IMG/VR virus record: IMGVR_UViG_3300042566_000762
Coordinates: 1-64,000 of that record
DNA length: 64,000 bases
Source: a virus
Direction: 5' to 3' (one strand)
How positions within the stretch are numbered: the stretch's first letter is position 1; each line of letters opens with the position of its first letter. Of the stretch, positions 1 to 64,000 are shown in pieces. Under the pieces are notes generated by a model. It had not been told where the DNA came from, ran no database searches, and was given only the letters and a program-made list of their open reading frames with translations. The position numbers were made by a program, and so were the translations under genes.

Positions 1-389
1 AATGCTCCAACTAATGACCACTCTTCAACGATATCACCAACTGGTCCTAACAATTGGAATGTAAGTTGCTTTTTGTAGAAAGCAGCGTATCCATCTCTAC
101 CCGTTAATGACTCATGTGATTGTCTAATCCACTCCATTACTTGTTGTGCACCAGACGGAACGATTGGGTCATATAGAGTGATATTGATATCATCCCAAGT
201 TGATTTACCTTTAATCTTTCTCTTTACATTGATATGGTCTAATTCAACCACTTCTGATGTGAAAGTTGGTCTACTTGCTGTTTTGATGATGTAAGATTCG
301 ATACCATCCACTGTCATAATAAATCTATTCTGAAGTTTTGGTTCAAACTCTTTGTAAAACATCTTGTCAAATCCTAATATTGTTGGCAT
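1..389 (-). CDS. 19: tail tube protein gp19-like (3' part beyond window)
   Basis: Translation from the ATG at 387-389 gives an open frame of 129 codons running off the left edge, starting MPTILGFDKMFYKEFEPKLQ and including IKGKSTWDDINITLYDPIVP and VMEWIRQSHESLTGRDGYA. This matches the T4 gp19 / phage T4-like tail tube family, which stacks as hexameric rings inside the sheath and docks on the baseplate. It lies directly downstream of the sheath gene, the conserved gp18-gp19 order. There is no Shine-Dalgarno sequence; the leader is A/T-rich. The C-terminal part is not in the window. Confidence 0.85.
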   Translation of the reverse strand, partial: MPTILGFDKMFYKEFEPKLQNRFIMTVDGIESYIIKTASRPTFTSEVVELDHINVKRKIKGKSTWDDINITLYDPIVPSGAQQVMEWIRQSHESLTGRDGYAAFYKKQLTFQLLGPVGDIVEEWSLVGA

Positions 390-415
390 CTTCGTTTATA
401 TTTTTGTTGTTCTAT

Positions 416-423
416 TATAAATA
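416..423. promoter_or_regulatory. TATAAATA octamer (reads on + strand), candidate late-gene element
   Basis: The octamer lies in the sheath-tube gap, 27 bases upstream of the tube ATG. On the coding strand it reads TATTTATA. See the finding on the recurrent octamer. Confidence 0.3.
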
Positions 424-436
424 TTTGTTTTTAAAA

Positions 437-2710
437 TTATCCGTTAAAACTTGCACCTGTTGGTAAGATGTTGAAATCAATTTGAATAAATTCCGCTGTC
501 TTAGTTGGTTGTAAGTAGATAGCTCCTTTAAGAATGTTTCTATCTATTACATCAGGTGTGTTGTTTGACTCATCCATTATAACTCTGAATGCGTATAGAC
601 CTTGTCTACTTTGAATTGAGTTTAAATAAGGATTAACAATGTTTAAAAACTTAGTTCTTGTCTCTGCTGAGTTTTGTTCGAATACTAAGTATCTACTTGA
701 TGATGCAATATACTTTCTAACAGTTAATAACAATCTTCTTACGTTAATTCTATCCAATGCAGATGGTTTATCTTGTAAAGTCTTTTGACCGAATACTACG
801 ATACCTTGACCTGGGAATTGAACGATTGGATTTACTTTATTTTCGTATAATGTATCTTTTTCAGCTTGTGATAATCTATCCAATACTGCAACTGCTCCTG
901 TCAAACCACCTCTATTCAAACCTGCTGGTGCGAACCATTCTCCTGCTACGTTGTCGTTTGCTGCGAATACACCTGGTAATAATACTGATGGTGGAACTGT
1001 GATTAATTTGTTTGTATTGATGTCGATAGTCTTAATCCATGGGTAGTAAACTGCTGCGTAGTTAGAATCAACTGACTGAGCTTGTGTTACTGTTGCTGAT
1101 AATGATGTGTTTGCGTTACCTGCGTCTGCGATAAAGAATGCGTCACTTCTTTCTTCAACCATATCTAAAATAGATGTGAATACTGAAGAGTGGTCTGCTC
1201 TTGTAACACCAGGTGCTACAATCATATTGATATCATACTCATCTGTATTTGATAAAGCTGCAATCATTTTATTGTATGCTACTGAACCAGATGATGTTGG
1301 AGTTGATAAGTTAAAACCTTGAGTATTACCTGCAGTGATGTCAGAACCTTTATAGATTGGAGTTGTTGGGTTTAAACCATCAAAACCTTCTTGGAATGCT
1401 ACAATGAATTGTCTTTTTGCAACATCGGTTGAAACTGAACCAGTCAATTCTAAACTATCAGTTACATCCAAAGAATAAACTGCGTTAGAACCTGTTAATG
1501 CTCCTGTTGGGATTGGTTTGATATAAATTGCGTTATCCGTATTACCATCCAAATCAATACCACCATATTGTGTAGCAGTTGCAGTTACAAAACTTACTGC
1601 TGGAATTTGTGCTGATAAAGTTGCATTTGCTAAAACAGGTAATTTGTATGCAGCGTGTCCATAAGGAACTGCTTGTACCGGAATACCTTCAGGTGCAACA
1701 TAGTCTGCATCATTACTATTCCAAACTCTAATATATTTTGAATTAACTACCCAATCACCATGCTCTGTAATTTTACCTTCAGAGTTGATTGTTCTACTTC
1801 TATCACCAATTACTCTTGAGATATAGTTAGGAGAATTAGGGTCTAAATTCACATTGTTATATGTTTCTAAAATTGTTTTCTTTTTGTTTGTGTCAGAATA
1901 TCCTCTAACAACTACTGAGAATGTACCATAATCAGTTCCACTTACCGAACCAGCTGGTTTAATATTTGAGATACCGATTTTGATTTTGCTATTAGCTGCG
2001 TTACCTGCACCTAATGTAACAAATCTTAATACATTAAATCTTTGACCTGAAATCAATTGAGATTTGATTATTGGAGTCAAAGCTTCTTGTGCATCAAATG
2101 TGAATGGTTGGTCATCCAAAACATTAACTGATGCTGATGTGTTAGCTGTAAATGCTATACTATGATTTTGGAAAAATCCATATACATATGCACCTTTACT
2201 TCCCAATGGAGATGTACCGAATGTAGATTCGATATCATTTACATCTTCTGGGTCAAGTGATGTACTTCCTGTAAATGAAGTAGAACCTGTAATAAAGATA
2301 CTGAAATCACCATTACTTGCCGTTTGATATGTAGAACCACTCAATCCAGTTGTTAATACATTTTTATCAGTAGGGAAAAGAATACCAACCGATGCACTTA
2401 CTGCTCCAGATGTTGCAGTTAATAATAAAGGATTTTGTGCAGTATATCCACCAATACCTGCTACTCTTGCAATCGTTGCAGTTCCAGCTTCTCTTAAATA
2501 AGATTGAACTGCTAAAGGAGTATAATATGTGTCATCTACTACACCATACAATGTTTCAAATTCAGCTTGTGAATTTACAATTGTTGGTACTAATGGGCCT
2601 TCTTTGAAAGGGCCGATGAATGCTGCTCCTATTTCTCCAACCCCTTGTTGTAAGAATGAAAGGTCATTTTCTCTTGTGAAAACGCCTGGTGATACTAATT
2701 TTTCTGCCAT
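437..2710 (-). CDS. 18: contractile tail sheath protein gp18-like
   Basis: This 757-residue protein starts KLVSPGVFTRENDLSF and continues AAFIGPFKEGP, the N-terminal signature of T4-like tail sheath proteins. The C-terminal conserved sheath domain is clear: INVRRLLLTVRKYIASSSRY, a YAFRVIMDESNNTPDVIDRN segment and a final FIQIDFNILPTGASF strand. Sheath subunits assemble around the tube and contract to drive it through the host envelope. T4 gp18 has 659 residues, so this one is somewhat longer, with variable inserted domains roughly at residues 90-450. The upstream region is A/T-rich without a Shine-Dalgarno sequence. The tube gene follows directly. Confidence 0.95.
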   Translation of the reverse strand: MAEKLVSPGVFTRENDLSFLQQGVGEIGAAFIGPFKEGPLVPTIVNSQAEFETLYGVVDDTYYTPLAVQSYLREAGTATIARVAGIGGYTAQNPLLLTATSGAVSASVGILFPTDKNVLTTGLSGSTYQTASNGDFSIFITGSTSFTGSTSLDPEDVNDIESTFGTSPLGSKGAYVYGFFQNHSIAFTANTSASVNVLDDQPFTFDAQEALTPIIKSQLISGQRFNVLRFVTLGAGNAANSKIKIGISNIKPAGSVSGTDYGTFSVVVRGYSDTNKKKTILETYNNVNLDPNSPNYISRVIGDRSRTINSEGKITEHGDWVVNSKYIRVWNSNDADYVAPEGIPVQAVPYGHAAYKLPVLANATLSAQIPAVSFVTATATQYGGIDLDGNTDNAIYIKPIPTGALTGSNAVYSLDVTDSLELTGSVSTDVAKRQFIVAFQEGFDGLNPTTPIYKGSDITAGNTQGFNLSTPTSSGSVAYNKMIAALSNTDEYDINMIVAPGVTRADHSSVFTSILDMVEERSDAFFIADAGNANTSLSATVTQAQSVDSNYAAVYYPWIKTIDINTNKLITVPPSVLLPGVFAANDNVAGEWFAPAGLNRGGLTGAVAVLDRLSQAEKDTLYENKVNPIVQFPGQGIVVFGQKTLQDKPSALDRINVRRLLLTVRKYIASSSRYLVFEQNSAETRTKFLNIVNPYLNSIQSRQGLYAFRVIMDESNNTPDVIDRNILKGAIYLQPTKTAEFIQIDFNILPTGASFNG

Positions 2711-2744
2711 TTTATATACTAATTTTAAATTTATTAATTCTCAA

Positions 2745-2752
2745 TATAAATA
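2745..2752. promoter_or_regulatory. TATAAATA octamer, candidate late-gene element
   Basis: It lies 35 bases upstream of the sheath ATG and reads TATTTATA on the coding strand. Confidence 0.3.
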
Positions 2753-2764
2753 TAATATTTTAAT

Positions 2765-2848
2765 TCAAAACCACAAATTATCCAAAGCTTTTCCATAATT
2801 GCAAGGAACGTTAAATGAATCTCCAATTACAAATAATCTCTTTACCAT
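2765..2848 (-). pseudogene. N-terminal remnant of an SGNH/GDSL-like protein
   Basis: A 27-codon frame encodes MVKRLFVIGDSFNVPCNYGK and then stops. The VIGDSF segment is the SGNH block I, also seen at the N-termini of the SGNH-like proteins at 61922-62713 (ICGDSFNIG) and 62706-63587. Nothing else of the domain follows, so this looks like a leftover of a deleted gene in the gap between the sulfotransferase-like gene and the sheath gene. A functional micro-protein cannot be excluded. Confidence 0.45.
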
Positions 2849-2875
2849 AATTAGTGGTGGTGTCAAATCCGTTTA

Positions 2876-3538
2876 TTAATTTTCTTTAGTAATTTTTTTA
2901 AGTTGTTCGACTTCCACTTTCAAATCCATTACCTTACACAACATTTCCAAACGAGAATCTTCCAAATTTGAATACGCTTCCCAATCCTTTTCACTATATT
3001 GTGATTTAATCATCGATTTAAGCCACTTTTCTTCTTCACTAATTAAACTTTCCAATCGAATGGTATGTTCGGGTGATAGTAAACTTAGAGCGGATTCTAC
3101 ACTATCCCATCTTGCAGGTAAAGAAAAATTGTACATATTTGAAGTCCATTCTAATTCCCCTGCAGATGGGGTAAGTTCTGAAAGAGCACGTAGTTTGTGA
3201 AATCTAAAACGGGTTTTCTCCCATATATCATATAATTCTTTATATAAGTATGGATACCAGTGTGTACAAATACCTGATTTCATTTCAGTTATAATACTCA
3301 ATATATCTGTAAAATGGTCTAATGCCCATTCAGTTTTTATTGCCGAATGAAAATGTTCTCTAACGGGTCTCCATATAAAGGTAGTTCCACTATGTATATT
3401 TTTTTGTAAATCATTGGTATCAAATGAAAATGTGGATACGCGTTTCTCTACATCCAATTTCTCTAACCAACGAGTTCCACATTTATACGGAGCAATGATA
3501 TCTAATCCGGATTTGAATATATAACGCTTAAATCCCAT
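2876..3538 (-). CDS. sulfotransferase-like protein
   Basis: This 220-residue protein carries IAPYKCGTRWLE near residues 15-26, which fits the P-loop-like 5'-phosphosulfate-binding loop of PAPS-dependent sulfotransferases. It also has TFIWRPVREHFHSAIKTEW near residues 53-71, which fits the 3'-phosphate-binding strand-helix containing Arg and Ser. The C-terminal 40 residues look like a short coiled coil ending in Lys-rich sequence. It lies between the Hint-containing fibre and the sheath, so its target could be a virion or host surface glycan (inference). Similarity is motif-level only. A second, unrelated-looking sulfotransferase lies at 54660-55259. Confidence 0.55.
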   Translation of the reverse strand: MGFKRYIFKSGLDIIAPYKCGTRWLEKLDVEKRVSTFSFDTNDLQKNIHSGTTFIWRPVREHFHSAIKTEWALDHFTDILSIITEMKSGICTHWYPYLYKELYDIWEKTRFRFHKLRALSELTPSAGELEWTSNMYNFSLPARWDSVESALSLLSPEHTIRLESLISEEEKWLKSMIKSQYSEKDWEAYSNLEDSRLEMLCKVMDLKVEVEQLKKITKEN

Positions 3539-3566
3539 ATAGTTATTTGTTTATTAGATTTAATTT

Positions 3567-3597
3567 ATAATTTATATCAATGTTTGATATAAATTAT
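3567..3597. repeat. perfect AT-rich inverted repeat after a fibre gene
   Basis: Arms 3567-3580 and 3584-3597 are complementary over 14 bp around a 3-base loop, and the structure overlaps the stop codon of the gene at 3594-5369. It could form a hairpin in the transcript of either strand. No U-run follows on the coding strand, so it is a poor intrinsic terminator; an RNA-end stabiliser or processing site is possible. Confidence 0.5.
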
Positions 3598-5369
3598 TTT
3601 CCAAATCTACCTCTCATATTATTATAGATATTTGAAACTTCCGTTCCACTCAAAGCTCTTGTATAATATAATAATGCTGCCATTCTTATTCCTGGTGAAC
3701 CAGTTGTACTAATATTGGCGCTTGTTGCTGTTACCGATTGAAAATCACTTAAGTTCATTGCTACGGTAGCCACTAATGTACCATCTCTATAAACATTACC
3801 GGCCGGTTGCATTCCGGAAGCAGTAACTATTGAAAAAGCATACATATTCCAACTAGTACTAATATTAGAAAGTACGTCATTAGGTGCGTATCTAGATGGT
3901 GCACCAGGACTACGAACTTGTAATGTTGCACTATTTGCACTTGAATTGTACCACCTTACTGAAAAAGTTCTACCACTAGTGCTATCTGAAACACTAAAAA
4001 TATTTGAAAAAGCTGAAGCTTGTCCGTATTGCCACCAAACTACTGCCGCTCCTCCATTGTCAGTTAAATTAAAATTCGATATTCCAACTCCTGTTCCAGG
4101 TGCATTAACATCATTTTTCGCTGCAACATTTGCGGTTGAACCTGCAAATGTTAAGTGTTTAGGTGTAGTATTTGTAAATGTTGGATATGTTGAACCCTCA
4201 CCACTGAATTGTCCGGGTAAATATGGTTTAACATTAAATCCGGTAGCTCTTCCTGTTAAATCATGCCAAACCAATGAGTTTGCACCAGCGTATGATTGTG
4301 TTTTTTCAGCATCCAAATAACAGGCTAAGTTTGCAGATGGTATTGCTCCAACCGTATTACTACCTTTATTATGTGATACAAATCCATTCGATAAATATGT
4401 GTGTGCTACATCTACTGTAATTGTTGCAATTTCTAATGTTTCGTTTTTAGTTTCAATATTAACAACTTCGATTTCTTCCATTTCAAAAGTTGTCTTATTA
4501 TATTTAATCAATTTGTCACCAATAGTGATATCTTCTGCTCTTACAAATTGATAAGTAGAGGTTTCATTATCAAAAATAAATAATGGATGTGCTTTTGTAC
4601 ATTTTAATAAATCATCATTGATAGAAATATACGAATCAACAAATGAGTAATAAACATTAGTAATCTCTGCATCTACTACTTCTCCAGAAGAACCTGTTTG
4701 ATACCACCAATACCAATCTTCAGTATCGTTTTCTGGTAACCATTCAGGCATATCAGTTGGGACATATGTTTTAATCATATCACCAATATATAAATCTTCA
4801 GCCGATACTTCATTACCATCGGATAATAAAATTAAAGTGTTTATATCAACACAAAGTGAATCGGAATTTATTGAGTTATACGAATCAACATTATAAATTT
4901 GTTTTGAATAGACTCTGTTAAAACCATCTTGATTTGATGACCAACCACCATCATTATATGAAACTGCTAATAAGTATGGGTCGTTTCCACCATATACACC
5001 ATTTGAAATACTTGTAACTCCAATTTTAGTGGTTGCTGCCTTAATACCATCGTTGCCACTTGCATTTGTTCCAAATGTTATAGCTCCATTGTTAGGGCTA
5101 AGACTGAATGCATAGTTATTACTAACATCTTTAACTTTATTATTAAATAATGTACCAGCATCGGTAAATGAAAATACTACGTTTTCGGTGGTATTTTCTA
5201 CAATATATGTAAATGGTAATGTTGCAGATGCAGAATCAAATGAGAATCCACTAAATGATATGTTTGAACCTCCTCCGGCCAAACCACTAATTGAAACTGC
5301 CTGTGTAGTTCTGCTCGAACCACTCACAGCTCTATATAATTCACCTAATCTTTTGTTAAATAATGCCAT
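3594..5369 (-). CDS. tail fibre/adhesin with internal Hint (intein-like) domain and C-terminal LamG-like domain
   Basis: The 591-residue protein has three parts. Residues 1-172 are Ser/Thr/Gly-rich beta sequence. Residues 173-334 form a Hint domain, from Cys173 (CVDINTLILLSDG) through a TxxH block (CTKAHPLF, Thr258/His261) to a terminal VSHN at 331-334. Residues from about 345 form a concanavalin A/LamG-like domain ending RALSGTEVSNIYNNMRGRFG, the same ending seen in the fibres at 16313, 17700 and 29680. The residue after HN is Lys, not Cys/Ser/Thr, so standard splicing is unlikely; cleavage as in bacterial intein-like domains is plausible. It is transcribed after the glycosyltransferase gene. 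Host-receptor binding is inferred from the locus. Confidence 0.75.
   Translation of the reverse strand: MALFNKRLGELYRAVSGSSRTTQAVSISGLAGGGSNISFSGFSFDSASATLPFTYIVENTTENVVFSFTDAGTLFNNKVKDVSNNYAFSLSPNNGAITFGTNASGNDGIKAATTKIGVTSISNGVYGGNDPYLLAVSYNDGGWSSNQDGFNRVYSKQIYNVDSYNSINSDSLCVDINTLILLSDGNEVSAEDLYIGDMIKTYVPTDMPEWLPENDTEDWYWWYQTGSSGEVVDAEITNVYYSFVDSYISINDDLLKCTKAHPLFIFDNETSTYQFVRAEDITIGDKLIKYNKTTFEMEEIEVVNIETKNETLEIATITVDVAHTYLSNGFVSHNKGSNTVGAIPSANLACYLDAEKTQSYAGANSLVWHDLTGRATGFNVKPYLPGQFSGEGSTYPTFTNTTPKHLTFAGSTANVAAKNDVNAPGTGVGISNFNLTDNGGAAVVWWQYGQASAFSNIFSVSDSTSGRTFSVRWYNSSANSATLQVRSPGAPSRYAPNDVLSNISTSWNMYAFSIVTASGMQPAGNVYRDGTLVATVAMNLSDFQSVTATSANISTTGSPGIRMAALLYYTRALSGTEVSNIYNNMRGRFGK
4368..4853 (-). 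other. Hint/intein-like domain coding segment
   Basis: The segment encodes about 162 residues starting with Cys and ending in His-Asn, with a central TxxH motif and no room for a homing endonuclease. Flanking residues are SDSL upstream and KGSNTVG downstream. The Lys at +1 places it with bacterial intein-like (BIL, type A-like) domains rather than canonical inteins. Confidence 0.75.
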
Positions 5370-5380
5370 ATTTTTTGTTT

Positions 5381-6385
5381 TTAACTATTATAAATATCTA
5401 ATAAATCTTTTACCCATTTATTTCGATTTGTAAATATCATCATTTCTGATTTTAATTTTTCAAACCATTGTTTTTTTGTTTCGTAATCCGTATTTTTTAT
5501 TTCTTTTACTATATTTTCAAATTCCGTTTTACTTTCTGCTCTATATGGGTATTCCCATTCTTTCATCCAATCTTTACTCAATATGGGTAGTTTTCCATAA
5601 TCAACCGCTTGAAATATTGAATATCCAAATGGTTCATAATTAAAACAACTATGTGAAATTCCCCAATCTAAACGATAAAACCAATCTAATTTATTATATT
5701 CAAACATATATCGTTTAGCTCGTTTAAAATTCACCCCATATCCTTTCTCCCATATATTATTCAAAACTTTTAAAGTTGTAAATAAATAACATTCTATATT
5801 TTCTAAATACCAAACTCTCTTTCTTGTTTCGGTTCTTGATGCAAATCCTACTTTTACACTTTCACTTAATTCTAAATTATGTTCAAAATCATAATAATTG
5901 GGAATATCTATAAAATCATAATTAGCATGGGTTGGTGTTTTAAACAAACCAATCCAAATTCTTTTTTTAACTGTTTTGATTATAGTATTTTCCCATTCTG
6001 TATCTGCACCATAATGTTGAACTCCCGGTGAGTCAGAAAACATACCGGCTTTCATAGACATATCTATTGAATTATGCATGACATAACTCTCTATTCTATC
6101 TAAATTTCTTAGAATGGCTGAATTTGGGTGATAATGTCCGTGTAGTATGTGAATTCGCCGAGCATTATCTATAAGTTCATCGAACTTTTCATTATCATCT
6201 ACTTGCCAATAAATTTCAAGGGGGAAGTTATCCCCCTCAAAATCATCGGGTTTCTTTCTATGTATAAGTAGGATAGGTTTTACTTTTAAGTGAGGAACAA
6301 CATACTTTACGAAGTTATTCACCCAAACATCACTACCAGCACCTACTTTATTTCCAAAACCTGTTGTATAATATACATCATACAT
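5381..6385 (-). CDS. GT-B fold glycosyltransferase-like protein
   Basis: The 334-residue protein contains SHSCFNYEPFGYSIFQAVDY near residues 245-265, which resembles the EPFG..xxEA donor-binding motif of family-4-type glycosyltransferases, followed by GKLPILS. The N-terminus (YYTTGFGNKVGAGSDVWVNN) fits the start of a GT-B Rossmann domain, and VGFASRTETRK lies where the second domain usually begins. Such enzymes transfer sugars from nucleotide-sugar donors. The gene is packed between two fibre genes (2 bases from the upstream stop), so glycosylation of a fibre or of host surface glycans is a reasonable inference. Donor and acceptor are unknown. Confidence 0.6.
   Translation of the reverse strand: MYDVYYTTGFGNKVGAGSDVWVNNFVKYVVPHLKVKPILLIHRKKPDDFEGDNFPLEIYWQVDDNEKFDELIDNARRIHILHGHYHPNSAILRNLDRIESYVMHNSIDMSMKAGMFSDSPGVQHYGADTEWENTIIKTVKKRIWIGLFKTPTHANYDFIDIPNYYDFEHNLELSESVKVGFASRTETRKRVWYLENIECYLFTTLKVLNNIWEKGYGVNFKRAKRYMFEYNKLDWFYRLDWGISHSCFNYEPFGYSIFQAVDYGKLPILSKDWMKEWEYPYRAESKTEFENIVKEIKNTDYETKKQWFEKLKSEMMIFTNRNKWVKDLLDIYNS
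5389..5396. promoter_or_regulatory. TATAAATA octamer, candidate late-gene element
   Basis: It lies 20 bases upstream of the Hint-fibre ATG, inside the 3' end of the glycosyltransferase gene. Confidence 0.25.
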
Positions 6386-6387
6386 TC

Positions 6388-8568
6388 TTATAAGCTATTG
6401 TTCTTCTTTAGATTTTCAATTTCTAAAGTTAAATTGTGTATTTGTGTTTGTTGTTCTTTAATACCTTCAATCAATAATGCAACTAATTTGTCATATTTAA
6501 CTGCCTTATATCCATTGTCTCTGTCTTGAACTAATTGTGGTAATACTGCTTCAACTTCTTGTGCAATTACACCCACATCATTTCCTTCGTATCCATGTAC
6601 ATCTTTTAAATCTGCTTTCCAATCATAAGTGTTACCACTAATCTTAGAAATCTTATCCAATGCATTTTCGATTGGTTTGATATTTTCTTTCAAACGAACA
6701 TCCGAAGTTGAGAATGCCACAATATCATTTGCTGCGTCTATTCTACCAGATGTTCCACTTGCAGCCATACCAACACCAATAGATGCGAATCTTACGTTAT
6801 CAGATGTTGCTACTGCTTGTCCGATTGAAATTGTTACTGTACCTGTTGCACTATCTCTACTTACACCCGTTCCTGCTGTAATTGAAGTTACACCTGTATT
6901 TGCAATAGTTACACCGGTTGAACCATTATAAGATGTTCCACTTAATCCAGTACCAATTGTCAAAGTTGCTAAGTTAGAACCCAATGTAATACCACTAATT
7001 GTTTTAGAACCAGAAACAACAGTTTCCGCATCTAATCTCGTTTTAATACCGGTTGACCAGTTTGTAGTTGCAGTTGCGTTTATTTGAGATGAACCACTTA
7101 CTACACCATTTGTAGCATTTATTATACCATTATATGATGTTGCAGTTGATGAACCTGTTAAAATAAATGAACCACTAATTTGAACTGAACCAGTAAATTC
7201 ATGTGTATCATTACCAAAATCACCAAATCTATTAGAACCAGATGTAAATATAACTGATGCTGTTTCGTTGACAACTGTTAAATTTGTAATAGTTAAATCC
7301 GTAATGGTAGTTCCACTTAATTGTGATGAACCTGATATTACACCAATTGGTAATAATGGAGTTACTTGTGAAGAACCACTAATTGTTCCTGCTGGTAAAT
7401 TTGCTATTGTTTGAGCAGAACCCGAAACTACACCATTAGTTGCGTTAATTATACCATTGAATGAATTTGCGGTTGCTGACCCTGATATAGTCGTTGATGC
7501 GTTAATATTTAATGTTCTGCTATCATTTGCCATATTACCATTCATAAATGGTTGTGACTGATAATCACCATTGCTTACATACAATTTATAACTTTCCGTA
7601 GTATCTGAACTAGGGCCTGCATTTGCACCTAATAAAAGGTTGTTTGTACTATTACCTGTTAAATATGCACCTGCGGAATATCCTAATGCTGTACTTTTAG
7701 TAGGGGTATCATTAGAATTAACACTACCTAATAATGCATTACCACCAATTGCAGTATTGTAAATACCATCATTCAAATAAGTACCCGCATTAGTTCCTAA
7801 AAATACGTTCTGACTCACATTTGAACCAGTCATAGTAAATGCAGTACCATATCCTATTGCAATATTTTGACTATTACTACCACTTATACCATATCCAGCT
7901 TGGTCACCAACGGCTATATTGGACTGACCTGTTGTTAATCTATACAATGAAGCTCTACCAAGACCCACGTTACCTACACCACTTGTCAAAGATGGCATTA
8001 TATCAATACCTAAAACAACGTTTTGGTCAGGACTAGTTCCTCTTCTACCAACTTCGAATTTACCAGCGTTTAGATATGAACCATCTCCAATTTGTATATT
8101 TGCTTGAGAGTATAAACCATTAGGGAAAGTTTGAGAACCATCTGCATTAGTAGATAGTGTTGAAAGCACCGAACCATTATTTACAACTTTAATTGAACCG
8201 GTTGAAATATAAAGGTCTCTCCAAACTTTAGATGTAGAACCTAAGTCAAATGCATTTGTTACTGATGGTAGTAATGATGAACTTAATGCAGCAGTCATAT
8301 TTACTGTATCGGATGTATTATCACCGATTGTAATGTTACCACCTAATGTTAAATTACCATCAATTTTTGCGTTTCCTGTAATGTCTAATGATGAACCTGA
8401 AATGCCAGCGAATGAACCCTGACTTCCTGTTCCGGATGCACCCAATGTGATATCTCCTGTTAATCCACCAATTTGTAATGTCCCTAAGTCTGTATTTACA
8501 TAAGGTTCTCCGAATGCCAACGAACCGGATTTTTGTGCGTTCGTACCACGTCTAAATTTAAGTCCCAT
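6388..8568 (-). CDS. tail fibre with YadA-like head repeats and S74 chaperone
   Basis: This 726-residue fibre starts LKFRRGTNAQKSGSLAFGEP, the adaptor type (RRG...GE.YVN) shared by several neighbours. At residues ~200-325 are degenerate repeats such as NIAIGYGTA, NTAIGGNAL, STALGYSAG and NLLLGANAG, typical of trimeric YadA-like head beta-rolls. SGSSQ-type linkers follow. The last ~100 residues are a peptidase S74 intramolecular chaperone: STSDVRLKENI carries the Ser/Lys dyad (spacing five), then DVGVIAQEVEAVLPQLV and a C-terminal coiled coil. S74 domains trimerise the fibre and cut themselves off. The gene with which it shares most of its C-terminus is at 8628-13052. Confidence 0.85.
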   Translation of the reverse strand: MGLKFRRGTNAQKSGSLAFGEPYVNTDLGTLQIGGLTGDITLGASGTGSQGSFAGISGSSLDITGNAKIDGNLTLGGNITIGDNTSDTVNMTAALSSSLLPSVTNAFDLGSTSKVWRDLYISTGSIKVVNNGSVLSTLSTNADGSQTFPNGLYSQANIQIGDGSYLNAGKFEVGRRGTSPDQNVVLGIDIMPSLTSGVGNVGLGRASLYRLTTGQSNIAVGDQAGYGISGSNSQNIAIGYGTAFTMTGSNVSQNVFLGTNAGTYLNDGIYNTAIGGNALLGSVNSNDTPTKSTALGYSAGAYLTGNSTNNLLLGANAGPSSDTTESYKLYVSNGDYQSQPFMNGNMANDSRTLNINASTTISGSATANSFNGIINATNGVVSGSAQTIANLPAGTISGSSQVTPLLPIGVISGSSQLSGTTITDLTITNLTVVNETASVIFTSGSNRFGDFGNDTHEFTGSVQISGSFILTGSSTATSYNGIINATNGVVSGSSQINATATTNWSTGIKTRLDAETVVSGSKTISGITLGSNLATLTIGTGLSGTSYNGSTGVTIANTGVTSITAGTGVSRDSATGTVTISIGQAVATSDNVRFASIGVGMAASGTSGRIDAANDIVAFSTSDVRLKENIKPIENALDKISKISGNTYDWKADLKDVHGYEGNDVGVIAQEVEAVLPQLVQDRDNGYKAVKYDKLVALLIEGIKEQQTQIHNLTLEIENLKKNNSL

Positions 8569-8618
8569 TTTAGTTTACTCTTTTTTTTAGTTAAAGTATA
8601 AGAAATTCCTTATACCTT

Positions 8619-8626
8619 TATAAATA
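8619..8626. promoter_or_regulatory. TATAAATA octamer, candidate late-gene element
   Basis: It lies 51 bases upstream of the ATG of the S74 fibre at 6388-8568 and just after the stop codon of the preceding gene. A short 7-bp inverted repeat (GTATAAG/CTTATAC) lies next to it at about 8595-8615. Confidence 0.3.
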
Positions 8627-8627
8627 T

Positions 8628-11600
8628 CTATTTGTTTTCTAAATCCTTTATTTTTACTGATAATTCTTTAATTGCTTCAATTAATAATGGAATAATTTTT
8701 TCATATTGAACTGCCTTATATCCGTTATCTCTATTTGTCACAATTTGTGGAAGGATTTCTTCAATTTCTTGTGCAATTACTCCAACATCATTTCCTTCAA
8801 AACCATGATATTCTTTTAATTCTTCTTTCCAATCAAATGTGTTACCACTAATTTGATTTACTTTTTCTAAAGCGTTTGGAATCGGAATAATATTTTCTTT
8901 TAAGTTTCTATCTGAAGTTGAGAATGCTACGATGTCACCACTTGCATCAATTCTACCTGCAGTTGCTGATGCGGCCATACCTACTCCTAATGAGTTATGT
9001 CTAACATCCGATGTTGTTAATAAATTTTGATTAATAACACTACCATATCCAGTTGTTGATGATAATGTTATTTGTGCAGAACCGGTAACAACCGAACCCA
9101 TTGAAATTCTAATTGCATCCGTAGATATAGAACCTCCTAAAGTTACCGATGTTCCTGCAATTGTAATGGTTTTGTTAGAACCCAATGATGCCCCATCTAT
9201 TTGTGCCGAACCCGAAACGATACCGGCTGGTAATGCTGTTGTAATTTGTGAAGAACCTGAAATTACACCATCACCACCTGCTCTTAATAATTTTAATTCA
9301 CTTCCTAATGTTCCCGCTTTCCAATAATCATTTGTAGAATCCCATAATAATGAACCGGAAATAGTAGAAGCACCCGTTGGGTCTTTAACTAATAATCCGC
9401 CATTTGCTACACCACTACCATTTAATTCAATAATATTATCTCCAATATTAAGAGTTGTTGAATCAATTTGAGTAGTTGTTCCTTTTATGGTTAGATTACC
9501 ATTAATTGTTACATCTATACCACTTGCAGTGATTGCAGCATTAAGTGATGATGTAAATGTATTTAATGACGTATTACCATTACTTGCACTAAATGCGTTT
9601 AATGATGATGTACTTTCTTCAATTCTATTTAATCTTGCATTTGCAGACGATGTGAAGTTTTGTAAAGATGCGGTTGCTAAATTTATTGCTACCAATGCTG
9701 TTCCAATATTGCCTGGGTCTAAAGTAGTTACAGTATATTCTACCGCATCCAATCTACTATCTACCGATTGACTAAATGTATTATATGTAGATGATGTAAA
9801 TAAATTTAAAGATTCAGTATGGGAGTTATATGATGCAGTTATATTTGATAATGTCGTAAATCTGCCATCAATACTTGCAGTATAAGTTCCTAATGTTACG
9901 GCTTTATTTTCTAAACTATCAATTCTATCTTCATGATTTGATGCAGTATTAAATAATTCAACTATACTTGCAGTTGCTGAACCTGTAAATGCGTTGTAAG
10001 AAGAAGTTATATTTGAAATAACAACATCTTTTTCATTTTGAGAACCAGTCCAACTATTTAAGTCCAAAATATGACCATTAACGCTTGCAGTATACAAATG
10101 TATAGATGAAGTAAATGAATTCATAGACGCAGTATATGCTGATATGATTACATTTTTTGACTCTTCCGATGCTGTAAATACATTTAAAGAATGTGTATGT
10201 TGATTTATAGATTGAGTATGTTGATTTATACTCGCTGAAGTTATTTGTAAATTGGACAATCTACTATCTACCGATGTTGAGTAATTTTCAACACTTGCAT
10301 TGTTTAAACCTGCGATTGTAGATGAACTTATTTCTCCTAAAACACCAAGTTTTGTATTAAAATATAATCTTTGATTGGAATCTTCCCAACTCATTGAAAC
10401 ATTTGCTCCTGCTATGTTTAACCCAGCTCCATCTGCGATTCCAGATGTTGTTGAACCACTGGCCAATGTTATACTTTTATCTTCAATAAAAGTTTCGGTT
10501 GTATTTAATGATGTTTGTATACCATCTACAATTAAGTTTCCTTTGATTCTAGTATCACCACCAGTTACATCAATTGCGGTTTTTAATGAAGATGTATATG
10601 ATTCAATATTATCTAATCTTATTTCGTGATTTGAACCCGTCCATTCCAAATCATCCAATCTTGCATCAACACTTCCACTAATTGTATCTATATATGTTTT
10701 AACTGCGTATTGTGTTGGAACTGTATCTTCACCTGTAATTCCTTGTGCGTTTAATAAAGTTGTATTATTACTAACTTCATTTAATACAACACCCACACCT
10801 ACTCCGTTTCTTTTGAATGGGCCTATTGCACTTAATCCTGATAAATTAAATTGGTTTGCATCAATTGTAACTTCTCCAGTCAATTGATTTACTGCAAAGA
10901 AATCACCAATTTTTAAATTACCTATATTGTCAACTGTTGAATAAAATACTCTACCTGGAGCATATTCAACAATTTCTCTATTTCTATTTGGAACTCCACC
11001 GAATTTTGGAAGTGCGTTGTATGTAACACCACTACCAACATATTCCATTACCAATCCACCCGTTGAGATGTTTGATAATTGGTGGAAATAAACTCTATCT
11101 CCCGTTGTAATTGAAGGTGGAGATGGGTATACCGAAACATATCTTTCATTCGCACTACTTCCGGTTGCAACATTTGTTACCAAATAATCTGTTCCATCCA
11201 AAATCATATTTGAAGAAACATCAACACCTCTACTTCCACTTTCTAATTGGAATAATATTGCAGCAATACCACTAATTTCAGCTTTTCCTGCCACAGTTGT
11301 AGCTTGTATTGCACCTGGACCAGTTGGTGCTGCAATTGTAACTGTTGGTTGTGATTTATATCCACTACCAGGAGTTAAAATTACAATTTCATCAATTGAA
11401 CCATTTGCATTAACAGTTGCTTCTGCGGTTGCATTTACACTTGCTTCACCACCGGTAATAATAACACTTGCAACTGAACCCGTATAACCTGCTCCGTCTT
11501 GTTGAATAACTGCACCAACTACTGTTGATGTTAATGTTTGTGAAGAAGAACCTGTATTATATGTTTGTGGGAAATAAGTTTTAGATACTAAACCTTTTGC

Positions 11601-13052
11601 TCCAAAGTCAATTACTGAATTTGAAATATTTGCAAAACCACCATTTACTACTTTGAAACCATAGGTACAAAATGTAGTAAAACACGATACAAATTGCGCA
11701 TATCCTTTGTTGATTACCAAATGACCAGGTCCACCTTGATTTACCTGTGTAAACGCATCCGCGACAAACGATTCTAGTGGTGACAATGGATGTACTAAGT
11801 TACCATCTATTCTAATACCACCACCAGCACCTTGTTCATCAATTTGCAAAGCAGTTATATCATATGGTAAAGCCGCTTGAACTTTTACTCCACTTGTATT
11901 AAATGGACCTGTAATAGACGAACAGTTTTGAATGTATGGTGAGGTTGTAATTAAAGGTCTTTTAGATGTTGGTGATTGAATAGATACATGTGGTTTTTCA
12001 CCCGCCACATATCCACTACCATTACTTACCATATTAATAGAAAGAGTTCCACCACTTACGGTTGCAGTTGCTGTGGCGACTGTTCCACCCGCATCAGGTC
12101 CTTCAATGATTACATTTACATTTTCTCCATTTTGATATCCGGTTGCAGTATGTATCATTGTCAATCCACTTACCCCACCGCCACTTATTGTTGCGGTTGC
12201 AGTAGAACATGGAAATGAGAATGCAAATGAAGGATATTTTAAATCTAAAAATCTCAAACCATAAAAATAGTTTGAATCATGTACATGGAAGAAATCTTTT
12301 GTAGGATTTGCTGCGGTTAATCTTACTGTTCTTAATGTATCACCAACGATTGCAACTCCAGGAGGAACTACGATTGGGTTTTGTTCAGTATAATTACCAC
12401 TACCTACAAATATTGTATATCTTTTTATATTTGTATATTCAGGTGAACCCAATGATTCAACTGCTGCTTTAATTGTTCTAAATGGAACGGATGGGTCAGA
12501 ACCATCATTACTATCACTACCACTTGGAGAAACATATAATCTATATGAACCAGACATTGCATTATCATACAAAGAAGAACTTAATTCTAATAAATCCAAT
12601 CTACTATCTACTGATGTTGAGAAGGAGGTTGGGTCACCCATTCCGTATATTGAGCCTGTATAAGCCGAACCTGAAATTCTATCTATGTAGGCGTTTGCCC
12701 ATATTTTGTTAGTTGAACCAATATCCCAAGTTTTATGAGGGTTTGGTATTAAATTGGATGTAAATTCACCGGTTGCGGTAATTGTATCGGAACCACTATT
12801 TCCTAAAATTAAATTTCCAGATATGTGTAAATTACCACTAATAAACATATTAGAAGCAGTAATATCTCCAGATGCAGAAATTCCTCCTTTTAAATATAGT
12901 GAACCAGTATTTAGTTCATCTAATTTAGCTAAAGTAATTTCTCTTTCTCCTACTGCGTATTGTAACGAATCAGGTCCTTTGTTTACATATAATTCACCAT
13001 CCACTAAAGATACTGAACCCGACCCCCTTCTTAATTGAAATATAGCTGCCAT
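8628..13052 (-). CDS. large tail fibre with pectate-lyase-like beta-helix and S74 chaperone
   Basis: At 1474 residues this is the largest fibre in the window. The N-terminus (AAIFQLRRGSGSVSLVDGEL) is the common adaptor. From about residue 170, RLYVSPSGSDSNDGSDPSVP begins a DUF1565/pectate-lyase-like right-handed beta-helix that continues with internal GYQNGENVNV- and GSGYKSQPTVTI-type repeats to about residue 640. Residues ~770-1250 are coiled Thr/Ser/Ala-rich repeats (SLNxFTSS). The C-terminal ~95 residues are an S74 chaperone with the dyad in STSDRNLKENI and DVGVIAQEIEEILPQIV. Beta-helix fibres bind and sometimes depolymerise polysaccharide; no catalytic residues can be assigned here. It shares its C-terminal ~150 residues with the next gene. 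Confidence 0.85.
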   Translation of the reverse strand: MAAIFQLRRGSGSVSLVDGELYVNKGPDSLQYAVGEREITLAKLDELNTGSLYLKGGISASGDITASNMFISGNLHISGNLILGNSGSDTITATGEFTSNLIPNPHKTWDIGSTNKIWANAYIDRISGSAYTGSIYGMGDPTSFSTSVDSRLDLLELSSSLYDNAMSGSYRLYVSPSGSDSNDGSDPSVPFRTIKAAVESLGSPEYTNIKRYTIFVGSGNYTEQNPIVVPPGVAIVGDTLRTVRLTAANPTKDFFHVHDSNYFYGLRFLDLKYPSFAFSFPCSTATATISGGGVSGLTMIHTATGYQNGENVNVIIEGPDAGGTVATATATVSGGTLSINMVSNGSGYVAGEKPHVSIQSPTSKRPLITTSPYIQNCSSITGPFNTSGVKVQAALPYDITALQIDEQGAGGGIRIDGNLVHPLSPLESFVADAFTQVNQGGPGHLVINKGYAQFVSCFTTFCTYGFKVVNGGFANISNSVIDFGAKGLVSKTYFPQTYNTGSSSQTLTSTVVGAVIQQDGAGYTGSVASVIITGGEASVNATAEATVNANGSIDEIVILTPGSGYKSQPTVTIAAPTGPGAIQATTVAGKAEISGIAAILFQLESGSRGVDVSSNMILDGTDYLVTNVATGSSANERYVSVYPSPPSITTGDRVYFHQLSNISTGGLVMEYVGSGVTYNALPKFGGVPNRNREIVEYAPGRVFYSTVDNIGNLKIGDFFAVNQLTGEVTIDANQFNLSGLSAIGPFKRNGVGVGVVLNEVSNNTTLLNAQGITGEDTVPTQYAVKTYIDTISGSVDARLDDLEWTGSNHEIRLDNIESYTSSLKTAIDVTGGDTRIKGNLIVDGIQTSLNTTETFIEDKSITLASGSTTSGIADGAGLNIAGANVSMSWEDSNQRLYFNTKLGVLGEISSSTIAGLNNASVENYSTSVDSRLSNLQITSASINQHTQSINQHTHSLNVFTASEESKNVIISAYTASMNSFTSSIHLYTASVNGHILDLNSWTGSQNEKDVVISNITSSYNAFTGSATASIVELFNTASNHEDRIDSLENKAVTLGTYTASIDGRFTTLSNITASYNSHTESLNLFTSSTYNTFSQSVDSRLDAVEYTVTTLDPGNIGTALVAINLATASLQNFTSSANARLNRIEESTSSLNAFSASNGNTSLNTFTSSLNAAITASGIDVTINGNLTIKGTTTQIDSTTLNIGDNIIELNGSGVANGGLLVKDPTGASTISGSLLWDSTNDYWKAGTLGSELKLLRAGGDGVISGSSQITTALPAGIVSGSAQIDGASLGSNKTITIAGTSVTLGGSISTDAIRISMGSVVTGSAQITLSSTTGYGSVINQNLLTTSDVRHNSLGVGMAASATAGRIDASGDIVAFSTSDRNLKENIIPIPNALEKVNQISGNTFDWKEELKEYHGFEGNDVGVIAQEIEEILPQIVTNRDNGYKAVQYEKIIPLLIEAIKELSVKIKDLENK

Positions 13053-13071
13053 TTAATTCTATTATGTTTCT

Positions 13072-13079
13072 TATAAATA
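13072..13079. promoter_or_regulatory. TATAAATA octamer, candidate late-gene element
   Basis: It lies 20 bases upstream of the 1474-residue fibre ATG and abuts the stop codon of the gene before it. Confidence 0.3.
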
Positions 13080-13355
13080 TTAAGGTTTTGGATTATTCTC
13101 CTTTACTTCTTTTATTGAGTTAAACCATTCACCATTTGTTGATAAACTTCCACTTTGATTTAGTTCATGCCATAACATATCCAATTGATTTCCAATAGTT
13201 GGATAACTGTTCACACGAAGTGCGTCATATGGTATTTGATAATTTGGGTCAGGTAATTGATTTGGGTCATCAAATACTTCAGTCCAATTTTCTTGTGGGT
13301 CACCTTGTAATAACCAATGGTATGCACCTTCGTTGTCTATAAATTTTCTATTCAT
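13080..13355 (-). CDS. small protein of the YPTIGNQLD tail-fibre-associated type
   Basis: The 91-residue protein ends with YPTIGNQLDMLWHELNQSG followed by WFNSIKEVKENNPKP. This pattern (YPxIGxQLDxLWH...WxxxIKxVKxxxPKP) is familiar from small proteins next to phage tail-fibre genes, sometimes as a C-terminal domain of fibre-assembly proteins. The N-terminus (DNEGAYHWLLQGDPQENW) is acidic and aromatic. It lies between the small tip-like genes and the beta-helix fibre, with 27 bases to the latter. A role as fibre chaperone or assembly factor is inferred from context only. Confidence 0.65.
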   Translation of the reverse strand: MNRKFIDNEGAYHWLLQGDPQENWTEVFDDPNQLPDPNYQIPYDALRVNSYPTIGNQLDMLWHELNQSGSLSTNGEWFNSIKEVKENNPKP

Positions 13356-13366
13356 AATATAATTTT

Positions 13367-13825
13367 TTAATAATAATTTCCCGAATTGTCTGTTTGAATT
13401 GCAGCAGTTACACTTAATTTATAATGAGTTGTATCTGTTCTTGTTGCATATGCATTTAACATAAATCCATTGTAATAATGTGAATTTGCATATGCTCTAA
13501 TTACACAATACCCATCCGATGATTTATAAACACCATTTGCACTCATTCCACCATAAATATTCTGTAATCCAACATTATAAGTATATCCAGGAGCAGCGCC
13601 GTAGCTCCATTGGAATCCCCATGCACATCTAATTGCCGTTCCGTTTCCATAATTGAATCCAACTGCCTCAATCATATACATAGTATCTATTCCAGCTCCT
13701 AAATTTAATTTCATATGAATATACAATGGTGAACCACTACCAGTAAAAAAATTATAAAAATTCCTTTGTTGTAATGACCAATCATTATAATTATATACCC
13801 CCATCGATTGTGCTAACTGTGCCAT
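13367..13825 (-). CDS. small fibre-tip-like protein, paralogue 3 of a tandem trio
   Basis: The 152-residue protein shares a common plan with the next two genes upstream: a short N-terminus, then YIHMKLNLGAGIDTMYMIEA, a G-x-x-YG segment, IRCAW, a GGMSANGVYKSSDGYCVIRA strand pair, and a final NSGNYY. All three look like compact beta-rich domains and end in NYY or GYY. The start follows the previous stop by two bases. Candidate receptor-binding or fibre-cap protein, inferred from compactness, divergence between copies and position. No catalytic motif is visible. Confidence 0.65.
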   Translation of the reverse strand: MAQLAQSMGVYNYNDWSLQQRNFYNFFTGSGSPLYIHMKLNLGAGIDTMYMIEAVGFNYGNGTAIRCAWGFQWSYGAAPGYTYNVGLQNIYGGMSANGVYKSSDGYCVIRAYANSHYYNGFMLNAYATRTDTTHYKLSVTAAIQTDNSGNYY

Positions 13826-13827
13826 AA

Positions 13828-14262
13828 TTAATAATATCCTCCTGATGTTGAATTTTGTGAAACTCTTCTTATTGACATTGGTTGTTGTGCACCATTACCT
13901 GCTACCATATATGAATTTAATGTAAACCCCAAATAATATGGTGATGATGTATATGCCCTAATAACAACATAACCCGCACTACCATAATAAACACCATCTG
14001 CACTCATTCCGGTATAATTTGTGTTATTTGTATTTGAAATGATATAAGCATATGAATAACAATTCCAAGAACATCTAACAGGATTAGATGTCCCATAACA
14101 ATATCCAACCGCTTCCAACATAAACATTATATTCGAAGATGGATGTGTTATATTAGTTTCCATATGAATATAATTACCAGATGATGACCCATTTGAAAAT
14201 TGAAATATTCCCAATTGTTGATATCCACTTTCTATATTTGTTGATTGTGATAGTCTAGACAT
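13828..14262 (-). CDS. small fibre-tip-like protein, paralogue 2 of a tandem trio
   Basis: Taken from the ATG at 14260-14262, the protein has 144 residues and starts MSRLSQSTNIESGYQQLGIF. A longer frame from 14319 exists, but the chosen start overlaps the preceding stop as TAATG, and the residues before it have no counterpart in the paralogues. Conserved elements are YIHMETNITH, FMLEAVGYCYG, VRCSW, GMSADGVYYGSAGYVVIRAY and the terminal GGYY. See the neighbours at 13367 and 14262. It is probably translated by coupling to the upstream copy. Confidence 0.65.
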   Translation of the reverse strand: MSRLSQSTNIESGYQQLGIFQFSNGSSSGNYIHMETNITHPSSNIMFMLEAVGYCYGTSNPVRCSWNCYSYAYIISNTNNTNYTGMSADGVYYGSAGYVVIRAYTSSPYYLGFTLNSYMVAGNGAQQPMSIRRVSQNSTSGGYY

Positions 14263-14681
14263 TAGTAATAATTTCCTGCGTTTGAGTTTTGAGATACTGC
14301 TGTGAATTGGACATTCCATCCATTACCAGCTGCCAATGTATATGCATTAAAACACCATCCACTAAAATAAGAAGCGGCACTGGCTCTAATACAAATACGA
14401 CTATCAGATGAAACATATACACCATGTGCGGTCAATCCTCCATAAACCGTCGCAGTATTTGCATTTACCAAATAATCATAAGAATACCCAACCCAACTTG
14501 CTCTAATTGGTGCGTTTGCTCCATATGCATATCCAATTGCTTCAATCATAAACATCACATATGTTGCAAGTGGTATGTTTGTTTTATAGTGAAAATATGT
14601 ATCACCACCATAAAATCTATGTTGATAAATTTCATATTGGACACCCGTTCCGACTTTTGTATTTGCTAAAAGATTTGCCAT
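14262..14681 (-). CDS. small fibre-tip-like protein, paralogue 1 of a tandem trio
   Basis: This 139-residue copy starts MANLLANTKVGTGVQYEIYQ and carries YFHYKTNIPLATYVMFMIEA, IGYAYGANAPIRASW, GGLTAHGVYVSSDSRICIRA and terminal AGNYY. It shares its first base with the stop codon of the 531-residue fibre upstream (TAATG), so the two are probably translationally coupled. The three copies differ strongly in the loops between the conserved strands, as expected for surface-exposed binding loops. Function is inferred, not shown. Confidence 0.65.
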   Translation of the reverse strand: MANLLANTKVGTGVQYEIYQHRFYGGDTYFHYKTNIPLATYVMFMIEAIGYAYGANAPIRASWVGYSYDYLVNANTATVYGGLTAHGVYVSSDSRICIRASAASYFSGWCFNAYTLAAGNGWNVQFTAVSQNSNAGNYY

Positions 14682-16276
14682 TATTTAATTAAAGATTTAA
14701 GTTCTTCAATTTGTTTCTGTTGTTCTTTTATTGCTTCAATTAATACACCTACGATTCTACCATATGATACGGAGTCTATTTCACCTTCTTCATTTTTGAT
14801 TACGACTTCAGGTAAAACATCATAAACTTCTTCTGCAATTACACCCATTTCTTTTACACCATTATCCTTTTTATCATATGTAACACCTCTCATTTGAAGA
14901 ACTTTATCTAAACCATATTTTATAGTTTCAACATTTTCTTTATATCGTATTGATGAGTTTTCGGTTAAAGTTCCACCAACTATTAAATTTTCTTTAATCC
15001 AAACTCTACCATCATTTCTAACTTCCATAGAAGCTGCACCGGTATCTACTCCTGAAAATGCCACTCCTTCGTTTGCACCACCACCATTATATAATAAATT
15101 TTTTAATCCAGAACCTAAATTTGCAGTAGAAGTAGTTGTTCTAACTTGTAAAAACCAAGAATTTGGTTCATTGTTAAATACAATTTTATTTGTACCAGGT
15201 ATATTAATATTACCATTTGAAGTGATGGATGCGAATGTTGGTGAAGATGTGGTTAATACCGCTTGGTTTAATACCGAACCATATCCGGTTGTTGATGATA
15301 ATGTTATTTGAGAACTACCACTTACTAAAGTAGGAAGGGAACTAATTCCACTAAAAGTTATTTGTGAACTACCACTAACAATACCGTTACCTTTTGTTTC
15401 ATAACTTCCGGTAACACTTTCAATTGAGGTTAATCTTGCATTTTGTGTAGTATTAATTGTATCATTTGAACCTGTGTAAGTGTTTAATGATGATAATATT
15501 CCAACTATTTGTGAAGAACCTGATACAATTCCACTACCTTTTGTTTCATAACTTCCTGTTACACTTTCAATATTGTTTAATCTATTATTACTTCCTGTAT
15601 AAAACGATGCAAATGTACTATCATTTGAAGTATCTACGGAATTGATTAAACTAACTATTTCAACAAATGTATCTTTGTCCACATCTGCTGCTGATAGGAT
15701 TGCATCTACTCTATTTTTTTCAGTTATAATTCTTGTATCCAAAGAAGAACTTAATGTTGATAAATTAACTCCATTAACATTTCCAGTTGTAGTAATAGAA
15801 CCTGTAATTCCTAAATCATTTCCAAATTGAATTGCATTACCATCCGATGAAAGTAGTTTATTACCACTATAAATGGTCATAGTTCCTTTAATACCAATCA
15901 CACCATTAGTAGGGTCTAAAATTACATCACCACCTCCAGATGTCTTTAATTCAATATTTCCATCTGCTGATTGTAATATAATATTATCACTACCCGCTTC
16001 TAAGATTTTTATAGATTGACCATTGTCAGTTGTAATTTGTAATTCATTTCCAGTTGAACCTAAGACTTTTTGTCCATCAATGTATAGAGAACCTGATGAC
16101 AAATATAAGTGTCTAAATTGTTTTGTTTCACTACCTAAATCATATGTGTTATTTATTGCAGGTATAATTGACCCACTATAAGTTTGTGTTCCAACAAATG
16201 TATTTGACCCAGTTGTTGGTAAGGAATTACTTACTAAGGCTTTAGTTGAATTTAATATATTTCTTATTACTGACAT
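14681..16276 (-). CDS. tail fibre with S74 chaperone
   Basis: This 531-residue fibre starts MSVIRNILNSTKALVSNSLP. Residues ~16-180 form a beta-rich module (NTYDLGSETKQFRHLYLSSG, SIKILEAGSDNIILQSADGN) that is nearly repeated in the fibre at 18689-21739. SGSSQI linkers follow. The C-terminal ~100 residues are an S74 chaperone: NSSIRYKENVETI contains a Ser-x4-Lys dyad, followed by KEMGVIAEEVYDVLPEVV and a KQIEELKSLIK coil. The S74 sequence is clearly divergent from the two S74 domains at 6388 and 8628. It should self-cleave during trimer maturation. Confidence 0.8.
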   Translation of the reverse strand: MSVIRNILNSTKALVSNSLPTTGSNTFVGTQTYSGSIIPAINNTYDLGSETKQFRHLYLSSGSLYIDGQKVLGSTGNELQITTDNGQSIKILEAGSDNIILQSADGNIELKTSGGGDVILDPTNGVIGIKGTMTIYSGNKLLSSDGNAIQFGNDLGITGSITTTGNVNGVNLSTLSSSLDTRIITEKNRVDAILSAADVDKDTFVEIVSLINSVDTSNDSTFASFYTGSNNRLNNIESVTGSYETKGSGIVSGSSQIVGILSSLNTYTGSNDTINTTQNARLTSIESVTGSYETKGNGIVSGSSQITFSGISSLPTLVSGSSQITLSSTTGYGSVLNQAVLTTSSPTFASITSNGNINIPGTNKIVFNNEPNSWFLQVRTTTSTANLGSGLKNLLYNGGGANEGVAFSGVDTGAASMEVRNDGRVWIKENLIVGGTLTENSSIRYKENVETIKYGLDKVLQMRGVTYDKKDNGVKEMGVIAEEVYDVLPEVVIKNEEGEIDSVSYGRIVGVLIEAIKEQQKQIEELKSLIK

Positions 16277-16293
16277 TATACTCTTTGTTTATA

Positions 16294-16301
16294 TATAAAT
16301 A
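16294..16301. promoter_or_regulatory. TATAAATA octamer, candidate late-gene element
   Basis: It lies 18 bases upstream of the 531-residue S74 fibre ATG. Confidence 0.3.
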
Positions 16302-16312
16302 TTATTTTTTTA

Positions 16313-17089
16313 TTATAGTCCGAATCTACTTTTTTGTGCGTTGTAATTTTGTAAAACTTCTCCGGCACTTATTCCTCTACTATATACTCTAAATAAGCCC
16401 ATTCTACATGCACCATAATATCCATCATAGTTTCCTGCAATTCTTCCTATTGCTATACCATTACCTGCAGTAGATGTTGGATAATTTGGACCAGATGTTT
16501 GTCCTCTACCTGAAATCGAATTTGCTAATACACCATTTACATAACAACTGACTGTGCTTGGGCTAATTCCTGTTCCTGTTTTTGACCAAACAACATGGAC
16601 ATATGTATTCAACGGATAATCTACCTGACTATCTACACGAGATGAATCCCATAAATCCATATGTATTCTATTATCGGTAGGAGTCCATCCTTGTACGGCC
16701 AATCCTTGCGTACCCCCTTGTCCTAATCCCCAGTAAGCACCTGTTGTTCCAACTAAAGTAGCCGTTCTTTTTACAAAAAATTCAATTGTAAAATTTGGGT
16801 CACCATTTAGTATTGTTGAATTTATATTTGCTTGAACATATTGATTACTTCCATTAAAATTAAGTGAACCATTTCCATCCGATGAACTAAATGTTGGTGA
16901 ATTATATAATGTACCATGATTACCATTTCCACTTAAATCTGTCCAAGTTGTACCTGAACCTGCATATGAATTTTTATTAGCAGCATCTAAATGTAATACC
17001 AATCCATCATTTGATATTTGTTTTACAATTTCACCCTTTGGGCCGATTGATGTACTATATAATTTATTTCCCGTTAAATCTAATCCCAT
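16313..17089 (-). CDS. LamG/concanavalin A-like lectin-domain fibre protein
   Basis: I chose the ATG at 17087-17089 because MGLDLTGNKLYSTSIGPKGE aligns with the N-terminus of the paralogue at 17700 (MPIDLNGNIISSTS). A start at 17134 would overlap the upstream gene and add an unrelated leader. The 258-residue protein then has LVLHLDAANKNSYAGSGTTW, TDLSGNGNHGTL and the terminal YSRGISAGEVLQNYNAQKSR, the pattern of LamG-like (Laminin_G_3) jelly-roll domains. These commonly bind glycans. It is part of a run of short adhesin genes between two large fibres. Confidence 0.7.
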   Translation of the reverse strand: MGLDLTGNKLYSTSIGPKGEIVKQISNDGLVLHLDAANKNSYAGSGTTWTDLSGNGNHGTLYNSPTFSSSDGNGSLNFNGSNQYVQANINSTILNGDPNFTIEFFVKRTATLVGTTGAYWGLGQGGTQGLAVQGWTPTDNRIHMDLWDSSRVDSQVDYPLNTYVHVVWSKTGTGISPSTVSCYVNGVLANSISGRGQTSGPNYPTSTAGNGIAIGRIAGNYDGYYGACRMGLFRVYSRGISAGEVLQNYNAQKSRFGL

Positions 17090-17090
17090 A

Positions 17091-17687
17091 TTATAATATA
17101 TAAATTTCTGATATTGTACAATATGAACCACCACCGGTGGAATTACAAGACCTTCCGTGGCCTACACCTGCAATATTACTATTATTTCTTCTCATAAACA
17201 TATAAAAAGATTTAACACCACTATATCTCATAAAATTAGTTGATTCGTTATCACATGCACCGGTTTGTACATTAAATTGTGTATTTTCAAATGCATTTGA
17301 TGCATCCCAACGAAATATAATGTCACCTAATCCAGTATTATAAGATGCTAAGTTAGGTGATAGTCCACCATAACCACTTTGATTGAACGTCCAACAAGCG
17401 GCAGTTCCTTCGTTTGTAAATTTACAAAGTATTCTTGACCAAGGAATTGTATTTTTTATTGTAAAATATAAACCAGAATCGGCGCCACCACATCCACCTA
17501 AATTAAAATAATAAGATATTGAATACCCACCGGTACTATCATTACCTTGTGATGTGATTGTACAGTTTTGATTTACAACACTATCTATCATATCACTTGT
17601 AACTCTTTTAAAATTTTTTGGTAATATAACCCCATCTGGCGTTAACATTGATGACGATAAAGTAGAACCTCCTATATTAAATCCCAT
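17091..17687 (-). CDS. cysteine-rich fibre-associated protein
   Basis: The 198-residue protein starts MGFNIGGSTLSSSMLTPDGV, the same short adaptor style as its LamG neighbours. The body is Cys- and Gly-rich (LGGCGGADSGLYFTIK, FTNEGTAACWTFNQSGYGG, RSCNSTGGGSYCTISEIYIL) with about seven cysteines, unusual in this locus. It has no recognisable lectin or enzyme motif. The sequence looks like a compact beta domain, possibly disulfide-bonded outside the cell. It lies two bases upstream of the LamG gene. Receptor-binding function is inferred from position only. Confidence 0.6.
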   Translation of the reverse strand: MGFNIGGSTLSSSMLTPDGVILPKNFKRVTSDMIDSVVNQNCTITSQGNDSTGGYSISYYFNLGGCGGADSGLYFTIKNTIPWSRILCKFTNEGTAACWTFNQSGYGGLSPNLASYNTGLGDIIFRWDASNAFENTQFNVQTGACDNESTNFMRYSGVKSFYMFMRRNNSNIAGVGHGRSCNSTGGGSYCTISEIYIL

Positions 17688-17699
17688 AGTTATTTTATT

Positions 17700-18464
17700 T
17701 TATAATCCAAATCTAGATTTAGTTGCATAATAATTTGATAATACTTCCGCATTATTAAGTGCTTTATTATATATTCTTACAAATCCAATATCTCCGTTAT
17801 GCCATGCACTACTTGCTGTTGGTGGTACACCTGAACCTAAATATGAACCAATACTAATACCCGGTGTTGATGCCACCGCTCCAGTACTTTGTGATGACCT
17901 ACCTGTTAAAACTCCATTAAGATGCAATTTTGTATATGTTCCATCACATGTTGCACAAATGTGATACCAAGTACCAGTACTTACTACAATTCCTGATGAT
18001 ACATTACCAAATCCACTACCCAATTCAAATATCAAACGATTACTACTAGCACCCGCATATCCATATGCTAGTAATGCTAATCCACCATTTGTGCCAATAT
18101 CTCTACCCATTGACATTAAATATCTACCACCTGCTGCCACACCATTATCAGTAAATCTTGCCATTACTTCCATTGATAATTTTGTTGTAGGTGGATTATT
18201 TACTGATGATTTATAGATGTATTGATTTGAACCATTTAATGTAAAAATACCACTATTTGTAGAACTAAATGTTGGTGAATTAAAGGTTGTTAAATTATTT
18301 GCAGATGGACTTAAATCCGTCAAAGTAGTTCCACTACCTATATACGAATCCTTATCAGCTACATCTACATACATAATCAACCCATCGGTAATAATTGTAT
18401 TACTGAATGTACTTCCTGTAATTGAAGTTGATGATATTATATTTCCATTTAAGTCTATTGGCAT
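17700..18464 (-). CDS. LamG/concanavalin A-like lectin-domain fibre protein
   Basis: The 254-residue protein starts MPIDLNGNIISSTSITGSTF and contains LIMYVDVADKDSYIGSGTTL, TDLSPSANNLTTFNSPTFSS and the C-terminal YNKALNNAEVLSNYYATKSR ending in FGL. It is a paralogue of the proteins at 16313-17089 and 29680-30366 and of the C-terminal domain of the Hint fibre. Length fits a single jelly-roll domain plus a short adaptor. Glycan binding is known for the fold; the ligand here is unknown. Confidence 0.7.
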   Translation of the reverse strand: MPIDLNGNIISSTSITGSTFSNTIITDGLIMYVDVADKDSYIGSGTTLTDLSPSANNLTTFNSPTFSSTNSGIFTLNGSNQYIYKSSVNNPPTTKLSMEVMARFTDNGVAAGGRYLMSMGRDIGTNGGLALLAYGYAGASSNRLIFELGSGFGNVSSGIVVSTGTWYHICATCDGTYTKLHLNGVLTGRSSQSTGAVASTPGISIGSYLGSGVPPTASSAWHNGDIGFVRIYNKALNNAEVLSNYYATKSRFGL

Positions 18465-18466
18465 AA

Positions 18467-18685
18467 TTAAAAATCGTTTGTTTCTTTTATTTTCAATTCT
18501 CTACCGATATATCTACTATCATTCAATAGTTCTAGTCTTTTATTTTCAGCTTCTTCCAAAGTATCATATACAAACATTTCATCGTTTTCAATACAAATAC
18601 ATTTTGTTATGAAATTCATATTCTCATCATAATCAGGTGTGCCTTTCAACGATGGTAATAATTCTTTCAATATAATATATTTCAT
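18467..18685 (-). CDS. small hypothetical protein
   Basis: The frame encodes 72 residues, MKYIILKELLPSLKGTPDYD, followed by FITKCICIENDEMFVYDTLE and a charged helix (EEAENKRLELL). I do not recognise a family. It is packed with 2-3 bases on either side between the 1016-residue fibre and a LamG gene, with coding-like amino-acid use. Small fibre chaperones often sit in such positions, but there is no motif to support that. Confidence 0.55.
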   Translation of the reverse strand: MKYIILKELLPSLKGTPDYDENMNFITKCICIENDEMFVYDTLEEAENKRLELLNDSRYIGRELKIKETNDF

Positions 18686-18688
18686 AAC

Positions 18689-21600
18689 TTACGATTTTTT
18701 AGGAGTTGCCACATTCGGGTCAACTTCGGTTAATGCAAATTTATAAACTTTTCCTTTCTTATTATTATATAAGAATAAATCATCTTCACCTTCCACTATT
18801 GTCCAATCACCTATTCCGTTGTTTAAGGATAAATCCGATGTATAAATTGTAGACCATCTATTTGAAGCTCCACCCAAATCTTGTGTACCATTAGCTGCCG
18901 GGTATAATGTACCTGTTGAATTTAATAATATCAAATTCGTACCAACTGAACCATTTCTAATACCAAATATACCTGTTCCGGAAGTTCCACCATTTACTAA
19001 TGCATATTGAACTTGTTCCGCACCTGTGTTGTTTAATGTAACACGTTGGCCTCCAGCACCCCCATCACCGGTAAGTGTTATACTACCAGTAATAAATTGT
19101 GAACCGGTAAATTGATTAGAACCCGTAGTTGCCAATCGTGCAATGTTTGTTGTAGACATTACATCTATTTGTGAAGAACCACTTACTAAAGTAGGAAGGG
19201 AACTTATTCCACTAAAAGTTATTTGTGATGAACCACTTATCAATGATGTTCCAGTTGCAGATAATGTACCGGTTATTGTTGTATTTGAACCCAAAGTAAT
19301 TAATGTACCTGTATCGGTAATATTTGAATCGTTAAGATGTTCTTTTCCAGTTCCTTTTGGTAATTTATTGTTTGTAAGATAAGTTTCGTTTCCTAAATTA
19401 TCATAAGTTTCTGGACCCAATACAAAGTGAGATGATGTTATGTTCGTACCATTTCCTCTATGTACAAAAATAAATTCATCTTGTACCGAATCATATAAGA
19501 ATGAACCTGAACCACCAACCGAACCACTATCTATTATAGTCAAACCTGCAAATCTTATTGATGGGTTTGCTGTATTTAATTGAACTATATTTGTCCCAAT
19601 ACTTACACTACTTGCAGAAATGTATTGAATAGATGAACTACCTTGTACAATTAAGTCATTTGCAATATAAACCGAACCACTATATGTTTGAGTTCCAAAG
19701 AATGTATTAGAACCTGTTGTTGCAAAACTTCCTGTTCTATTTTCTATACTTGTCAATCTTTCATTAGATGAACCCGTATTAGTTTGTATTGTGGATATTT
19801 GTGTTGCAATTGACGAACTAAGGGTAGTCAAATTTATACCATTGATATTGCCTGTACTTTCAATTGAACCACTCACTACTATATTATTTCCAAAAACTAC
19901 ACCATTTCCACCTGAAGATGTTATTTTGTTTCCATCTTGTATTTGTAATGTTCCTCTAACATCGATTAAACCAGTTGTTGGGTCAAATAATAAATTACCA
20001 CCACCTGATGTTTTTAATTGTATATCACCATCTGCTGATTGTAAAATAATATTATCACTACCTGCTTCTAAAATCTTAATTGATTGTCCTACATCAGTTG
20101 TGATTTGTAATTCTTGATTTGTCGAACCCAATACCTTTGTTCCATCTATATAAAGTGAACCAGATGAAACATATATGTCTCTCCATTGATAAGTTGTCGA
20201 ACCTAAATCGTATGTATTGTCGATTGCAGGTAGGATAGAACCACTCATTGTTTGTGTTCCTCTAAATGTATTTGAACCGGTTGTTGCTAAACTAGAAGTT
20301 AATAAGTTCAAATTTGTTATAGAACTTGCCAAACTTGCAGTAGTTGTATTTAAAGAAGTTAAATCTGTGGTTGTCAAATATGTTCCAGCAAATGCACTAT
20401 ATAAATTAATTTCAACTTGCTCACCTACTGAACTACCAGTTGTTAATGTTATAGTATTTGCATCAGTAACATTAAAATCCGATGTTAATAATTTAAAACC
20501 ATTAATATAAACATCAACATTACCTGCAGTAACCGATGCTGTTGTTGGGAAAATTGTTTGGCTTTCAGTTGCAGTATATGTTTCAATTTGTCTTATAAAT
20601 GTACTTGTGGCACTTCCACTTAATGAATATCTACTATCGTATGAACTGGTTAATTGTGATGACCCACTTATAATTCCGGAAGGTTTACTTGCAATATTAT
20701 CCCAAGTAGTTTGAGTTATACTTCCACTAACGACATATCTTGTATCATATGATGAGGTTAGTTGAGATGACCCACTTATTACACCCGTTGGTAAGTTTGC
20801 AATTGTTTGAGCCGAACCACTTACAATTCCGGCAGGCTTATTTGCAATATTGTCCCAAGTTGTTTGTGTTATACTTCCACTAACGACATATCTTGTATCA
20901 TATGAAGCGGTTAATTGAGATGAACCTGAAACTACTCCTGCAGGAAAATTAATACTGCCACTAAAACCATTTTCGTCAATCCTTGCAACTTCAACATCAC
21001 GAACATGAAATCTAACCGAATCTCCAGCTGGAATAACTTTTGTAGAACCTGTGAAATTTGCAATATAGGTTTTATGTCCAACAGGAGTTCCTATCATTGC
21101 ATCGATATCAAAATCAATTAAGTATTTTGAAGATGTTGCATTAAAATCATTTATTGTTGCAATATCATTTATATTATAATCAAATCCATTTCTAGGTAAT
21201 TCATCGCTCACTACTCCTGTCAATCCACTACCATCACCTTGAAAAGAACCACTAAAACTTCCACTATTATTTCCTTGACTTAAATCTATTCCATTCAAAT
21301 ATAAAGAACCCGTTACATTAACTGAACCTGTAAATTCATGTATGTCATCCGATGTGTTACCAAATTTAGAACTACCACTTTCGTAAAGAACGGATGAAGA
21401 AATTGTTGAAATATTAAATTGCCTTGCATTGATTGCTCCCAATACTGTTAAGTCGGAAGTGACTCCCAATGAACCACTTATTACACTAACACCATGATTG
21501 ACTGTAAGTGTATCGTTTACTTTTAAAGAACCAAATGACCCGGTTCCCTCTAATCTAATAGAGCCAGTTATTACCGAATTTGTTGTTACTACACTTTCAA

Positions 21601-21739
21601 CCGATTCAATTGAACCCGATTTTTTAAAGTAAATCTTACCATCGTAAGTATTTACCGCTAATTCTCCTAAATTTAGTGAACCTGTATCAGGTACCTTTCC
21701 CGATAACGCAGAGCGTTTCAGTTGAACAATTGATGCCAT
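18689..21739 (-). CDS. large tail fibre protein with tandem SGSSQL linkers
   Basis: The 1016-residue protein starts MASIVQLKRSALSGKVPDTG and continues LNLGELAVNTYDGKIYFKKS, the same adaptor as the 186-residue neighbour. Repeats of the form SGSSQLTSSYDTRYVVSGSI followed by TQTTWDNIANKP occur three times around residues 270-370. Residues ~485-650 carry the NTYDLGS...SADG module shared with the fibre at 14681. There is no S74 domain; the C-terminus is DWTIVEGEDDLFLYNNKKGK plus a short acidic tail, an ending I recognise from other phage fibres. It is likely a trimeric long-fibre segment. Confidence 0.8.
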   Translation of the reverse strand: MASIVQLKRSALSGKVPDTGSLNLGELAVNTYDGKIYFKKSGSIESVESVVTTNSVITGSIRLEGTGSFGSLKVNDTLTVNHGVSVISGSLGVTSDLTVLGAINARQFNISTISSSVLYESGSSKFGNTSDDIHEFTGSVNVTGSLYLNGIDLSQGNNSGSFSGSFQGDGSGLTGVVSDELPRNGFDYNINDIATINDFNATSSKYLIDFDIDAMIGTPVGHKTYIANFTGSTKVIPAGDSVRFHVRDVEVARIDENGFSGSINFPAGVVSGSSQLTASYDTRYVVSGSITQTTWDNIANKPAGIVSGSAQTIANLPTGVISGSSQLTSSYDTRYVVSGSITQTTWDNIASKPSGIISGSSQLTSSYDSRYSLSGSATSTFIRQIETYTATESQTIFPTTASVTAGNVDVYINGFKLLTSDFNVTDANTITLTTGSSVGEQVEINLYSAFAGTYLTTTDLTSLNTTTASLASSITNLNLLTSSLATTGSNTFRGTQTMSGSILPAIDNTYDLGSTTYQWRDIYVSSGSLYIDGTKVLGSTNQELQITTDVGQSIKILEAGSDNIILQSADGDIQLKTSGGGNLLFDPTTGLIDVRGTLQIQDGNKITSSGGNGVVFGNNIVVSGSIESTGNINGINLTTLSSSIATQISTIQTNTGSSNERLTSIENRTGSFATTGSNTFFGTQTYSGSVYIANDLIVQGSSSIQYISASSVSIGTNIVQLNTANPSIRFAGLTIIDSGSVGGSGSFLYDSVQDEFIFVHRGNGTNITSSHFVLGPETYDNLGNETYLTNNKLPKGTGKEHLNDSNITDTGTLITLGSNTTITGTLSATGTSLISGSSQITFSGISSLPTLVSGSSQIDVMSTTNIARLATTGSNQFTGSQFITGSITLTGDGGAGGQRVTLNNTGAEQVQYALVNGGTSGTGIFGIRNGSVGTNLILLNSTGTLYPAANGTQDLGGASNRWSTIYTSDLSLNNGIGDWTIVEGEDDLFLYNNKKGKVYKFALTEVDPNVATPKKS

Positions 21740-21808
21740 ATGGCGTATTTTAAGTTATTTAACAACAAGGTAGTATATACTACGAACATAAATATATTAT
21801 AAAAAGAA

Positions 21809-21830
21809 AAACCCCTACTTAGAGGGGTTT
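21809..21830 (-). terminator. intrinsic terminator after the 186-residue fibre gene
   Basis: An 8-bp stem (21809-21816 with 21823-21830, AAACCCCT/AGGGGTTT) with a six-base loop is followed on the minus strand by a run of T residues (TTTTTCTTTTT). It lies downstream of the gene at 21855-22415 and upstream of the 1016-residue fibre. Confidence 0.75.
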
Positions 21831-21854
21831 AACTTATATTTTTATAAATCTTTT

Positions 21855-22415
21855 TTAGATTTCTCCACCATCTGGACCAAATGATGCTGATATTTCTAAG
21901 TTATATAATCTACCTGCTACTGAACCACTAAATGCTAATACATCACCGATTCCGTAAAGAGAACCACTAAATCCGTTTGCAGTTGTGATAGTTGCAATTG
22001 TTACATCGTTATATCTAAATTCAACCGCATCTTCAGTAGTTGCCACTTTGTAAAGAGAACCACTACCTTGTATGTATCCAATTGTTCCTGCAAATGGTTC
22101 GGAGTTGAAATCAAAGTCATCAGGTCTCATTGATGCAGTTACGCCTGTCAATTGAGCTCCACTACCTACGAATTGAGATGCGGATACTATTGATGCACTA
22201 ACTGCTCCCGTCAAACTAATTGAACCCGTTACCTTTGCTCCGGCAACTACGATTTCTACTACCTCATCAGTTGAACCTGATTTGTGTAAAAACGCTTTAC
22301 CATCATAGGTATTTAATGCTATTTCACCTACCTGCAACGATGTGGTTGTAGGTACCGAACCTGCGACACCTGAGCGTTTTAGTAAAATCGATGAAGTTGG
22401 ATTATTTGTTGCCAT
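21855..22415 (-). CDS. short tail fibre protein / fibre adaptor
   Basis: The 186-residue protein begins with SSILLKRSGVAGSVPTTTSL and LQVGEIALNTYDGKAFLHKS, which match the first ~60 residues of the 1016-residue fibre, and it continues with SGSL-type beta segments before stopping at SFGPDGGEI. It reads as the N-terminal adaptor of a large fibre without the long shaft. It could be a short fibre or an adaptor to which another fibre attaches. A terminator hairpin follows, so it ends a transcription unit. Confidence 0.7.
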   Translation of the reverse strand: MATNNPTSSILLKRSGVAGSVPTTTSLQVGEIALNTYDGKAFLHKSGSTDEVVEIVVAGAKVTGSISLTGAVSASIVSASQFVGSGAQLTGVTASMRPDDFDFNSEPFAGTIGYIQGSGSLYKVATTEDAVEFRYNDVTIATITTANGFSGSLYGIGDVLAFSGSVAGRLYNLEISASFGPDGGEI

Positions 22416-22445
22416 ATATTTTTATTTTATCTTTCTTTTTTATTA

Positions 22446-25400
22446 TTAATAAGTTCCTCCGTCTATTATTGAAATTCTAGTTTCTATCGATGCACTAAAT
22501 GTGTTAAATCCAGTTGTTTGTGTAATATCGATTTGTGATGAACCACTTACAATACCACCTGGTTTACCATTGATGTTTTCCCAAGTTGCCCCAGCTACTG
22601 ATGCACTTATTGAAGTTGCAATTGAACTACTAAATGTTGAATATCCGGTTGTATCAGTAATTGTAATTTGTGATGAACCACTTATTACACCTTCAACGTT
22701 TAATTTAGTTTTAATTGTAGTATCAATCGAAGAACTAAATGAATTTAAACTTCCAGATGTAGTTTCTAAATTATCTAATCTACCATTTTGTGTAGCTTGA
22801 GAAGATGCGAATGAAGAACTCAATAATGTTTGAGATGCTGCACTTGCAGAGAATGATGTTGCTACCGAAGAACTAAAGTTTCCAGTCACATTTGCTACAC
22901 TCGCAGATAATGCGGTGATACTAGCGTTACTTGCTGAGAATGAAGTTGCTACCGATGAACTAAAGTTTCCAGTTACACTTGCTACACTTGCCGATAATGA
23001 TGTGATGTTTGCGTTACTTGCACTAAAATCAGTTGCTACTGAACCACTAAATGTAGAGTATCCATTAATTTGGTCGAAAAGTATTTGTGCAGAAGAGGTA
23101 ACTAAATTGTCACCACCCATTAATGCTACTTTACTTTCAGCTCCTGCTGCTCCGGCCTTCCAATAGTCGTTTGTTGAATCCCAAAGTAAAGAACCACTTA
23201 CCGTATTAGGTGCAGTTGGGTCTTTAACTAATAATCCACCATTTGCTGCTCCTGTACCATTTAATTCGATGATGTTATCACCCAATTGAATTGTTGTAGA
23301 TTCTACCGATGTTGTTGTACCTCTTACAGTAAAATCACCCAATACTATAACATTAGAACCAGTCAATTCAAATGCGGTCTTTAATGAAGATGAGTAAGAG
23401 TTTAATGCTGCTACTGAAGTATTTAAACTTGCAGTTGTTGTATTTAAATTACTTACTGATGTGTTTACACTCGCAGAAGTTGATTCCAAATTAGTCAATC
23501 TATCTAAAGTAGAACCACTAAATGTATTTAAAGATGCAGATGCGATATTCAATGCATCAATACTAATTTGTTGCGATGCGGTTGAACTATTTAAAGCTGC
23601 TATTGATACATTTACACTTGCCGATGTGCTTTCTAAATTTGTTAACCTATCTAAGTTTGAACCACTTACAACATTCAAAGCGTCAATGCTAACTTGTTGA
23701 GAAGCAGACGAAGTATTTAAAGCTGCAATTGAAATATTGACACTTGCAGAAGTTGTTTGTAAATTACTTAATCTACTATCAACACTTGCAGAAGTTGTTT
23801 CTAAATTAGATAATCTTCCCTCAGCGGAAGCAGTAAATGCGTTTAGAGCGGTTGTTGATGAATTTGAAGATGTATAACTATTCAATGCATCAATACTAAT
23901 TTGTTGAGATGCCGTTGAACTATTTAAAGCTGCAATTGAAATATTAACACTTGCAGAAGTTGATTCTAAATTAGATAATCTACCACTTGCAGATGCAGTA
24001 TAATCATTTAAAGATGCCGATGAAACATTTAATGCGTCAATACTAACTTGTTGAGAAGCCGATGATGTGTTTAATGCTGCTACCGAAGTATTTACACTTG
24101 CAGAAGTTGATTCTAAATTGGATAATCTATTACTTGCAGATGATGTAAATGTGTTTAAAGATGCGGATGAAACATTTAAAGCATCAATACTAACTTGTTG
24201 AGATGCCGTTGAACTATTTAAAGCTGCTATTGATACATTAACACTTGCACTCGTACTTTCTAAGTTTGTTAATCTATCTAAGTTTGAACCACTTACAACA
24301 TTTAAAGCATCAATACTAACTTGTTGAGAAGCCGATGATGTGTTTAATGCTGCAATTGAAGTATTTACACTTGCAGAAGTTGTTTCTAAATTTGTTAATC
24401 TACTCAAATTTGAACCACTTACAATATTTAATGCGTCAATGCTAATTTGTTGAGAAGCAGATGATGTGTTTAATGCTGCTACCGAAGTGTTTACACTTGC
24501 ACTAAATGTGTTTAAATTTGAAACCGAAATATTAACACTTGCAGAAGTTGATTCTAAGTTTGTTAATCTATTATCTTGTGTATCATTTGTAGATTTTGCA
24601 GCTGATGCAGAAATGATTAAACTTCCGGTAATAGTTGCAATTTCAGTTAATTTTGTTTCAACTGAAGAACTAAATGATTCTATATTAGATAATCTACCTA
24701 ATGTAGAAGAACTAAATGAGTTTAAGTTTGTTATTGAAACTCCAACACCACTGCCTACATTTGCAACAATTGATGCTAATGAAGCACTAACTGATTGAGA
24801 ATATGCGGTTACGTTACCAATACCTTCAATTGAACCACTAAATCCTGCCGATGCACTTATTGGGCCCGTTACATTTAATGAAGTTTCAATGAATACACCA
24901 TTTACACCCTTAACAGTTACAGTTTGTGCACTATCATTTATTGCTACATAGTTAGTATCATCACCTAAGAAAGTTAATCCGGTTGTTCCTTTAATATGAA
25001 CATCACTAGCTCCGGTGTTATAAATTTGAACTTGTCTTGCATCGTTAATATCAGGTTGTAAGAATATTGAACTAGTACCTATTATCGCCTCATTGACAAT
25101 CAATGAACCACTTACGCCTAAACCACCATTAATATTTATTTTATTGGTTGTTTGGGTCATCATTGAATCACCAATATGGTCATCACCTGTTGCAACCATA
25201 ATTTTACCTGGAGTAATACGAACTTCATTACCCAAAGAACCGGAGTTCAATGGACCAGATATTAATATTGCACTCATTGCAGCTTCAGAGCCAGTATTTG
25301 GATGTTGATAAATCCAGTTATTGTTTAATGAATCCCATAATAATGAACCACTTACTCCTTGTGCAGAACCACTATCTTGTACCGATATTCCACCAAATCT

Positions 25401-26489
25401 AACTGCAGGGGAATCATTGTTAAGTATTACTCTATTTGTACCAATTGATACCACACTTGCACTAATCAATTCCAATGATGATGAACCTTGTACTATTAAA
25501 TCTTGTGTAATATATAATGAACCGGTGATTACTTGTTGTCCGTAGAATATATTTGAACCACTTAATAATGCGTATGAACCACTTACCGATTCTAAAGTAT
25601 CTAATCTGCTATTTTGTGCATCATTTAATGTATCATTTGATTGAGTATATGAATGTATACTTGAAATAAATGTATTTACACTTGCTGATGTAGATTCTAA
25701 ATTATTTAATCTACCATCTTGTATAGCTTGTGATGAAGATACATTATATGCACTTGCACTAAATGAAGTTGCAACACTTGCACTTAATTGTGTTTGTGAT
25801 GCTCCACTTGCACTAATTGAGGTTGCAACTGAAGAACTAAATACTGCAGTCGAACTTGATATACTTGAAGATAAATTGGTTTGAGAAGCTTGACTTGCAC
25901 TAAATGAGGTTGATACCGATGAACTTAATGATGTCACACTGGCTGCACTTGCACTAAATGAAGTTGCTACCGAAGAACTAAATTCTCCTGTTACAGATGA
26001 AACTGATGCAGATAAAGCAACTATACTAGCATTACTTGCAGAGAATGAAGTTGCTACCGAACCACTAAACTCACCAGTTACAGATGAAACTGATGCAGAT
26101 AATGCAGTTACACTTGCATTACTTGCTGAGAATGAAGTTGCAACTGATGAACTAAAGTTACTAATGTTGCCCGTTAAATCTGGGATATCATTTTTGTCAG
26201 AACCAAGTAAGTATAAAGTTGAACTACCACTTGCATAGTAAGGAACACCTTTTACCAATCCATTGTAAGTAGATGAACTAAATACATTTGGTGCGTTGGT
26301 GCCCATTAAGAATCTATTAACTGCTTGAACCGAACCACTTTCGGTTGCTGCGAATAGAATAGATGAACCATTGGTTGTCGTTAAGTTGGACGAACCTGAG
26401 GTTATTATTAATTCACCTTTCTGGAAAGATGAGGTTGCTGCTGATAACGATTCCAACGAACCACGTCTGTGTCTAATGATTTGTGCCAT
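22446..26489 (-). CDS. long repetitive coiled-coil tail fibre protein
   Basis: This 1347-residue protein starts MAQIIRHRRGSLESLSAATS, and its first ~110 residues match the 714-residue fibre at 26992. Residues ~115-270 and the C-terminal third contain SSVATSFSASxASxTxLSAS repeats. Residues ~640-1010 are built from repeats containing LESTSASVN, IAALN and SASQQVSIDALN (seven copies of the last). The Ser/Ala/Thr/Asn-rich pattern with regularly spaced Leu/Val/Ile fits a long trimeric coiled coil or stalk. Short beta modules (EVRITPGKIMVATGDDHIGD, STTIQLGDNIIELNGTG) interrupt it. There is no S74 domain or enzyme motif. Confidence 0.8.
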   Translation of the reverse strand: MAQIIRHRRGSLESLSAATSSFQKGELIITSGSSNLTTTNGSSILFAATESGSVQAVNRFLMGTNAPNVFSSSTYNGLVKGVPYYASGSSTLYLLGSDKNDIPDLTGNISNFSSSVATSFSASNASVTALSASVSSVTGEFSGSVATSFSASNASIVALSASVSSVTGEFSSSVATSFSASAASVTSLSSSVSTSFSASQASQTNLSSSISSSTAVFSSSVATSISASGASQTQLSASVATSFSASAYNVSSSQAIQDGRLNNLESTSASVNTFISSIHSYTQSNDTLNDAQNSRLDTLESVSGSYALLSGSNIFYGQQVITGSLYITQDLIVQGSSSLELISASVVSIGTNRVILNNDSPAVRFGGISVQDSGSAQGVSGSLLWDSLNNNWIYQHPNTGSEAAMSAILISGPLNSGSLGNEVRITPGKIMVATGDDHIGDSMMTQTTNKININGGLGVSGSLIVNEAIIGTSSIFLQPDINDARQVQIYNTGASDVHIKGTTGLTFLGDDTNYVAINDSAQTVTVKGVNGVFIETSLNVTGPISASAGFSGSIEGIGNVTAYSQSVSASLASIVANVGSGVGVSITNLNSFSSSTLGRLSNIESFSSSVETKLTEIATITGSLIISASAAKSTNDTQDNRLTNLESTSASVNISVSNLNTFSASVNTSVAALNTSSASQQISIDALNIVSGSNLSRLTNLETTSASVNTSIAALNTSSASQQVSIDALNVVSGSNLDRLTNLESTSASVNVSIAALNSSTASQQVSIDALNVSSASLNTFTSSASNRLSNLESTSASVNTSVAALNTSSASQQVSIDALNVSSASLNDYTASASGRLSNLESTSASVNISIAALNSSTASQQISIDALNSYTSSNSSTTALNAFTASAEGRLSNLETTSASVDSRLSNLQTTSASVNISIAALNTSSASQQVSIDALNVVSGSNLDRLTNLESTSASVNVSIAALNSSTASQQISIDALNIASASLNTFSGSTLDRLTNLESTSASVNTSVSNLNTTTASLNTSVAALNSYSSSLKTAFELTGSNVIVLGDFTVRGTTTSVESTTIQLGDNIIELNGTGAANGGLLVKDPTAPNTVSGSLLWDSTNDYWKAGAAGAESKVALMGGDNLVTSSAQILFDQINGYSTFSGSVATDFSASNANITSLSASVASVTGNFSSSVATSFSASNASITALSASVANVTGNFSSSVATSFSASAASQTLLSSSFASSQATQNGRLDNLETTSGSLNSFSSSIDTTIKTKLNVEGVISGSSQITITDTTGYSTFSSSIATSISASVAGATWENINGKPGGIVSGSSQIDITQTTGFNTFSASIETRISIIDGGTY
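23460..24560 (-). repeat. in-frame coding repeats of the fibre stalk
   Basis: Seven copies of a segment encoding SASQQ(V/I)SIDALN occur at about 23550, 23675, 23888, 24033, 24180, 24307 and 24435, each linked to a copy encoding LE(S/T)TSASVN. Spacing is mostly 123-147 bases, with one gap of 213 bases. All are in the reading frame of the 1347-residue fibre. The copies are similar enough for recombination to change copy number. Confidence 0.85.
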
Positions 26490-26595
26490 ATTTTATTGTT
26501 ATTCTCTTAATTAAGGTTATTCCTCAATAAATATCTATTTCAAGTTAAAACAGATTCAATTATTGATTTTATTCTATATATTTTTTTTTATTATA

Positions 26596-26976
26596 TTAAA
26601 ACTCTCCTGCATCCAAATTCGAAGATGTAACATACAACTCATTATCAGTTGCAAAAGTATTATCAATAGATTGTGTAAATGATGTAAAGTTTGCTAAAAC
26701 AATGTCAATTACTTGTTGAGAACTACTTATAACACCAGTTGGTAAATTTCCTTCCAAAGTTCCTATTACCAATTGTGTCCAACCATTTGAATTTCCTACA
26801 TTTGATGTATCGGTTAAAATCCAAATTGTATTATCACTTTGTTGATAAACTTGCAATCCTTCATATACATTAGCAGATGACAATGCATAACGTGCTGATT
26901 GGTCTGCTAAACTAAATCTAGCATCAACAGGCTCATTGTTCGTTATGTCAAACCCACTAGGTAATATAATTGCCAT
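26596..26976 (-). CDS. short fibre-associated protein
   Basis: The 126-residue protein starts MAIILPSGFDITNNEPVDAR. It carries YALSSANVYEGLQVYQQSDN and a tryptophan-containing strand (WTQLVIGTLEG), which resemble the short 'VYQQSD' trimerisation or adaptor domains of phage fibres. It ends with FATDNELYVTSSNLDAGEF, matching the ending of the 157-residue protein at 29184 (FATDLEVYLTASNIIDQGEF). The shared tail suggests a common docking or trimer-tip element. It lies 106 bases upstream of the 1347-residue fibre start. Exact role unknown. Confidence 0.65.
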   Translation of the reverse strand: MAIILPSGFDITNNEPVDARFSLADQSARYALSSANVYEGLQVYQQSDNTIWILTDTSNVGNSNGWTQLVIGTLEGNLPTGVISSSQQVIDIVLANFTSFTQSIDNTFATDNELYVTSSNLDAGEF

Positions 26977-26991
26977 TTCTTATTGTTCTAT

Positions 26992-29136
26992 TTATGTTAA
27001 TATATATGTCCAACTTTTACCAGCTCCACCTGCTTGCAATGTAGTTGATTTGTAAACTTTATATTGTCCAACCGTTGTTACTGCGAATGAACTAAATACA
27101 CCAAAACCACCTGTTGTGATGTTTGTTAAGTTAGATAGTGAACTATTGAATACTATATAATGGTATTTATCACCAGTATGCGTAATTGTTACACTTTGTC
27201 CACTTGCAGTTACTGTTCCTTTTGCAATTGTTCCTATTGTTCCACCCAATGTAGTATCCCATGCACCAATGTTTTCCAATTCTCCTGCTGTAAATGATGT
27301 TGCCGTACTTGCACCATATCTTAAACTTCTAATCTTTGTATATGTAGTAGTTGCAGTTGATGTAGTTGTAGCATCAGGAACATTCTCACCCGTTGGAGAT
27401 GCGTAGTTTGCGGTTGCCGTTATACTAATTGAAGTAGAACCTGTTGCAGAACCCGTTACTGAATATGGTGATGTCACATTTGTTGTTACACTTGTCAAAT
27501 TCCAACCATTAGAAGGATTTGCAGATGATGATGTAAACGAAATACTACCGGTTGCACCTTGTTCAATTTGATTAGAAGTAACTCCCAATTGAATTGTTGC
27601 AGTTGGTGTTAATGTAGGTGCTGCAGGATTTGATTTAGATACTGTTCCTGTTGTTGTAGTTGATGTTTTATATATTGTGCCATCTAATGGAGAACTAGCC
27701 GTATATTCTAATCTATATGTGTGAGAACCCGATGTTGTTGTATTATATGTTAAAGATGTTCCACTACCAACTTGTGTTAATAGAGTTGCTCCTTCATATA
27801 ATGATGCACTTACCAATGTATATCCTTGATTATTCCAAGTTCCATTAACTGAGTATACATCGGTTACATTATTAAATCTGTCCGTTGCAAATCCGCTTGT
27901 GGATGCTGCTACTGACGTTGGTGCTAATGGTGTTCCAAAAATAAATTTCAATGTTCCGTTTACAAATGTTACTGCAACATCCGAACTATAATCTGCAACT
28001 TCTATTCCTGTTAGGTTTTGAACACTATTTGTTACATAGTTAATAAAACCACTACTTGCACTCAAACTTGCCAATGAAGATGATACCGATGAACTTAAAG
28101 TTGTTATTGAACTTATACTAGAACTTAATCCAGTAGCTACCGATGTACTAATCGATGATGATATCAATGTTTGAGATGATGATAGTGATGCACTTACAAT
28201 AGCAACCTCTATATCAGTTGCTATAACCGATAATGAACTGCTAAGTGATTCACTAACAATTTCAATAATAGATGCCGATATTGACGAACTTAATGATGTT
28301 ATACTTGCGTTACTTTCACTAATTGATGTTGCCAATGATGAACTTAAACTATTAATTGATGCCACACTTCCACTTAAAGTTGATGCTATTGATGAACTTA
28401 TAGAAGAAGATATTAATGTTTGAGATGCTGAAATTGAAGAACTTATTATAGATACTTCCAAATCAGTTGCTATGGTTGATAGAGAATTACTAAGTGAGGA
28501 ACTAACCGTATTAATAATAGTTGATGTCAAAGAAGAACTCAATGCACTAATGGTTCCATTTATAGAAGAACTCAATTCGGTTTGAGAAAATTGACTTGCA
28601 CTAAATGAAGTTGCTACCGAAGAACTTAATGTAGTTTGGGAAGCTTGACTTGCACTAAATGAAGTTGCTATCGAAGAACTTAAATTTGATAAGTTTAAAC
28701 TTTGTGTTAGAAATGTTTGAGCAACTGAGGAACTAAAATCTCCAGTTACACTTTGTATTGATGAACTTAGAGAACTTATAGATTGTGCAACCGATGAACT
28801 AAATGAACTAATGTTACCCGTTAAGTTGATTGGAGTATTACCATCACTACCTAACAAATATAAAGTTCCACTACCACTATCGTAGTAAGGAACTCCATTT
28901 ACTAAACCACCATATGTTGATGCCGGAAATTCATTTGGTGCCGAACTACCAATTATAAATCTATTTGTAGCTTGTGCTGAACCACTTTCGGTTGCTGCAA
29001 ATACAATAGATGAACCATTTGAAGATGTAATATTTGATGAACCCGTTACAATTAAAATTTCACCCTTTTTGAGGGAACCCGTAATATTGGATAATCTTTC
29101 TAAGGCACCCCTTTTATGTTGTATTAATTGAGCCAT
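26992..29136 (-). CDS. tail fibre with coiled stalk and Ig-like C-terminal region
   Basis: The 714-residue protein starts MAQLIQHKRGALERLSNITG, followed by a module ending YYDSGSGTLYLLGSDG that is shared with the 1347-residue fibre. Residues ~115-350 are Ser/Leu/Ile-rich stalk (SSLSSSIxS, IATDLEVxIISSSIS). Residues ~370-600 are beta-rich with TSTATTTYTKIRSLRYGAST, resembling Ig-like or fibronectin-like repeats (phage surface decorations of this kind are common). The end has GEGKSW-like aromatic strands (GAGKSWTYILT). Probable receptor-contacting domain at the C-terminus (inference). Confidence 0.75.
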   Translation of the reverse strand: MAQLIQHKRGALERLSNITGSLKKGEILIVTGSSNITSSNGSSIVFAATESGSAQATNRFIIGSSAPNEFPASTYGGLVNGVPYYDSGSGTLYLLGSDGNTPINLTGNISSFSSSVAQSISSLSSSIQSVTGDFSSSVAQTFLTQSLNLSNLSSSIATSFSASQASQTTLSSSVATSFSASQFSQTELSSSINGTISALSSSLTSTIINTVSSSLSNSLSTIATDLEVSIISSSISASQTLISSSISSSIASTLSGSVASINSLSSSLATSISESNASITSLSSSISASIIEIVSESLSSSLSVIATDIEVAIVSASLSSSQTLISSSISTSVATGLSSSISSITTLSSSVSSSLASLSASSGFINYVTNSVQNLTGIEVADYSSDVAVTFVNGTLKFIFGTPLAPTSVAASTSGFATDRFNNVTDVYSVNGTWNNQGYTLVSASLYEGATLLTQVGSGTSLTYNTTTSGSHTYRLEYTASSPLDGTIYKTSTTTTGTVSKSNPAAPTLTPTATIQLGVTSNQIEQGATGSISFTSSSANPSNGWNLTSVTTNVTSPYSVTGSATGSTSISITATANYASPTGENVPDATTTSTATTTYTKIRSLRYGASTATSFTAGELENIGAWDTTLGGTIGTIAKGTVTASGQSVTITHTGDKYHYIVFNSSLSNLTNITTGGFGVFSSFAVTTVGQYKVYKSTTLQAGGAGKSWTYILT

Positions 29137-29165
29137 CTATATTATTCTTAATTTACTTTATTATG

Positions 29166-29173
29166 TATAAATA
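29166..29173. promoter_or_regulatory. TATAAATA octamer, candidate late-gene element
   Basis: It lies 30 bases upstream of the 714-residue fibre ATG. Confidence 0.3.
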
Positions 29174-29183
29174 TAACTTTTAA

Positions 29184-29657
29184 TTAAAACTCCCCCTGGT
29201 CAATAATATTCGATGCAGTAAGATAAACTTCTAAATCGGTTGCAAACGTATCTCCTAAAGATGCAGTATAAGAATGGAATGATTGTGTCGTTGTATAAGA
29301 TGTAGTTATTGCTCTTAAACTTGAACTTACCGATTGACTTAATGCGGTCACCGATAATGCACTTCCACTTAATGTAGCTGCAATTGAAGAACTTATTGAT
29401 GATGATATTAAAATTTGTGATGAAGATATTGAAGCACTTACAACCGCTACTTCTAAATCTGTGGCTATATCATTATATCCAATTGTTCCCGTAATAAATA
29501 TTTGAGATGAACCCGATACAACACCATCAGGTAAAGTAGCTGCTACATTATCTTGTATGATATCAATTACCGATTGTGAAAAATCGGTACCAATGTTTGC
29601 AGATTGTTGTAATGCAGAACCACTTTCTATTTGTTTTAATCTTATTAAGTTTGCCAT
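29184..29657 (-). CDS. short fibre-associated protein with stalk repeat
   Basis: The 157-residue protein starts MANLIRLKQIESGSALQQSA. Residues ~70-110 (DLEVAVVSASISSSQILISS) repeat the stalk sequence of the 714-residue fibre downstream, and the C-terminus FATDLEVYLTASNIIDQGEF matches the protein at 26596. It therefore looks like a mini-fibre assembled from parts of its neighbours. SGSSQIF is present once as linker. No enzymatic motif. It may pair with the adjacent fibre. Confidence 0.65.
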   Translation of the reverse strand: MANLIRLKQIESGSALQQSANIGTDFSQSVIDIIQDNVAATLPDGVVSGSSQIFITGTIGYNDIATDLEVAVVSASISSSQILISSSISSSIAATLSGSALSVTALSQSVSSSLRAITTSYTTTQSFHSYTASLGDTFATDLEVYLTASNIIDQGEF

Positions 29658-29661
29658 ATCC

Positions 29662-29669
29662 TATAAATA
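29662..29669. promoter_or_regulatory. TATAAATA octamer close to a start codon
   Basis: It lies only five bases upstream of the ATG of the 157-residue gene, too close for a standard leadered promoter, so it either makes a leaderless message or is not a promoter here. Confidence 0.2.
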
Positions 29670-29679
29670 TCTTATATTC

Positions 29680-30366
29680 TTATAATCCGTAAGTCGGTTT
29701 TATTGCATTATAATTTTGTGTTATTTCCTCAATTGATAATTTTCTATTATACAAATAAAGATTTGCAACATGTCCAAAAGGTTGAGCAACAATATCATTA
29801 TTACCCACTCCCCAATGTGTGTTTCCACCCGAACCCTCATTGATTGTACTTCCCACTTGTGAACCATTTATGTAGAATGTTTGAGATGAATTATCCCCAA
29901 CTACCGTATATTGAACCCAAACACCAGCCGAAGATGAAACATCATATCCTGAACTTACGAATGTTGTTGCCCAATATCCTAATGTACTTGTTCCATTAGG
30001 AATAGTAATTGGTGTTATTTTACGAGTACCTTTTGTGTAAAGTAATGTTCTAAATCCTGAATTATTATTTATTAATCTTGCCCAAGTAATATAGGTATAT
30101 CCCGTTGTTGGTAAAGTTGGACCTGTTCCGTTTACATCAACTCTATTATTTCCGGTTGTGCAATCAAAACATTTTATTCCACTTAATGTAGTAAATGTAG
30201 CACCAATCAATGTGTGGTTATATGAATTAGTTAAATCATAAATGGTTGCCCCACTACCAGGATAACTTGTTGAATTATTTGCATCCAATTGAAGTAATAG
30301 CCCATTCGTAACCAACATATATGGATTTGGTGTAATTGTATATCCATTTTGAAATATTATTGGCAT
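29680..30366 (-). CDS. LamG/concanavalin A-like lectin-domain fibre protein
   Basis: The 228-residue protein contains GLLLQLDANNSTSYPGSGAT, YDLTNSYNHTLIGATF and the terminal YNRKLSIEEITQNYNAIKPT followed by YGL. It is the fourth LamG-like domain in the locus and the most divergent. Its N-terminus (MPIIFQNGYTITPNPYMLV) replaces the adaptor found in the 16313 and 17700 copies. It starts three bases after the 715-residue fibre. Glycan binding is an expectation from the fold. Confidence 0.7.
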   Translation of the reverse strand: MPIIFQNGYTITPNPYMLVTNGLLLQLDANNSTSYPGSGATIYDLTNSYNHTLIGATFTTLSGIKCFDCTTGNNRVDVNGTGPTLPTTGYTYITWARLINNNSGFRTLLYTKGTRKITPITIPNGTSTLGYWATTFVSSGYDVSSSAGVWVQYTVVGDNSSQTFYINGSQVGSTINEGSGGNTHWGVGNNDIVAQPFGHVANLYLYNRKLSIEEITQNYNAIKPTYGL

Positions 30367-30369
30367 AAC

Positions 30370-32517
30370 TTATGATAGTTTTATATATCCGTAATTAATT
30401 GTTTGGGTTGTCCCACTATTATTTGTGATACCAAACTTAAATACATTTGAAGTATTTGGTGCGTATGATGTTGGAGAGGATATGAGAGTATTAGTTGTAC
30501 CTATAATTTGGTCAGGCATTGCAGTTAAAACTAATGCATTACCTGCTGTGTAATACCAACCATATTGAGCACCAATTACTGGTACATTTGTATTTGATGT
30601 TGTTACAGTTGCGTTCCAAGTTATAATACCATTTGGAATATTACCATTTACCCACATTGTATATGAAGCACCGGCTTCTACTGTAAAACTTTGTGTAGAT
30701 GCTCCTGCTGGTACCGACCAAGCTCCCGTTGTTTTTGATGGGAATGCAGTTGTCAATTGAGTTGAACCACTTATTACACCATTGGTTGCTGCTATTGAAC
30801 CCGTTATAGATGTTGCGTTTAATGAACCTGTAATTTCTACTAATCCATTATTTTGAATATATAAATTACTACCACTTTGTAAGAATAGTGATGAACTATT
30901 GTTCGTAATTGCAGATGCAATTATTTGTCCTGATGTAACAACCATTGAACCACTAAATATTTGTGACCCACTAAATGTGTTTGAACCAGTAGTTACCAAT
31001 CCATTAAATCTACTATTAAATGATGATGATATTGAAGAAAATGAACTACTTAAAGCATATCTTGCATCGTATGATGATGTCAATTGTGAAGAACCACTTA
31101 TTGTACCAGATGGGACTGCACTAACACTACCACTCAATGTATATCTTGTATCAAACGAAGATGTTAATTGTGATGAACCACTAATAGTTCCGGATGGGAA
31201 TGATGTTTTTGAATTTAATTCTACTGCCGTTAAAGTAGGGCCCATTGACTCACCAAAATCAAAAAGACCTGAAATACCACTAACAGTTCTCATACTATAT
31301 GTATAAGTTCCAGCTGATGCGGTATCTATTACATTTAAACAATATGGAACATTTAGGTTTGAACTATTTTCAACTTGGACAATATTTCCAATTGCAGTTT
31401 CATTTCTATAAATTTGTAATCTAGTCCAAGATGAAACATTTACTGGGTTTGCATCACCGGTCACCATAATTTGAACTGGGTTACCTGTTGTTGTTATGTT
31501 TTCACTTATTATTGTTACACCCGTTGATGTAACTCCGGTAACTCTACTACCCAATTTTTGAACATAGTTTACACTTCCACTTATGATTGATGCTTCTAAT
31601 GTATCTAATCTACTATCTACCGAAGAACTTAATGTTGTAAATGAAGATGTAGTTACCAATGAACCCGTATCTATGGTTGTTGAAGAACTTATAAATCCAA
31701 ATGCAGTTATTTGTGCAGATGAACTTAATAAATTTGAAGGTAATGGTTGAACACTTCCACTCAATGTATATCTTGCATCGTATGATGATGTTAATTGAGA
31801 TGAAGAACTTATTGCTCCACTTAATGATGTCAAAAATGAACCCGTTTCACTTTCAGTAATCCAACTACCACTTACACTCTCAATTGTGTTTAATCTATCC
31901 ACTAATGATGATGTAGATTGTGATGCCGTAAAAGTATTTAAATTTGAAATAGATGTTACCAAACTTGCAGTTGAAATACTTGCAGTAAAAGTATTTAAAT
32001 TTGAAATAGAAGTTACAATTGATGCCGTAGTTACACTTGCAGTAAAAGTATTTAAATTTGAAATAGATGTGTTTACTGATGATGTAAATGTTTGGTAAGA
32101 ACCCGTATCAAATCCACCTTGTATACTTACAACACTACCACTAATAACATTAAATGATTGTGATATTGAATTGAAAGATTGTGTTAAACTATTGAATGAA
32201 TTTATAGTAGTGTATGAACCCGTTACAAATCCTAAATCTAAAATTTGTGAAGAACCACTTATAGTTCCACTTGCAACCGATGCCGTAAATGATTGAGTAT
32301 AAGAATTGAAAGATGATGTTGATAATTTTGTATCTAATGTATTACTTAATGCATTAGTTACTAAGTCCGTTGCAAATGCACCATCTAACGAAGATGTTAA
32401 ATTATTTATAGAAATTTTATATGTTGTGCTACCTGAAATACCAAGTACAAAAGTTGTATCTAATGATGCTACACTTAATGCAGGTAATTCTGATATTTTT
32501 TTTCTTGAGTTTGCCAT
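30370..32517 (-). CDS. tail fibre protein, first gene of the fibre locus
   Basis: The 715-residue protein starts MANSRKKISELPALSVASLD and DTTFVLGISGSTTYKISINN, an N-terminal adaptor of the 'KISELP...TTYKI' type seen on many phage fibres and different from the RRG adaptor of its neighbours. Residues ~100-220 contain three SNLNTFTAS(V/I) stalk repeats, and SGSSQLTSSYDARYTLSGSV linkers occur several times. The C-terminal ~120 residues are a distinct beta domain (KTTGAWSVPAGASTQSFTVE to INYGYIKLS). It is first in transcription order after the tail-completion genes, so it may anchor the fibre set (inference). Confidence 0.75.
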   Translation of the reverse strand: MANSRKKISELPALSVASLDTTFVLGISGSTTYKISINNLTSSLDGAFATDLVTNALSNTLDTKLSTSSFNSYTQSFTASVASGTISGSSQILDLGFVTGSYTTINSFNSLTQSFNSISQSFNVISGSVVSIQGGFDTGSYQTFTSSVNTSISNLNTFTASVTTASIVTSISNLNTFTASISTASLVTSISNLNTFTASQSTSSLVDRLNTIESVSGSWITESETGSFLTSLSGAISSSSQLTSSYDARYTLSGSVQPLPSNLLSSSAQITAFGFISSSTTIDTGSLVTTSSFTTLSSSVDSRLDTLEASIISGSVNYVQKLGSRVTGVTSTGVTIISENITTTGNPVQIMVTGDANPVNVSSWTRLQIYRNETAIGNIVQVENSSNLNVPYCLNVIDTASAGTYTYSMRTVSGISGLFDFGESMGPTLTAVELNSKTSFPSGTISGSSQLTSSFDTRYTLSGSVSAVPSGTISGSSQLTSSYDARYALSSSFSSISSSFNSRFNGLVTTGSNTFSGSQIFSGSMVVTSGQIIASAITNNSSSLFLQSGSNLYIQNNGLVEITGSLNATSITGSIAATNGVISGSTQLTTAFPSKTTGAWSVPAGASTQSFTVEAGASYTMWVNGNIPNGIITWNATVTTSNTNVPVIGAQYGWYYTAGNALVLTAMPDQIIGTTNTLISSPTSYAPNTSNVFKFGITNNSGTTQTINYGYIKLS

Positions 32518-32520
32518 TTA

Positions 32521-33069
32521 TTATATTATTATGTCTAAACCACTTTCGGTTATTATTATTGAGTCATCTTCGGTTGCAACTGGTACATCTACCAATTTTC
32601 CCATAACATAAATATCATTAATAGTCACATTATCGTAATCTATATATTCTTCATTTAAAGTTATTACTACATTATTTCCAACTTCTTTAATTGTATAATT
32701 TCCTGGAATATGTAAACCAAATACTAATACTTCAAAATTATTAGGAGATGCTCCTTCGGTTCCATAATCTAATGTAACATTGTATATCGTTAATGTATTT
32801 GTATTATTGTCAAATTCATCAATTACTCTTTGATTGTATCTTGCACTATTTTCTAATATCTCTTGATAAAAATCCGATATTTTTGTTTTGTTATTTACTA
32901 ATTTAATTGGATTTGGATTGGAACGAGTTTTAGATTGAAATTTGGTATTGGTTGGAATTTCAATATTTTGTAAACTTCCGGTCAAATCATTATTAGTAAG
33001 ATTATTAATATTAACCTTTGGAACAACTCTATTAAGTTTTCTTATATTTGAATTAAATCTATTAAGCAT
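32521..33069 (-). CDS. hypothetical virion-region protein
   Basis: The 182-residue protein starts MLNRFNSNIRKLNRVVPKVN and has a basic, disordered first third. A beta-rich remainder includes NTLTIYNVTLDYGTEGASPN, NNVVITLNEEYIDYDNVTIN and a hydrophobic end. It overlaps the preceding 110-residue gene by 8 bases, and the two have similar content (short beta proteins ending in a tail/neck operon). I do not recognise a family. By position, between gp15 and the fibres, a neck, baseplate or fibre-attachment role is possible. Confidence 0.6.
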   Translation of the reverse strand: MLNRFNSNIRKLNRVVPKVNINNLTNNDLTGSLQNIEIPTNTKFQSKTRSNPNPIKLVNNKTKISDFYQEILENSARYNQRVIDEFDNNTNTLTIYNVTLDYGTEGASPNNFEVLVFGLHIPGNYTIKEVGNNVVITLNEEYIDYDNVTINDIYVMGKLVDVPVATEDDSIIITESGLDIII

Positions 33070-33394
33070 ATTGTTCTATATCTCCTTCAATTTGAATATA
33101 ATCGTCAGCATCTAAAACAAACCCATTAAAATTAGTTTTTATAAATTTAACTAATAAACCATTTCCACCTTCTTCAACTATATAATCTCTTGCACTTATA
33201 CTTTGTGTATTAATGTAAATCTTTAATCTATCTTGTGTAGTTCTATATTGGATTTCTCTTAATATATCTACAAATCTCCAACCCGTAGCTTCAAAAATCC
33301 AATAAGTAGAATTTGTTAAATCTTTTGGAGTTAGATTTGTTTTACCAGGATTTCTACTGATTTTTTGGGTTATATCTAATAAACTTCTTTTCAT
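33062..33394 (-). CDS. hypothetical virion-region protein
   Basis: The 110-residue protein starts MKRSLLDITQKISRNPGKTN and includes ATGWRFVDILREIQYRTTQD and LKIYINTQSISARDYIVEEG. The latter beta segment resembles the C-terminal part of the gp15-like protein upstream (YINGVRYYQTTHFTI), suggesting a shared beta module. Its start codon overlaps the gp15 stop (TAATG), so it is translationally coupled to it. Family unknown; tail-completion or neck accessory is an inference. Confidence 0.6.
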   Translation of the reverse strand: MKRSLLDITQKISRNPGKTNLTPKDLTNSTYWIFEATGWRFVDILREIQYRTTQDRLKIYINTQSISARDYIVEEGGNGLLVKFIKTNFNGFVLDADDYIQIEGDIEQYA

Positions 33395-34506
33395 TATACA
33401 ATATCAATAAATTTACCTGTAATAGTAATTTCGTCACCACTATCTACTGAAAATCCAGGAGACAATGCCAATATTAATGTATTGTTTGTATATGATGTTA
33501 TTGTAAAATGTGTGGTTTGATAATACCTAACACCATTTATATATAATTTAATATCGTAAGATTTTTCATCATAGGTCAATCCGGAAGTAATCACCCCAGC
33601 CAATTGTGCAGGTGCTTGTATTAATTTTATTCCTGAGAATGTTGCAGTATTAATTCCACCATCTACGACTTTACTATTATTTAAAGATAAAAAGTCAATT
33701 AAATCTTTATTGTCATAATATGCCGATGGTGTTGTTAATAAACCCTCCAATCTACCATTTCCAGTTACATCCACTTCGGTTGAAACGATAACTCGTTTTG
33801 TAGAGAATGATTTTTTTGTAGTATCTTCTCCGTCAAATTTTTCTGGAAGTAAATATGCTTTAACAGTTAAACTAAACTCAACTCTATTAATTCTTTCAGT
33901 ATTTTCACCAACTTCATTTACAACATTGTAATCCGATATTGTTGTTAAAAATTTAAATTTTGTTTTGTCACCCCAATATTCGTCAGATGCAAAAGATAAT
34001 GATTCAATTACGGTATTTAAATGTTCTATGTAATTTGTCCAAGCCATACATTCATAAGTAACTTCAATATAATCTGGCATTGTTACATTATATACTTCAT
34101 ACGATGGTTTTTGGTTTCCTAGTATTGAAAATTTATCGTATCTATTATTTTTATTATATTTTGAATATGCTCTATACGATACATGCCTATTAAACATTGG
34201 CATTGAATCATTTTTTGCAATAGATGTTCTACGAAGCATCATAATTGGTAATTGTATTTTACCTTTTATGTCTCTAAAAACACCATCTCTTCTTGCTCCT
34301 TTCCATCTTTCCGAATTACCATATATAACAGGAATTTTTAATGCTTGGCCATTTCCATCTTCTAAAGTTGGTAATGCAACATCTTCTAAATAAGACATCA
34401 TAGCATAATCAATATCAAAAAGAGTAACACTTTTTTTAACGTTACCCTTCTCAGTTTTAATTTGCTTTGCTCTATCTAAGTCTTTTTTTAATGGGTTTTG
34501 TGCCAT
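33394..34506 (-). CDS. 15: tail sheath completion/terminator protein gp15-like
   Basis: The 370-residue protein resembles T4 gp15, which caps the contracted-tail tube and sheath and joins tail to neck. Characteristic segments are KIPVIYGNSERWKGARRDGV, KIQLPIMMLRRTSIAKN, MPDYIEVTYECMAWTNYIEH and TERINRVEFSLTVKAYLLPE. T4 gp15 has about 270 residues; the extra ~100 here lie at the C-terminus as a beta domain (KSYDIKLYINGVRYYQTTHF). It sits directly after the gp14-like gene, matching T4 order 13-14-15. Confidence 0.75.
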   Translation of the reverse strand: MAQNPLKKDLDRAKQIKTEKGNVKKSVTLFDIDYAMMSYLEDVALPTLEDGNGQALKIPVIYGNSERWKGARRDGVFRDIKGKIQLPIMMLRRTSIAKNDSMPMFNRHVSYRAYSKYNKNNRYDKFSILGNQKPSYEVYNVTMPDYIEVTYECMAWTNYIEHLNTVIESLSFASDEYWGDKTKFKFLTTISDYNVVNEVGENTERINRVEFSLTVKAYLLPEKFDGEDTTKKSFSTKRVIVSTEVDVTGNGRLEGLLTTPSAYYDNKDLIDFLSLNNSKVVDGGINTATFSGIKLIQAPAQLAGVITSGLTYDEKSYDIKLYINGVRYYQTTHFTITSYTNNTLILALSPGFSVDSGDEITITGKFIDIV

Positions 34507-34510
34507 AATA

Positions 34511-34966
34511 TTAATTTACTCTTTCTTCTATGTTTAATGTAGATTTAGATACCATAAGTGCGGAACATACTATACTATAATTATTATCAGGTTGGCCGCC
34601 AATGAATTGTATTTCATTTGTGTTATCAATTTCATAATAAGAATTATCAAAGTAAATAATATCACCTATTTCTGGATAAATGTTTTTTTCACTACAAGTA
34701 TCTTTATCAAATTTAAATGTTATCATCTGCAAATTATCAGGACCAAATCCTTCATATTGAAAGTTTTCAGGTTCTTTATCTGCCAATGCATATAATTCAA
34801 CACCTTGATGCCATGTTTTATTTAGAGCTTCCCCATATATGTTTACTTTTGTTTCATATATGTTTATTTTATACAAAACAACCGCAACCTGTATTACCGT
34901 ATCTACCAATTCTCTTGAAATAGATTTAAAAAATGCAATGTCTCTAGCTTGTAAAAATTTTGGCAT
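34511..34966 (-). CDS. 14: neck protein gp14-like
   Basis: The 151-residue protein has SRELVDTVIQVAVVLYKINI near its N-terminus, then LQMITFKFDKDTCSEKNIYP and EIGDIIYFDNSYYEIDNTNE followed by IQFIGGQPDNNYSI. The 'PExGDxIYFxxxxYEI' pattern is typical of the gp14/head-completion family in T4-like phages, shortened relative to T4 gp14 (256 residues). Position between gp13 and gp15 homologues supports the call. gp14 helps close the portal and forms the neck. Similarity is moderate. Confidence 0.65.
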   Translation of the reverse strand: MPKFLQARDIAFFKSISRELVDTVIQVAVVLYKINIYETKVNIYGEALNKTWHQGVELYALADKEPENFQYEGFGPDNLQMITFKFDKDTCSEKNIYPEIGDIIYFDNSYYEIDNTNEIQFIGGQPDNNYSIVCSALMVSKSTLNIEERVN

Positions 34967-34967
34967 A

Positions 34968-36176
34968 TTATCCTACATATATTTTTAAAGGAACTTTTCT
35001 TAACATTTCTTGTTGGTGAGTCGATTCATGTGCTTTATTTTCCATCACTTTAATTCTACTCATCTCTTCCAAATTTTCTCTAAGTTGTTTTACTAAATCA
35101 TCTTTTTCTACCTGTGCCTCTGCTCTCAATGCTGCACCATCTAAACTTACTTCACCATCTGGAATTGGAACCGAACTATACTTTTCTCTAATTGCACCCA
35201 ATAATTCTTTTGTAAGTGCAAGTGTATATTTTCGAATCCACTGTTTACCAACTTCATTTATATTTGAATATTGGATAAAATCATATGGAATATCCGAATA
35301 GTCAGAAAGTGAATCGGCTTGAACGGTTTGTGAATCGTGTTCAAATTCATCTCTACTTATATATTCAAAATAAACTCTACTCATTCCTGTACCTGTTGGT
35401 ATTGGAAATATTTCTAATTTATTATCTACAATATTAAATGTGTGTGCTGATTTTCTAATATGGTCATTGAACTCAATTTGTTGCATTCTCATAACATCTT
35501 CATACAAAGGCATCATTAAGAATTGTGCAGCTGGTGAATAATTACCAAATCCTAACTCACTAATTAAATTTAATGTTCCTTGTGCACCTACCGAATATGG
35601 GTCAAAAAATCTTGTAATAGCAGGAACTGCTTCATGATATACTCTGGTTACATCTACAGTAGAACTACCACTAAATATTTCAGAAAAATTTCTACCACTT
35701 TCAACATCAACTGCGCCTGACATTAAATTATATAATTGAACCGATGCAGTTAAATTGACATAAGCTTTTTTTATCGATGTAGAACCTCCAACTCCCGCAA
35801 GTGTTCCATATTGTTGAGACATACGAACCGTTGTTGGTAAAAATGAACCATCTACAAGTGTTTGTGAATAGTTTGCAACTTTACCTTTGGGTTGCCCTCT
35901 AAGAATATCTAAATTATTTCTAAGATTGAATTGATTTACTTGTGCAGAATATTCCGAAACGGATTCTTCAAAACATGCCCAAATTTGTTGGTTATCTAAT
36001 TCAATATTTACAATAGGATAACCCAATCTTTTTGCTACCCATACTGCAGTTTTAGGTGCATCGGTTTTAAAATCAGTATCATTATCATATATTCCAAATG
36101 GAGTAGCTTCTAAAGACGCGGATGCAGATAAAAATGAGTTATACGTTGAACCGGTCCAGTATGTGTTTGCAGACAT
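34968..36176 (-). CDS. 13: neck protein gp13-like
   Basis: The 402-residue protein has KRLGYPIVNIELDNQQIWAC near residues 49-68, RFFDPYSVGAQGTLNLISEL mid-protein and EVGKQWIRKYTLALTKELLG near residue 310, followed by REKYSSVPIPDGEVSLDGAA. These segments match gp13-type neck proteins of T4-like marine phages, which bind the portal dodecamer. T4 gp13 is 309 residues; this version is longer. It is the first gene after the capsid terminator and is preceded by a TATAAATA octamer, so it probably opens a neck/tail transcription unit. Confidence 0.7.
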   Translation of the reverse strand: MSANTYWTGSTYNSFLSASASLEATPFGIYDNDTDFKTDAPKTAVWVAKRLGYPIVNIELDNQQIWACFEESVSEYSAQVNQFNLRNNLDILRGQPKGKVANYSQTLVDGSFLPTTVRMSQQYGTLAGVGGSTSIKKAYVNLTASVQLYNLMSGAVDVESGRNFSEIFSGSSTVDVTRVYHEAVPAITRFFDPYSVGAQGTLNLISELGFGNYSPAAQFLMMPLYEDVMRMQQIEFNDHIRKSAHTFNIVDNKLEIFPIPTGTGMSRVYFEYISRDEFEHDSQTVQADSLSDYSDIPYDFIQYSNINEVGKQWIRKYTLALTKELLGAIREKYSSVPIPDGEVSLDGAALRAEAQVEKDDLVKQLRENLEEMSRIKVMENKAHESTHQQEMLRKVPLKIYVG

Positions 36177-36201
36177 TACTTAAAATTTATAGTTTTACTA
36201 C

Positions 36202-36209
36202 TATAAATA
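36202..36209. promoter_or_regulatory. TATAAATA octamer, candidate late-gene element
   Basis: It lies 26 bases upstream of the gp13-like ATG, between that gene and the capsid terminator. Confidence 0.35.
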
Positions 36210-36225
36210 TGAATTATATAAATAA

Positions 36226-36257
36226 AAAAGGGGAAAGTATTTCTACTCTCCCCTTTT
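36226..36257 (-). terminator. intrinsic terminator after the major capsid gene
   Basis: Arms AAAAGGGGA and TCCCCTTTT (about 36226-36234 and 36249-36257) form a strong stem, followed on the minus strand by TTTTTTATTT. It lies between gp23 and the gp13-like gene, where a strong stop after the abundant capsid message is expected. Confidence 0.8.
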
Positions 36258-36297
36258 CTTTATTGTAAGTCTATTACTTATCTAATCTACTCAAAGA

Positions 36298-37911
36298 TTA
36301 TAAAGTGTTCAAACCTTCAACGATAACTTTACCGTAGAACTCAGGTCTTACGATTTTCTTAGCGTATCTAGTCATAACACCTCTTCTTGGAGTGAAGTTA
36401 GTTGGGTCATAAACTAATGGAGTCATAATCAATGGAACATATGGTGCGTAAACTGCTCCTGTTTCGAAGAAGTTAGAACCTTTGAAGCCCATTAAGATAA
36501 CGTTCTCTGTCATGTATGGGTTTTTGTAAACATCATATCTGTTAGAGATTGAACCGATGTTAGTTACACCTGCTGCGAAAGTTAACGCATCCTTACCAGG
36601 ATTTGCAGAGAAACCATTCATTGATTCTAAAATAGTAGCTACGTTTGGAGATACAACTAAGAAGTTAGCACCACCTCTCATAGTCAATTGGTGAATCTTG
36701 TTAGATACCTTTTGTAATTTGATACCTAAAGTTTGATACCAAGTACTCTTAGTGTATGCAGATGCTGCAGCCGCGTTAGCGTCAATTGCAAATGCGTTAG
36801 TTGCACTATTGTAATCGTATCCAACTCTTGCAGACCAATAATCAGTTGTGAAAGCATTTTGTTGTAACATATCTAAGATTTCTAAGTCGATTTCTAAAGA
36901 GATGTATTCAGACAACATTTGAGTTAACTCAGCTTCAGCGTCTACACTATGGTAAGCGTTTAAATCTTGAGCTAATTCAGGAGTCCAAATTGCTTTTAAT
37001 TTTCTTGTCTTAGCAACGATTGGTTCAGATTTCAATTCTAATTCGATTTCTGGAATATTGATATCAGCACCAGTTCTATCTTCAAAGTCACCTCTGTTGT
37101 AATCGGTTGGTTGAACGTGGTAAGTTAATACCTGAGTTCCCAAGTTAACATCAGCTGCAGCAGAACCAGAAAGGATAAATGATGCAGAACCTTCAGATAA
37201 TGTAGTATATTCTGGTAATAAAGTTGTTGTTGCAGAACCTGAAACTTTGAAAGCTTTGATTCCGTTGTAATCAGCATCAGCAGGTAACCCAACAGTTACT
37301 TTCATAATTCTGTGGTTAGCTCCAGCGATAGAAGCAGATAATGCAGAATCAAATCTAACATCAGCAACAGATGCAGAAGCTACAGTAGCTGTTACGTTTG
37401 CAGTTGTGTCGTTGATTGTGTATCCAAATCTACCAGAACCATAAAGACCACCTTCAGTAGCTTGAGTAGAACCCAATTTGTTTCCTGTTGGAGATAAATT
37501 GTCTTTACCGAAAGTACCACCATTACCGAACATAGAAGAACCAGATGCTGGTCTACCTAAAGTTGTGTTAGTACCATATTTGAAATCCATGTAGAAAATA
37601 AGACCTGAAGGTAAGTTCATTGGTTGAACTGAAACGAACTCTTTAGAAGCGATAGAACCGAAGATTCTTCTTACTAAAGGTAACGCAACACCAGCCCACT
37701 CTTCAGAACCTGAAGATGTACCTGTTCTTGTAGCCTCATCTAATAATTGTTTTGCTTGGTTTTCTAACATTACTGCCATACCATGCTTGTTTGTTTCAGA
37801 ACCTGCGTTCTCTAACAAACCTGTTTTTTCCCACTTAGCTTTCAAACCTCTTGTTTGCTCTAACATAAGAGTTTGAGGGTTTGCGCCAGTCATTAATTTT
37901 TTTAAGTCCAT
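36298..37911 (-). CDS. 23: major capsid protein gp23-like
   Basis: The 537-residue protein carries LENQAKQLLDEATRTGTSSG, GVALPLVRRIFGSIASKEFV and SVQPMNLPSGLIFYMDFKYG, the hallmark of T4-like gp23. Later come RKLKAIWTPELAQDLNAYHS and the C-terminal RRGVMTRYAKKIVRPEFYGK. T4 gp23 has 521 residues. T4 gp23 is cut by protease gp21 after its N-terminal ~65 residues; here GSEEWAG near residue 60 lies in the right area but the cut site is not assigned. It forms the hexamers of the prohead. It follows the scaffold gene and is ended by a strong terminator. Confidence 0.97.
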   Translation of the reverse strand: MDLKKLMTGANPQTLMLEQTRGLKAKWEKTGLLENAGSETNKHGMAVMLENQAKQLLDEATRTGTSSGSEEWAGVALPLVRRIFGSIASKEFVSVQPMNLPSGLIFYMDFKYGTNTTLGRPASGSSMFGNGGTFGKDNLSPTGNKLGSTQATEGGLYGSGRFGYTINDTTANVTATVASASVADVRFDSALSASIAGANHRIMKVTVGLPADADYNGIKAFKVSGSATTTLLPEYTTLSEGSASFILSGSAAADVNLGTQVLTYHVQPTDYNRGDFEDRTGADINIPEIELELKSEPIVAKTRKLKAIWTPELAQDLNAYHSVDAEAELTQMLSEYISLEIDLEILDMLQQNAFTTDYWSARVGYDYNSATNAFAIDANAAAASAYTKSTWYQTLGIKLQKVSNKIHQLTMRGGANFLVVSPNVATILESMNGFSANPGKDALTFAAGVTNIGSISNRYDVYKNPYMTENVILMGFKGSNFFETGAVYAPYVPLIMTPLVYDPTNFTPRRGVMTRYAKKIVRPEFYGKVIVEGLNTL

Positions 37912-37939
37912 TTTAAATGAATTTATTTTTTTTGTTTAA

Positions 37940-39172
37940 TTATTTTATAATACCTGCTAATTTCTTAAATCTGTCGGAGAAATTTGTGCTTTCTGCAATT
38001 ACTGCTTTAGCTTGTGCTGGCTTAGTAGATTTTGATACTTTGCTAGCAATTCCTTCAGAAATAGATTTTTTAGTAGATTTTTGTGTAGTTGAAGTATATT
38101 TGAAGTTCTCTGCTAATGTAGAGAATACCAATTTAACCTCTCTTACTGATTTTGTTCTATCCAAAGTTTCAATCACTTTAACTTTTTGTTCGTTAGTCAT
38201 GTTGTGTGCTCTGAATAATTTATTAGCGAATAATAACTTAGCGTTTAATAAGTTTACTTCGTTAATTGTTCTTTGTAAAGATTTGATAGTCTTGTAAGCT
38301 TCGTTTAATTCAGCATCTTTTTCGTCAGCTTTCTTATCTTCCGCATCACCTTTCATATCATCTTCCATTTCTCTTAAGATTTCTTCTAAATCAACAACTT
38401 CTTTGTCATCTTCTTTAGAATCTTCTTCAGCTTCGTTAGTTGATTTCTTTTCGTCATCTTCTTCTTCAGCTTCGTTGGTTGCTTTTTCATCATCTTCTTC
38501 TTCAGCTTCATACATAGAATCTTCTTCTTTTTCAGAATCGTCTCCATCTAATTGTGCTTCCAATTCTCTGATGATTGCTTCTAAGTCCATATCATCTTCA
38601 GACTCTTCGTCATCAGAACCCATGTCCATTGAATCGTCACCCATTTCAGAATCCATGCCCATGTCATCCATGCCCATTTCATCTTCACCTTCTGCTTGTG
38701 CAAATGGATTTTCTTCTTCTTCAGAATCTTCTCCTTCTAATTCTGCCAATCTAGCTTTCAATTCTGCAATTTCTGCATCTTTGTCACCTTCTTGGTCATC
38801 AGCGAATGGATTTTCTTCTTCAGAAATGTCTGCTACTTTCTTATAGTCAGTACCAGCTTGTTCTGGCTTACCACTATCTTTTTTTACACCTACTGATAAA
38901 TCAGTATCTGCATCTAAAGTTGGTGTTGCACCAGGAGTCTCAGCGTATCCTGCTTCAACTTTTGAACCGATTCCAGTAGAATCTAATTCTTCGTCAACTT
39001 TTTTAGCGTCATCATCTTCCATTTCTGCTTCTGCTCTCATCTTTTGAGATAAGATAGATTGTAGTCTTGGAGTAAATGCTTCTTCTAAAGCTAACTTTGC
39101 GTTTGCTAAAGCGGTTTCTTTAACTGCTTTGGCATCAGCGATTGCTTCTTTCAATAATTTTGAATTTGCCAT
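37940..39172 (-). CDS. 22: prohead core scaffold protein gp22-like
   Basis: The 410-residue protein starts MANSKLLKEAIADAKAVKET and is followed by a helical ALANAKLALEEAF segment, as in gp22-like cores of marine T4-like phages. Residues ~110-300 are extremely acidic, with Met-Asp/Glu runs and near-repeats of EEEDDEKATNEA. The C-terminal ~80 residues are helical and basic (VRVKVIETLDRT-type sequence, ending FKKLAGIIK). Scaffold cores template the prohead and are degraded by gp21. Position between gp21 and gp23 is diagnostic. Its start has a full AAGGAG Shine-Dalgarno sequence, unlike the other genes. Confidence 0.85.
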   Translation of the reverse strand: MANSKLLKEAIADAKAVKETALANAKLALEEAFTPRLQSILSQKMRAEAEMEDDDAKKVDEELDSTGIGSKVEAGYAETPGATPTLDADTDLSVGVKKDSGKPEQAGTDYKKVADISEEENPFADDQEGDKDAEIAELKARLAELEGEDSEEEENPFAQAEGEDEMGMDDMGMDSEMGDDSMDMGSDDEESEDDMDLEAIIRELEAQLDGDDSEKEEDSMYEAEEEDDEKATNEAEEEDDEKKSTNEAEEDSKEDDKEVVDLEEILREMEDDMKGDAEDKKADEKDAELNEAYKTIKSLQRTINEVNLLNAKLLFANKLFRAHNMTNEQKVKVIETLDRTKSVREVKLVFSTLAENFKYTSTTQKSTKKSISEGIASKVSKSTKPAQAKAVIAESTNFSDRFKKLAGIIK

Positions 39173-39180
39173 CTTGTTTT

Positions 39181-39186
39181 CTCCTT
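39181..39186 (-). promoter_or_regulatory. strong Shine-Dalgarno sequence of the scaffold gene
   Basis: AAGGAG on the minus strand ends eight bases before the scaffold ATG (39170-39172). I checked the upstream regions of the other main late genes and saw no comparable match, which makes this site exceptional within the window. Confidence 0.75.
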
Positions 39187-39359
39187 AAATTTTGTTGTGA
39201 AGTTATTCTTGTAGGGAACTCCAATGTAATTATGTTGATTGTTCGGTCACACCTTATAAGAAGGGTATTCATTAATCAACTCTGTCTTGTAATCTTATAA
39301 TAAAAAATAAGATATTTGATAATATATATGTAAATTTTTTAGAAAACTAAAGAAAACTA

Positions 39360-39536
39360 CTAAAATAGTTTGTTTTTTCTTATAGTTTCTTCTTTTTGTA
39401 ACCTCTTTCTTTTAGAAGGTTTGATAAAGTTCTTCCTTTCTCTAAGTTCTTCTATTTGTTTTATGGACTGAACTCTCTTTTTGTAATCTTTTATTGCCCA
39501 CTCTATGTTTCCACCTTTAACACTTACTACTAACAT
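39360..39536 (-). CDS. rpsU: phage-encoded ribosomal protein bS21
   Basis: A 58-residue frame starts MLVVSVKGGNIEWAIKDYKK and contains ELRERKNFIKPSKRKRLQKE. The family pattern is clear: a short beta start with V-x-V-K, AIKDYKK matching the A-x-(K/R)-(R/F/Y)-(K/F)-(K/R) helix, ELRxRxxFxKPSxxRxR in the second helix, and a basic tail. Bacterial bS21 has 55-75 residues and sits on the 30S platform next to the anti-Shine-Dalgarno end of 16S rRNA. The gene starts five bases after the 123-residue gene and precedes scaffold gp22. Phage-borne bS21 is known in other aquatic phages. It could replace the host protein during infection (inference). Confidence 0.85.
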   Translation of the reverse strand: MLVVSVKGGNIEWAIKDYKKRVQSIKQIEELRERKNFIKPSKRKRLQKEETIRKNKLF

Positions 39537-39540
39537 TCTT

Positions 39541-39912
39541 CTATTGTAAATTTGTCAACTTGTATTTTGTTGAGTATAATAAAGTTACAATATTATCTAT
39601 GTCGTTTTGTAACCAACTCATTTGTAATTTTTCGTCTTTTCTTAATTTTGCAACTACTGCAATCAATTTATCAAAATATCCAATAATATTTTTAATATCA
39701 TTATTTGTATCTAAACCACTTACCGGTTGTAATTTAATCAATCCGTATTGTCCTTGATATGCTTCAACTAAACCATCCACTAATCCGCCAATTGTATCGT
39801 AATAGTTTCCCAACGCAATATGTGCTGAAAATGAACCAACACCTTTAACTCCTACATGGAATGAATGTGTTTGTGTTCTACTATGTAATAACAATGAAGC
39901 TAATTGTTCCAA
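39541..39912 (-). CDS. hypothetical head-region protein
   Basis: The 123-residue protein starts MEQLASLLLHSRTQTHSFHV and includes VKGVGSFSAHIALGNYYDTI, GGLVDGLVEAYQGQYGLIKL and a helical end. It looks like a soluble helical protein and resembles the DUF5856-type 'HxxHW...H..L..YY......D...E' Dps/ferritin-like pattern (LLHSRTQTHSFHV...ALGNYYDTIGGLVDGLVEAY). That assignment is tentative. It lies between the protease and bS21 genes with 1-5 base gaps, so it belongs to the capsid operon. Many T4-like phages of aquatic origin have such a gene there. Confidence 0.6.
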   Translation of the reverse strand: MEQLASLLLHSRTQTHSFHVGVKGVGSFSAHIALGNYYDTIGGLVDGLVEAYQGQYGLIKLQPVSGLDTNNDIKNIIGYFDKLIAVVAKLRKDEKLQMSWLQNDIDNIVTLLYSTKYKLTNLQ

Positions 39913-39913
39913 T

Positions 39914-40339
39914 TTATTTTGTTTTATTTTCTTTAATTCCCAATCTTTGTTTCATTACTTCTTCGGATAAATCTGCTATTTCAAAATATCTACCCAATAC
40001 ATGTCCCATATCTTCATATAGAGCTTCCAATCTTTGTTGTTGAGATTGAGCTTCTACTGCTTCTTTTTCAAATGAAGTTTGTAATTTCTTTAACTCACTC
40101 ATATTTCTTTTAATAGTCACTCTATCGAACCAGTCACCACCTTCTCTCAAAGTATATTCTTGTGCTGCATCCGCAATTCCACCTAATGTTTCTGCGATTT
40201 GCATAATATCGGATTTTCTACTCATACCTTCTCTATGTTGGTTATAAGTTGAAATGATTTCTAAAAAATGTCTTTTTAATTCGGTTGGAAGTTGTTGAAA
40301 CTCTTCGGTTTCTCTTAATATATTTCTTAACTTTATCAT
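39914..40339 (-). CDS. hypothetical head-region protein with short N-terminal leader motif
   Basis: The 141-residue protein starts MIKLRNILRETEEFQQLPTE and is mostly helical and charged (NMSELKKLQTSFEKEAVEAQ, LGRYFEIADLSEEVMKQRLG). The 'KLRNILRE' leader resembles short leaders on other small genes in this block (for example KKSELKELIRQVVKEE at 41215). I do not recognise a family. It may be a core or internal head protein, inferred from position between protease and scaffold. Confidence 0.55.
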   Translation of the reverse strand: MIKLRNILRETEEFQQLPTELKRHFLEIISTYNQHREGMSRKSDIMQIAETLGGIADAAQEYTLREGGDWFDRVTIKRNMSELKKLQTSFEKEAVEAQSQQQRLEALYEDMGHVLGRYFEIADLSEEVMKQRLGIKENKTK

Positions 40340-40342
40340 ATA

Positions 40343-40621
40343 CTATTTCTTTAAAATATCGTTTTTCTTAATTTTTGTAATTGCTTGCATTAATTGTTGT
40401 CTATCCATACCTAATGCATCTATTATTTTTGCAATAATTAATTGTTCCTTTTTCTTTGGTAAATTATATCCTTTTACGATACTAATTGTTCTATCTAAAA
40501 ATCTTTGTACCTGTGATGGCAATGCTACATCCATATCTTCCAAATCTTCATTCATTTCAGCTTTTGAAACAACTTTTACACTTGTGTAATTATTTGGTAT
40601 CAAATTTATTAACTTTGCCAT
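40343..40621 (-). CDS. hypothetical head-region protein
   Basis: The 92-residue basic protein starts MAKLINLIPNNYTSVKVVSK and includes ALPSQVQRFLDRTISIVKGY and LIIAKIIDALGMDRQQLMQA. Two amphipathic helices are apparent. It follows the prohead protease by one base and precedes the 141-residue gene by three. No family recognised. In T4 the comparable interval encodes small internal core proteins, so a core role is a reasonable guess but unsupported by motif. Confidence 0.55.
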   Translation of the reverse strand: MAKLINLIPNNYTSVKVVSKAEMNEDLEDMDVALPSQVQRFLDRTISIVKGYNLPKKKEQLIIAKIIDALGMDRQQLMQAITKIKKNDILKK

Positions 40622-40622
40622 A

Positions 40623-41213
40623 TTAATTAAGTTCTATTATAATTTCTCTCATTAAATCTTGTGACCTACACCACTTACCACATTCTTCTGCTATCTTTGC
40701 CCATTGTTTTGATTCTTGCAAAGGTGCCATAAATGCTCCATGTGTTGATGGATTGGATACGAAATCCCATCCAACTAATTCAAAGTCTTCCTGAACCATT
40801 ACAGTCCCATCTCTCATTTCTTTTACCGAACCCAATCCTCTTGATGAAATACCTAAACGAATATTATTTTTTAATAATTCTTTTAATATATTTCCTGATG
40901 GTGTTGAAAGTATTTCTACTACACCACATACATCATCACCTTCCCAATAGATTTCTCTAATGTTATGTGATACATTCTTTAAGTTGATAACCGGAGATTC
41001 AGGATGGTCTAACTCACCTAATGCTCTACGTTCTTTAATAAGTTGTTCGTATTTTTTACACTCTCTTTCTAAAATTTCTCTAGGATATCTTCTATTATTT
41101 TGATTTGGAGCACCTGCTCTTTGCAAAATTCCCTTAACTAAATAAGTTCCGTTTTCTTCTTGTTGAAGTTTTGCCTCAAACAAATGTGTTTCTATTAATA
41201 ATCCTTTATTCAT
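40623..41213 (-). CDS. 21: prohead core protease gp21-like
   Basis: The 196-residue protein carries LVKGILQRAGAPNQNNRRYP, GELDHPESPVINLKNVSHNI and IRLGISSRGLGSVKEM. The His in GELDHP (His70) and the Ser in GISSRG (Ser123/124) fit the catalytic His-Ser pair of the herpes-assemblin-like prohead protease family. DFELVGWDFVSNPSTHGAFM is the conserved C-terminal loop. T4 gp21 cleaves scaffold, capsid and internal proteins during head maturation and has 212 residues. The place ahead of scaffold and capsid genes agrees. Confidence 0.92.
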   Translation of the reverse strand: MNKGLLIETHLFEAKLQQEENGTYLVKGILQRAGAPNQNNRRYPREILERECKKYEQLIKERRALGELDHPESPVINLKNVSHNIREIYWEGDDVCGVVEILSTPSGNILKELLKNNIRLGISSRGLGSVKEMRDGTVMVQEDFELVGWDFVSNPSTHGAFMAPLQESKQWAKIAEECGKWCRSQDLMREIIIELN

Positions 41214-41214
41214 A

Positions 41215-41508
41215 TTAATCTTTCTTTCTTAATGCTGCTAAATCACTTCCTTCTATTTCACCATCTTTATCAACATCGATTTTCTTTTGTCCAGCAGTTA
41301 ATTCAGCTTCATTGTATCCTCTCAATCTTCCTTCCGATTTTGCTTTGTATGCAGTATCTACGGCATTAAAGAATTTTTTCTTATCATCGTCAGACATAGA
41401 AGATATATCTTTACCACTTTTATCTAACATTGTTTTAAATAATTGTTGGTAATCTTGTTCTTCTTTAACAACTTGTCTAATAAGTTCTTTTAATTCTGAT
41501 TTTTTCAT
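41215..41508 (-). CDS. small EF-hand-like protein of the head operon
   Basis: The 97-residue protein starts MKKSELKELIRQVVKEEQDY and ends with KKIDVDKDGEIEGSDLAALR. The latter contains D-x-D-x-D-G-x-I-x-x-x-D/E, a single EF-hand/dockerin-type calcium-binding loop at about residues 77-90. The middle (SDDDKKKFFNAVDTAYK) is helical. Its start overlaps the preceding stop (TAATG). Calcium binding is inferred from the loop; a role in head assembly is suggested only by position next to gp21. Confidence 0.6.
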   Translation of the reverse strand: MKKSELKELIRQVVKEEQDYQQLFKTMLDKSGKDISSMSDDDKKKFFNAVDTAYKAKSEGRLRGYNEAELTAGQKKIDVDKDGEIEGSDLAALRKKD

Positions 41509-42095
41509 TATTCTGAAATTTGTCTGATTTTTTGGTCTAATTTTAATAATCTTTCCTTTATAGTATAAATATGACTATTTGTTCTTTTCCAATAACTTTT
41601 ATTATTTACACCACTTTCATTTTTAATTTTACCATACCAATTAAGAAATCGTTCCATTTCTTTTAATTGTTTGTTGATATTAGAAATACCCCTGCCAATT
41701 TTGGCTTGGGCAGTTGCTTCTTCGTTTTTTAATTCCAACCAACGATTTTCATTAACTGGAGTATATCCCGTAAGGTCTGCTTGTCTTTTTGCTTTTTTCT
41801 TCTCACCACCTTTTCCACTAAATGCAAATGGAGTATTATATCCTTCTGCAGAAGCAGTTGTATTCATTTCATCGAGCATACTATTTCTAAGTATTTCACG
41901 AATTTTTTCTTTGAATGCTTCTTTAACATGGTCAGGTAAACCATCATGAGATGTTGATGCGAAGTCTTTAGCATCTTTATCAGTCATTGAATCGGCTGCT
42001 TTACTAACTTCTGGAGATGGATTTTCCATATCACCTTTTTGAGCGGCATGAACCATGCCCATAAATCTTTGTTGTGCTTTACTTTTTGCTGGCAT
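41508..42095 (-). CDS. DUF3008-like protein with C-terminal extension
   Basis: The N-terminus, MPAKSKAQQRFMGMVHAAQK, is the characteristic DUF3008 motif, found as small proteins in many phages and bacteria with unknown function. The following SKAADSMTDKDAKDFASTSH continues that domain. Residues ~65-195 are an added basic, helical region (KEKIREILRNSMLDEM, KGGEKKKAKRQADLTGY, KERLLKLDQKIRQISE). The start overlaps the upstream gene by 17 bases. Position in the portal-protease interval suggests a virion or head-assembly role. Confidence 0.7.
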   Translation of the reverse strand: MPAKSKAQQRFMGMVHAAQKGDMENPSPEVSKAADSMTDKDAKDFASTSHDGLPDHVKEAFKEKIREILRNSMLDEMNTTASAEGYNTPFAFSGKGGEKKKAKRQADLTGYTPVNENRWLELKNEEATAQAKIGRGISNINKQLKEMERFLNWYGKIKNESGVNNKSYWKRTNSHIYTIKERLLKLDQKIRQISE

Positions 42096-42954
42096 TTCTT
42101 AATTCATTTAATAATTCATATGTCATCATCAATGCTGAAAGGTGTTGTTCTTTAATTCTCTTAACTGATTTAACTTTTCTTATATTAGAAATAGTTTCTG
42201 CTAATTTGATTTGAGTTATTTTGTCAGAAATTTTACCACCAATTTCTTTTAAAGAATTAATTAAATTAGTAACTTCGGTTGAAACATACTCATTTAATTT
42301 ACCAGTATTATTAATGTTATTAATATATTCTCTTAATAATCCCTTTTGGTCGTTTGATAAATTTTTATACTTTGTGTTAAATGATTCTACCAACAATTTA
42401 TATGATACTGCTCTCAAATCTTCATCTTGTTTTCTATATTCTTCCATAACCGCATCTTTAATCTTAATTTCTTTATTTTGAATAGAGGAATTAATTATAT
42501 TTTCTGCAATTGTAAATCTAGAAGATACAACATCGGTTGGGTCAAATGATTCTTCGGATGTAACTGTTTCAAATATCTTATAAATAGATGCAAGAGTTTT
42601 ATAGTTTGATATTGGAGATTTGATAAACTCATCCAAATTATAAGTTTCTTTAATTTCTTTAATTAAATTATATTTTTCTTTTGTAAGTTTTTTCTCATCT
42701 ATTTTTTTACGAGCTTCTAATATTGTATTGATGAATTGTTCAGCTTTACTTTCTGAATTGTATTTTTCATTAATAAGATATTGGTATAATTTCAATTCTT
42801 TTGATAATTCTTTTTTAGAATTAAAATGTTCTTTTAAAATCTTTTCTGCTACTGATTTATTGGCAGACATAATCTCTGATGTGATTTGTCTTACTAATAA
42901 TTCAAATATAAATCCAGTATTTTTAAACTTCGAATGTTTTATTTTTTTCATCAA
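42079..42954 (-). CDS. hypothetical helical protein between portal and protease genes
   Basis: The 291-residue protein starts MMKKIKHSKFKNTGFIFELL, followed by VRQITSEIMSANKSVAEKIL, and is almost entirely helical and Lys/Glu/Asn-rich (KKELSKELKLYQYLINEKYN, YLLRE-like segments). I know this type of protein from the portal-protease interval of T4-like marine phages, but it has no assigned function there. No catalytic motif or membrane segment is visible. It starts 46 bases after the portal gene stop. Confidence 0.65.
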   Translation of the reverse strand: MMKKIKHSKFKNTGFIFELLVRQITSEIMSANKSVAEKILKEHFNSKKELSKELKLYQYLINEKYNSESKAEQFINTILEARKKIDEKKLTKEKYNLIKEIKETYNLDEFIKSPISNYKTLASIYKIFETVTSEESFDPTDVVSSRFTIAENIINSSIQNKEIKIKDAVMEEYRKQDEDLRAVSYKLLVESFNTKYKNLSNDQKGLLREYINNINNTGKLNEYVSTEVTNLINSLKEIGGKISDKITQIKLAETISNIRKVKSVKRIKEQHLSALMMTYELLNELRNASKK

Positions 42955-42999
42955 TTTGTCTAATTTGTCAGATATAAATATATTTTTTCTATTGGTTTA

Positions 43000-44739
43000 T
43001 TACTCTTTATTGAAATCTTCCGTTAAAATAGTTTTTTTATTACCATTCATATCTTTAAATATCTCCTGATAATTATTTCTTGGTTTATATTTTACGGAAC
43101 CTTCTTTTGCTTTAAGTGTCTTAATTCCCAATGGGTCTCTACCTTCTGGATGGTCATCCTTACCATATCTAACGGGGTCTTTAGGTCTACCCACACCATC
43201 TTCTTCTAATTCGGTTTTTAATCTATTCAATTCTTCTTCTACATTTGTAGGGCCCTCTGTTCCAGTTTCTTTTGCCGGGTCCATACCCTGAGTTTCGATA
43301 GATGTTAAACGGAATGTTTGTTTAGTATCATCTAATACTTGCAATGTCATTTCATCTTGTTCATCTTTCGCCATTTTCATTACCGCATCATACATCCATT
43401 CTTTAGAGAACATCTTTGTTTGTTGCATTTGTTGAATTAGAGCTACCTTAGAGGTGTATAACTCAACTTGCTCTTGCTCATAGATTTTAGATGGGATAGT
43501 TAATTCTAATGAAAAATTAGTTAATCTATCATCATCGATACCTTGTGCATATAAATGAACAATTGCAATTTTAGTTAATTCTGAAATAATTACTCTTTGA
43601 ACTCTTTCGATTGTTTTTGCAAAACGGATATCCATTGCTGCAAGAGTTGCTTTACCATTTGTATCTTCTTCATAACCCATATATGCTTTTGGAATCTTCA
43701 ATGCTGCCATTAACTTACCTTTCAAGTAGTTAATATCATCAATCATATTATATTCCAAACCTTTTAGAGTATCAATTGAAGTTCCATTATCATTACCACG
43801 AACTGGCATATAATAATCTTCAATAAGGTTTTGCATATTGTATTTTAAGTTATACTCACCCGTTCTTTCATCAACAAAAGGAACTTTTTTAGATGAGTTT
43901 ATAATTTTTTGCATGTAATTATCCACTTCATTTGGTGGAATATTACCTACATCAATTTTAAAAATTCTCTTTTCAGGAGCTCTCATTACTCTATGAATTA
44001 ACATAGCATCTTCCATTAACATTAATTGTTTCCAAACTCTTCTACCACCTTCAATCATTGATTTACCATAAGGTAAGAAGTTTGAATCCGAATTTAAACG
44101 GAAGTGTGCCATTTCATAGTTTTCAAATTCTTTCTTTGCAGATTGTCCTACTGAATTATATGGATTTTGGTATGGAGCGTATACAAACTTAACTCTTTGT
44201 GGATTTTCTGGGTCGAATCCTTCTACCCTACTCATTTCATATACCGATAATGGTGCAACACCAACGATACCAACTTTGTCTGCCATTTCTAATTGTAAAA
44301 AGAAATCACCATATTTAACCAAATTTCTAGCCCATGGCCATAAATTAAATTCAACATTAAGAATATCGTAAAATAAATTTTCTAATATTTGTTTAATATT
44401 GTCATCCTCATGATGGATTTTTAAAACATTACCCATTTCATTTCTAGCAGTACTTTCATCTGCATAGACATCCAATGCCGATGATAATATCGGGTCCATA
44501 TCCATAGAATCATAGTCTCTAAATAAATCTATTCTAACTTGTTGATATGCCATTGAAGATTCAACTTGGCCACTACCATAGTTAGTGACTTTCATTTTCA
44601 TAAATCTATCAACCAAATTTGTGGTCATATTTTGCCACTCATCGGTATCAACAACTTTTATACCATCTTGCGTTTGACGAACAATTGTATTTGTTGAAAA
44701 TAATTTTTGTAACCTACTAAATATTGTTTTATCTGCCAT
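43000..44739 (-). CDS. 20: portal vertex protein gp20-like
   Basis: The 579-residue protein has DLFRDYDSMDMDPILSSALD, VYADESTARNEMGNVLKIHH, FNLWPWARNLVKYGDFFLQL and RRVWKQLMLMEDAMLIHRVM. It also has APEKRIFKIDVGNIPPNEVD and KDPVRYGKDDHPEGRDPLGI. These are conserved across T4-like gp20 proteins (T4: 524 residues). Gp20 forms the dodecameric ring through which DNA is packaged and initiates head assembly. It lies downstream of the terminase, separated by the DUF5872-like gene. Confidence 0.95.
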   Translation of the reverse strand: MADKTIFSRLQKLFSTNTIVRQTQDGIKVVDTDEWQNMTTNLVDRFMKMKVTNYGSGQVESSMAYQQVRIDLFRDYDSMDMDPILSSALDVYADESTARNEMGNVLKIHHEDDNIKQILENLFYDILNVEFNLWPWARNLVKYGDFFLQLEMADKVGIVGVAPLSVYEMSRVEGFDPENPQRVKFVYAPYQNPYNSVGQSAKKEFENYEMAHFRLNSDSNFLPYGKSMIEGGRRVWKQLMLMEDAMLIHRVMRAPEKRIFKIDVGNIPPNEVDNYMQKIINSSKKVPFVDERTGEYNLKYNMQNLIEDYYMPVRGNDNGTSIDTLKGLEYNMIDDINYLKGKLMAALKIPKAYMGYEEDTNGKATLAAMDIRFAKTIERVQRVIISELTKIAIVHLYAQGIDDDRLTNFSLELTIPSKIYEQEQVELYTSKVALIQQMQQTKMFSKEWMYDAVMKMAKDEQDEMTLQVLDDTKQTFRLTSIETQGMDPAKETGTEGPTNVEEELNRLKTELEEDGVGRPKDPVRYGKDDHPEGRDPLGIKTLKAKEGSVKYKPRNNYQEIFKDMNGNKKTILTEDFNKE

Positions 44740-44792
44740 TTTAATATAATTCTATTTTTCTAAATATATGAAAAATTTTTCAATTTTCCAAA

Positions 44793-45986
44793 TTACCACT
44801 TTCTACAACTCCAATATCTTGCCTTGTGTCTTGGTCCTGGACTATCACAATTATGTCTTGCTCTAAAAGATTTTCTCGCTTTGGGATTAGACTTTCTTAT
44901 TCTCATCGTTTTCTCACCTTTGGATGCTGCGGATGTTCCACCATGTCCAAAGTTTACCTTTACTACATTACCAGCTGGGTTCTTTACATATACTTTAAAT
45001 TTCTTAACATCACCTGCCATTGGTTTACCTAACTTAACTTCTCTACCCTGATATTCTGCTTCTCTTAAACATTGACATCCTTCATTTAAGTTTTTATCAT
45101 ATGCTCTCATAAATGAAATGAAATCCTCCATATCCTCATCTTCTACATCATATTCTTCAGGTTCAACTAAACCATAATTTACATCATCGTCACTATTAAT
45201 ATCTTCACTTATAGGAACACAATTTGGAACCATTTTACCATTTTTCATTTTACCACCAACTTGCTTATAACCGTCCCAACAAGCTTCGTTTACTACACCT
45301 TCACCGAACATACCTACAAAATCACCTTGATATTTGTTACCAGGTCTGCCCGACATTGCCGTTGCGAAATCTTTTCTAACTTTTTCTTTTCCTTTAGCTA
45401 TAAAGTTAAAAAGGTTTTTAGCATTCAAATTAAAATCATCTATAAATTTTTGTACTATACTATCACGTGTGCCCGTCAATTTAGCAATTTCTTTTGCTTC
45501 TTTGCCCGCCACTTCACTTATTACATTTTCGCTACAAGTTTTCCAACCACCACCTTTTGATTTGTAGTTTTTTGCAGCCCATCCATTTGCATAAGCCGAT
45601 GGATATACATCAAATTTAGATTTTGCAGCTGCTTTACTTGCAGACCACTTACCTGGGTCAGTTGGACAATTCTTTTCTAAAAATAAATTTAGTTTTTCTT
45701 CTATGTTCATAGTTTCATTTTTTGGTTTAGTAGAAACATATATTGGTGTTTTACCTTGTCCACTACTATTTTTACCACCTCTTCCTGCATCATTTTGTGC
45801 AGCTCTCTTTCTACGAGTTGCACTTTCTTTTTCTTTTTTACTCATTCCGGCTGCTTTTGCCGCAGGAACACATTTAGCATATCCTTTCTTTTCTCCCGAA
45901 GTTCCACATGGTGGGTGCTTGCCATCGACTTTTTTGCCGATGTTTACCCATTTTTCTTTAAACCACTTATTCAAATCTTCGTTCAT
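44793..45986 (-). CDS. DUF5872-like basic, multi-motif protein
   Basis: The 397-residue protein is assembled from short recognisable pieces. Residues 1-50 (KWFKEKWVNIGKKVDGKHPP, CGTSGEKKGYAKCVPAAKA) match DUF5872. Residues ~108-150 (DPGKWSASKAAAKSKFDVYP, SAYANGWAAKNYKSKGG) are a motif found in many phage and algal-virus proteins. Residues ~290-330 are acidic. The end (RKSFRARHNCDSPGPRHKAR, YWSCRKW) is a conserved basic Cys-containing terminus. The composition suggests nucleic-acid contact and possible zinc binding. Function is unknown; its place between terminase and portal suggests a packaging or head accessory role. Confidence 0.75.
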   Translation of the reverse strand: MNEDLNKWFKEKWVNIGKKVDGKHPPCGTSGEKKGYAKCVPAAKAAGMSKKEKESATRRKRAAQNDAGRGGKNSSGQGKTPIYVSTKPKNETMNIEEKLNLFLEKNCPTDPGKWSASKAAAKSKFDVYPSAYANGWAAKNYKSKGGGWKTCSENVISEVAGKEAKEIAKLTGTRDSIVQKFIDDFNLNAKNLFNFIAKGKEKVRKDFATAMSGRPGNKYQGDFVGMFGEGVVNEACWDGYKQVGGKMKNGKMVPNCVPISEDINSDDDVNYGLVEPEEYDVEDEDMEDFISFMRAYDKNLNEGCQCLREAEYQGREVKLGKPMAGDVKKFKVYVKNPAGNVVKVNFGHGGTSAASKGEKTMRIRKSNPKARKSFRARHNCDSPGPRHKARYWSCRKW

Positions 45987-46003
45987 CTATAATAGTTTCA
46001 ACA

Positions 46004-46011
46004 TATAAATA
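46004..46011. promoter_or_regulatory. TATAAATA octamer, candidate late-gene element
   Basis: It lies 18 bases upstream of the DUF5872-like gene's ATG in the gap after the terminase stop. Confidence 0.3.
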
Positions 46012-46019
46012 TAAAAAAA

Positions 46020-47627
46020 TTACTTTAGTAACCAAGTTAGATTTTCAGTATTTCCTCTAGTGTCATTCATTTCATATGGATTTGTTTTTAGATGGCCTGT
46101 TGAGATTAATCCTTCATATTTGTTTATATGTGCTGAGTTTAACATTTGTTTTGTCAAATCTATACCTTCTTGTTTCAATCTCAGTGCAGTATTACGAACC
46201 CAAAGTCCAATACCCAACGCCATAATAAGGTCATCATTATATCCTTTCATTGCTTCTGCTCTACCATTCTGCCAAATGAACGTAAACATTTCATCTATCA
46301 ATCTACTTGAACGAATTAGAATATCTTTTTCATTCATATATGTGTCTAATGCTGAAATAATAAGTGGACGAGTTTTACTGGTCGTTGAAAATCCTGCAAC
46401 CATTTGTCTTTCGTCTCTATAATATTTGTTTGACATTTGTCTTTCCGTATCAATATATTTCAAATCATTACTCATATAGAATAAGTTTTGATATCCTCTA
46501 TTGATAATTTGTTGAATACATGCCCAACCTACATTTGAGTTCTCTACTACTAAAAGTGCGTTATTATATTCGGTTGCCAATGCAGTTAAAAAGTTTCCAA
46601 AATCTTTTGTGTCAATTTTACCTCTATATTCTGCAACTTGGGAACTATCTTCTATATCTATAACTTGTGCAGTAGAATAGTCAGCTCCGTCACCACGTGC
46701 AACGTCCGCACATACCATATATGCTCTATTGTAATTTGGATGTTCCCATACCCAAAGATTATTATCAAATCCTCTTTTTTGTGCAGGTTCCATCACATAT
46801 GTATCTTTATACCATGTCAATAATGCCGGTTCAAATACCGTATCACCTGAACCAACAAAGTCACAATCACATTCTTGTGCCGCACCTTTAACTCCTAAGA
46901 TTTTAGTTTGTTCATCTCTCCATGCCTGATTCCTTTCTGGGTGAACTGTCCAATGTAGATTGATATTATTAAATCCATTTTGGCCACTTTCTCCGTCTAC
47001 CCACATTTTATGAAACCAATTACCAATACCATTTGGAGTTGATAATACGATTGCAGCACCACCTGTTGATAGAGTCGATTGTGCTGATAACCAAATTTCA
47101 TCAATATCTCTAATGAATGCAGCTTCATCCACAACTAATAGGGATAAGGCTTCGGAACGACCTGCGTCCGGAGAACTTGCGATTGCTTTTACTTGTGAAC
47201 CATTTTTTAATTTAAGAGAAAGTTTGTTATCTTCTACCGAACTACTACCCCCATCTCTTAACCAAATAGGAAGTAAGTCGTGCATAACTCTTACCTTCTC
47301 TACCAGATTCTTCGCTACGGTCACTTTTGTTGCGATTACCAATGCATTGAAGTCTTGATTGAATAACATCTTCCATAAAATATATCCTGCAGATAAGGTC
47401 GATAGACCCAACTGGCGGGATTTAAGAATAATGTTAAAACGATTATCTTTAAAGTCTGTTAAACAATTTTCCTGGAATGGATAAAGGTGAAAGGGTATTT
47501 TTCCTCTCACCGGATGTTGAATGACACAATACTTCTTCATAAAGTAAATTGGGTCTAACGCACACTTGCGATATTCTTCAGCAATTATCTCTTTTAAGGT
47601 TTTCTTAGGTTGCCCCTGAACTCCCAT
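46020..47627 (-). CDS. 17: terminase large subunit gp17-like
   Basis: The 535-residue protein has an ATPase domain with the Walker A-like loop ILKSRQLGLST (residues 67-77), Walker B LSLLVVDEAAF (161-171) and coupling motif LSTPNGIGN. The C-terminal RNase H-like nuclease has Asp308 in VCADVARGDGADYS, Glu362 in LLVVENSNVGW and a third acidic motif YNDDLIMALG near residue 480. T4 gp17 (610 residues) has the same arrangement and packages DNA through the portal, cutting concatemers. Its start overlaps the previous stop as TAATG. No small terminase is identified with certainty. Confidence 0.95.
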   Translation of the reverse strand: MGVQGQPKKTLKEIIAEEYRKCALDPIYFMKKYCVIQHPVRGKIPFHLYPFQENCLTDFKDNRFNIILKSRQLGLSTLSAGYILWKMLFNQDFNALVIATKVTVAKNLVEKVRVMHDLLPIWLRDGGSSSVEDNKLSLKLKNGSQVKAIASSPDAGRSEALSLLVVDEAAFIRDIDEIWLSAQSTLSTGGAAIVLSTPNGIGNWFHKMWVDGESGQNGFNNINLHWTVHPERNQAWRDEQTKILGVKGAAQECDCDFVGSGDTVFEPALLTWYKDTYVMEPAQKRGFDNNLWVWEHPNYNRAYMVCADVARGDGADYSTAQVIDIEDSSQVAEYRGKIDTKDFGNFLTALATEYNNALLVVENSNVGWACIQQIINRGYQNLFYMSNDLKYIDTERQMSNKYYRDERQMVAGFSTTSKTRPLIISALDTYMNEKDILIRSSRLIDEMFTFIWQNGRAEAMKGYNDDLIMALGIGLWVRNTALRLKQEGIDLTKQMLNSAHINKYEGLISTGHLKTNPYEMNDTRGNTENLTWLLK

Positions 47628-48274
47628 TATTTTTTGAATTTAATCTTCCAATAAACACCACCACCAATATATGGAGATAATGTTCCATTAGTTCCATCAG
47701 TTACTCTATTAGCAACACCAACACCAACTTGATAAATTTTGTCTTTTTTGGTTTTTACTAACAATCCTGCACCAACATTTGAAACCACATCTGCTTTATT
47801 AAATCCACCTGTAAAACCATAATATACTTGTGTTTTAGGTAATTCTTTAACAATCATAGTTTCTTTAATAGTTCTTTCTTTAACTTTTGCATCAAAGGTT
47901 CTACCCCATATTTTATTTTGTGAGATTGTATCTGTTACTGAAACTGTTCCTAATGAATCAGGTAATACTAACACATCATTATATAATACTTTTGAATAAT
48001 AATCTTTTAATAAAGCTTGTGTATCTACTACTGCAGGAATTACAACTTCTTTTTCAACGATTGTTTCGTGATAGATATCTTCACCTTTTTTAGTTACTAC
48101 TTTAGTTTTAACTACTTCAAATGTATCGATATCATGTTTAATTACTTCATATTTTTTACCATCAATTCTAACGGTTCTTCCTGGCATCTTTCCACCTGGA
48201 TTAAAATATTCTAATAATACGATTACAACTAATACCGCAATTGCGATGTTTTTTAAATTTAAGAATTTTTTCAT
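47627..48274 (-). CDS. membrane-anchored hypothetical protein
   Basis: The 215-residue protein starts MKKFLNLKNIAIAVLVVIVL followed by LEYFNPGG, a single N-terminal hydrophobic helix at about residues 9-23 with Lys before it (N-in topology or uncleaved signal). The rest is a predicted soluble beta-rich domain (VRIDGKKYEVIKHDIDTFEV, YYGFTGGFNKADVVSNVGAG, VGVGVANRVTDGTNGTLSPY). Aromatic/Gly alternation in the last 70 residues resembles outer-membrane or beta-sandwich strands. It is coupled to the terminase start. No family recognised; a spanin or superinfection role cannot be supported from sequence. Confidence 0.6.
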   Translation of the reverse strand: MKKFLNLKNIAIAVLVVIVLLEYFNPGGKMPGRTVRIDGKKYEVIKHDIDTFEVVKTKVVTKKGEDIYHETIVEKEVVIPAVVDTQALLKDYYSKVLYNDVLVLPDSLGTVSVTDTISQNKIWGRTFDAKVKERTIKETMIVKELPKTQVYYGFTGGFNKADVVSNVGAGLLVKTKKDKIYQVGVGVANRVTDGTNGTLSPYIGGGVYWKIKFKK

Positions 48275-48278
48275 AATT

Positions 48279-48947
48279 TTAATTTTTAACTAATTCTGAA
48301 TGATTTAATTCAATCATTTTTTCTTCTAATAATCTTTTTCGTTCTATTAATAATTCAATGGCCTCATATGCACCATCTATATCTTTTTTTAAATCTTCTT
48401 TAACTTTTTCGATATCAACATCCCAAGTCCATGTTTCAATTCTACCATCTTCACCAACCATTTCCATTTGTTTTTTGATACCACCTAAAGCTTCTTCATA
48501 TCTATCTTTTAATTCTCTTACAAATGCCAGTTTATTTCTGGTTATTTTGTAATCTTCATAAAATGGATATGTTCCATCTTCTTTTAATGACCTTTCTTGT
48601 TTATCTAAACAAACAATACATAATCCTGTTTTACGAATTAGTTTTTTATCTGCTGAACTGTATTTTTCCGTTTCACAATTGTCATTAGAACAAGTATTTA
48701 TTTTTTGTAAATATTGTCTAATATCATCCATTTGAGTTACAGCAACTTTAAATCCTTCTTTTTGTTCCCACTCTTTACCATCTTTGTCAGACCACCTTTC
48801 ACCCACTTTTCTTTTTTGTTCAACCTCGCCTTCATAACCATGCACTCGTTGTGTGTTGTCCTCTCTACCAAAAACCGTGTCTATAATGAGTTTACGAGAT
48901 TTGTGCATCCCCTTTGATTTCTCATCAAAACTTTTTCTTTTTGCCAT
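48279..48947 (-). CDS. hypothetical protein with Cys4 motif and coiled coil, upstream of terminase
   Basis: The 222-residue protein begins MAKRKSFDEKSKGMHKSRKL and has a possible zinc site: Cys pairs in INTCSNDNCETEK and TGLCIVCLDKQ (residues ~84-115). The C-terminal half is coiled coil (ELKDRYEEALGGIKKQMEMV, KVKEDLKKDIDGAYEAIELL, IERKRLLEEKMIEL). Size and location two genes before gp17 would fit a small terminase subunit, but the fold is not evident, so I leave the function open. It may bind DNA through the Cys motif. Confidence 0.6.
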   Translation of the reverse strand: MAKRKSFDEKSKGMHKSRKLIIDTVFGREDNTQRVHGYEGEVEQKRKVGERWSDKDGKEWEQKEGFKVAVTQMDDIRQYLQKINTCSNDNCETEKYSSADKKLIRKTGLCIVCLDKQERSLKEDGTYPFYEDYKITRNKLAFVRELKDRYEEALGGIKKQMEMVGEDGRIETWTWDVDIEKVKEDLKKDIDGAYEAIELLIERKRLLEEKMIELNHSELVKN

Positions 48948-48994
48948 ACTAATAACTTTTAAATAACTATTTCTTTATATTATATATATCAAAT

Positions 48995-51900
48995 TTATGC
49001 GTAAAAAATACCTAATATCTGATTTAGTGGTGCAAATGTACCAGTTAACTTATATGTTTTACCATTATAAAAGAATACTAAACCTTCACTTGCAACTATT
49101 TTTTCAATACCACCCAATTGATTTAATCTTTCCAATTCAGTTTTCAATTTTTGTATTTGAGCTGGATTTCCAGCACTTCTAACTTGGTCTGCTACTGATT
49201 TGAATTTTTGTTTCATCGCTCTAATAGCATTTTCAGGGTGAACAGTTAATACACTTCCAACAAAATCTAATACATCCGCACCTACACCTAAAAATATTTC
49301 TTCAAATGGTCTAATGTTTTCTTTTTGTTGTTTGATTACATTTACTTTATCATTTTCAATTGCCCACTCTTGCAATTCTTCATTTGAAATTGTGTTTAAA
49401 CGAAATGTTTTTTCGCCAAACGCCCATCTTCTAATCAACGCTTCTTTAGTAATTTTATCAACTTTAGTAGGCGCTTTTGATTCAATCCACCAATCCCACC
49501 AACTTTGATGATAATCAGCCACATTGTCCGTATCTTTTAAATGAAATTCCGATTGTAATTTATTTAATTTTGATAAATATTTACCTTGTTTAGAACTTAA
49601 ATTATTATCTTTTGGAATAGAAGTTATGGGAGGGCCTTGAATCGTATATTTTGATTGAACATCTGCGTTTACTTGTTTAATCATTCCCGCCAATTTAGAT
49701 GCCGCTGATTGGTCTGCACCAACTGCTTCACCTTTTTCATTATAACAAGTTGTATTATGAAATACTAAAAGTGCTTGGCCATATGGAATAACATTAACCG
49801 AATCTGGCCATATTACTTCTAAATTCATAAAGCATTGGCCTTCGTTAAATATTTTCTTTCTTTGTGCTTCCGATAACCCACTAATTGCTGCTGATAAATC
49901 TTTCATTGCAAAGTTGTAAGCATCGGTTAATCCACCTCTACCGGCAAACTTTGATGCAACATCTTCGATACCCATTGCGTTTGCACCTGCGTTTGCTAAA
50001 TTACCTTTATTTCTGGCTGCAATCAATCTACCATTTTTCCAACTAATTGCTAATGCCTGGCCATCTGTTTTTTCTCTAACAACTCCCAAGTCACCTTCTA
50101 ATGCAGATTTAATTATATTTTTCAAATCACCAAAAGTCAAATCCATATCATCAAAAGGATGTGACATGTGTCCGTATGCACCACCCTCCATCAATAATCC
50201 CTCTTTAATAAATTCCGTTTCTACATAATCAACATCTGGAAGGTTTTTTATACTATATGTAATAGTTCTTTCTTCTGCATCGTCATCACCAAATATTGCA
50301 TCTGCTTTTGGAAAATCAGTTTGAGTATATCCACCATTTTTATACCAATCTTCACTTTTATCGGTATTTAATTTTCTTTTTTTACCTTTTTGAACAAATG
50401 AACCATCTGGAACATCTGCGGTATTGGATACCATAACACTACTAACTTCGTTTAAATCGGGTTCAATATTTAATTCTTTTTCCATTCTGGTAATATCATC
50501 ATATCCCATATTACGAAGTGCTTTTGCAACTGCCGTTGGGTTGTTATGATTTGGATTACCAAATAAAAATGCATTAATTCTTTTTCTGAATTTTGCATCT
50601 CTGTAAAGTTGAATTATGTTTTTGAAATGAATATCTTTATTACCCATTTCATATATATTTTGTCCTTTTTGTCCTAAACGAAATGTGGTTGCCTTTTTAC
50701 CATTTATAGTTGGCATTCCGTGGTCATCTTTACCAATATCTTTAACAACAACTTTTTTGTTTTTGAATTTACCCATTAAAACCTCATCACCCTTATCAAC
50801 ATCTATATTAATATCTTCATTATAGATTTGTTTATTTATCTTACCATAATTTCTCATTAAAATACCGGCTACTGCATGTGCTTGATTTTCAATTGGAGAA
50901 CCAGTTGCACCATCTTTAACTTCATCTTTTACTAATCCCAATTCATCTTGTTTTCTATGAACCATTTCGTGTGCAAGAGTTCTAAGTATGTCTGCAGTTA
51001 ATCTACCTTCTATTGCAACATATATTTCTTTAGACATTGGATTATACCCACCTAAAGAGGTTTTTGCTTCTGAATATTCTCTACCACTTAGTAAAGTTAT
51101 TTTTGGAGTTTCTTTTAACTTTAATTTTTTAGTTGCATATTCTACAAAATGTTGAATTGAATTTTGTTTTGTTTCTGAAATATTTTCGTTTAATCCTTTT
51201 GTAAGATTTTGTAATTTTGAAATTTCCTTTTGTTTTTTATAAGATTCCAATGTTTTTAATAATTGTTGAGGATTTGGTTCAAATGTTTCCATTTTTTTAA
51301 CAACGTCTGCAACTAATTTTATAAACATATCACCATTTGCTTTTGTTTCATTTACTTCTTCCGCCAATCCCATTCCTTTAAGTGCCATATGTCCCAATCC
51401 AAAAAGGCCTGCACCTACTTGTGCTTCGATGTGGCCCTCACCCGCTGCCAATCCTAATGCTTCTAATCCACAATGTTTTCCAAAATCAATTGCTGCATGT
51501 GCTGCAAATCCTCCCACACTTGATACGGAATGTGATGCACCTTGACTTGCGGCTTGTATTACTCCACCAATACCCTTTCCTGCCGCAGCTGCACCGGTTG
51601 CTCCTGCGATTGCTGCACCGACAACAACCGATGCTCCTATTACCGCTACATCTTTAAGAGTTGAAATACATGCTTTTCTTTGTCTTTTTTCCTCATGCTC
51701 ACTATGTTTATATTGACCATCTTTATCTTTAAACCAACCAAATTTAGGTTTTCCTGTATACATAGTTGATAATGCCAAAGATTTTAAACCTCTACCGGTA
51801 TTTTTTAATTGATGGTATTTTTCTTTTACAACTTCGTATACTTTTTCAGCTATATTTTTTGGAAGATTTGAAATAAAATCACCAATTTTTTGAGACCAAT

Positions 51901-53254
51901 TTTTTCTTGTTTCAGAATGTGGGTTGGTTGTTTCATGAACATCATGTTGTTCTTCTTCCGTAAAATCTTTAATTATCGCTTCACATTTTACTTTTGCCTC
52001 TTTTGCTATTTCAGCAGCTTTTTCTTTAATTTTATCTATACCAGATTTTTCAGCATCAGATTTTAATTCTCCACCTCCTAACTTTTGTTCAGGTGGGGGG
52101 CCTTGTTCTTGACCTTTTTCACCAGGTGCAGCAGTTGGTTTTTCTTTATCTATTTTTCCCTGCGGCGTTTGTCCTTTTTTTGTGGGTTGGCCGGGTTCGG
52201 ATGGTTTCGCCGATTGAGTTGCTGCTTTTCCAGGTTCCGTTTTTTTCTTTGGGTCGTTTGCAGGTGCATCATCTGGTCCTGCTATTTTTGAAGCTTGAAT
52301 GTGTGCTGGATGTTCTTTTGGTAATCTTAATGCATCTCTTGCTTTAATTTTCTTTTGTTGGCCTTTACTATTTGTATAACTAATATCAACATCCAATGCT
52401 TTATTTGAAGCTTCACCAAAATATTCTTTAGCAAATTCTTCAAACATTTCATTTGTAATATATCTTTCTATTATTTCTGAAATGGGGTCATATGGTGCTT
52501 TATTTCCGTCAAATGCCTTTTTCTCATCTTCGGGATGTTCCGTTTCATGTCTTGTAGGATGTGGTTCTGGTCTCATTTCCGATGATGGTTTTGTATTATT
52601 GGTTTCATCTATTGAACCTGTTGGTGCACCATTGATATATCCTCCCGGTAAATTCAATCCAACTCCTATTCCTCCTGGAAATCCTTCGTTCAATTTTGTT
52701 GTTATCATTTTAAAAATCTCTTTGTCAAATTTTGGATATGCTTTAAGAAAAAACTTTTTAGCCTTTTCTTTATCGTTACTTCCCAATCCTCGTCTAACTT
52801 CGGTTCCACTTATAGGATTTTCTTCGGCAGGTATTGGATATGTATAACCTATTTCATCGTAACCATATCCAGCATTGCCTTTATATGGTTTAAAATATTT
52901 TCCCTGTAATCTACTTGCATCTTTATCACCTACTGCTGCAATATATGCAATAGTTTGTCCGTCATATTTTTTTAATATTTCGGCAGGTCTATATGGATTG
53001 TTTACTTTTACAAACTTAGTAGATGGAACACCAAACATCTTAGTTGCAATTTCCTTTTTCTCATTAAAAGAAAATGGAGATTTATCGGAAGATGTATCAT
53101 TTGATGTTGCAATATAAACATTTGCAGAACCAAATTCACTTACTAAGTTTTGATATGCCGCATAATGTCCTTTATGGAATGGTTGAAAACGACCAGCATA
53201 TACGACTATTTCACCTTGTATTTTTGGTTTATCTTTTTCTGTCAATAAATTCAT
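48995..53254 (-). CDS. multidomain nucleotidyltransferase / metallopeptidase / ligase-like fusion protein
   Basis: The 1419-residue protein has four regions. Residues 14-190 are a HxGH nucleotidyltransferase like NMN adenylyltransferase (YAGRFQPFHKGH, His27/His30; ISGTEVRR at 148-155). Residues ~330-400 are Pro/Lys-rich linker. Residues ~530-630 are Ala/Gly-rich and hydrophobic (VAVIGASVVVGAAIAGATGA). Residues ~690-800 hold a metallopeptidase site, AHEMVHRKQ (His762-Glu763-x-x-His766) and a possible third ligand in PIENQAHA. Residues ~1020-1419 form a covalent nucleotidyltransferase (DNA/RNA ligase-like): EKTDGQ with Lys1062, NLEVIWP with Glu1146, SEGLVFF with Glu1390 and KTYKLTG with Lys1399/1402. 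No family with this exact order is known to me. It is the first gene of the packaging block. Function unknown. Confidence 0.85.
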   Translation of the reverse strand: MNLLTEKDKPKIQGEIVVYAGRFQPFHKGHYAAYQNLVSEFGSANVYIATSNDTSSDKSPFSFNEKKEIATKMFGVPSTKFVKVNNPYRPAEILKKYDGQTIAYIAAVGDKDASRLQGKYFKPYKGNAGYGYDEIGYTYPIPAEENPISGTEVRRGLGSNDKEKAKKFFLKAYPKFDKEIFKMITTKLNEGFPGGIGVGLNLPGGYINGAPTGSIDETNNTKPSSEMRPEPHPTRHETEHPEDEKKAFDGNKAPYDPISEIIERYITNEMFEEFAKEYFGEASNKALDVDISYTNSKGQQKKIKARDALRLPKEHPAHIQASKIAGPDDAPANDPKKKTEPGKAATQSAKPSEPGQPTKKGQTPQGKIDKEKPTAAPGEKGQEQGPPPEQKLGGGELKSDAEKSGIDKIKEKAAEIAKEAKVKCEAIIKDFTEEEQHDVHETTNPHSETRKNWSQKIGDFISNLPKNIAEKVYEVVKEKYHQLKNTGRGLKSLALSTMYTGKPKFGWFKDKDGQYKHSEHEEKRQRKACISTLKDVAVIGASVVVGAAIAGATGAAAAGKGIGGVIQAASQGASHSVSSVGGFAAHAAIDFGKHCGLEALGLAAGEGHIEAQVGAGLFGLGHMALKGMGLAEEVNETKANGDMFIKLVADVVKKMETFEPNPQQLLKTLESYKKQKEISKLQNLTKGLNENISETKQNSIQHFVEYATKKLKLKETPKITLLSGREYSEAKTSLGGYNPMSKEIYVAIEGRLTADILRTLAHEMVHRKQDELGLVKDEVKDGATGSPIENQAHAVAGILMRNYGKINKQIYNEDINIDVDKGDEVLMGKFKNKKVVVKDIGKDDHGMPTINGKKATTFRLGQKGQNIYEMGNKDIHFKNIIQLYRDAKFRKRINAFLFGNPNHNNPTAVAKALRNMGYDDITRMEKELNIEPDLNEVSSVMVSNTADVPDGSFVQKGKKRKLNTDKSEDWYKNGGYTQTDFPKADAIFGDDDAEERTITYSIKNLPDVDYVETEFIKEGLLMEGGAYGHMSHPFDDMDLTFGDLKNIIKSALEGDLGVVREKTDGQALAISWKNGRLIAARNKGNLANAGANAMGIEDVASKFAGRGGLTDAYNFAMKDLSAAISGLSEAQRKKIFNEGQCFMNLEVIWPDSVNVIPYGQALLVFHNTTCYNEKGEAVGADQSAASKLAGMIKQVNADVQSKYTIQGPPITSIPKDNNLSSKQGKYLSKLNKLQSEFHLKDTDNVADYHQSWWDWWIESKAPTKVDKITKEALIRRWAFGEKTFRLNTISNEELQEWAIENDKVNVIKQQKENIRPFEEIFLGVGADVLDFVGSVLTVHPENAIRAMKQKFKSVADQVRSAGNPAQIQKLKTELERLNQLGGIEKIVASEGLVFFYNGKTYKLTGTFAPLNQILGIFYA

Positions 53255-53257
53255 GTG

Positions 53258-53265
53258 TATAAATA
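53258..53265. promoter_or_regulatory. TATAAATA octamer close to a start codon
   Basis: It lies four bases upstream of the ATG of the 1419-residue gene, too close for a standard leadered promoter. Confidence 0.2.
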
Positions 53266-53275
53266 TCTTAAAATA

Positions 53276-53401
53276 TTAGAAACTCTTATAAACAAATGGG
53301 TCTCTTTTTTTAAGTTCCTCTAATTTTTTCTTAAATTTTTGTTTTTTCTTTCTTTCTTCGTATTTTTTTACAAAGAATGAAATGATTGGCCAGTTTTTCA
53401 T
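53276..53401 (-). CDS. small basic protein (41 residues)
   Basis: The frame from 53399-53401 encodes MKNWPIISFFVKKYEERKKK, followed by QKFKKKLEELKKRDPFVYKS and F. It has a hydrophobic aromatic start, then a very basic coiled-coil-like helix. It occupies the gap between the thiamine-enzyme pair and the 1419-residue gene, which otherwise would be empty, and starts eight bases after the previous stop. Translation is not proven. No family recognised. Confidence 0.5.
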   Translation of the reverse strand: MKNWPIISFFVKKYEERKKKQKFKKKLEELKKRDPFVYKSF

Positions 53402-53408
53402 AATTCTT

Positions 53409-53951
53409 TTAATTTTGGTAATACAATTCCGGATATTCTACTAATATATATACACCTTTGTTTTGTGTTGCATATTTGTAAGATAATTCTATATCGGTTG
53501 GTGTTTTTAAATCTAAAAATTCTATATTTTTACAAAGAGATTTAAATTCTTCTAAATAATTTCCTCTGTGTTGGTGACCAGGGTCTAATGGTTTGTCCGA
53601 ACCTTTACCCAATCTAATTAGAATGTGTGGACGTTTTCCGGTCATCAATTCGTATTTATCAATATGATTTACTAATTGATTGGTTGCTGATATTAAAAAA
53701 TCCCATCTTGGATAAAATGATATTACTAATTTATTTGTCATTGCCAATCCCAATGTCATACCCATTTGAGTTTCTTCCATTACTGGTAATTCAATCATTT
53801 TATCTTTTGAAACTTCACCCAATGTTGTACTCATTGGATTTCCTGCATAAAGAATTTGTTGGCCTATGAATATTGAATTATCCAAATCTGATAATTGATT
53901 CATAGCAGATGTCAATGCATCTTTGTATGGTGTATATTTTGGTGTGTTCAT
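53409..53951 (-). CDS. E1-beta/transketolase-type pyrimidine-binding subunit (short)
   Basis: The 180-residue protein (start at 53951, two bases after the previous stop; a start at 53969 overlaps that gene) begins MNTPKYTPYKDALTSAMNQL. LPVMEETQMGMTLGLAM carries the Glu (residue 59) that activates thiamine diphosphate in E1-beta subunits. LVISFYPRWDFLISATNQLV and SDKPLDPGHQHRGNYLEEF also fit the pyrimidine domain. The usual C-terminal transketolase domain is missing: about 180 residues versus ~325. It pairs with the short E1-alpha-like gene upstream. Probably a reduced two-chain thiamine-diphosphate enzyme for an unknown keto acid or sugar. Confidence 0.65.
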   Translation of the reverse strand: MNTPKYTPYKDALTSAMNQLSDLDNSIFIGQQILYAGNPMSTTLGEVSKDKMIELPVMEETQMGMTLGLAMTNKLVISFYPRWDFLISATNQLVNHIDKYELMTGKRPHILIRLGKGSDKPLDPGHQHRGNYLEEFKSLCKNIEFLDLKTPTDIELSYKYATQNKGVYILVEYPELYYQN

Positions 53952-53953
53952 AA

Positions 53954-54592
53954 TTAAAAGATAACCCACTTTCCACTTCCGTAGTGAGGGTATTTTGATT
54001 TATAAGTATAATGTATTACATCCGATGGAAGGTCTCTCTTTTCGTTCCACGTTGCTTCGGTTGGTGTGTTTGTTGAAATTCCATTATCTTCTACTATAAA
54101 ATATAAAGGTAAATTAAAGTTTCTTGCATATTTGTGAACTTCATAAAATATACCACTCTCAAAACTCATATCACCAATAAAACACCAAACCTTATCCTCT
54201 CCACCATCTTTTTTTATAGATAGTGCAATTCCTAATGCAATTGATAATGTTGAACCAACAATTGCAGATGAATAAAATTTAGCATCTATATCACACATTG
54301 TAATAGATTTACCATCTTTGATTAATTCGGTTGCATAATCGGCAGATATTCCTTTTAAAACCCAATGATAATGAGAACGCCACGTTGAGAATACCCAATC
54401 CGTTTCTTTAACTCTTTTAAATACTTCTATTAATTGTTCTTCGTTTCCGTTTGATAAATGTATTGGGCCTCTTATCTTTCCGGCCTCCCATAAATCAACG
54501 ATGTCCTGCTCAAACTTAATTAATTTCTCAGGTGTCCAACCAATTTCTATTTCATTTCTTACGATTGAATATTGTTCTAAATTTTGTATCAT
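53954..54592 (-). CDS. E1-alpha/transketolase-type thiamine-diphosphate-binding subunit (short)
   Basis: The 212-residue protein starts MIQNLEQYSIVRNEIEIGWT. The TPP signature is present: CFIGDMSFESGIFYEVHKYA followed by FIVEDNGISTNTPTEATW, with Gly140-Asp141 and Asn170 about 30 residues later (metal-binding GDx...N). FYSSAIVGSTLSIALGIALS is the preceding conserved helix. Typical E1-alpha chains have ~320 residues. Its start overlaps a broken RmlC tail (54592-54630) and its first 19 residues recur in the chimeric frame at 56414-56593. It may generate a modified sugar or keto acid within the surface-modification island. Confidence 0.65.
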   Translation of the reverse strand: MIQNLEQYSIVRNEIEIGWTPEKLIKFEQDIVDLWEAGKIRGPIHLSNGNEEQLIEVFKRVKETDWVFSTWRSHYHWVLKGISADYATELIKDGKSITMCDIDAKFYSSAIVGSTLSIALGIALSIKKDGGEDKVWCFIGDMSFESGIFYEVHKYARNFNLPLYFIVEDNGISTNTPTEATWNEKRDLPSDVIHYTYKSKYPHYGSGKWVIF

Positions 54593-54630
54593 TATCTATC
54601 TCTTTTTTGTAATATTGGATTTGTCTTTGT
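54592..54630 (-). pseudogene. RmlC C-terminal tail remnant
   Basis: A short in-frame piece reads TKTNPILQKRDR and ends in TAA, overlapping the ATG of the thiamine-enzyme gene as TAATG. The same ending (SPILQKRDR) closes the intact RmlC-like gene at 56590-57135, and a similar one closes the fragment at 55256-55408. Nothing else of the gene remains. Confidence 0.6.
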
Positions 54631-54659
54631 TTATTTAAACATATTTTTCAATGTTTAAC

Positions 54660-55259
54660 TTAAAGTATTGTTTTTTCGGTTTTACTAGGATGATATCCTA
54701 TATTATATTTATTACTTTTATCTAAAATATTTTTAAAATCTTCATCAATATAATTAATATTTAAATAATCAAATAATTCAGAGAAATTTCCATAAAATAA
54801 ATCTTCATAATAAAAAGAACGAAATAATGGGTCTTTTAATTCAAATAATACATTTTCCAAAGATACAAACACATCTTCCTTTTCTTTTATCATTTCTTCG
54901 GTTATGCCAGCTAAGTGATATTTTCTTTTGGTTTTATCTAAAAAATTTTTATTATGTTGTGCAGTAATAGAACTAATGACCTGTTCTCTTTTATTTTTTC
55001 TAGATATTAATAACACTTTATCAAAGTCATTTATAATTTTCTCTTTATTAATTTTTAGCAAGCTAAAATTACTTATATCACTTTTTACTAAAACATTTTC
55101 ATATTTGATACATTCTTCGTATTTTGTTTTTTTAATTCCAGTTTCTTTGTAATGAGTAAATGGTTGATTAAAATATTCATAATTGGAATTTTGTCTTAAA
55201 AAATACTCCGATATTGAATTAGTTCCACTACGTGGTATATATAATATTAATATTTTCAT
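54660..55259 (-). CDS. sulfotransferase-like protein
   Basis: The 199-residue protein starts MKILILYIPRSGTNSISEYF. IPRSGTNSI is the 5'-phosphosulfate loop of PAPS-dependent sulfotransferases (PxSGTxxL type), and FDKVLLISRKNKREQVISSI is the 3'-phosphate strand with Arg and Ser. The later FYYEDLFYGNFSELFDYLNI fits the helix after the active site. Size fits a minimal domain. Its ATG overlaps the stop of the RmlC tail fragment (ATGA), indicating insertion at a recurrent junction. The product probably sulfates a glycan or polysaccharide, acceptor unknown. Confidence 0.7.
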   Translation of the reverse strand: MKILILYIPRSGTNSISEYFLRQNSNYEYFNQPFTHYKETGIKKTKYEECIKYENVLVKSDISNFSLLKINKEKIINDFDKVLLISRKNKREQVISSITAQHNKNFLDKTKRKYHLAGITEEMIKEKEDVFVSLENVLFELKDPLFRSFYYEDLFYGNFSELFDYLNINYIDEDFKNILDKSNKYNIGYHPSKTEKTIL

Positions 55260-55408
55260 CTATCTCTTTTTTGCAATGTTGGTTTATCTGATGGCCGTTC
55301 CATTTGATATTCCGGGTCGTTCCATTTAACCACTCCTTGTTCATCTGCATCAACATAACCAAATTTTTTCGATGGAGTAATTTGAAACTCATCCCATTTA
55401 TTACTCAT
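55256..55408 (-). pseudogene. internally deleted RmlC-like fragment (50 codons)
   Basis: The frame starts MSNKWDEFQITPSKKFGYVD and ends EQGVVKWNDPEYQMERPSDK-PTLQKRDR. The second half is a diverged copy of the C-terminus of the intact cupin at 56590-57135 (QGVVKWNDPEFQIEWPTDS-PILQKRDR), while the first 14 residues resemble that protein's own start (MSYKDKKWNDI). The catalytic cupin core is absent. It overlaps the upstream oxygenase stop and the downstream sulfotransferase start by ATGA. It may still be translated, but the enzyme cannot function. Confidence 0.75.
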
Positions 55409-55863
55409 ATTATTGTTGTATTTTTTGATTTAAATAAATCATTATGTAGAAATCCAACTAATGTAAATCTTTTACCTACACAATTTTCTACTCTATGTGT
55501 TTCTTCTCCTGTAAAATATATCATAGTTCCTATTTTTGGTTTTATAGTTAGTTCATTAAATATCAATTCACCTCCCGTATATTTATCATTTAAAAATATA
55601 ACAAATGAATATGGGTTGATATGAGAATGTGTTGTTTTAACTTGTTCAATATTTTCATCGGTGTATTGTATTCTAAATTTCTTAAAATCACATTTTATAA
55701 ATTCAGGAATAACATTAACAACTTTTTCTAAATGTGGAATTAAATTTAATCCGTGAAAATGATAAATATTATCATATACAGAAATAACATTATTGTTATC
55801 CCATAAATTAAGTATCGAATTACATTGTACATTTGATATGTAATTATTTACAATCGTAATCAT
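55405..55863 (-). CDS. 2OG-Fe(II) oxygenase-like (prolyl 4-hydroxylase type) protein
   Basis: The 152-residue protein has KTTHSHINPYSFVIFLNDKY, then GGELIFNELTIKPKIGTMIY and ETHRVENCVGKRFTLVGFLH. The order H-x-(D/N), LNDxYxGGEL, G-x-M-I-x-F, H and R matches the double-stranded beta-helix of 2-oxoglutarate/iron oxygenases. Likely ligands are His81 and His123, with Arg132 binding 2-oxoglutarate. The position of the usual Asp is Asn83 (HIN), so metal binding may be altered. A decayed partial copy lies upstream at 56283-56400. Substrate unknown. Confidence 0.65.
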   Translation of the reverse strand: MITIVNNYISNVQCNSILNLWDNNNVISVYDNIYHFHGLNLIPHLEKVVNVIPEFIKCDFKKFRIQYTDENIEQVKTTHSHINPYSFVIFLNDKYTGGELIFNELTIKPKIGTMIYFTGEETHRVENCVGKRFTLVGFLHNDLFKSKNTTII

Positions 55864-55881
55864 ATAATATTAACTATAATA

Positions 55882-56256
55882 TCATAGTAATTTTTTTTCT
55901 CTTGATTTCCAATACATCTTCCCATAACTGTGGCACAATTCATCACCCGCCTTTATGTTTTTTAATGAGAAAAATTCTATAATGATTGGTTTTTCTATGT
56001 TTATTAATCTCCAACGTATATTTGGTGTATCACTATGATTATAAATTGAACCATACCCCAATGGTAGTAAGGATTCTGTGTCAGTAAGACTGAAAAGATA
56101 ATCAATACCTGGATTAAATGGTTGAAGATATGTTTTAAGACTATAACAAGTTTCAACAATACTGCCTTCATCAATATCTTGACAAGCAAAAACTCCGAAA
56201 CCCATTATTTCATCTATGTATTTTACTTCTAATTCGATTTTATTTTTAATAATCAT
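55882..56256 (-). CDS. SET-domain protein
   Basis: The 124-residue protein has GFGVFACQDIDEGSIVETCY (SET N-terminal motif), SIYNHSDTPNIRW (the NHS motif, residues 73-75) and IKAGDELCHSYGKMYW (the ELxxxYG motif). These are the three conserved SET elements, so a lysine methyltransferase using S-adenosylmethionine is plausible. Viral and bacterial SET proteins this small are usually single-domain. The gene starts just ahead of a decayed oxygenase copy and precedes the intact oxygenase by 18 bases. Target protein unknown; a ribosomal or phage structural protein is possible. Confidence 0.75.
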   Translation of the reverse strand: MIIKNKIELEVKYIDEIMGFGVFACQDIDEGSIVETCYSLKTYLQPFNPGIDYLFSLTDTESLLPLGYGSIYNHSDTPNIRWRLINIEKPIIIEFFSLKNIKAGDELCHSYGKMYWKSREKKLL

Positions 56257-56282
56257 ATGTCATAAATATACGAAAAAAAGTT

Positions 56283-56400
56283 CATATTTCCAAATTTATT
56301 AAAATCACATTTTATAAATTCAGGAATAATATTAACAACTTTTTATAAATGTGGAATTAAATTTTGTATTTGATATATAATTGTCTATAACCATAACCAT
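56283..56400 (-). pseudogene. decayed partial copy of the 2OG-Fe(II) oxygenase gene
   Basis: From the ATG at 56398-56400 the sequence reads MVMVIDNYISN, matching the start of the intact gene at 55863 (MITIVNNYISN). It then jumps to a stretch corresponding to NLIPHL-x-KVVNIIPEFIKCDF, with an in-frame TAA replacing the Glu codon. About 28 codons are deleted between these parts, and the 3' half is gone. It lies upstream of the SET gene. Confidence 0.7.
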
Positions 56401-56413
56401 ATAATATTACATA

Positions 56414-56593
56414 TTATGTTTGATTTGCATAACCCAAAGGGAATCCATTTCTAAATTCTGCTCCCATTTTTGGAACTATCATTTGATATGCCATTATTAA
56501 TTCCTGTATACCATTATCCAAATTTACATGTGGTCTCCAACCTATTTCAATATCATTTCTAACTATTGAATATTGTTCTAAATTTTTTATCAT
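56414..56593 (-). pseudogene. chimeric 59-codon frame joining two neighbouring genes
   Basis: Residues 1-19 (MIKNLEQYSIVRNDIEIGW) match the start of the thiamine-enzyme subunit at 53954-54592. Residues 20-57 (RPHVNLDNGIQELIMAYQMI to FRNGFPLGYAN) match the C-terminus of the SDR epimerase at 57952-58923 (GWRPHVNLDNGIQELIMAYQ). The junction is at the shared Gly-Trp. The ATG overlaps the RmlC-like stop as ATGA. Neither enzyme domain is present. It is either a recombination leftover or a small expressed protein. Confidence 0.7.
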
Positions 56594-57135
56594 CTATCTC
56601 TTTTTTGTAATATTGGTGAATCCGTTGGCCATTCGATTTGAAATTCAGGGTCATTCCATTTTACAACACCTTGTGCGTTTTCTTCAACAAAATCACCTTC
56701 ATAAAATAAATTATAATGAAATACACAATCGGTTAATGCATAGTGTCCATTTGCAAATCCAGGTGGAACTAATATTTGGTCTCTGGTTTTTTCAGTAAGT
56801 AAATATGAATTCCAATCACCATATGTAGGTGATTCTTTTCTAACATCCAATACTACTAAAAATATATCACCGACCAAAGCTTGAACCAATTTCCAAGTCT
56901 TATTATCCCAATGCAATCCTCTCAATACACCTTTGTATGATTTTGAGAATCTACCATGTACTTTCAAATCTCCGTGCATAAAATTATGAACAGGATGTTC
57001 TTCCGGATGATATGTTGTCCAAATCTCTCCCCTATATTCTCTATATACCGATGGTGAAAATACTGGTACATCTTTACCAAATGGTTTTAAAAATGATACA
57101 TCTATATCATTCCATTTTTTATCTTTATAACTCAT
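56590..57135 (-). CDS. RmlC-like cupin epimerase (dTDP-4-dehydrorhamnose 3,5-epimerase family)
   Basis: The 181-residue protein contains GVLRGLHWDNKTWKLVQALV (with the catalytic His in RGLHW, His75), GDIFLVVLDVRKESPTYGDW, ILVPPGFANGHYALTDCVFH and EENAQGVVKWNDPEFQIEWP. All are hallmark segments of RmlC. The family converts dTDP-4-keto-6-deoxyglucose to dTDP-4-keto-rhamnose or acts on related dTDP/UDP/CDP sugars. Length is normal (~180). It overlaps the upstream SGNH-like gene (ATGA) and the downstream chimera (ATGA). Sugar specificity cannot be read from the sequence, so I give no gene symbol. Confidence 0.85.
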   Translation of the reverse strand: MSYKDKKWNDIDVSFLKPFGKDVPVFSPSVYREYRGEIWTTYHPEEHPVHNFMHGDLKVHGRFSKSYKGVLRGLHWDNKTWKLVQALVGDIFLVVLDVRKESPTYGDWNSYLLTEKTRDQILVPPGFANGHYALTDCVFHYNLFYEGDFVEENAQGVVKWNDPEFQIEWPTDSPILQKRDR

Positions 57136-57950
57136 ATTAATTTATTTTTATGCGTATTAGTTAAGTATTTTGCTAATTCTTTTGCGTATTCAATATGTCC
57201 GAAATATCCAGGATGTAAATCTTCATATCCTGTTAATTCTCCTTTTAATTCATCTGTTATTGTTAGTTTATTTCTCAAACAATAATTGTAAATATCATCC
57301 GATTCCTGTGTGTTTGAAAATTTTATAATATCTTCTTTATCAAATGTAGTTGTTAAATATAACCAATTTTTTTGCATTAAAAATATTTTAATATTATTAA
57401 ATTTACAAAAAGAATATAATCCAGCTAATGCATATTCATCATTTTTTAAATTAGCTTGAAAATTAAAATGATTTTCGTGCCAATTTAAAAATATATCTTT
57501 ATATTCCAAATCTTTTTCTAAAATTTTAGGATTAAAATAATCTCTAGTGGCGCCGGCCATCTCGTAAATATCACCATCATTTTTTGAATTAACTATATAA
57601 TATTCGTTGGTTTTATTTAAGAATACATCACATCTACTAGGGTCAGGCTTATCTAATATAATAAAAAATTTATTTTTATTTTTCCAATTTTTTTCTATAA
57701 AATCATAAGTCATTCTAACTATTCTTTGAACACCTACTCCCGATTTAGCTTCGTTAATACATTTCACATTTATTAATTTAGATAATCTATATCCAAAATT
57801 AACTTCTTCTCTATTTTTCCAACTTACATTATGTAATTTTTTATATAACCTATGAACACCAATACCTCTGATATTCGGTTCTTCTAATCCACCACCTTCA
57901 CAATGCGAACTTCCGTTAACATAAAAAAATTGATATTTACTAAAATCCAT
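57132..57950 (-). CDS. SGNH/GDSL-like hydrolase-family protein
   Basis: I chose the ATG at 57948-57950, just after the stop of the SDR gene; a start at 57968 adds six residues by overlap. FYVNGSSHCEGGGLE is the block I position (G-S-S instead of G-D-S), INEAKSGVGVQRIVRMTYDF is block II, KNKFFIILDKPDPSRCDVF follows block III, and GYEDLHPGYFGHIEYAKELA is block V with the catalytic His. The Asp before the His (DLH) is shifted by one compared with the DxxH consensus, as in several paralogues here. Acyl-esterase activity on glycans is the family's role. Confidence 0.65.
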   Translation of the reverse strand: MDFSKYQFFYVNGSSHCEGGGLEEPNIRGIGVHRLYKKLHNVSWKNREEVNFGYRLSKLINVKCINEAKSGVGVQRIVRMTYDFIEKNWKNKNKFFIILDKPDPSRCDVFLNKTNEYYIVNSKNDGDIYEMAGATRDYFNPKILEKDLEYKDIFLNWHENHFNFQANLKNDEYALAGLYSFCKFNNIKIFLMQKNWLYLTTTFDKEDIIKFSNTQESDDIYNYCLRNKLTITDELKGELTGYEDLHPGYFGHIEYAKELAKYLTNTHKNKLI

Positions 57951-57951
57951 A

Positions 57952-58923
57952 CTATCCCAAATTTGCATACCCTAAAGGAAATCCATTTCTAAATTCTGCA
58001 CTCATTTTGGGAACTATCATTTGATATGCCATTATTAATTCCTGTATACCATTATCCAAATTTACATGTGGTCTCCAACCGGTTTCTTCTATTTTTGAAT
58101 TTGATACAATATAGTTTCGTTTATCAGGGTCTTGATAATAATCATCGTATACTACTGCAAAATCTTTTACATATTTTTGTATTTTTTCCAATAATTCTTG
58201 TTTATTCAAATTTGCATCACTCAATCCAATATTAAAAACTTCTCCTTTATATCTTTCATATCTATCCAACATAAATGCAAATACGGATGCTACATCTCTA
58301 ATATGAATAAAATTTCTTTTAAATGTTTTTTCAAATACAACAATGTATTTATCGGTAATAGCTTTATAAACAAAATCATTTACTAATAAATCCGTTCTCA
58401 TTCTAGTTGAAACTCCAAATACGGTTGCTAATCTAAATACGATTGCATCAGTACAATTTCTTAAAAAATTTTCAGCTTCACATTTAGTTTGACCATAAAC
58501 CGATATAGGAGTGAGTGGAGATTCTTCATTACATTCCAATTCACCCGTTCCTAACCCATATCCACTATTTGTATTTGGATATAGAATTTTTTTATCTTTT
58601 CCGTTTGTAAATTTAACAATATTAACTATTTGTTGAAAGTTAATTTCTTTTGCAAGTTGTGGGTCTGCGTCGCATGCAGGAAACCCAACAATGGCTGCCA
58701 ATGGAATTATTACATCTGCTCCATCACAAAGTTTTTCTAATAATGTTTCATTACGGACATCACCATAAATAAATTTAAATTTAGAAGTATATGTATATCC
58801 CAATAAAGATGTTTGATTAAATAATAATTTATCTAATACCGTTACATTGTGGCCATCTTCCAATAATCGTTTTGTTATAACCGAACCTAAATATCCTGCA
58901 CCACCGGTAATGAAAACTTTCAT
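57952..58923 (-). CDS. NAD-dependent sugar epimerase/dehydratase (extended SDR)
   Basis: The 323-residue protein starts MKVFITGGAGYLGSVITKRL, with the NAD-binding GGAGYLG loop at residues 7-13. SGYGLGTGELECNEESPLTP and SVYGQTKCEAENF contain the catalytic Ser120 and the Tyr143-x-x-x-Lys147 pair. RNFIHIRDVASVFAFMLDRY and GEVFNIGLSDANLNKQELLE are typical of the substrate-binding half. These enzymes act on nucleotide sugars (epimerase, 4,6-dehydratase or reductase). Together with the RmlC-like gene downstream it suggests deoxysugar synthesis. The last ~40 residues are duplicated in the chimera at 56414-56593. Confidence 0.88.
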   Translation of the reverse strand: MKVFITGGAGYLGSVITKRLLEDGHNVTVLDKLLFNQTSLLGYTYTSKFKFIYGDVRNETLLEKLCDGADVIIPLAAIVGFPACDADPQLAKEINFQQIVNIVKFTNGKDKKILYPNTNSGYGLGTGELECNEESPLTPISVYGQTKCEAENFLRNCTDAIVFRLATVFGVSTRMRTDLLVNDFVYKAITDKYIVVFEKTFKRNFIHIRDVASVFAFMLDRYERYKGEVFNIGLSDANLNKQELLEKIQKYVKDFAVVYDDYYQDPDKRNYIVSNSKIEETGWRPHVNLDNGIQELIMAYQMIVPKMSAEFRNGFPLGYANLG

Positions 58924-59702
58924 AACTTATTTTTAATATAAATATAAAATTCTTTTGAAAAATTGTCATGCCATAATTCTCCTGGGTGGTGATTATCTCT
59001 AGCTTTTAAATCATTTTTATAACAATTTATTGGGTCAAAAAATGTATCATAATTTATAGTAGAATTTAATTCCGATTTCAATTCTTTAAAAACATCGTAA
59101 TAATATCCAGCTATTGTATGAAATATTTTTATATTGTATAATTTTGCAATTACTTCTACGAATTTGTAAGCTTCCCAAAATGTCATTAAATCCTGATAAT
59201 CATTTCTTAATTGAACAAACATCAAATCTTCATCTTCGTTTTTCCAAACTAAATCCATATCATTGGCCATTCTAAATCCACCTATTTTTTTAAAAGAACC
59301 ATTTTCTTTAATATAATCTCTCCTACTAAAACCAGGCCACATTATCAAAACCATATCCGGTATAAATTCGGATGAAATTATTTTATATAATGTTTTCGCT
59401 ATAAATGAAGTCGATGCACCATACATTCCATAATTAAAAACTTTACCAAATTGTTCACCAATAAGATTTGGCCATATTTTTTCATTTTTAACACCAATAC
59501 CCATAGTCCAAGAACAACCCAATGTTAATATGTTATAATCGGATTTATCTTTTAATGGGTTAGAACGATACCCATGTTCATTCATTTTATACCAAATTGT
59601 ATTATCATCATTTGTATCACTTGCTAATGTTGGTAATATTTTATTTTTATATTGTTCAAATACAAAGACATCATCGGATAATATTTTTTCAAAATCTTTC
59701 AT
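58920..59702 (-). CDS. SGNH/GDSL-like hydrolase-family protein
   Basis: The 260-residue protein contains NILTLGCSWTMGIGVKNEKI (block I, GxSxxxG), VFNYGMYGASTSFIAKTLYK (block II) and DMVLIMWPGFSRRDYIKENG (block III region). ARDNHHPGELWHDNFSKEFY carries Asp and His at DxxH spacing (block V). It is thus the copy closest to a catalytically complete SGNH esterase, with Cys-Ser in place of Asp-Ser at block I. It overlaps the SDR gene by ATGA and shares a base with the previous stop. Substrate may be O-acyl groups on a surface polysaccharide (inference). Confidence 0.7.
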   Translation of the reverse strand: MKDFEKILSDDVFVFEQYKNKILPTLASDTNDDNTIWYKMNEHGYRSNPLKDKSDYNILTLGCSWTMGIGVKNEKIWPNLIGEQFGKVFNYGMYGASTSFIAKTLYKIISSEFIPDMVLIMWPGFSRRDYIKENGSFKKIGGFRMANDMDLVWKNEDEDLMFVQLRNDYQDLMTFWEAYKFVEVIAKLYNIKIFHTIAGYYYDVFKELKSELNSTINYDTFFDPINCYKNDLKARDNHHPGELWHDNFSKEFYIYIKNKL

Positions 59703-61144
59703 TAAATAATTAAGTTATTTTGAATAGAATACAATTCGTTTATAAAATCTGCACCATATAATTTTGTGTTATTATATTCTAAAAATAATTTTTGATTATG
59801 TAGTAATATATCTTCCATTTTCCAATACCATTCATGCAATTCTTCATTTGACATTGAACACAATCTTTTAATTTCATTGTGTATAGCTATCATTCTATCT
59901 GCTGTCGACTCAATTGTATCATATGTCTCATCTATGAATCCGTCAAATGTTTTAAATCCTAAGTCTCTTAACAATTGTAAACCCCCTGCAAATGTTACAA
60001 ATATAAATGGTTGAAAATTAACAATAGGTTTAAATATTTTTTCAGTAAGAGATTTATGTTCACCATCTACCAATGTTTCAAATAATATTTCAAAATAAGA
60101 ATCCAAATGTGGTTTAAAATCAACATCAGTCCATGCATTTATTTCTCCGTAAGTATTTCCTGTTTCACTTTGTAAATTATGTGGAAACATCGTATATGCT
60201 GATTTAATTTTGTCTGCATCTATATCATGTAATTTATACTCAGATATTAAATGCCTTAAACTGGGTTCATTTAATCCGTTTGTTGATAAAAATGACCAAT
60301 CTCCATATTGTAATAAATCATCATTTATCATTCTATACATAACTGCCAACCTATGTAATCTGGCATTTCGCATTTTCATTAAGTATTTGTTTGGTCTTAT
60401 TGTATTTTTACTGTTATTAAAATCATCTATATTCATTGATAATTTTAAATTATTTTTTATGCCATCGGAATAAAACCAAGAACCATGGTCTAAACAAAAT
60501 GGTAAATTTCTAACTTCGTATTTTCTATCTTGTGGTTTAAACCAATTTTCATACAATTGTCTGGCATTAAAACTATTGACAACAACAAATATTGATGTTG
60601 ATGGTAATCCACTATTTTTTAAACATTCGGTTAATCCGTTATGCATGTTTAAATCTAAAAAAGGTTCCATTGTATAATCTATGTAAATAATTCCTTTTCT
60701 TTTTTTTACTTTTTCCAAAACTTCTCTTGAAATAAATTTCCAAAAATACGAACCATTTAATTTGTCAGCTATACCATTTTGAACGCCTGTGAATTGTGTA
60801 AATATTGGATTTGGTCTAATTGGATATATAAATTTTTTATTTGTATTTCTTTCAAATAAAACCGAAGATTCTTTATAATCTAAATGTTCTCTATAAACAT
60901 TGGCTTGGAAAAAATATCCATGTGCTGTATTGGGATTATGACCCATTGAATCTTCAAACATATCTTTCATAAAAATTTGATTACCTCTATCGGTTGTAGA
61001 TGCTTCAAATATTGTAGAATGCAATGTTCTATTTGTGTGGACAGACGATATATAATTTATGATACCCAGTTGGGTATCTAATGCATTTGGTAATATAAAA
61101 GTAGGAAATATGTAATCAAATACAAATGTTAATTGTTTTTTCAT
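59702..61144 (-). CDS. glycosyltransferase-like protein (fucosyltransferase/exostosin-like C-terminus)
   Basis: The 480-residue protein has at residues ~360-420 the segment SYFEILFETLVDGEHKSLTE, then KIFKPIVNFQPFIFVTFAGG. This resembles the acceptor/donor motif of alpha-1,3-fucosyltransferases and related GT-B enzymes (TEKxxxPIxxxxPF(I/V)). The N-terminal half (FVFDYIFPTFILPNALDTQL, FIYPIRPNPIFTQF) is unlike known families. The segment KYLMKMRNARLHRLAVMYRM is basic and helical. Placement among SGNH-like genes supports a glycan role. I call it from the C-terminal motif only. Confidence 0.5.
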   Translation of the reverse strand: MKKQLTFVFDYIFPTFILPNALDTQLGIINYISSVHTNRTLHSTIFEASTTDRGNQIFMKDMFEDSMGHNPNTAHGYFFQANVYREHLDYKESSVLFERNTNKKFIYPIRPNPIFTQFTGVQNGIADKLNGSYFWKFISREVLEKVKKRKGIIYIDYTMEPFLDLNMHNGLTECLKNSGLPSTSIFVVVNSFNARQLYENWFKPQDRKYEVRNLPFCLDHGSWFYSDGIKNNLKLSMNIDDFNNSKNTIRPNKYLMKMRNARLHRLAVMYRMINDDLLQYGDWSFLSTNGLNEPSLRHLISEYKLHDIDADKIKSAYTMFPHNLQSETGNTYGEINAWTDVDFKPHLDSYFEILFETLVDGEHKSLTEKIFKPIVNFQPFIFVTFAGGLQLLRDLGFKTFDGFIDETYDTIESTADRMIAIHNEIKRLCSMSNEELHEWYWKMEDILLHNQKLFLEYNNTKLYGADFINELYSIQNNLII

Positions 61145-61146
61145 AA

Positions 61147-61935
61147 TTAATAAAATAATTTAGGGCCTAACCAAAAGGCTTTATTAAATGGTTCTAAAAT
61201 GATTTTAGAGTAAATTTCATGTTGTAATTTAGTTGATTTATTATTAACGGCTTTTAGTGATAACTCATATCTTAGTTTAGATTCTAATGTATCGTATTCA
61301 GGAAAAGTTTCCTTTAAATATTGGTAATGCATCGTTTGAGTTGGGTGTGTATCATAGTCATTTTGGTCATCATATTTTACATATTCTAACTGATTTGGGT
61401 AGTTTTTACGTCTCCAATCATCCATAGATTCTTTCACATCTAACATATCATAAATTGAATCAAAATAATATTGTATTAATTTATTATCTTTATATTCATT
61501 TGATAATGAATTATTATTCATAGATGTCAAAAATGTGTGTTTAATATTTTTTAGTGTTAATATTTCTTTAATAGTTTTAATTGCAATAAATGATTGATAA
61601 ACTGACCATTCACTTGACCACATATTTTCTAAAAACTCATTTGATATGTCAGGATTGAAATAAATATTTCCACCATGCACCCAGTTATTTTTATTTCTAA
61701 AAGAAAGCCTATCCATATTAGTAAACATAACAATTACATAATCCGTTTGATTTAAATTTAAATTATTATTGACTTCTATAAATCTGTTCATTATAAAAGT
61801 ATTGGATGCACCACCTTGTCCAAAATTCATATATTCTTCAAAATTTGCACCCATATAATCGGCCCATGTTGCAGTAAAATATCCAGTATAACTGCAACCA
61901 AATGTTATTAGTCTTTTATTATTAAATGTAGTCAT
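61147..61935 (-). CDS. SGNH/GDSL-like hydrolase-family protein
   Basis: The 262-residue protein begins with NKRLITFGCSYTGYFTATWA (block I with GCS), MNFGQGGASNTFIMNRFIEV (block II NxGxxGxS) and TDYVIVMFTNMDRLSFRNKN (block III). Near the end, YDTHPTQTMHYQYLKETFPE gives Asp-x-His-Pro. The spacing between Asp and His (two) differs from DxxH, as in other copies. Its start overlaps the upstream SGNH-like gene by 14 bases. The paralogues share little identity outside the blocks, indicating old or rapid divergence. Confidence 0.7.
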   Translation of the reverse strand: MTTFNNKRLITFGCSYTGYFTATWADYMGANFEEYMNFGQGGASNTFIMNRFIEVNNNLNLNQTDYVIVMFTNMDRLSFRNKNNWVHGGNIYFNPDISNEFLENMWSSEWSVYQSFIAIKTIKEILTLKNIKHTFLTSMNNNSLSNEYKDNKLIQYYFDSIYDMLDVKESMDDWRRKNYPNQLEYVKYDDQNDYDTHPTQTMHYQYLKETFPEYDTLESKLRYELSLKAVNNKSTKLQHEIYSKIILEPFNKAFWLGPKLFY

Positions 61936-62713
61936 TATTTTTCAATTTATCTAATATTATTTTGTATACTATTTCATGTCCTATATTTGATGTGTGCATT
62001 GTATTCATATCATCAGGATATTGATGGGAAAGTTTCATAAAATCTACATTGGCCAAATTTTTCATAGGAATATATTTATTAAATTCAACCAAATCATATG
62101 TTAAAAATATATGCTTAATACCTTTATTTTTTAATAATGAATGTGCTAAATTCATCATACCAATATCATATTGTCTTTGAATATTATCATCAAATATTTC
62201 TAAATAATATTCTTTTAATAATTTCATTCTAGTTTTACTTTCAGTATCAAATCTACTATAATAATTGGATTTCCAATTTGGATTGTCCATACAATTATCC
62301 ACATAATCAATTATACTATTAAAATTTTCAGTTAATAATTTACCATTATAATCACCATCTAATTGCATTGGATTTGGTATATTATATTTGTAACTATCTT
62401 TACCAAATGGTGGATATTGGTGATAATTCACATTGGTATTCTTAATATCTCCATTAAATTCATAATTTTCAGGAAACCATTCCGTTCGATTATATGTTGT
62501 AACACCGATGCACATTAAATCAATATTTTTATAATTTTCAATTGCATATTTTACTTGTAAAAATATAGAAAAATTAGAACTAGACCCTTTAGCTAAATTT
62601 ATTAAATTTAAATTTAATTTATCAGATAATAGTGAACCATATGGTTCTTTTTCTAAATTATGACAACCAATTCCTATATTAAAAGAATCTCCACAAATAA
62701 CTAAATTATTCAT
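61922..62713 (-). CDS. SGNH/GDSL-like hydrolase-family protein
   Basis: The 263-residue protein has NLVICGDSFNIGIGCHNLEK (canonical GDS block I), LINLAKGSSSNFSIFLQVKY (block II) and IDLMCIGVTTYNRTEWFPEN (block III). The end, SHQYPDDMNTMHTSNIGHEI, has His about five residues after Asp-Asp, so the block V Asp is not at the standard place. The nucleophile is intact. It lies in an unbroken chain with the genes on either side (8- and 14-base overlaps). Confidence 0.7.
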   Translation of the reverse strand: MNNLVICGDSFNIGIGCHNLEKEPYGSLLSDKLNLNLINLAKGSSSNFSIFLQVKYAIENYKNIDLMCIGVTTYNRTEWFPENYEFNGDIKNTNVNYHQYPPFGKDSYKYNIPNPMQLDGDYNGKLLTENFNSIIDYVDNCMDNPNWKSNYYSRFDTESKTRMKLLKEYYLEIFDDNIQRQYDIGMMNLAHSLLKNKGIKHIFLTYDLVEFNKYIPMKNLANVDFMKLSHQYPDDMNTMHTSNIGHEIVYKIILDKLKNNDYI

Positions 62714-63587
62714 ATATAAGTTTATTTTGTTTTATATAATCATATAATTCATTTGCCCATATCAAATGCGATTCTTCTGATGGATGCCAACCTGAATATG
62801 GGTTATTTATTGCATTTTGTTCCATAAAAGATTTAAATGTATTATTTTTTTTATTCTTTTTATAAAATCTAATAGAATCAATACTTTCCCACAATGATAC
62901 ATATTCTTGTTTATAGTATTCTCTTTCAAAATTTTTGTTAGTATGATATGGATGATTTTGTAAATGTAATTTTTGCAATTCCAATTTTATATCAATGTCT
63001 TTCCAAACTTCAATAGATGTTCCAACATTTTGATAAAAGGAATTAAATGATAACCATTTTATATTATTTGCTTTACAAAAATTTTCAAATTGTAAAATAT
63101 TCATAATATGTCTTGGTAAATATTCTTCTTTATTCCAAAGATATTCAACATAATAATTCCAAAATTCTTTTTGATTTTCTTTTTGTAGATTTTGAATGGA
63201 TGGCCAGATTCTCATATTGTAATTCAAATCTTCATCTTTATACCAAAAAGAATTTCGTTCAGGAGATGACCAACCAACTAATAAAAATAAATTATCAGTT
63301 GGGATATTTTTTACAATATAATTTGAGGTAACATATGTTATTATTCTGTTTAATATGGTATTATTATCATCTGCAGACCAACTTAAATTTATTACATCTG
63401 CGTCTAATAATTTACCTAAATGAGTTGAAAATATTTTAGATAATCTATATTCGTTATTTTCATTAATCCAATCATATTCTCCGGCATGAGTATTTGTTGG
63501 TTTATTTTTAAGTATATTTGGGTCTAATATTTCTGAACCAAATACCCAGCTATCCCCATCACAAATAATTTTTAATTTCTTTTCCAT
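62706..63587 (-). CDS. SGNH/GDSL-like hydrolase-family protein
   Basis: The 293-residue protein has LKIICDGDSWVFGSEILDPN (block I, GDS), ADVINLSWSADDNNTILNRI (block II variant lacking the usual NxGxxG) and NLFLLVGWSSPERNSFWYKD (block III region). The C-terminus YSGWHPSEESHLIWANELYD has His-Pro preceded by Ser-Gly-Trp, so the catalytic Asp is replaced. It shares its first base with the previous stop (TAATG). Whether it hydrolyses esters or only binds glycans is open. Confidence 0.65.
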   Translation of the reverse strand: MEKKLKIICDGDSWVFGSEILDPNILKNKPTNTHAGEYDWINENNEYRLSKIFSTHLGKLLDADVINLSWSADDNNTILNRIITYVTSNYIVKNIPTDNLFLLVGWSSPERNSFWYKDEDLNYNMRIWPSIQNLQKENQKEFWNYYVEYLWNKEEYLPRHIMNILQFENFCKANNIKWLSFNSFYQNVGTSIEVWKDIDIKLELQKLHLQNHPYHTNKNFEREYYKQEYVSLWESIDSIRFYKKNKKNNTFKSFMEQNAINNPYSGWHPSEESHLIWANELYDYIKQNKLIYE

Positions 63588-64000
63588 TATATTAATTTTG
63601 CTTTAAACGCCGTTTCAGTATCGTGATATATTTTATTAAGTATTATTTTAGAAAAATCTCTATGTCCCTTATATGACCAATGTAAATCTTCTATTTCACC
63701 ATTGGTACAAGTTTTTATATTTTCATAAACTGTCCATAATTGTTCTACTTCCCAAAAAACCAATTTATCTATTTTTTTATTTTTTAAATATTTTTTAATA
63801 AAATCAAATCTTAAATTTTGTCTTTTTTTAGTATTTTCATCGCAAAGTAAAGATAAAAAATATTCTATATGTTCTATTTCATTTTTATTAAAATTCAATT
63901 GTTTTAATAATGCCGATGAATTTAAACTAATTGTATTAAATTTATAAATTATATCATTTTTAATATTAAATTCATTATTTGGAATATCAAATCTACTATA
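63587..64000 (-). CDS. SGNH-like protein, 5' truncated at window edge
   Basis: The frame is open from base 64000 without a stop: before the TTG at 63896-63898 it reads YSRFDIPNNEFNIKNDIIYK and then FNTISLNSSALLKQ. The TTG is therefore probably an internal Leu codon and the gene starts beyond the window. The C-terminal part has KLVFWEVEQLWTVYENIKTC and GEIEDLHWSYKGHRDFSKII, where EDLHWSxxGH resembles block V of the cluster's SGNH-like proteins (EDLHPGYFGH in the copy at 57132). Blocks I-III lie outside the window, so the call rests on this C-terminal motif and context. Confidence 0.6.
   Translation of the reverse strand, partial: YSRFDIPNNEFNIKNDIIYKFNTISLNSSALLKQLNFNKNEIEHIEYFLSLLCDENTKKRQNLRFDFIKKYLKNKKIDKLVFWEVEQLWTVYENIKTCTNGEIEDLHWSYKGHRDFSKIILNKIYHDTETAFKAKLI

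Follow-up and report, generated by a model that had tools for sequence, protein, structure and literature searches.

The window analysed here, a stretch of 64,000 nucleotides, carries on its (-) strand a gene for a protein of 591 residues that is composed of an N-terminal β domain, a Hint domain and a C-terminal jelly-roll domain (Table 1). The product is predicted to be a tail protein of a T4-like phage; the label 'tail fibre' used in the original prediction is drawn from the gene position only, and naming against PHROGs gave nothing above noise. The order of the 334-residue gene, the Hint gene and the tail sheath gene is fixed in the loci read, with an extra ORF of 220 residues (2876-3538, (-) strand) standing before the sheath gene in the window. 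This ORF is missing from that place in loci L002 and L003 and has no convincing family match. The 334-residue gene is nearly identical across the homologous loci and matches no Pfam or PHROG family; by eye, its product is GT-B glycosyltransferase-like and might modify the fibre. Three stand-alone Laminin_G_3 proteins, each similar in size to the presumed C-terminal product, are encoded in the fibre cluster (16313-17134, 17700-18464 and 29680-30366, (-) strand). By its terminase (53% identity), the phage lies near the immuto group of Flavobacterium phages. Phage records contain no near DNA match to the first 24 kb of the window, and a search of the possibly incomplete 106-kb record for a second Hint domain detected none at E ≤ 1.

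Table 1. Positions of the Hint gene, its parts and its neighbours in the window
Feature	Position	Strand	Remarks
Tail sheath gene	437..2710	(-)	Downstream neighbour of the Hint gene in every locus checked
591-residue ORF	3594..5369	(-)	N-terminal β domain, Hint domain and C-terminal jelly-roll domain
C-terminal fragment, residues 335-591	3597..4367	(-)	Concanavalin-like/LamG-type jelly roll at 341-590
Lys335 (+1), AAA	4365..4367	(-)	Invariant among all homologues
Hint domain, Cys173-Asn334, 162 residues	4368..4853	(-)	T258xxH261 and His333-Asn334; from codons, profiles and AF2 model
Asn334, AAT	4370-4368	(-)	
His333, CAT	4373-4371	(-)	
His261, CAT	4589-4587	(-)	
Thr258, ACA	4598-4596	(-)	
Family-specific insert, residues 203-233	4671..4763	(-)	Invariant Trp219-Tyr220-Trp221-Trp222; low model confidence
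Cys173, TGT	4853-4851	(-)	
Junction segment, residues 159-172 (YNVDSYNSINSDSL)	4854..4895	(-)	Best conserved stretch of the N-terminal flank; 8/14 columns invariant
N-terminal flank, residues 1-158	4896..5369	(-)	β-rich; no family match
334-residue conserved gene	5381..6385	(-)	Directly upstream of the Hint gene in every locus checked

Residues, fold and flanks of the Hint domain

The original prediction had described an intein-like domain of 162 residues with no endonuclease and with lysine in place of Cys/Ser/Thr after the terminal asparagine, and this description holds. The codons confirm Cys173, Thr258/His261, His333-Asn334 and Lys335 at +1, the predicted span from Cys173 to Asn334 and its length are exact, and no endonuclease family in the Pfam and NCBIfam profiles matched the 591-residue protein; the fold, the profiles and the residues that are invariant in 23 non-redundant homologues give good support to a Hint domain lacking a +1 nucleophile. 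The domain has the HINT fold from Cys1 to the C-terminal Asn, a cysteine at position 1 and the TxxH motif of block B, together with the features of an A-type bacterial intein-like (BIL) domain, namely a terminal His-Asn, no Cys/Ser/Thr at +1, no endonuclease and a compact length. Taken by itself, it scored 29.5 bits (E = 9.8e-7) against PT-HINT (PF07591), the only curated Pfam family whose cut-off (27.7) it passed, whereas the whole protein scored 26.1 bits, slightly below this cut-off. The whole protein passed the NCBIfam model intein_Cterm (16.9 bits, cut-off 15.6), and its best sequence match in the PDB was 2lwy, a bacterial intein-like domain (E = 1e-4).

An AlphaFold2 model of the Hint domain alone, computed with 62 relatives (pLDDT 83, pTM 0.80), gave Z scores of 14-19 to BIL, intein and Hedgehog structures, with model residues 7-178 covered. 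The score was 19.2 for BIL2 of Tetrahymena BUBL (6y75; r.m.s.d. of 1.9 Å over 141 residues, Foldseek 4e-10), 17.8 for the BIL domain of C. thermocellum (2lwy) and near 18 for mini-inteins and Hedgehog; as the inteins lie within 1-2 Z and are near-ties, the fold alone cannot separate a BIL domain from an intein. When a profile of the 62 related domains was compared with the PDB, BIL2 and the C. thermocellum BIL were at the top (1e-26 and 2e-26) and the best intein trailed them by ten orders of magnitude (inteins 3e-16 or weaker), a ranking that may be favoured by the choice of these domains for their absent +1 nucleophile. The insert with the invariant Trp-Tyr-Trp-Trp sequence could be a partner-binding or substrate-binding element. 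Similar Trp-containing inserts are seen in phage NCTB and in the Flavobacterium locus L180.

The full-length model had a low pLDDT of 62 and served only for the domain limits and the C-terminal fold, in which residues 341-590 resemble concanavalin-type jelly rolls with Z scores of 17-18. Neither flank matched a Pfam family, and no toxin family was found in the C-terminal part; the 'LamG' C-terminus of the original prediction is thus retained at the level of the fold in the model and lacks a Pfam match. Kinship of this part with toxins was considered and rejected, as the matches to clostridial neurotoxin receptor-binding domains, at 7-14% identity, reflect the common lectin-type jelly roll. Because the C-terminal part is a complete fold by itself, there is no divided domain that removal of the Hint domain would restore. 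An alignment spanning this part links it, with weak probability and from shallow profiles, to a stand-alone LamG protein encoded in the same genome, which makes a freed C-terminal part a plausible product.

Conservation of the domain within its family

Viral contigs were scanned for three DNA patterns: HTYxxNGxxxHNKG at the C-terminal end of the domain, and YxVDSYNxINxD in the N-terminal flank and P[FY]TYIVExTxEN in the N-terminal domain, both of which lie outside the Hint domain. The three patterns yielded 35 full-length homologues (23 after removal of redundancy, the furthest 42% identical), with the Hint domain at the identical position in all 35 and with Cys1, TxxH, HN and Lys at +1 invariant among the 23. 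All contigs with the flank motif carried the Hint domain (33/33), the 30 contigs with the N-domain motif were the same loci, and HNKG was also present in four loci found otherwise than through HNKG; no Hint-less homologue appeared in any of the three scans. No close homologue was found in named phages, where the only distant Hint matches were those of phage NCTB and of Corynebacterium phage terminase inteins. Because its residues are invariant, its place is the same and no copy without it was found, the Hint domain is, as judged from these sequences, a fixed and conserved part of the protein family and not a mobile intein.

The invariant columns of the 23 sequences make up 41% of the Hint domain (67/162), compared with 18% of the N-terminal part and 17% of the C-terminal part, and the median dN/dS is lowest (0.08) in the 14 residues before Cys173, with 0.33 in the Hint domain and 0.42-0.45 in the flanks. 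Conservation within the protein is thus strongest in the domain and at its junctions, which argues for constant processing, and the fibre variability after translation envisaged in the original prediction finds little direct support: the sole trace of variability is the divergence between the C-terminal parts of L002 and L003, which is genetic and not post-translational. The synonymous divergence of this pair, 0.20 in the C-terminal part compared with 0.045 in the Hint domain, suggests that C-terminal parts have been exchanged with a break near the conserved Hint block. Through faster divergence and probably this exchange, the C-terminal domain is the variable part, at the DNA level, of a phage-restricted protein in which the Hint domain itself is fixed within the family.

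Lysine after the terminal asparagine

Whether Lys at +1 is a quirk of this family was examined by scanning viral contigs and bacterial and archaeal genomes for HTYxxNGxxxHN with the +1 position left free. Among the matches listed, compact Cys1 domains without Cys/Ser/Thr at +1 had Lys at +1 or +2 in 34/40, 25/29 and 14/16 clusters (at 70, 50 and 40% identity, respectively), whereas domains with Cys/Ser/Thr at +1 had it in 1/108, 0/77 and 0/50; the frequency of Lys at +3 to +8 was at background level among the same matches. The motif [TS]xxH, which is absent from the search pattern, was present in 39/39 of the distant compact domains among the matches listed. The excess was weaker when the scan was repeated with HTF and HNF motifs: Lys occurred in 5/11 clusters at 70% identity (3/5 at 50% and 1/3 at 40%) compared with 1/151, the exceptions being J-type tail-tip proteins, whose +1 residue was Ala or Gly. 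In a motif-free profile sample from two phyla, all five non-nucleophile domains ending in [AS]NG/DGxxxHN had Lys at +1 or +2, and one J-type domain ending in NNIRVHN was followed by Gly.

A general rule of lysine in compact Hint domains was rejected: it is broken by J-type lineages, which have A/G/S at +1, and by the toxin-type junctions, which, counted by eye, are mostly A/D/G/Q/V. Given these exceptions, the lysine at +1 or +2 is a signature, though not an absolute one, of a single kind of compact Hint domain; no description of it was found in the open-access literature searched. Where a name could be given to the host proteins of these domains, they are tail proteins (J, phrog_31; tail fibre, phrog_5616; tail protein, phrog_2048; tape measure, phrog_167), and about half of the host proteins had no named PHROG. 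That the domains form a distinct clade in phage tail proteins, in which Lys at +1 or +2 would replace the nucleophile and the virion protein would be joined, or cross-linked to a partner, by a lysine amide (isopeptide) bond, seems quite unlikely.

Proposed autoprocessing and its alternatives

A-type BIL domains, which end in His-Asn and have no +1 nucleophile, mainly cleave (PMC7765530, PMC7664689), and published accounts disagree on whether they ligate. As described by Amitai 2003 and Dassa 2004, in so far as these are cited in PMC7765530, and in the structure 2lwy, they share with the phage domain Cys1, TxxH, His-Asn and the fold, as well as the absence of an endonuclease and of Cys/Ser/Thr at +1. 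The phage domain differs in residing in a virion-type protein, in being fixed in its family and in having an invariant Lys at +1 and a Trp-rich insert of ~30 residues. Assignment to the B-type BIL domains, which lack the intein C-terminal motif, was rejected on the presence of HN. BIL2 of BUBL (6y75, 6tmm), the best match by both profile and structure, is likewise without a C+1 nucleophile, but comes from a eukaryotic polyubiquitin-like locus, has Met at +1, is triggered by zinc and shares only ~20% identity; its flanks are ubiquitin-like. In the phage protein neither flank matched a Pfam family, and the model shows a jelly roll on the C-terminal side. The PT-HINT domains of polymorphic toxins show the same order, with Hint followed by a C-terminal part, but this part has a lectin-like (concanavalin-like jelly-roll) fold in the phage protein and matched no toxin family, and the junction is HNKG rather than A/D/G/Q/V, so this class was also rejected. 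In phage NCTB (LT598654), a 'putative phage tail protein, contains intein domain' likewise carries Hint in a fibre protein, but at the very C-terminus after collagen-like repeats, with Ala at +1 and no lectin-like C-terminal part. Class 1 mini-inteins share the HINT fold and the Cys1/His/Asn chemistry; a class 1 intein was rejected on the missing Cys/Ser/Thr at +1 and the lack of inteinless homologues in the viral-contig scans.

With its established fold, full catalytic set, residue invariance, absent Cys/Ser/Thr at +1 and no Hint-less homologue in three scans, the domain is probably an A-type BIL-like Hint domain that is active in autoprocessing and has a fixed place in a phage tail (virion) protein, a reading to which we assign a probability of roughly 0.6. 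This activity, which we infer, would begin with an N-S acyl shift between Leu172 and Cys173 aided by T258xxH261, and Asn334 would cyclize with the aid of His333, cutting the Asn334-Lys335 bond. The Leu172 thioester would then react with water or with an amine of Lys335, the α-amine or, less likely, the ε-amine. The new amino end of the C-terminal flank was reportedly proposed by Dassa et al. in 2004 to attack the N-side thioester. The 18.6 kDa Hint domain would thereby be removed from the 63.8 kDa chain, and the 18.1 kDa N-terminal part and the 27.0 kDa lectin-like C-terminal part would be either separate or joined (45.1 kDa), with 36.7 and 45.6 kDa as the masses of possible intermediates; this would probably be a constant step in the maturation of the virion protein. 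Cleavage at the C-terminal end is ranked as the most likely event and ligation as the second; release or re-attachment of the lectin-like domain, as the original prediction had it, is chemically plausible, with precedents in other BIL domains.

Cleavage alone, in which one or both ends would be cut and the lectin-like part freed or held non-covalently in the virion, has somewhat less than an even chance: it is the chief activity described for BIL domains (PMC7664689, PMC7765530), and the jelly roll could stand by itself like the products of the LamG genes nearby, although the conserved N-terminal junction suggests that the Cys173 end is also used. It is doubtful that the two halves become linked through an isopeptide bond, with the ε-amine of Lys335, and not its α-amine, as the group that reacts with the thioester at Cys173. 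This route would follow BIL2 of BUBL, the nearest solved fold, which is reported to join its N-terminal flank to a lysine in this way (PMC8616854), and it accords with the invariant lysine of the homologues and with the lysine at +1 or +2 in 14 of 16 non-nucleophile clusters compared with none of the 50 intein clusters among the matches listed. However, BIL2 offers no precedent for lysine at +1 itself, since the +1 residue of the solved construct is Met and the acceptor lysine lies elsewhere; Ala or Gly occupies +1 in some J-type relatives, toxin-type junctions mostly have other residues, and some domains stop two residues past HN, where ligation seems pointless. The lysine could merely favour cleavage, or be a relic of the clade.

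The Hint domain might also be a catalytically silent structural module, a rigid spacer or assembly domain that is never processed, with its catalytic residues kept for the fold or for metal binding instead. Conservation does reach well outside the active site (67/162 columns), but all residues for both half-reactions are invariant, even across domains at 20-30% identity, and such a module is about as improbable as the ε-amine route. Least credible by far is a selfish intein that has lost its endonuclease and is tolerated; it would account for the shared superfamily and chemistry and for a fold near to the mini-inteins, but no copy has a +1 nucleophile, no empty site occurs among the homologues, the host is not a conserved enzyme and the position is the same throughout.

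If the Hint domain is active, the phage tail protein would possess a built-in, energy-free maturation step, in which a receptor-binding-type domain is synthesized as part of a single chain and a self-removing domain then cuts it off or re-joins it. BIL domains were already known and Hint domains in phage tail proteins had been annotated earlier (phage NCTB, LT598654); as far as the open-access literature shows, what is new is the fixed presence, in a single family of T4-like tail proteins, of a BIL-type domain whose +1 lysine is invariant, together with the signature at +1 or +2 in related compact domains, and no experimental study of BIL or Hint domains in virion proteins was found there. The lysine at +1 or +2 offers a handle on whether an amine can stand in for the splicing nucleophile, and since Hint is also present in tail-tip proteins of the J type, in tail fibres and in proteins of the tape-measure type, a single biochemical test could account for a widespread and so far unexplained component of phage tails.

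The arrangement of Hint domains in other phage proteins varies. In the J-type central tail fibre proteins of L008, L013, L305, L291, L298, L307 and L320 the domain lies near the N-terminus after a Gly-rich stretch, and the +1 residue is K/A/S/G by lineage, whereas in a tape-measure-like protein (L168:4333-9693) it lies near the C-terminus with the junction HN-DK. Tandem Hint domains are found in the phage contigs L425, L514, L518 and L137, where the HN of one domain is followed within a few residues by another Cys1-type start. In L545, L546, L552 and L554, which belong to the phylum of the Flavobacterium locus L180, a terminal Hint-like domain has Cys1, no His-Asn and a stop at (V)xQK(N), and perhaps undergoes N-terminal cleavage only.

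Follow-up and report, generated by a model that had tools for sequence, protein, structure and literature searches.

We found that a phage with a T4-like head operon encodes a ribosomal protein bS21 between its prohead protease and scaffold genes, and that this protein has an arginine at the position of the tyrosine (Tyr54) with which the bS21 of Flavobacterium johnsoniae docks on 16S rRNA. The likeliest reading of the alignments is that of a Bacteroidia-type bS21 that lost its docking tyrosine. The gene lies in the window, i.e., the whole 64,000-nucleotide stretch that was analysed, which covers positions 1 to 64,000 of the IMG/VR virus record IMGVR_UViG_3300042566_000762 (106,461 bases).

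bS21 is the commonest, and indeed dominant, phage-encoded ribosomal protein (PMC6375957), and its effect on the host ribosome is the underlying question. In F. johnsoniae, the anti-Shine-Dalgarno (ASD) sequence is kept hidden with the help of Tyr54, which stacks on the 3' tail of 16S rRNA; ribosomes with the Y54A substitution make about 3-fold more protein from mRNAs with a strong Shine-Dalgarno sequence (SD) and similar amounts from SD-less mRNAs, and delta-C ribosomes are poorer on SD-less mRNAs (PMC9976891). Residue 54 controls access to the ASD in a species for which mutant strains, reporters and in vitro assays are available. A natural clade of phages with arginine, together with one member with histidine, makes the retuning of message choice by phages addressable by direct allele swap. 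The gene is of a known kind, and the change falls in the residue most relevant to the function that a preliminary description of this DNA had proposed, namely that bS21 helps hide the ASD in Bacteroidota, so that a phage version could retune which messages are translated.

The head operon encodes a bS21

The bS21 gene (rpsU-like, 58 residues, ATG start) occupies exactly the open reading frame at 39360..39536 on the minus strand. Its product matches the Ribosomal_S21 profile (PF01165) over residues 4-55 in a Pfam profile search (42.2 bits, E 6.7e-11; gathering cut-off, 27 bits). Its best sequence matches in the PDB are bS21 chains, the top two of Bacteroidota type, including that of F. johnsoniae (7jil, E 2.7e-6). 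The alignment with the F. johnsoniae protein, for which we used a reference that matches 7jil letter for letter, gives 38-40% identity, and the core residues common to Flavobacterium bS21 are kept. An AlphaFold2 model (mean pLDDT 78) has the two helices of bS21 (residues 11-35 and 42-57) separated by the turn that contains the KPS motif. All six Foldseek matches of this model are bS21 chains and none is significant, as one would expect from a pair of helices that are only loosely joined. The summed dN/dS over 57 distinct nucleotide sequences is about 0.12, i.e., the gene is under purifying selection and is being maintained. The profile, the PDB matches, the neighbouring genes and the conservation put the assignment beyond chance: the frame is a real bS21 gene, as the preliminary description had recognised from its letters, and no other S21 occurs in the 106,461-base record.

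The surrounding genes, those given here with coordinates all on the minus strand, form a T4-like head module. They are, in order, the terminase large subunit (TerL, 46020..47627; PF03237, 31.7 bits; 52.6% identical to that of Flavobacterium phage immuto), the Gp20 portal (43000..44739; PF07230, 238.2 bits), the prohead protease (40623..41213; PF03420 Peptidase_S77, 102.3 bits), genes of 92 and 141 residues, a DUF5856 gene (39541..39912; PF19174, 54.4 bits) whose stop codon is 4 nt upstream of the start of bS21, bS21 itself, a prohead scaffold or core gene (37940..39172; conserved as a family, directly before the capsid gene and with no Pfam match), and the major capsid protein Gp23 (36298..37911; PF07068, 258.8 bits). 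Pfam matches and gene order agree with the location given earlier, inside a T4-like head operon from the protease side to the scaffold.

This location is correct and not special to this phage. A phage bS21 beside head genes is known biology: of 900 published phages with bS21, 310 have a prohead protease no more than 10 genes away from it (Chen 2022, PMC9723584). The occurrence of bS21 genes in other phages, also part of the preliminary description, is likewise documented by Mizuno 2019, by Chen 2022 and by the annotation of Microcystis phage Mel-JY01 (PP395634). In the Bacteroidetes myophages of Chen 2022 (clades a-e, PMC9723584), which also have predicted Bacteroidetes hosts, bS21 is found among terminase, portal, protease and capsid genes as in the window, but the head genes are on the other strand, whereas here they share the strand of bS21. 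In Mel-JY01, the gene annotated RpsU shares the strand of the prohead protease and capsid genes and lies between them, as in the window; the two phages are 58% identical in the major capsid protein, 51% in TerL and 22% in bS21, and Mel-JY01 differs by an N-terminal extension of bS21, two extra genes between bS21 and the scaffold and SD-rich genes (46%). Immuto (MW353177), by terminase among the two closest cultured phages, shares the head-gene order and the SD-less starts of the window phage and, unlike it, has no bS21 in 160 kb and no SD before the scaffold.

The bS21 slot in related phages

In IMG/VR we found 79 loci with relatives of the phage bS21 (68-100% identity). Using the capsid protein as query, we fetched 80 relatives (L084-L163). 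A bS21 gene is present in 28 of them, at capsid identities down to 53-54%, and in each case it lies in the interval from protease to scaffold, on the same strand. The bS21 strand is that of the head genes in the window and in every bS21-bearing relative examined. In a capsid tree of 67 rows, those lacking bS21 require four changes. This pattern fits an old slot from which bS21 was lost several times, though it may also reflect separate gains.

Vertical descent within the clade of the window phage is not supported: bS21 and capsid distances agree across the whole set (r 0.88) but show no correlation inside the clade (r -0.04). The bS21 protein is 100% identical to that of the window in 16 contigs (L002-L036), whose capsid identities range from about 72 to 100%. 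Both findings suggest capsid swapping or an extreme constraint on bS21 in this clade.

Two further observations concern the neighbourhood of the gene. Of the 82 loci that have protease, scaffold and bS21, 63 also have DUF5856, which is missing from all 19 loci lacking bS21; it may be a functional partner of bS21 or a mere clade marker. A 252 kb phage (G008) encodes an 86-residue bS21 directly before a tail-fibre-like gene (L267:5140-5400) and has a head operon devoid of bS21, which would reflect either relocation or separate acquisition.

Residue 54 in phage and cellular bS21

The window protein has Arg53 at the position of F. johnsoniae Tyr54. It thus lacks the aromatic residue able to stack on A1534 that marks the ASD-sequestering Bacteroidia bS21. 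Among the 88 untruncated sequences of the clade, a count in which a few contigs are included twice, this position holds Arg in 87 and His in one (L097). MAFFT may instead place a two-residue gap at position 54, and the tyrosine is absent either way. In the Arg-type phage sequences, offsets 1-14 after the KPS motif are free of aromatic residues. The clade has a conserved C-terminal sequence, ETIRKNK, that differs sharply from the C-terminus in cellular Bacteroidia. Compared with F. johnsoniae bS21 (7jil; McNutt 2023, PMC9976891), the phage protein shares the Bacteroidia-type N-terminal part and is 6 residues shorter. The replacement of Tyr54 by Arg at the C-terminus of a phage bS21 appears to be previously unreported. 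All 61 phage bS21 of Chen 2022 have an aromatic residue at position 54 (PMC9723584), unlike the window phage, and the Arg clade limits the published statement that this residue is kept in Bacteroidetes phage bS21.

The single member with His, L097, also has the most Bacteroidia-like profile score (91 bits) and offers a natural control for Arg. A separate group of bS21 phages (L139, L143, L144, L146 and L162) has a longer N-terminal part, Tyr in the position-54 column and SD-rich genes (about 40-60%). As these phages bear the tyrosine and yet are rich in SDs, an aromatic residue 54 and SD avoidance are not linked across these phages.

Cellular sequences vary more at this position. Tyr54 is found in 80/80 Flavobacterium-like loci. 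The first 30 genomes of class Bacteroidia all have an aromatic residue, these being the best-scoring ones; with the low-scoring ones included, 52 of 56 genomes are aromatic (48 Tyr, 3 His, 1 Phe), three have Arg and one has Leu. Across the phylum, Arg54 was found in 49 of 70 sampled bS21, mostly not of the phage's type. The phylum sample and the lower-scoring genomes of the class rule out that Arg54 is absent from cells. When residue 54 is left out, the window protein favours a Tyr-type over an Arg-type profile by 61 bits, 47 of which come from the N-terminal part. Its nearest cellular sequences are of Tyr type, and the highest-placed Arg-type genome of the class comes ninth. Two Arg-bearing sister phage lineages (L106, L108) are likewise closest to Tyr-type cells, while for one relative (L070) an Arg-type genome shares first place. 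The bS21 tree has 42 columns, and finer resolution is beyond such an alignment.

The host is probably a member of the Bacteroidota, likely of class Bacteroidia. Base use at -12, -13 and -3 of translation starts resembles that of Flavobacterium and immuto and differs from that of Mel-JY01, and together with the low SD use it supports a Bacteroidia-type host. A scan of genome contigs with the phage bS21 found no close cellular gene. The Bacteroidota-type promoter TTG/TAnnTTTG is not enriched in the window record, and SD use beside cellular Arg-type genes involves too few genes to place the host.

Translation signals of the bS21 gene and of the phage genomes

In F. johnsoniae, bS21 has an extended SD with autoregulation; the phage gene has none. 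Flavobacterium-type host rpsU genes have an SD at -7 kcal/mol or lower in 80/80 cases (median -15.8 kcal/mol), and 0/90 Arg-type phage genes have one at -5 kcal/mol or lower, i.e., the extended SD that marks autoregulation is missing. In the window, the 4-nt spacing from the DUF5856 stop means that translation of bS21 is probably coupled to that of DUF5856, and in 75 of 84 loci an upstream frame ends at a distance of 2-6 nt from the bS21 start. The gene would probably be translated by coupling or by SD-less initiation and should thereby escape the feedback of the host, since the missing SD and the tight arrangement both point to independence from its autoregulation.

SDs are rare in these phages. 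Gene starts were assigned heuristically, which blurs SD counts in all genomes, and with this proviso SD-bearing genes amount to 8% in the window record (null 3%), 9% in two large relatives (null 5-6%), 10% in Flavobacterium (null 6%) and 9% in immuto (null 9%), against 46% in Mel-JY01 and about 40-60% in some other bS21-bearing lineages. A global switch to SD use was rejected as a general rule: the Arg clade has about 8-12% SD genes, no more than relatives lacking bS21.

The one conserved exception is the scaffold gene, preceded by AAGGA in 76 of 82 bS21-bearing loci. In the window, the SD-like motif AAGGAG (39181..39186, minus strand) lies 8 nt before the scaffold ATG (39172). The occurrence of AAGGA in several relatives lacking bS21 weakens the case for a specific pairing of the scaffold SD with bS21, and the extended SD needed in F. 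johnsoniae is stronger than AAGGAG; for both reasons the link between scaffold SD and bS21 is only a lead. In the leader between bS21 and scaffold we found no sign of structured RNA (fold z -0.58, no terminator and no Rfam match). Outside the window, the G000 record encodes a gene of unknown function (94255-95310, minus strand) whose SD, AAAAGGGAGGG, is very strong and is kept in G001; the genome is otherwise SD-poor.

Possible roles of the phage bS21

We tentatively favour, at a little short of an even chance, the following account. The phage gene would encode a working bS21, made alongside the head proteins and presumably late, that enters the host 30S and replaces or competes with host bS21. 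The bS21 of Pelagibacter phage HTVC008M, of alphaproteobacterial type and host unlike those of the window phage, enters E. coli ribosomes (Mizuno 2019, PMC6375957), and in phages of a related type bS21 is transcribed together with the structural genes in late infection (PMC9723584). Lacking the extended SD and starting just after an upstream stop, the phage gene would supply bS21 independently of host feedback during the translation of late phage mRNAs, most of which lack an SD. With Arg in place of Tyr54, its grip on the 16S 3' tail would be looser, as in bS21(Y54A); substituted ribosomes would retain SD-less starts and respond better to the few SD-bearing genes, e.g., the adjacent scaffold. 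Several results speak against weaker hiding: SD-less genes prevail in the phage, the scaffold SD occurs in the absence of bS21 and is weaker than the published effect needs, and the host's own bS21 may be devoid of Tyr54, given that Arg occurs in class Bacteroidia and is common in other classes. A bolder version, which we regard as unlikely, holds that selection removed the docking tyrosine in this clade of Bacteroidia phages, so that infected ribosomes heed SDs that the host ignores; this would boost the small number of late genes with an SD, chiefly the scaffold, with the phage bS21 gene itself outside the SD feedback of the host. Of the retuning proposed in the preliminary description, the part least supported is that the phage copy aids the hiding of the ASD, the least likely version given the Arg at the position of Tyr54; weaker hiding, or plain supply, fits better.

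Under plain supply, a possible if doubtful alternative, the phage bS21 does the job of the host protein, topping up a limiting component in late infection outside the feedback, and Arg53 is neutral. The absence of an SD and the tight coupling, which would free the gene from host autoregulation, are compatible with this, and bS21 is kept in SD-poor and SD-rich phage lineages alike, so its benefit need not involve the ASD. The poorer performance of delta-C ribosomes on SD-less mRNAs (PMC9976891) also implies that replete ribosomes suit SD-less phage genes. The clade-conserved ETIRKNK terminus, far from that of cellular Bacteroidia, suggests instead selection for a different function. In what we consider an improbable scenario, the host lineage already has Arg54 and the phage protein mimics it with no retuning. 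The cellular Arg54 counts (3/56 in the class, 49/70 across the phylum) and a genome scan that yielded no relative and no host link leave room for such a host, but the window protein and both sister lineages are nearest to Tyr-type cells (the L070 tie notwithstanding), and one clade member keeps His. Finally, a small basic protein could have been recruited to head assembly or packaged in the virion; its action would then be off the ribosome or confined to the onset of infection. The slot between protease and scaffold is kept in almost all bS21-bearing relatives, and Chen 2022 raised virion packaging as a possibility (PMC9723584). We nevertheless judge this role very improbable: the bS21 core residues are retained, relatives lacking bS21 have the same head genes, and one relative with an empty head slot has its bS21 by a tail-fibre-like gene.

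Other features of the genomes

The octamer TATTTATA is strongly enriched between genes in the sense orientation (10 sense vs 1 antisense in G000, 25 vs 3 in G001). It peaks about 25-35 nt before the ATG in G000, G001, G002, L084 and L085, for example upstream of 48995-53254 and 29184-29657 in the window, and is a candidate phage-specific late promoter common to the whole group. At the end of the window (57952-64000) and in L081:1147-10873, there is a run of genes that includes an epimerase and, assigned by eye, radical-SAM-like, glycosyltransferase-like and several SGNH-hydrolase-like genes; this run is possibly a surface-sugar cassette.
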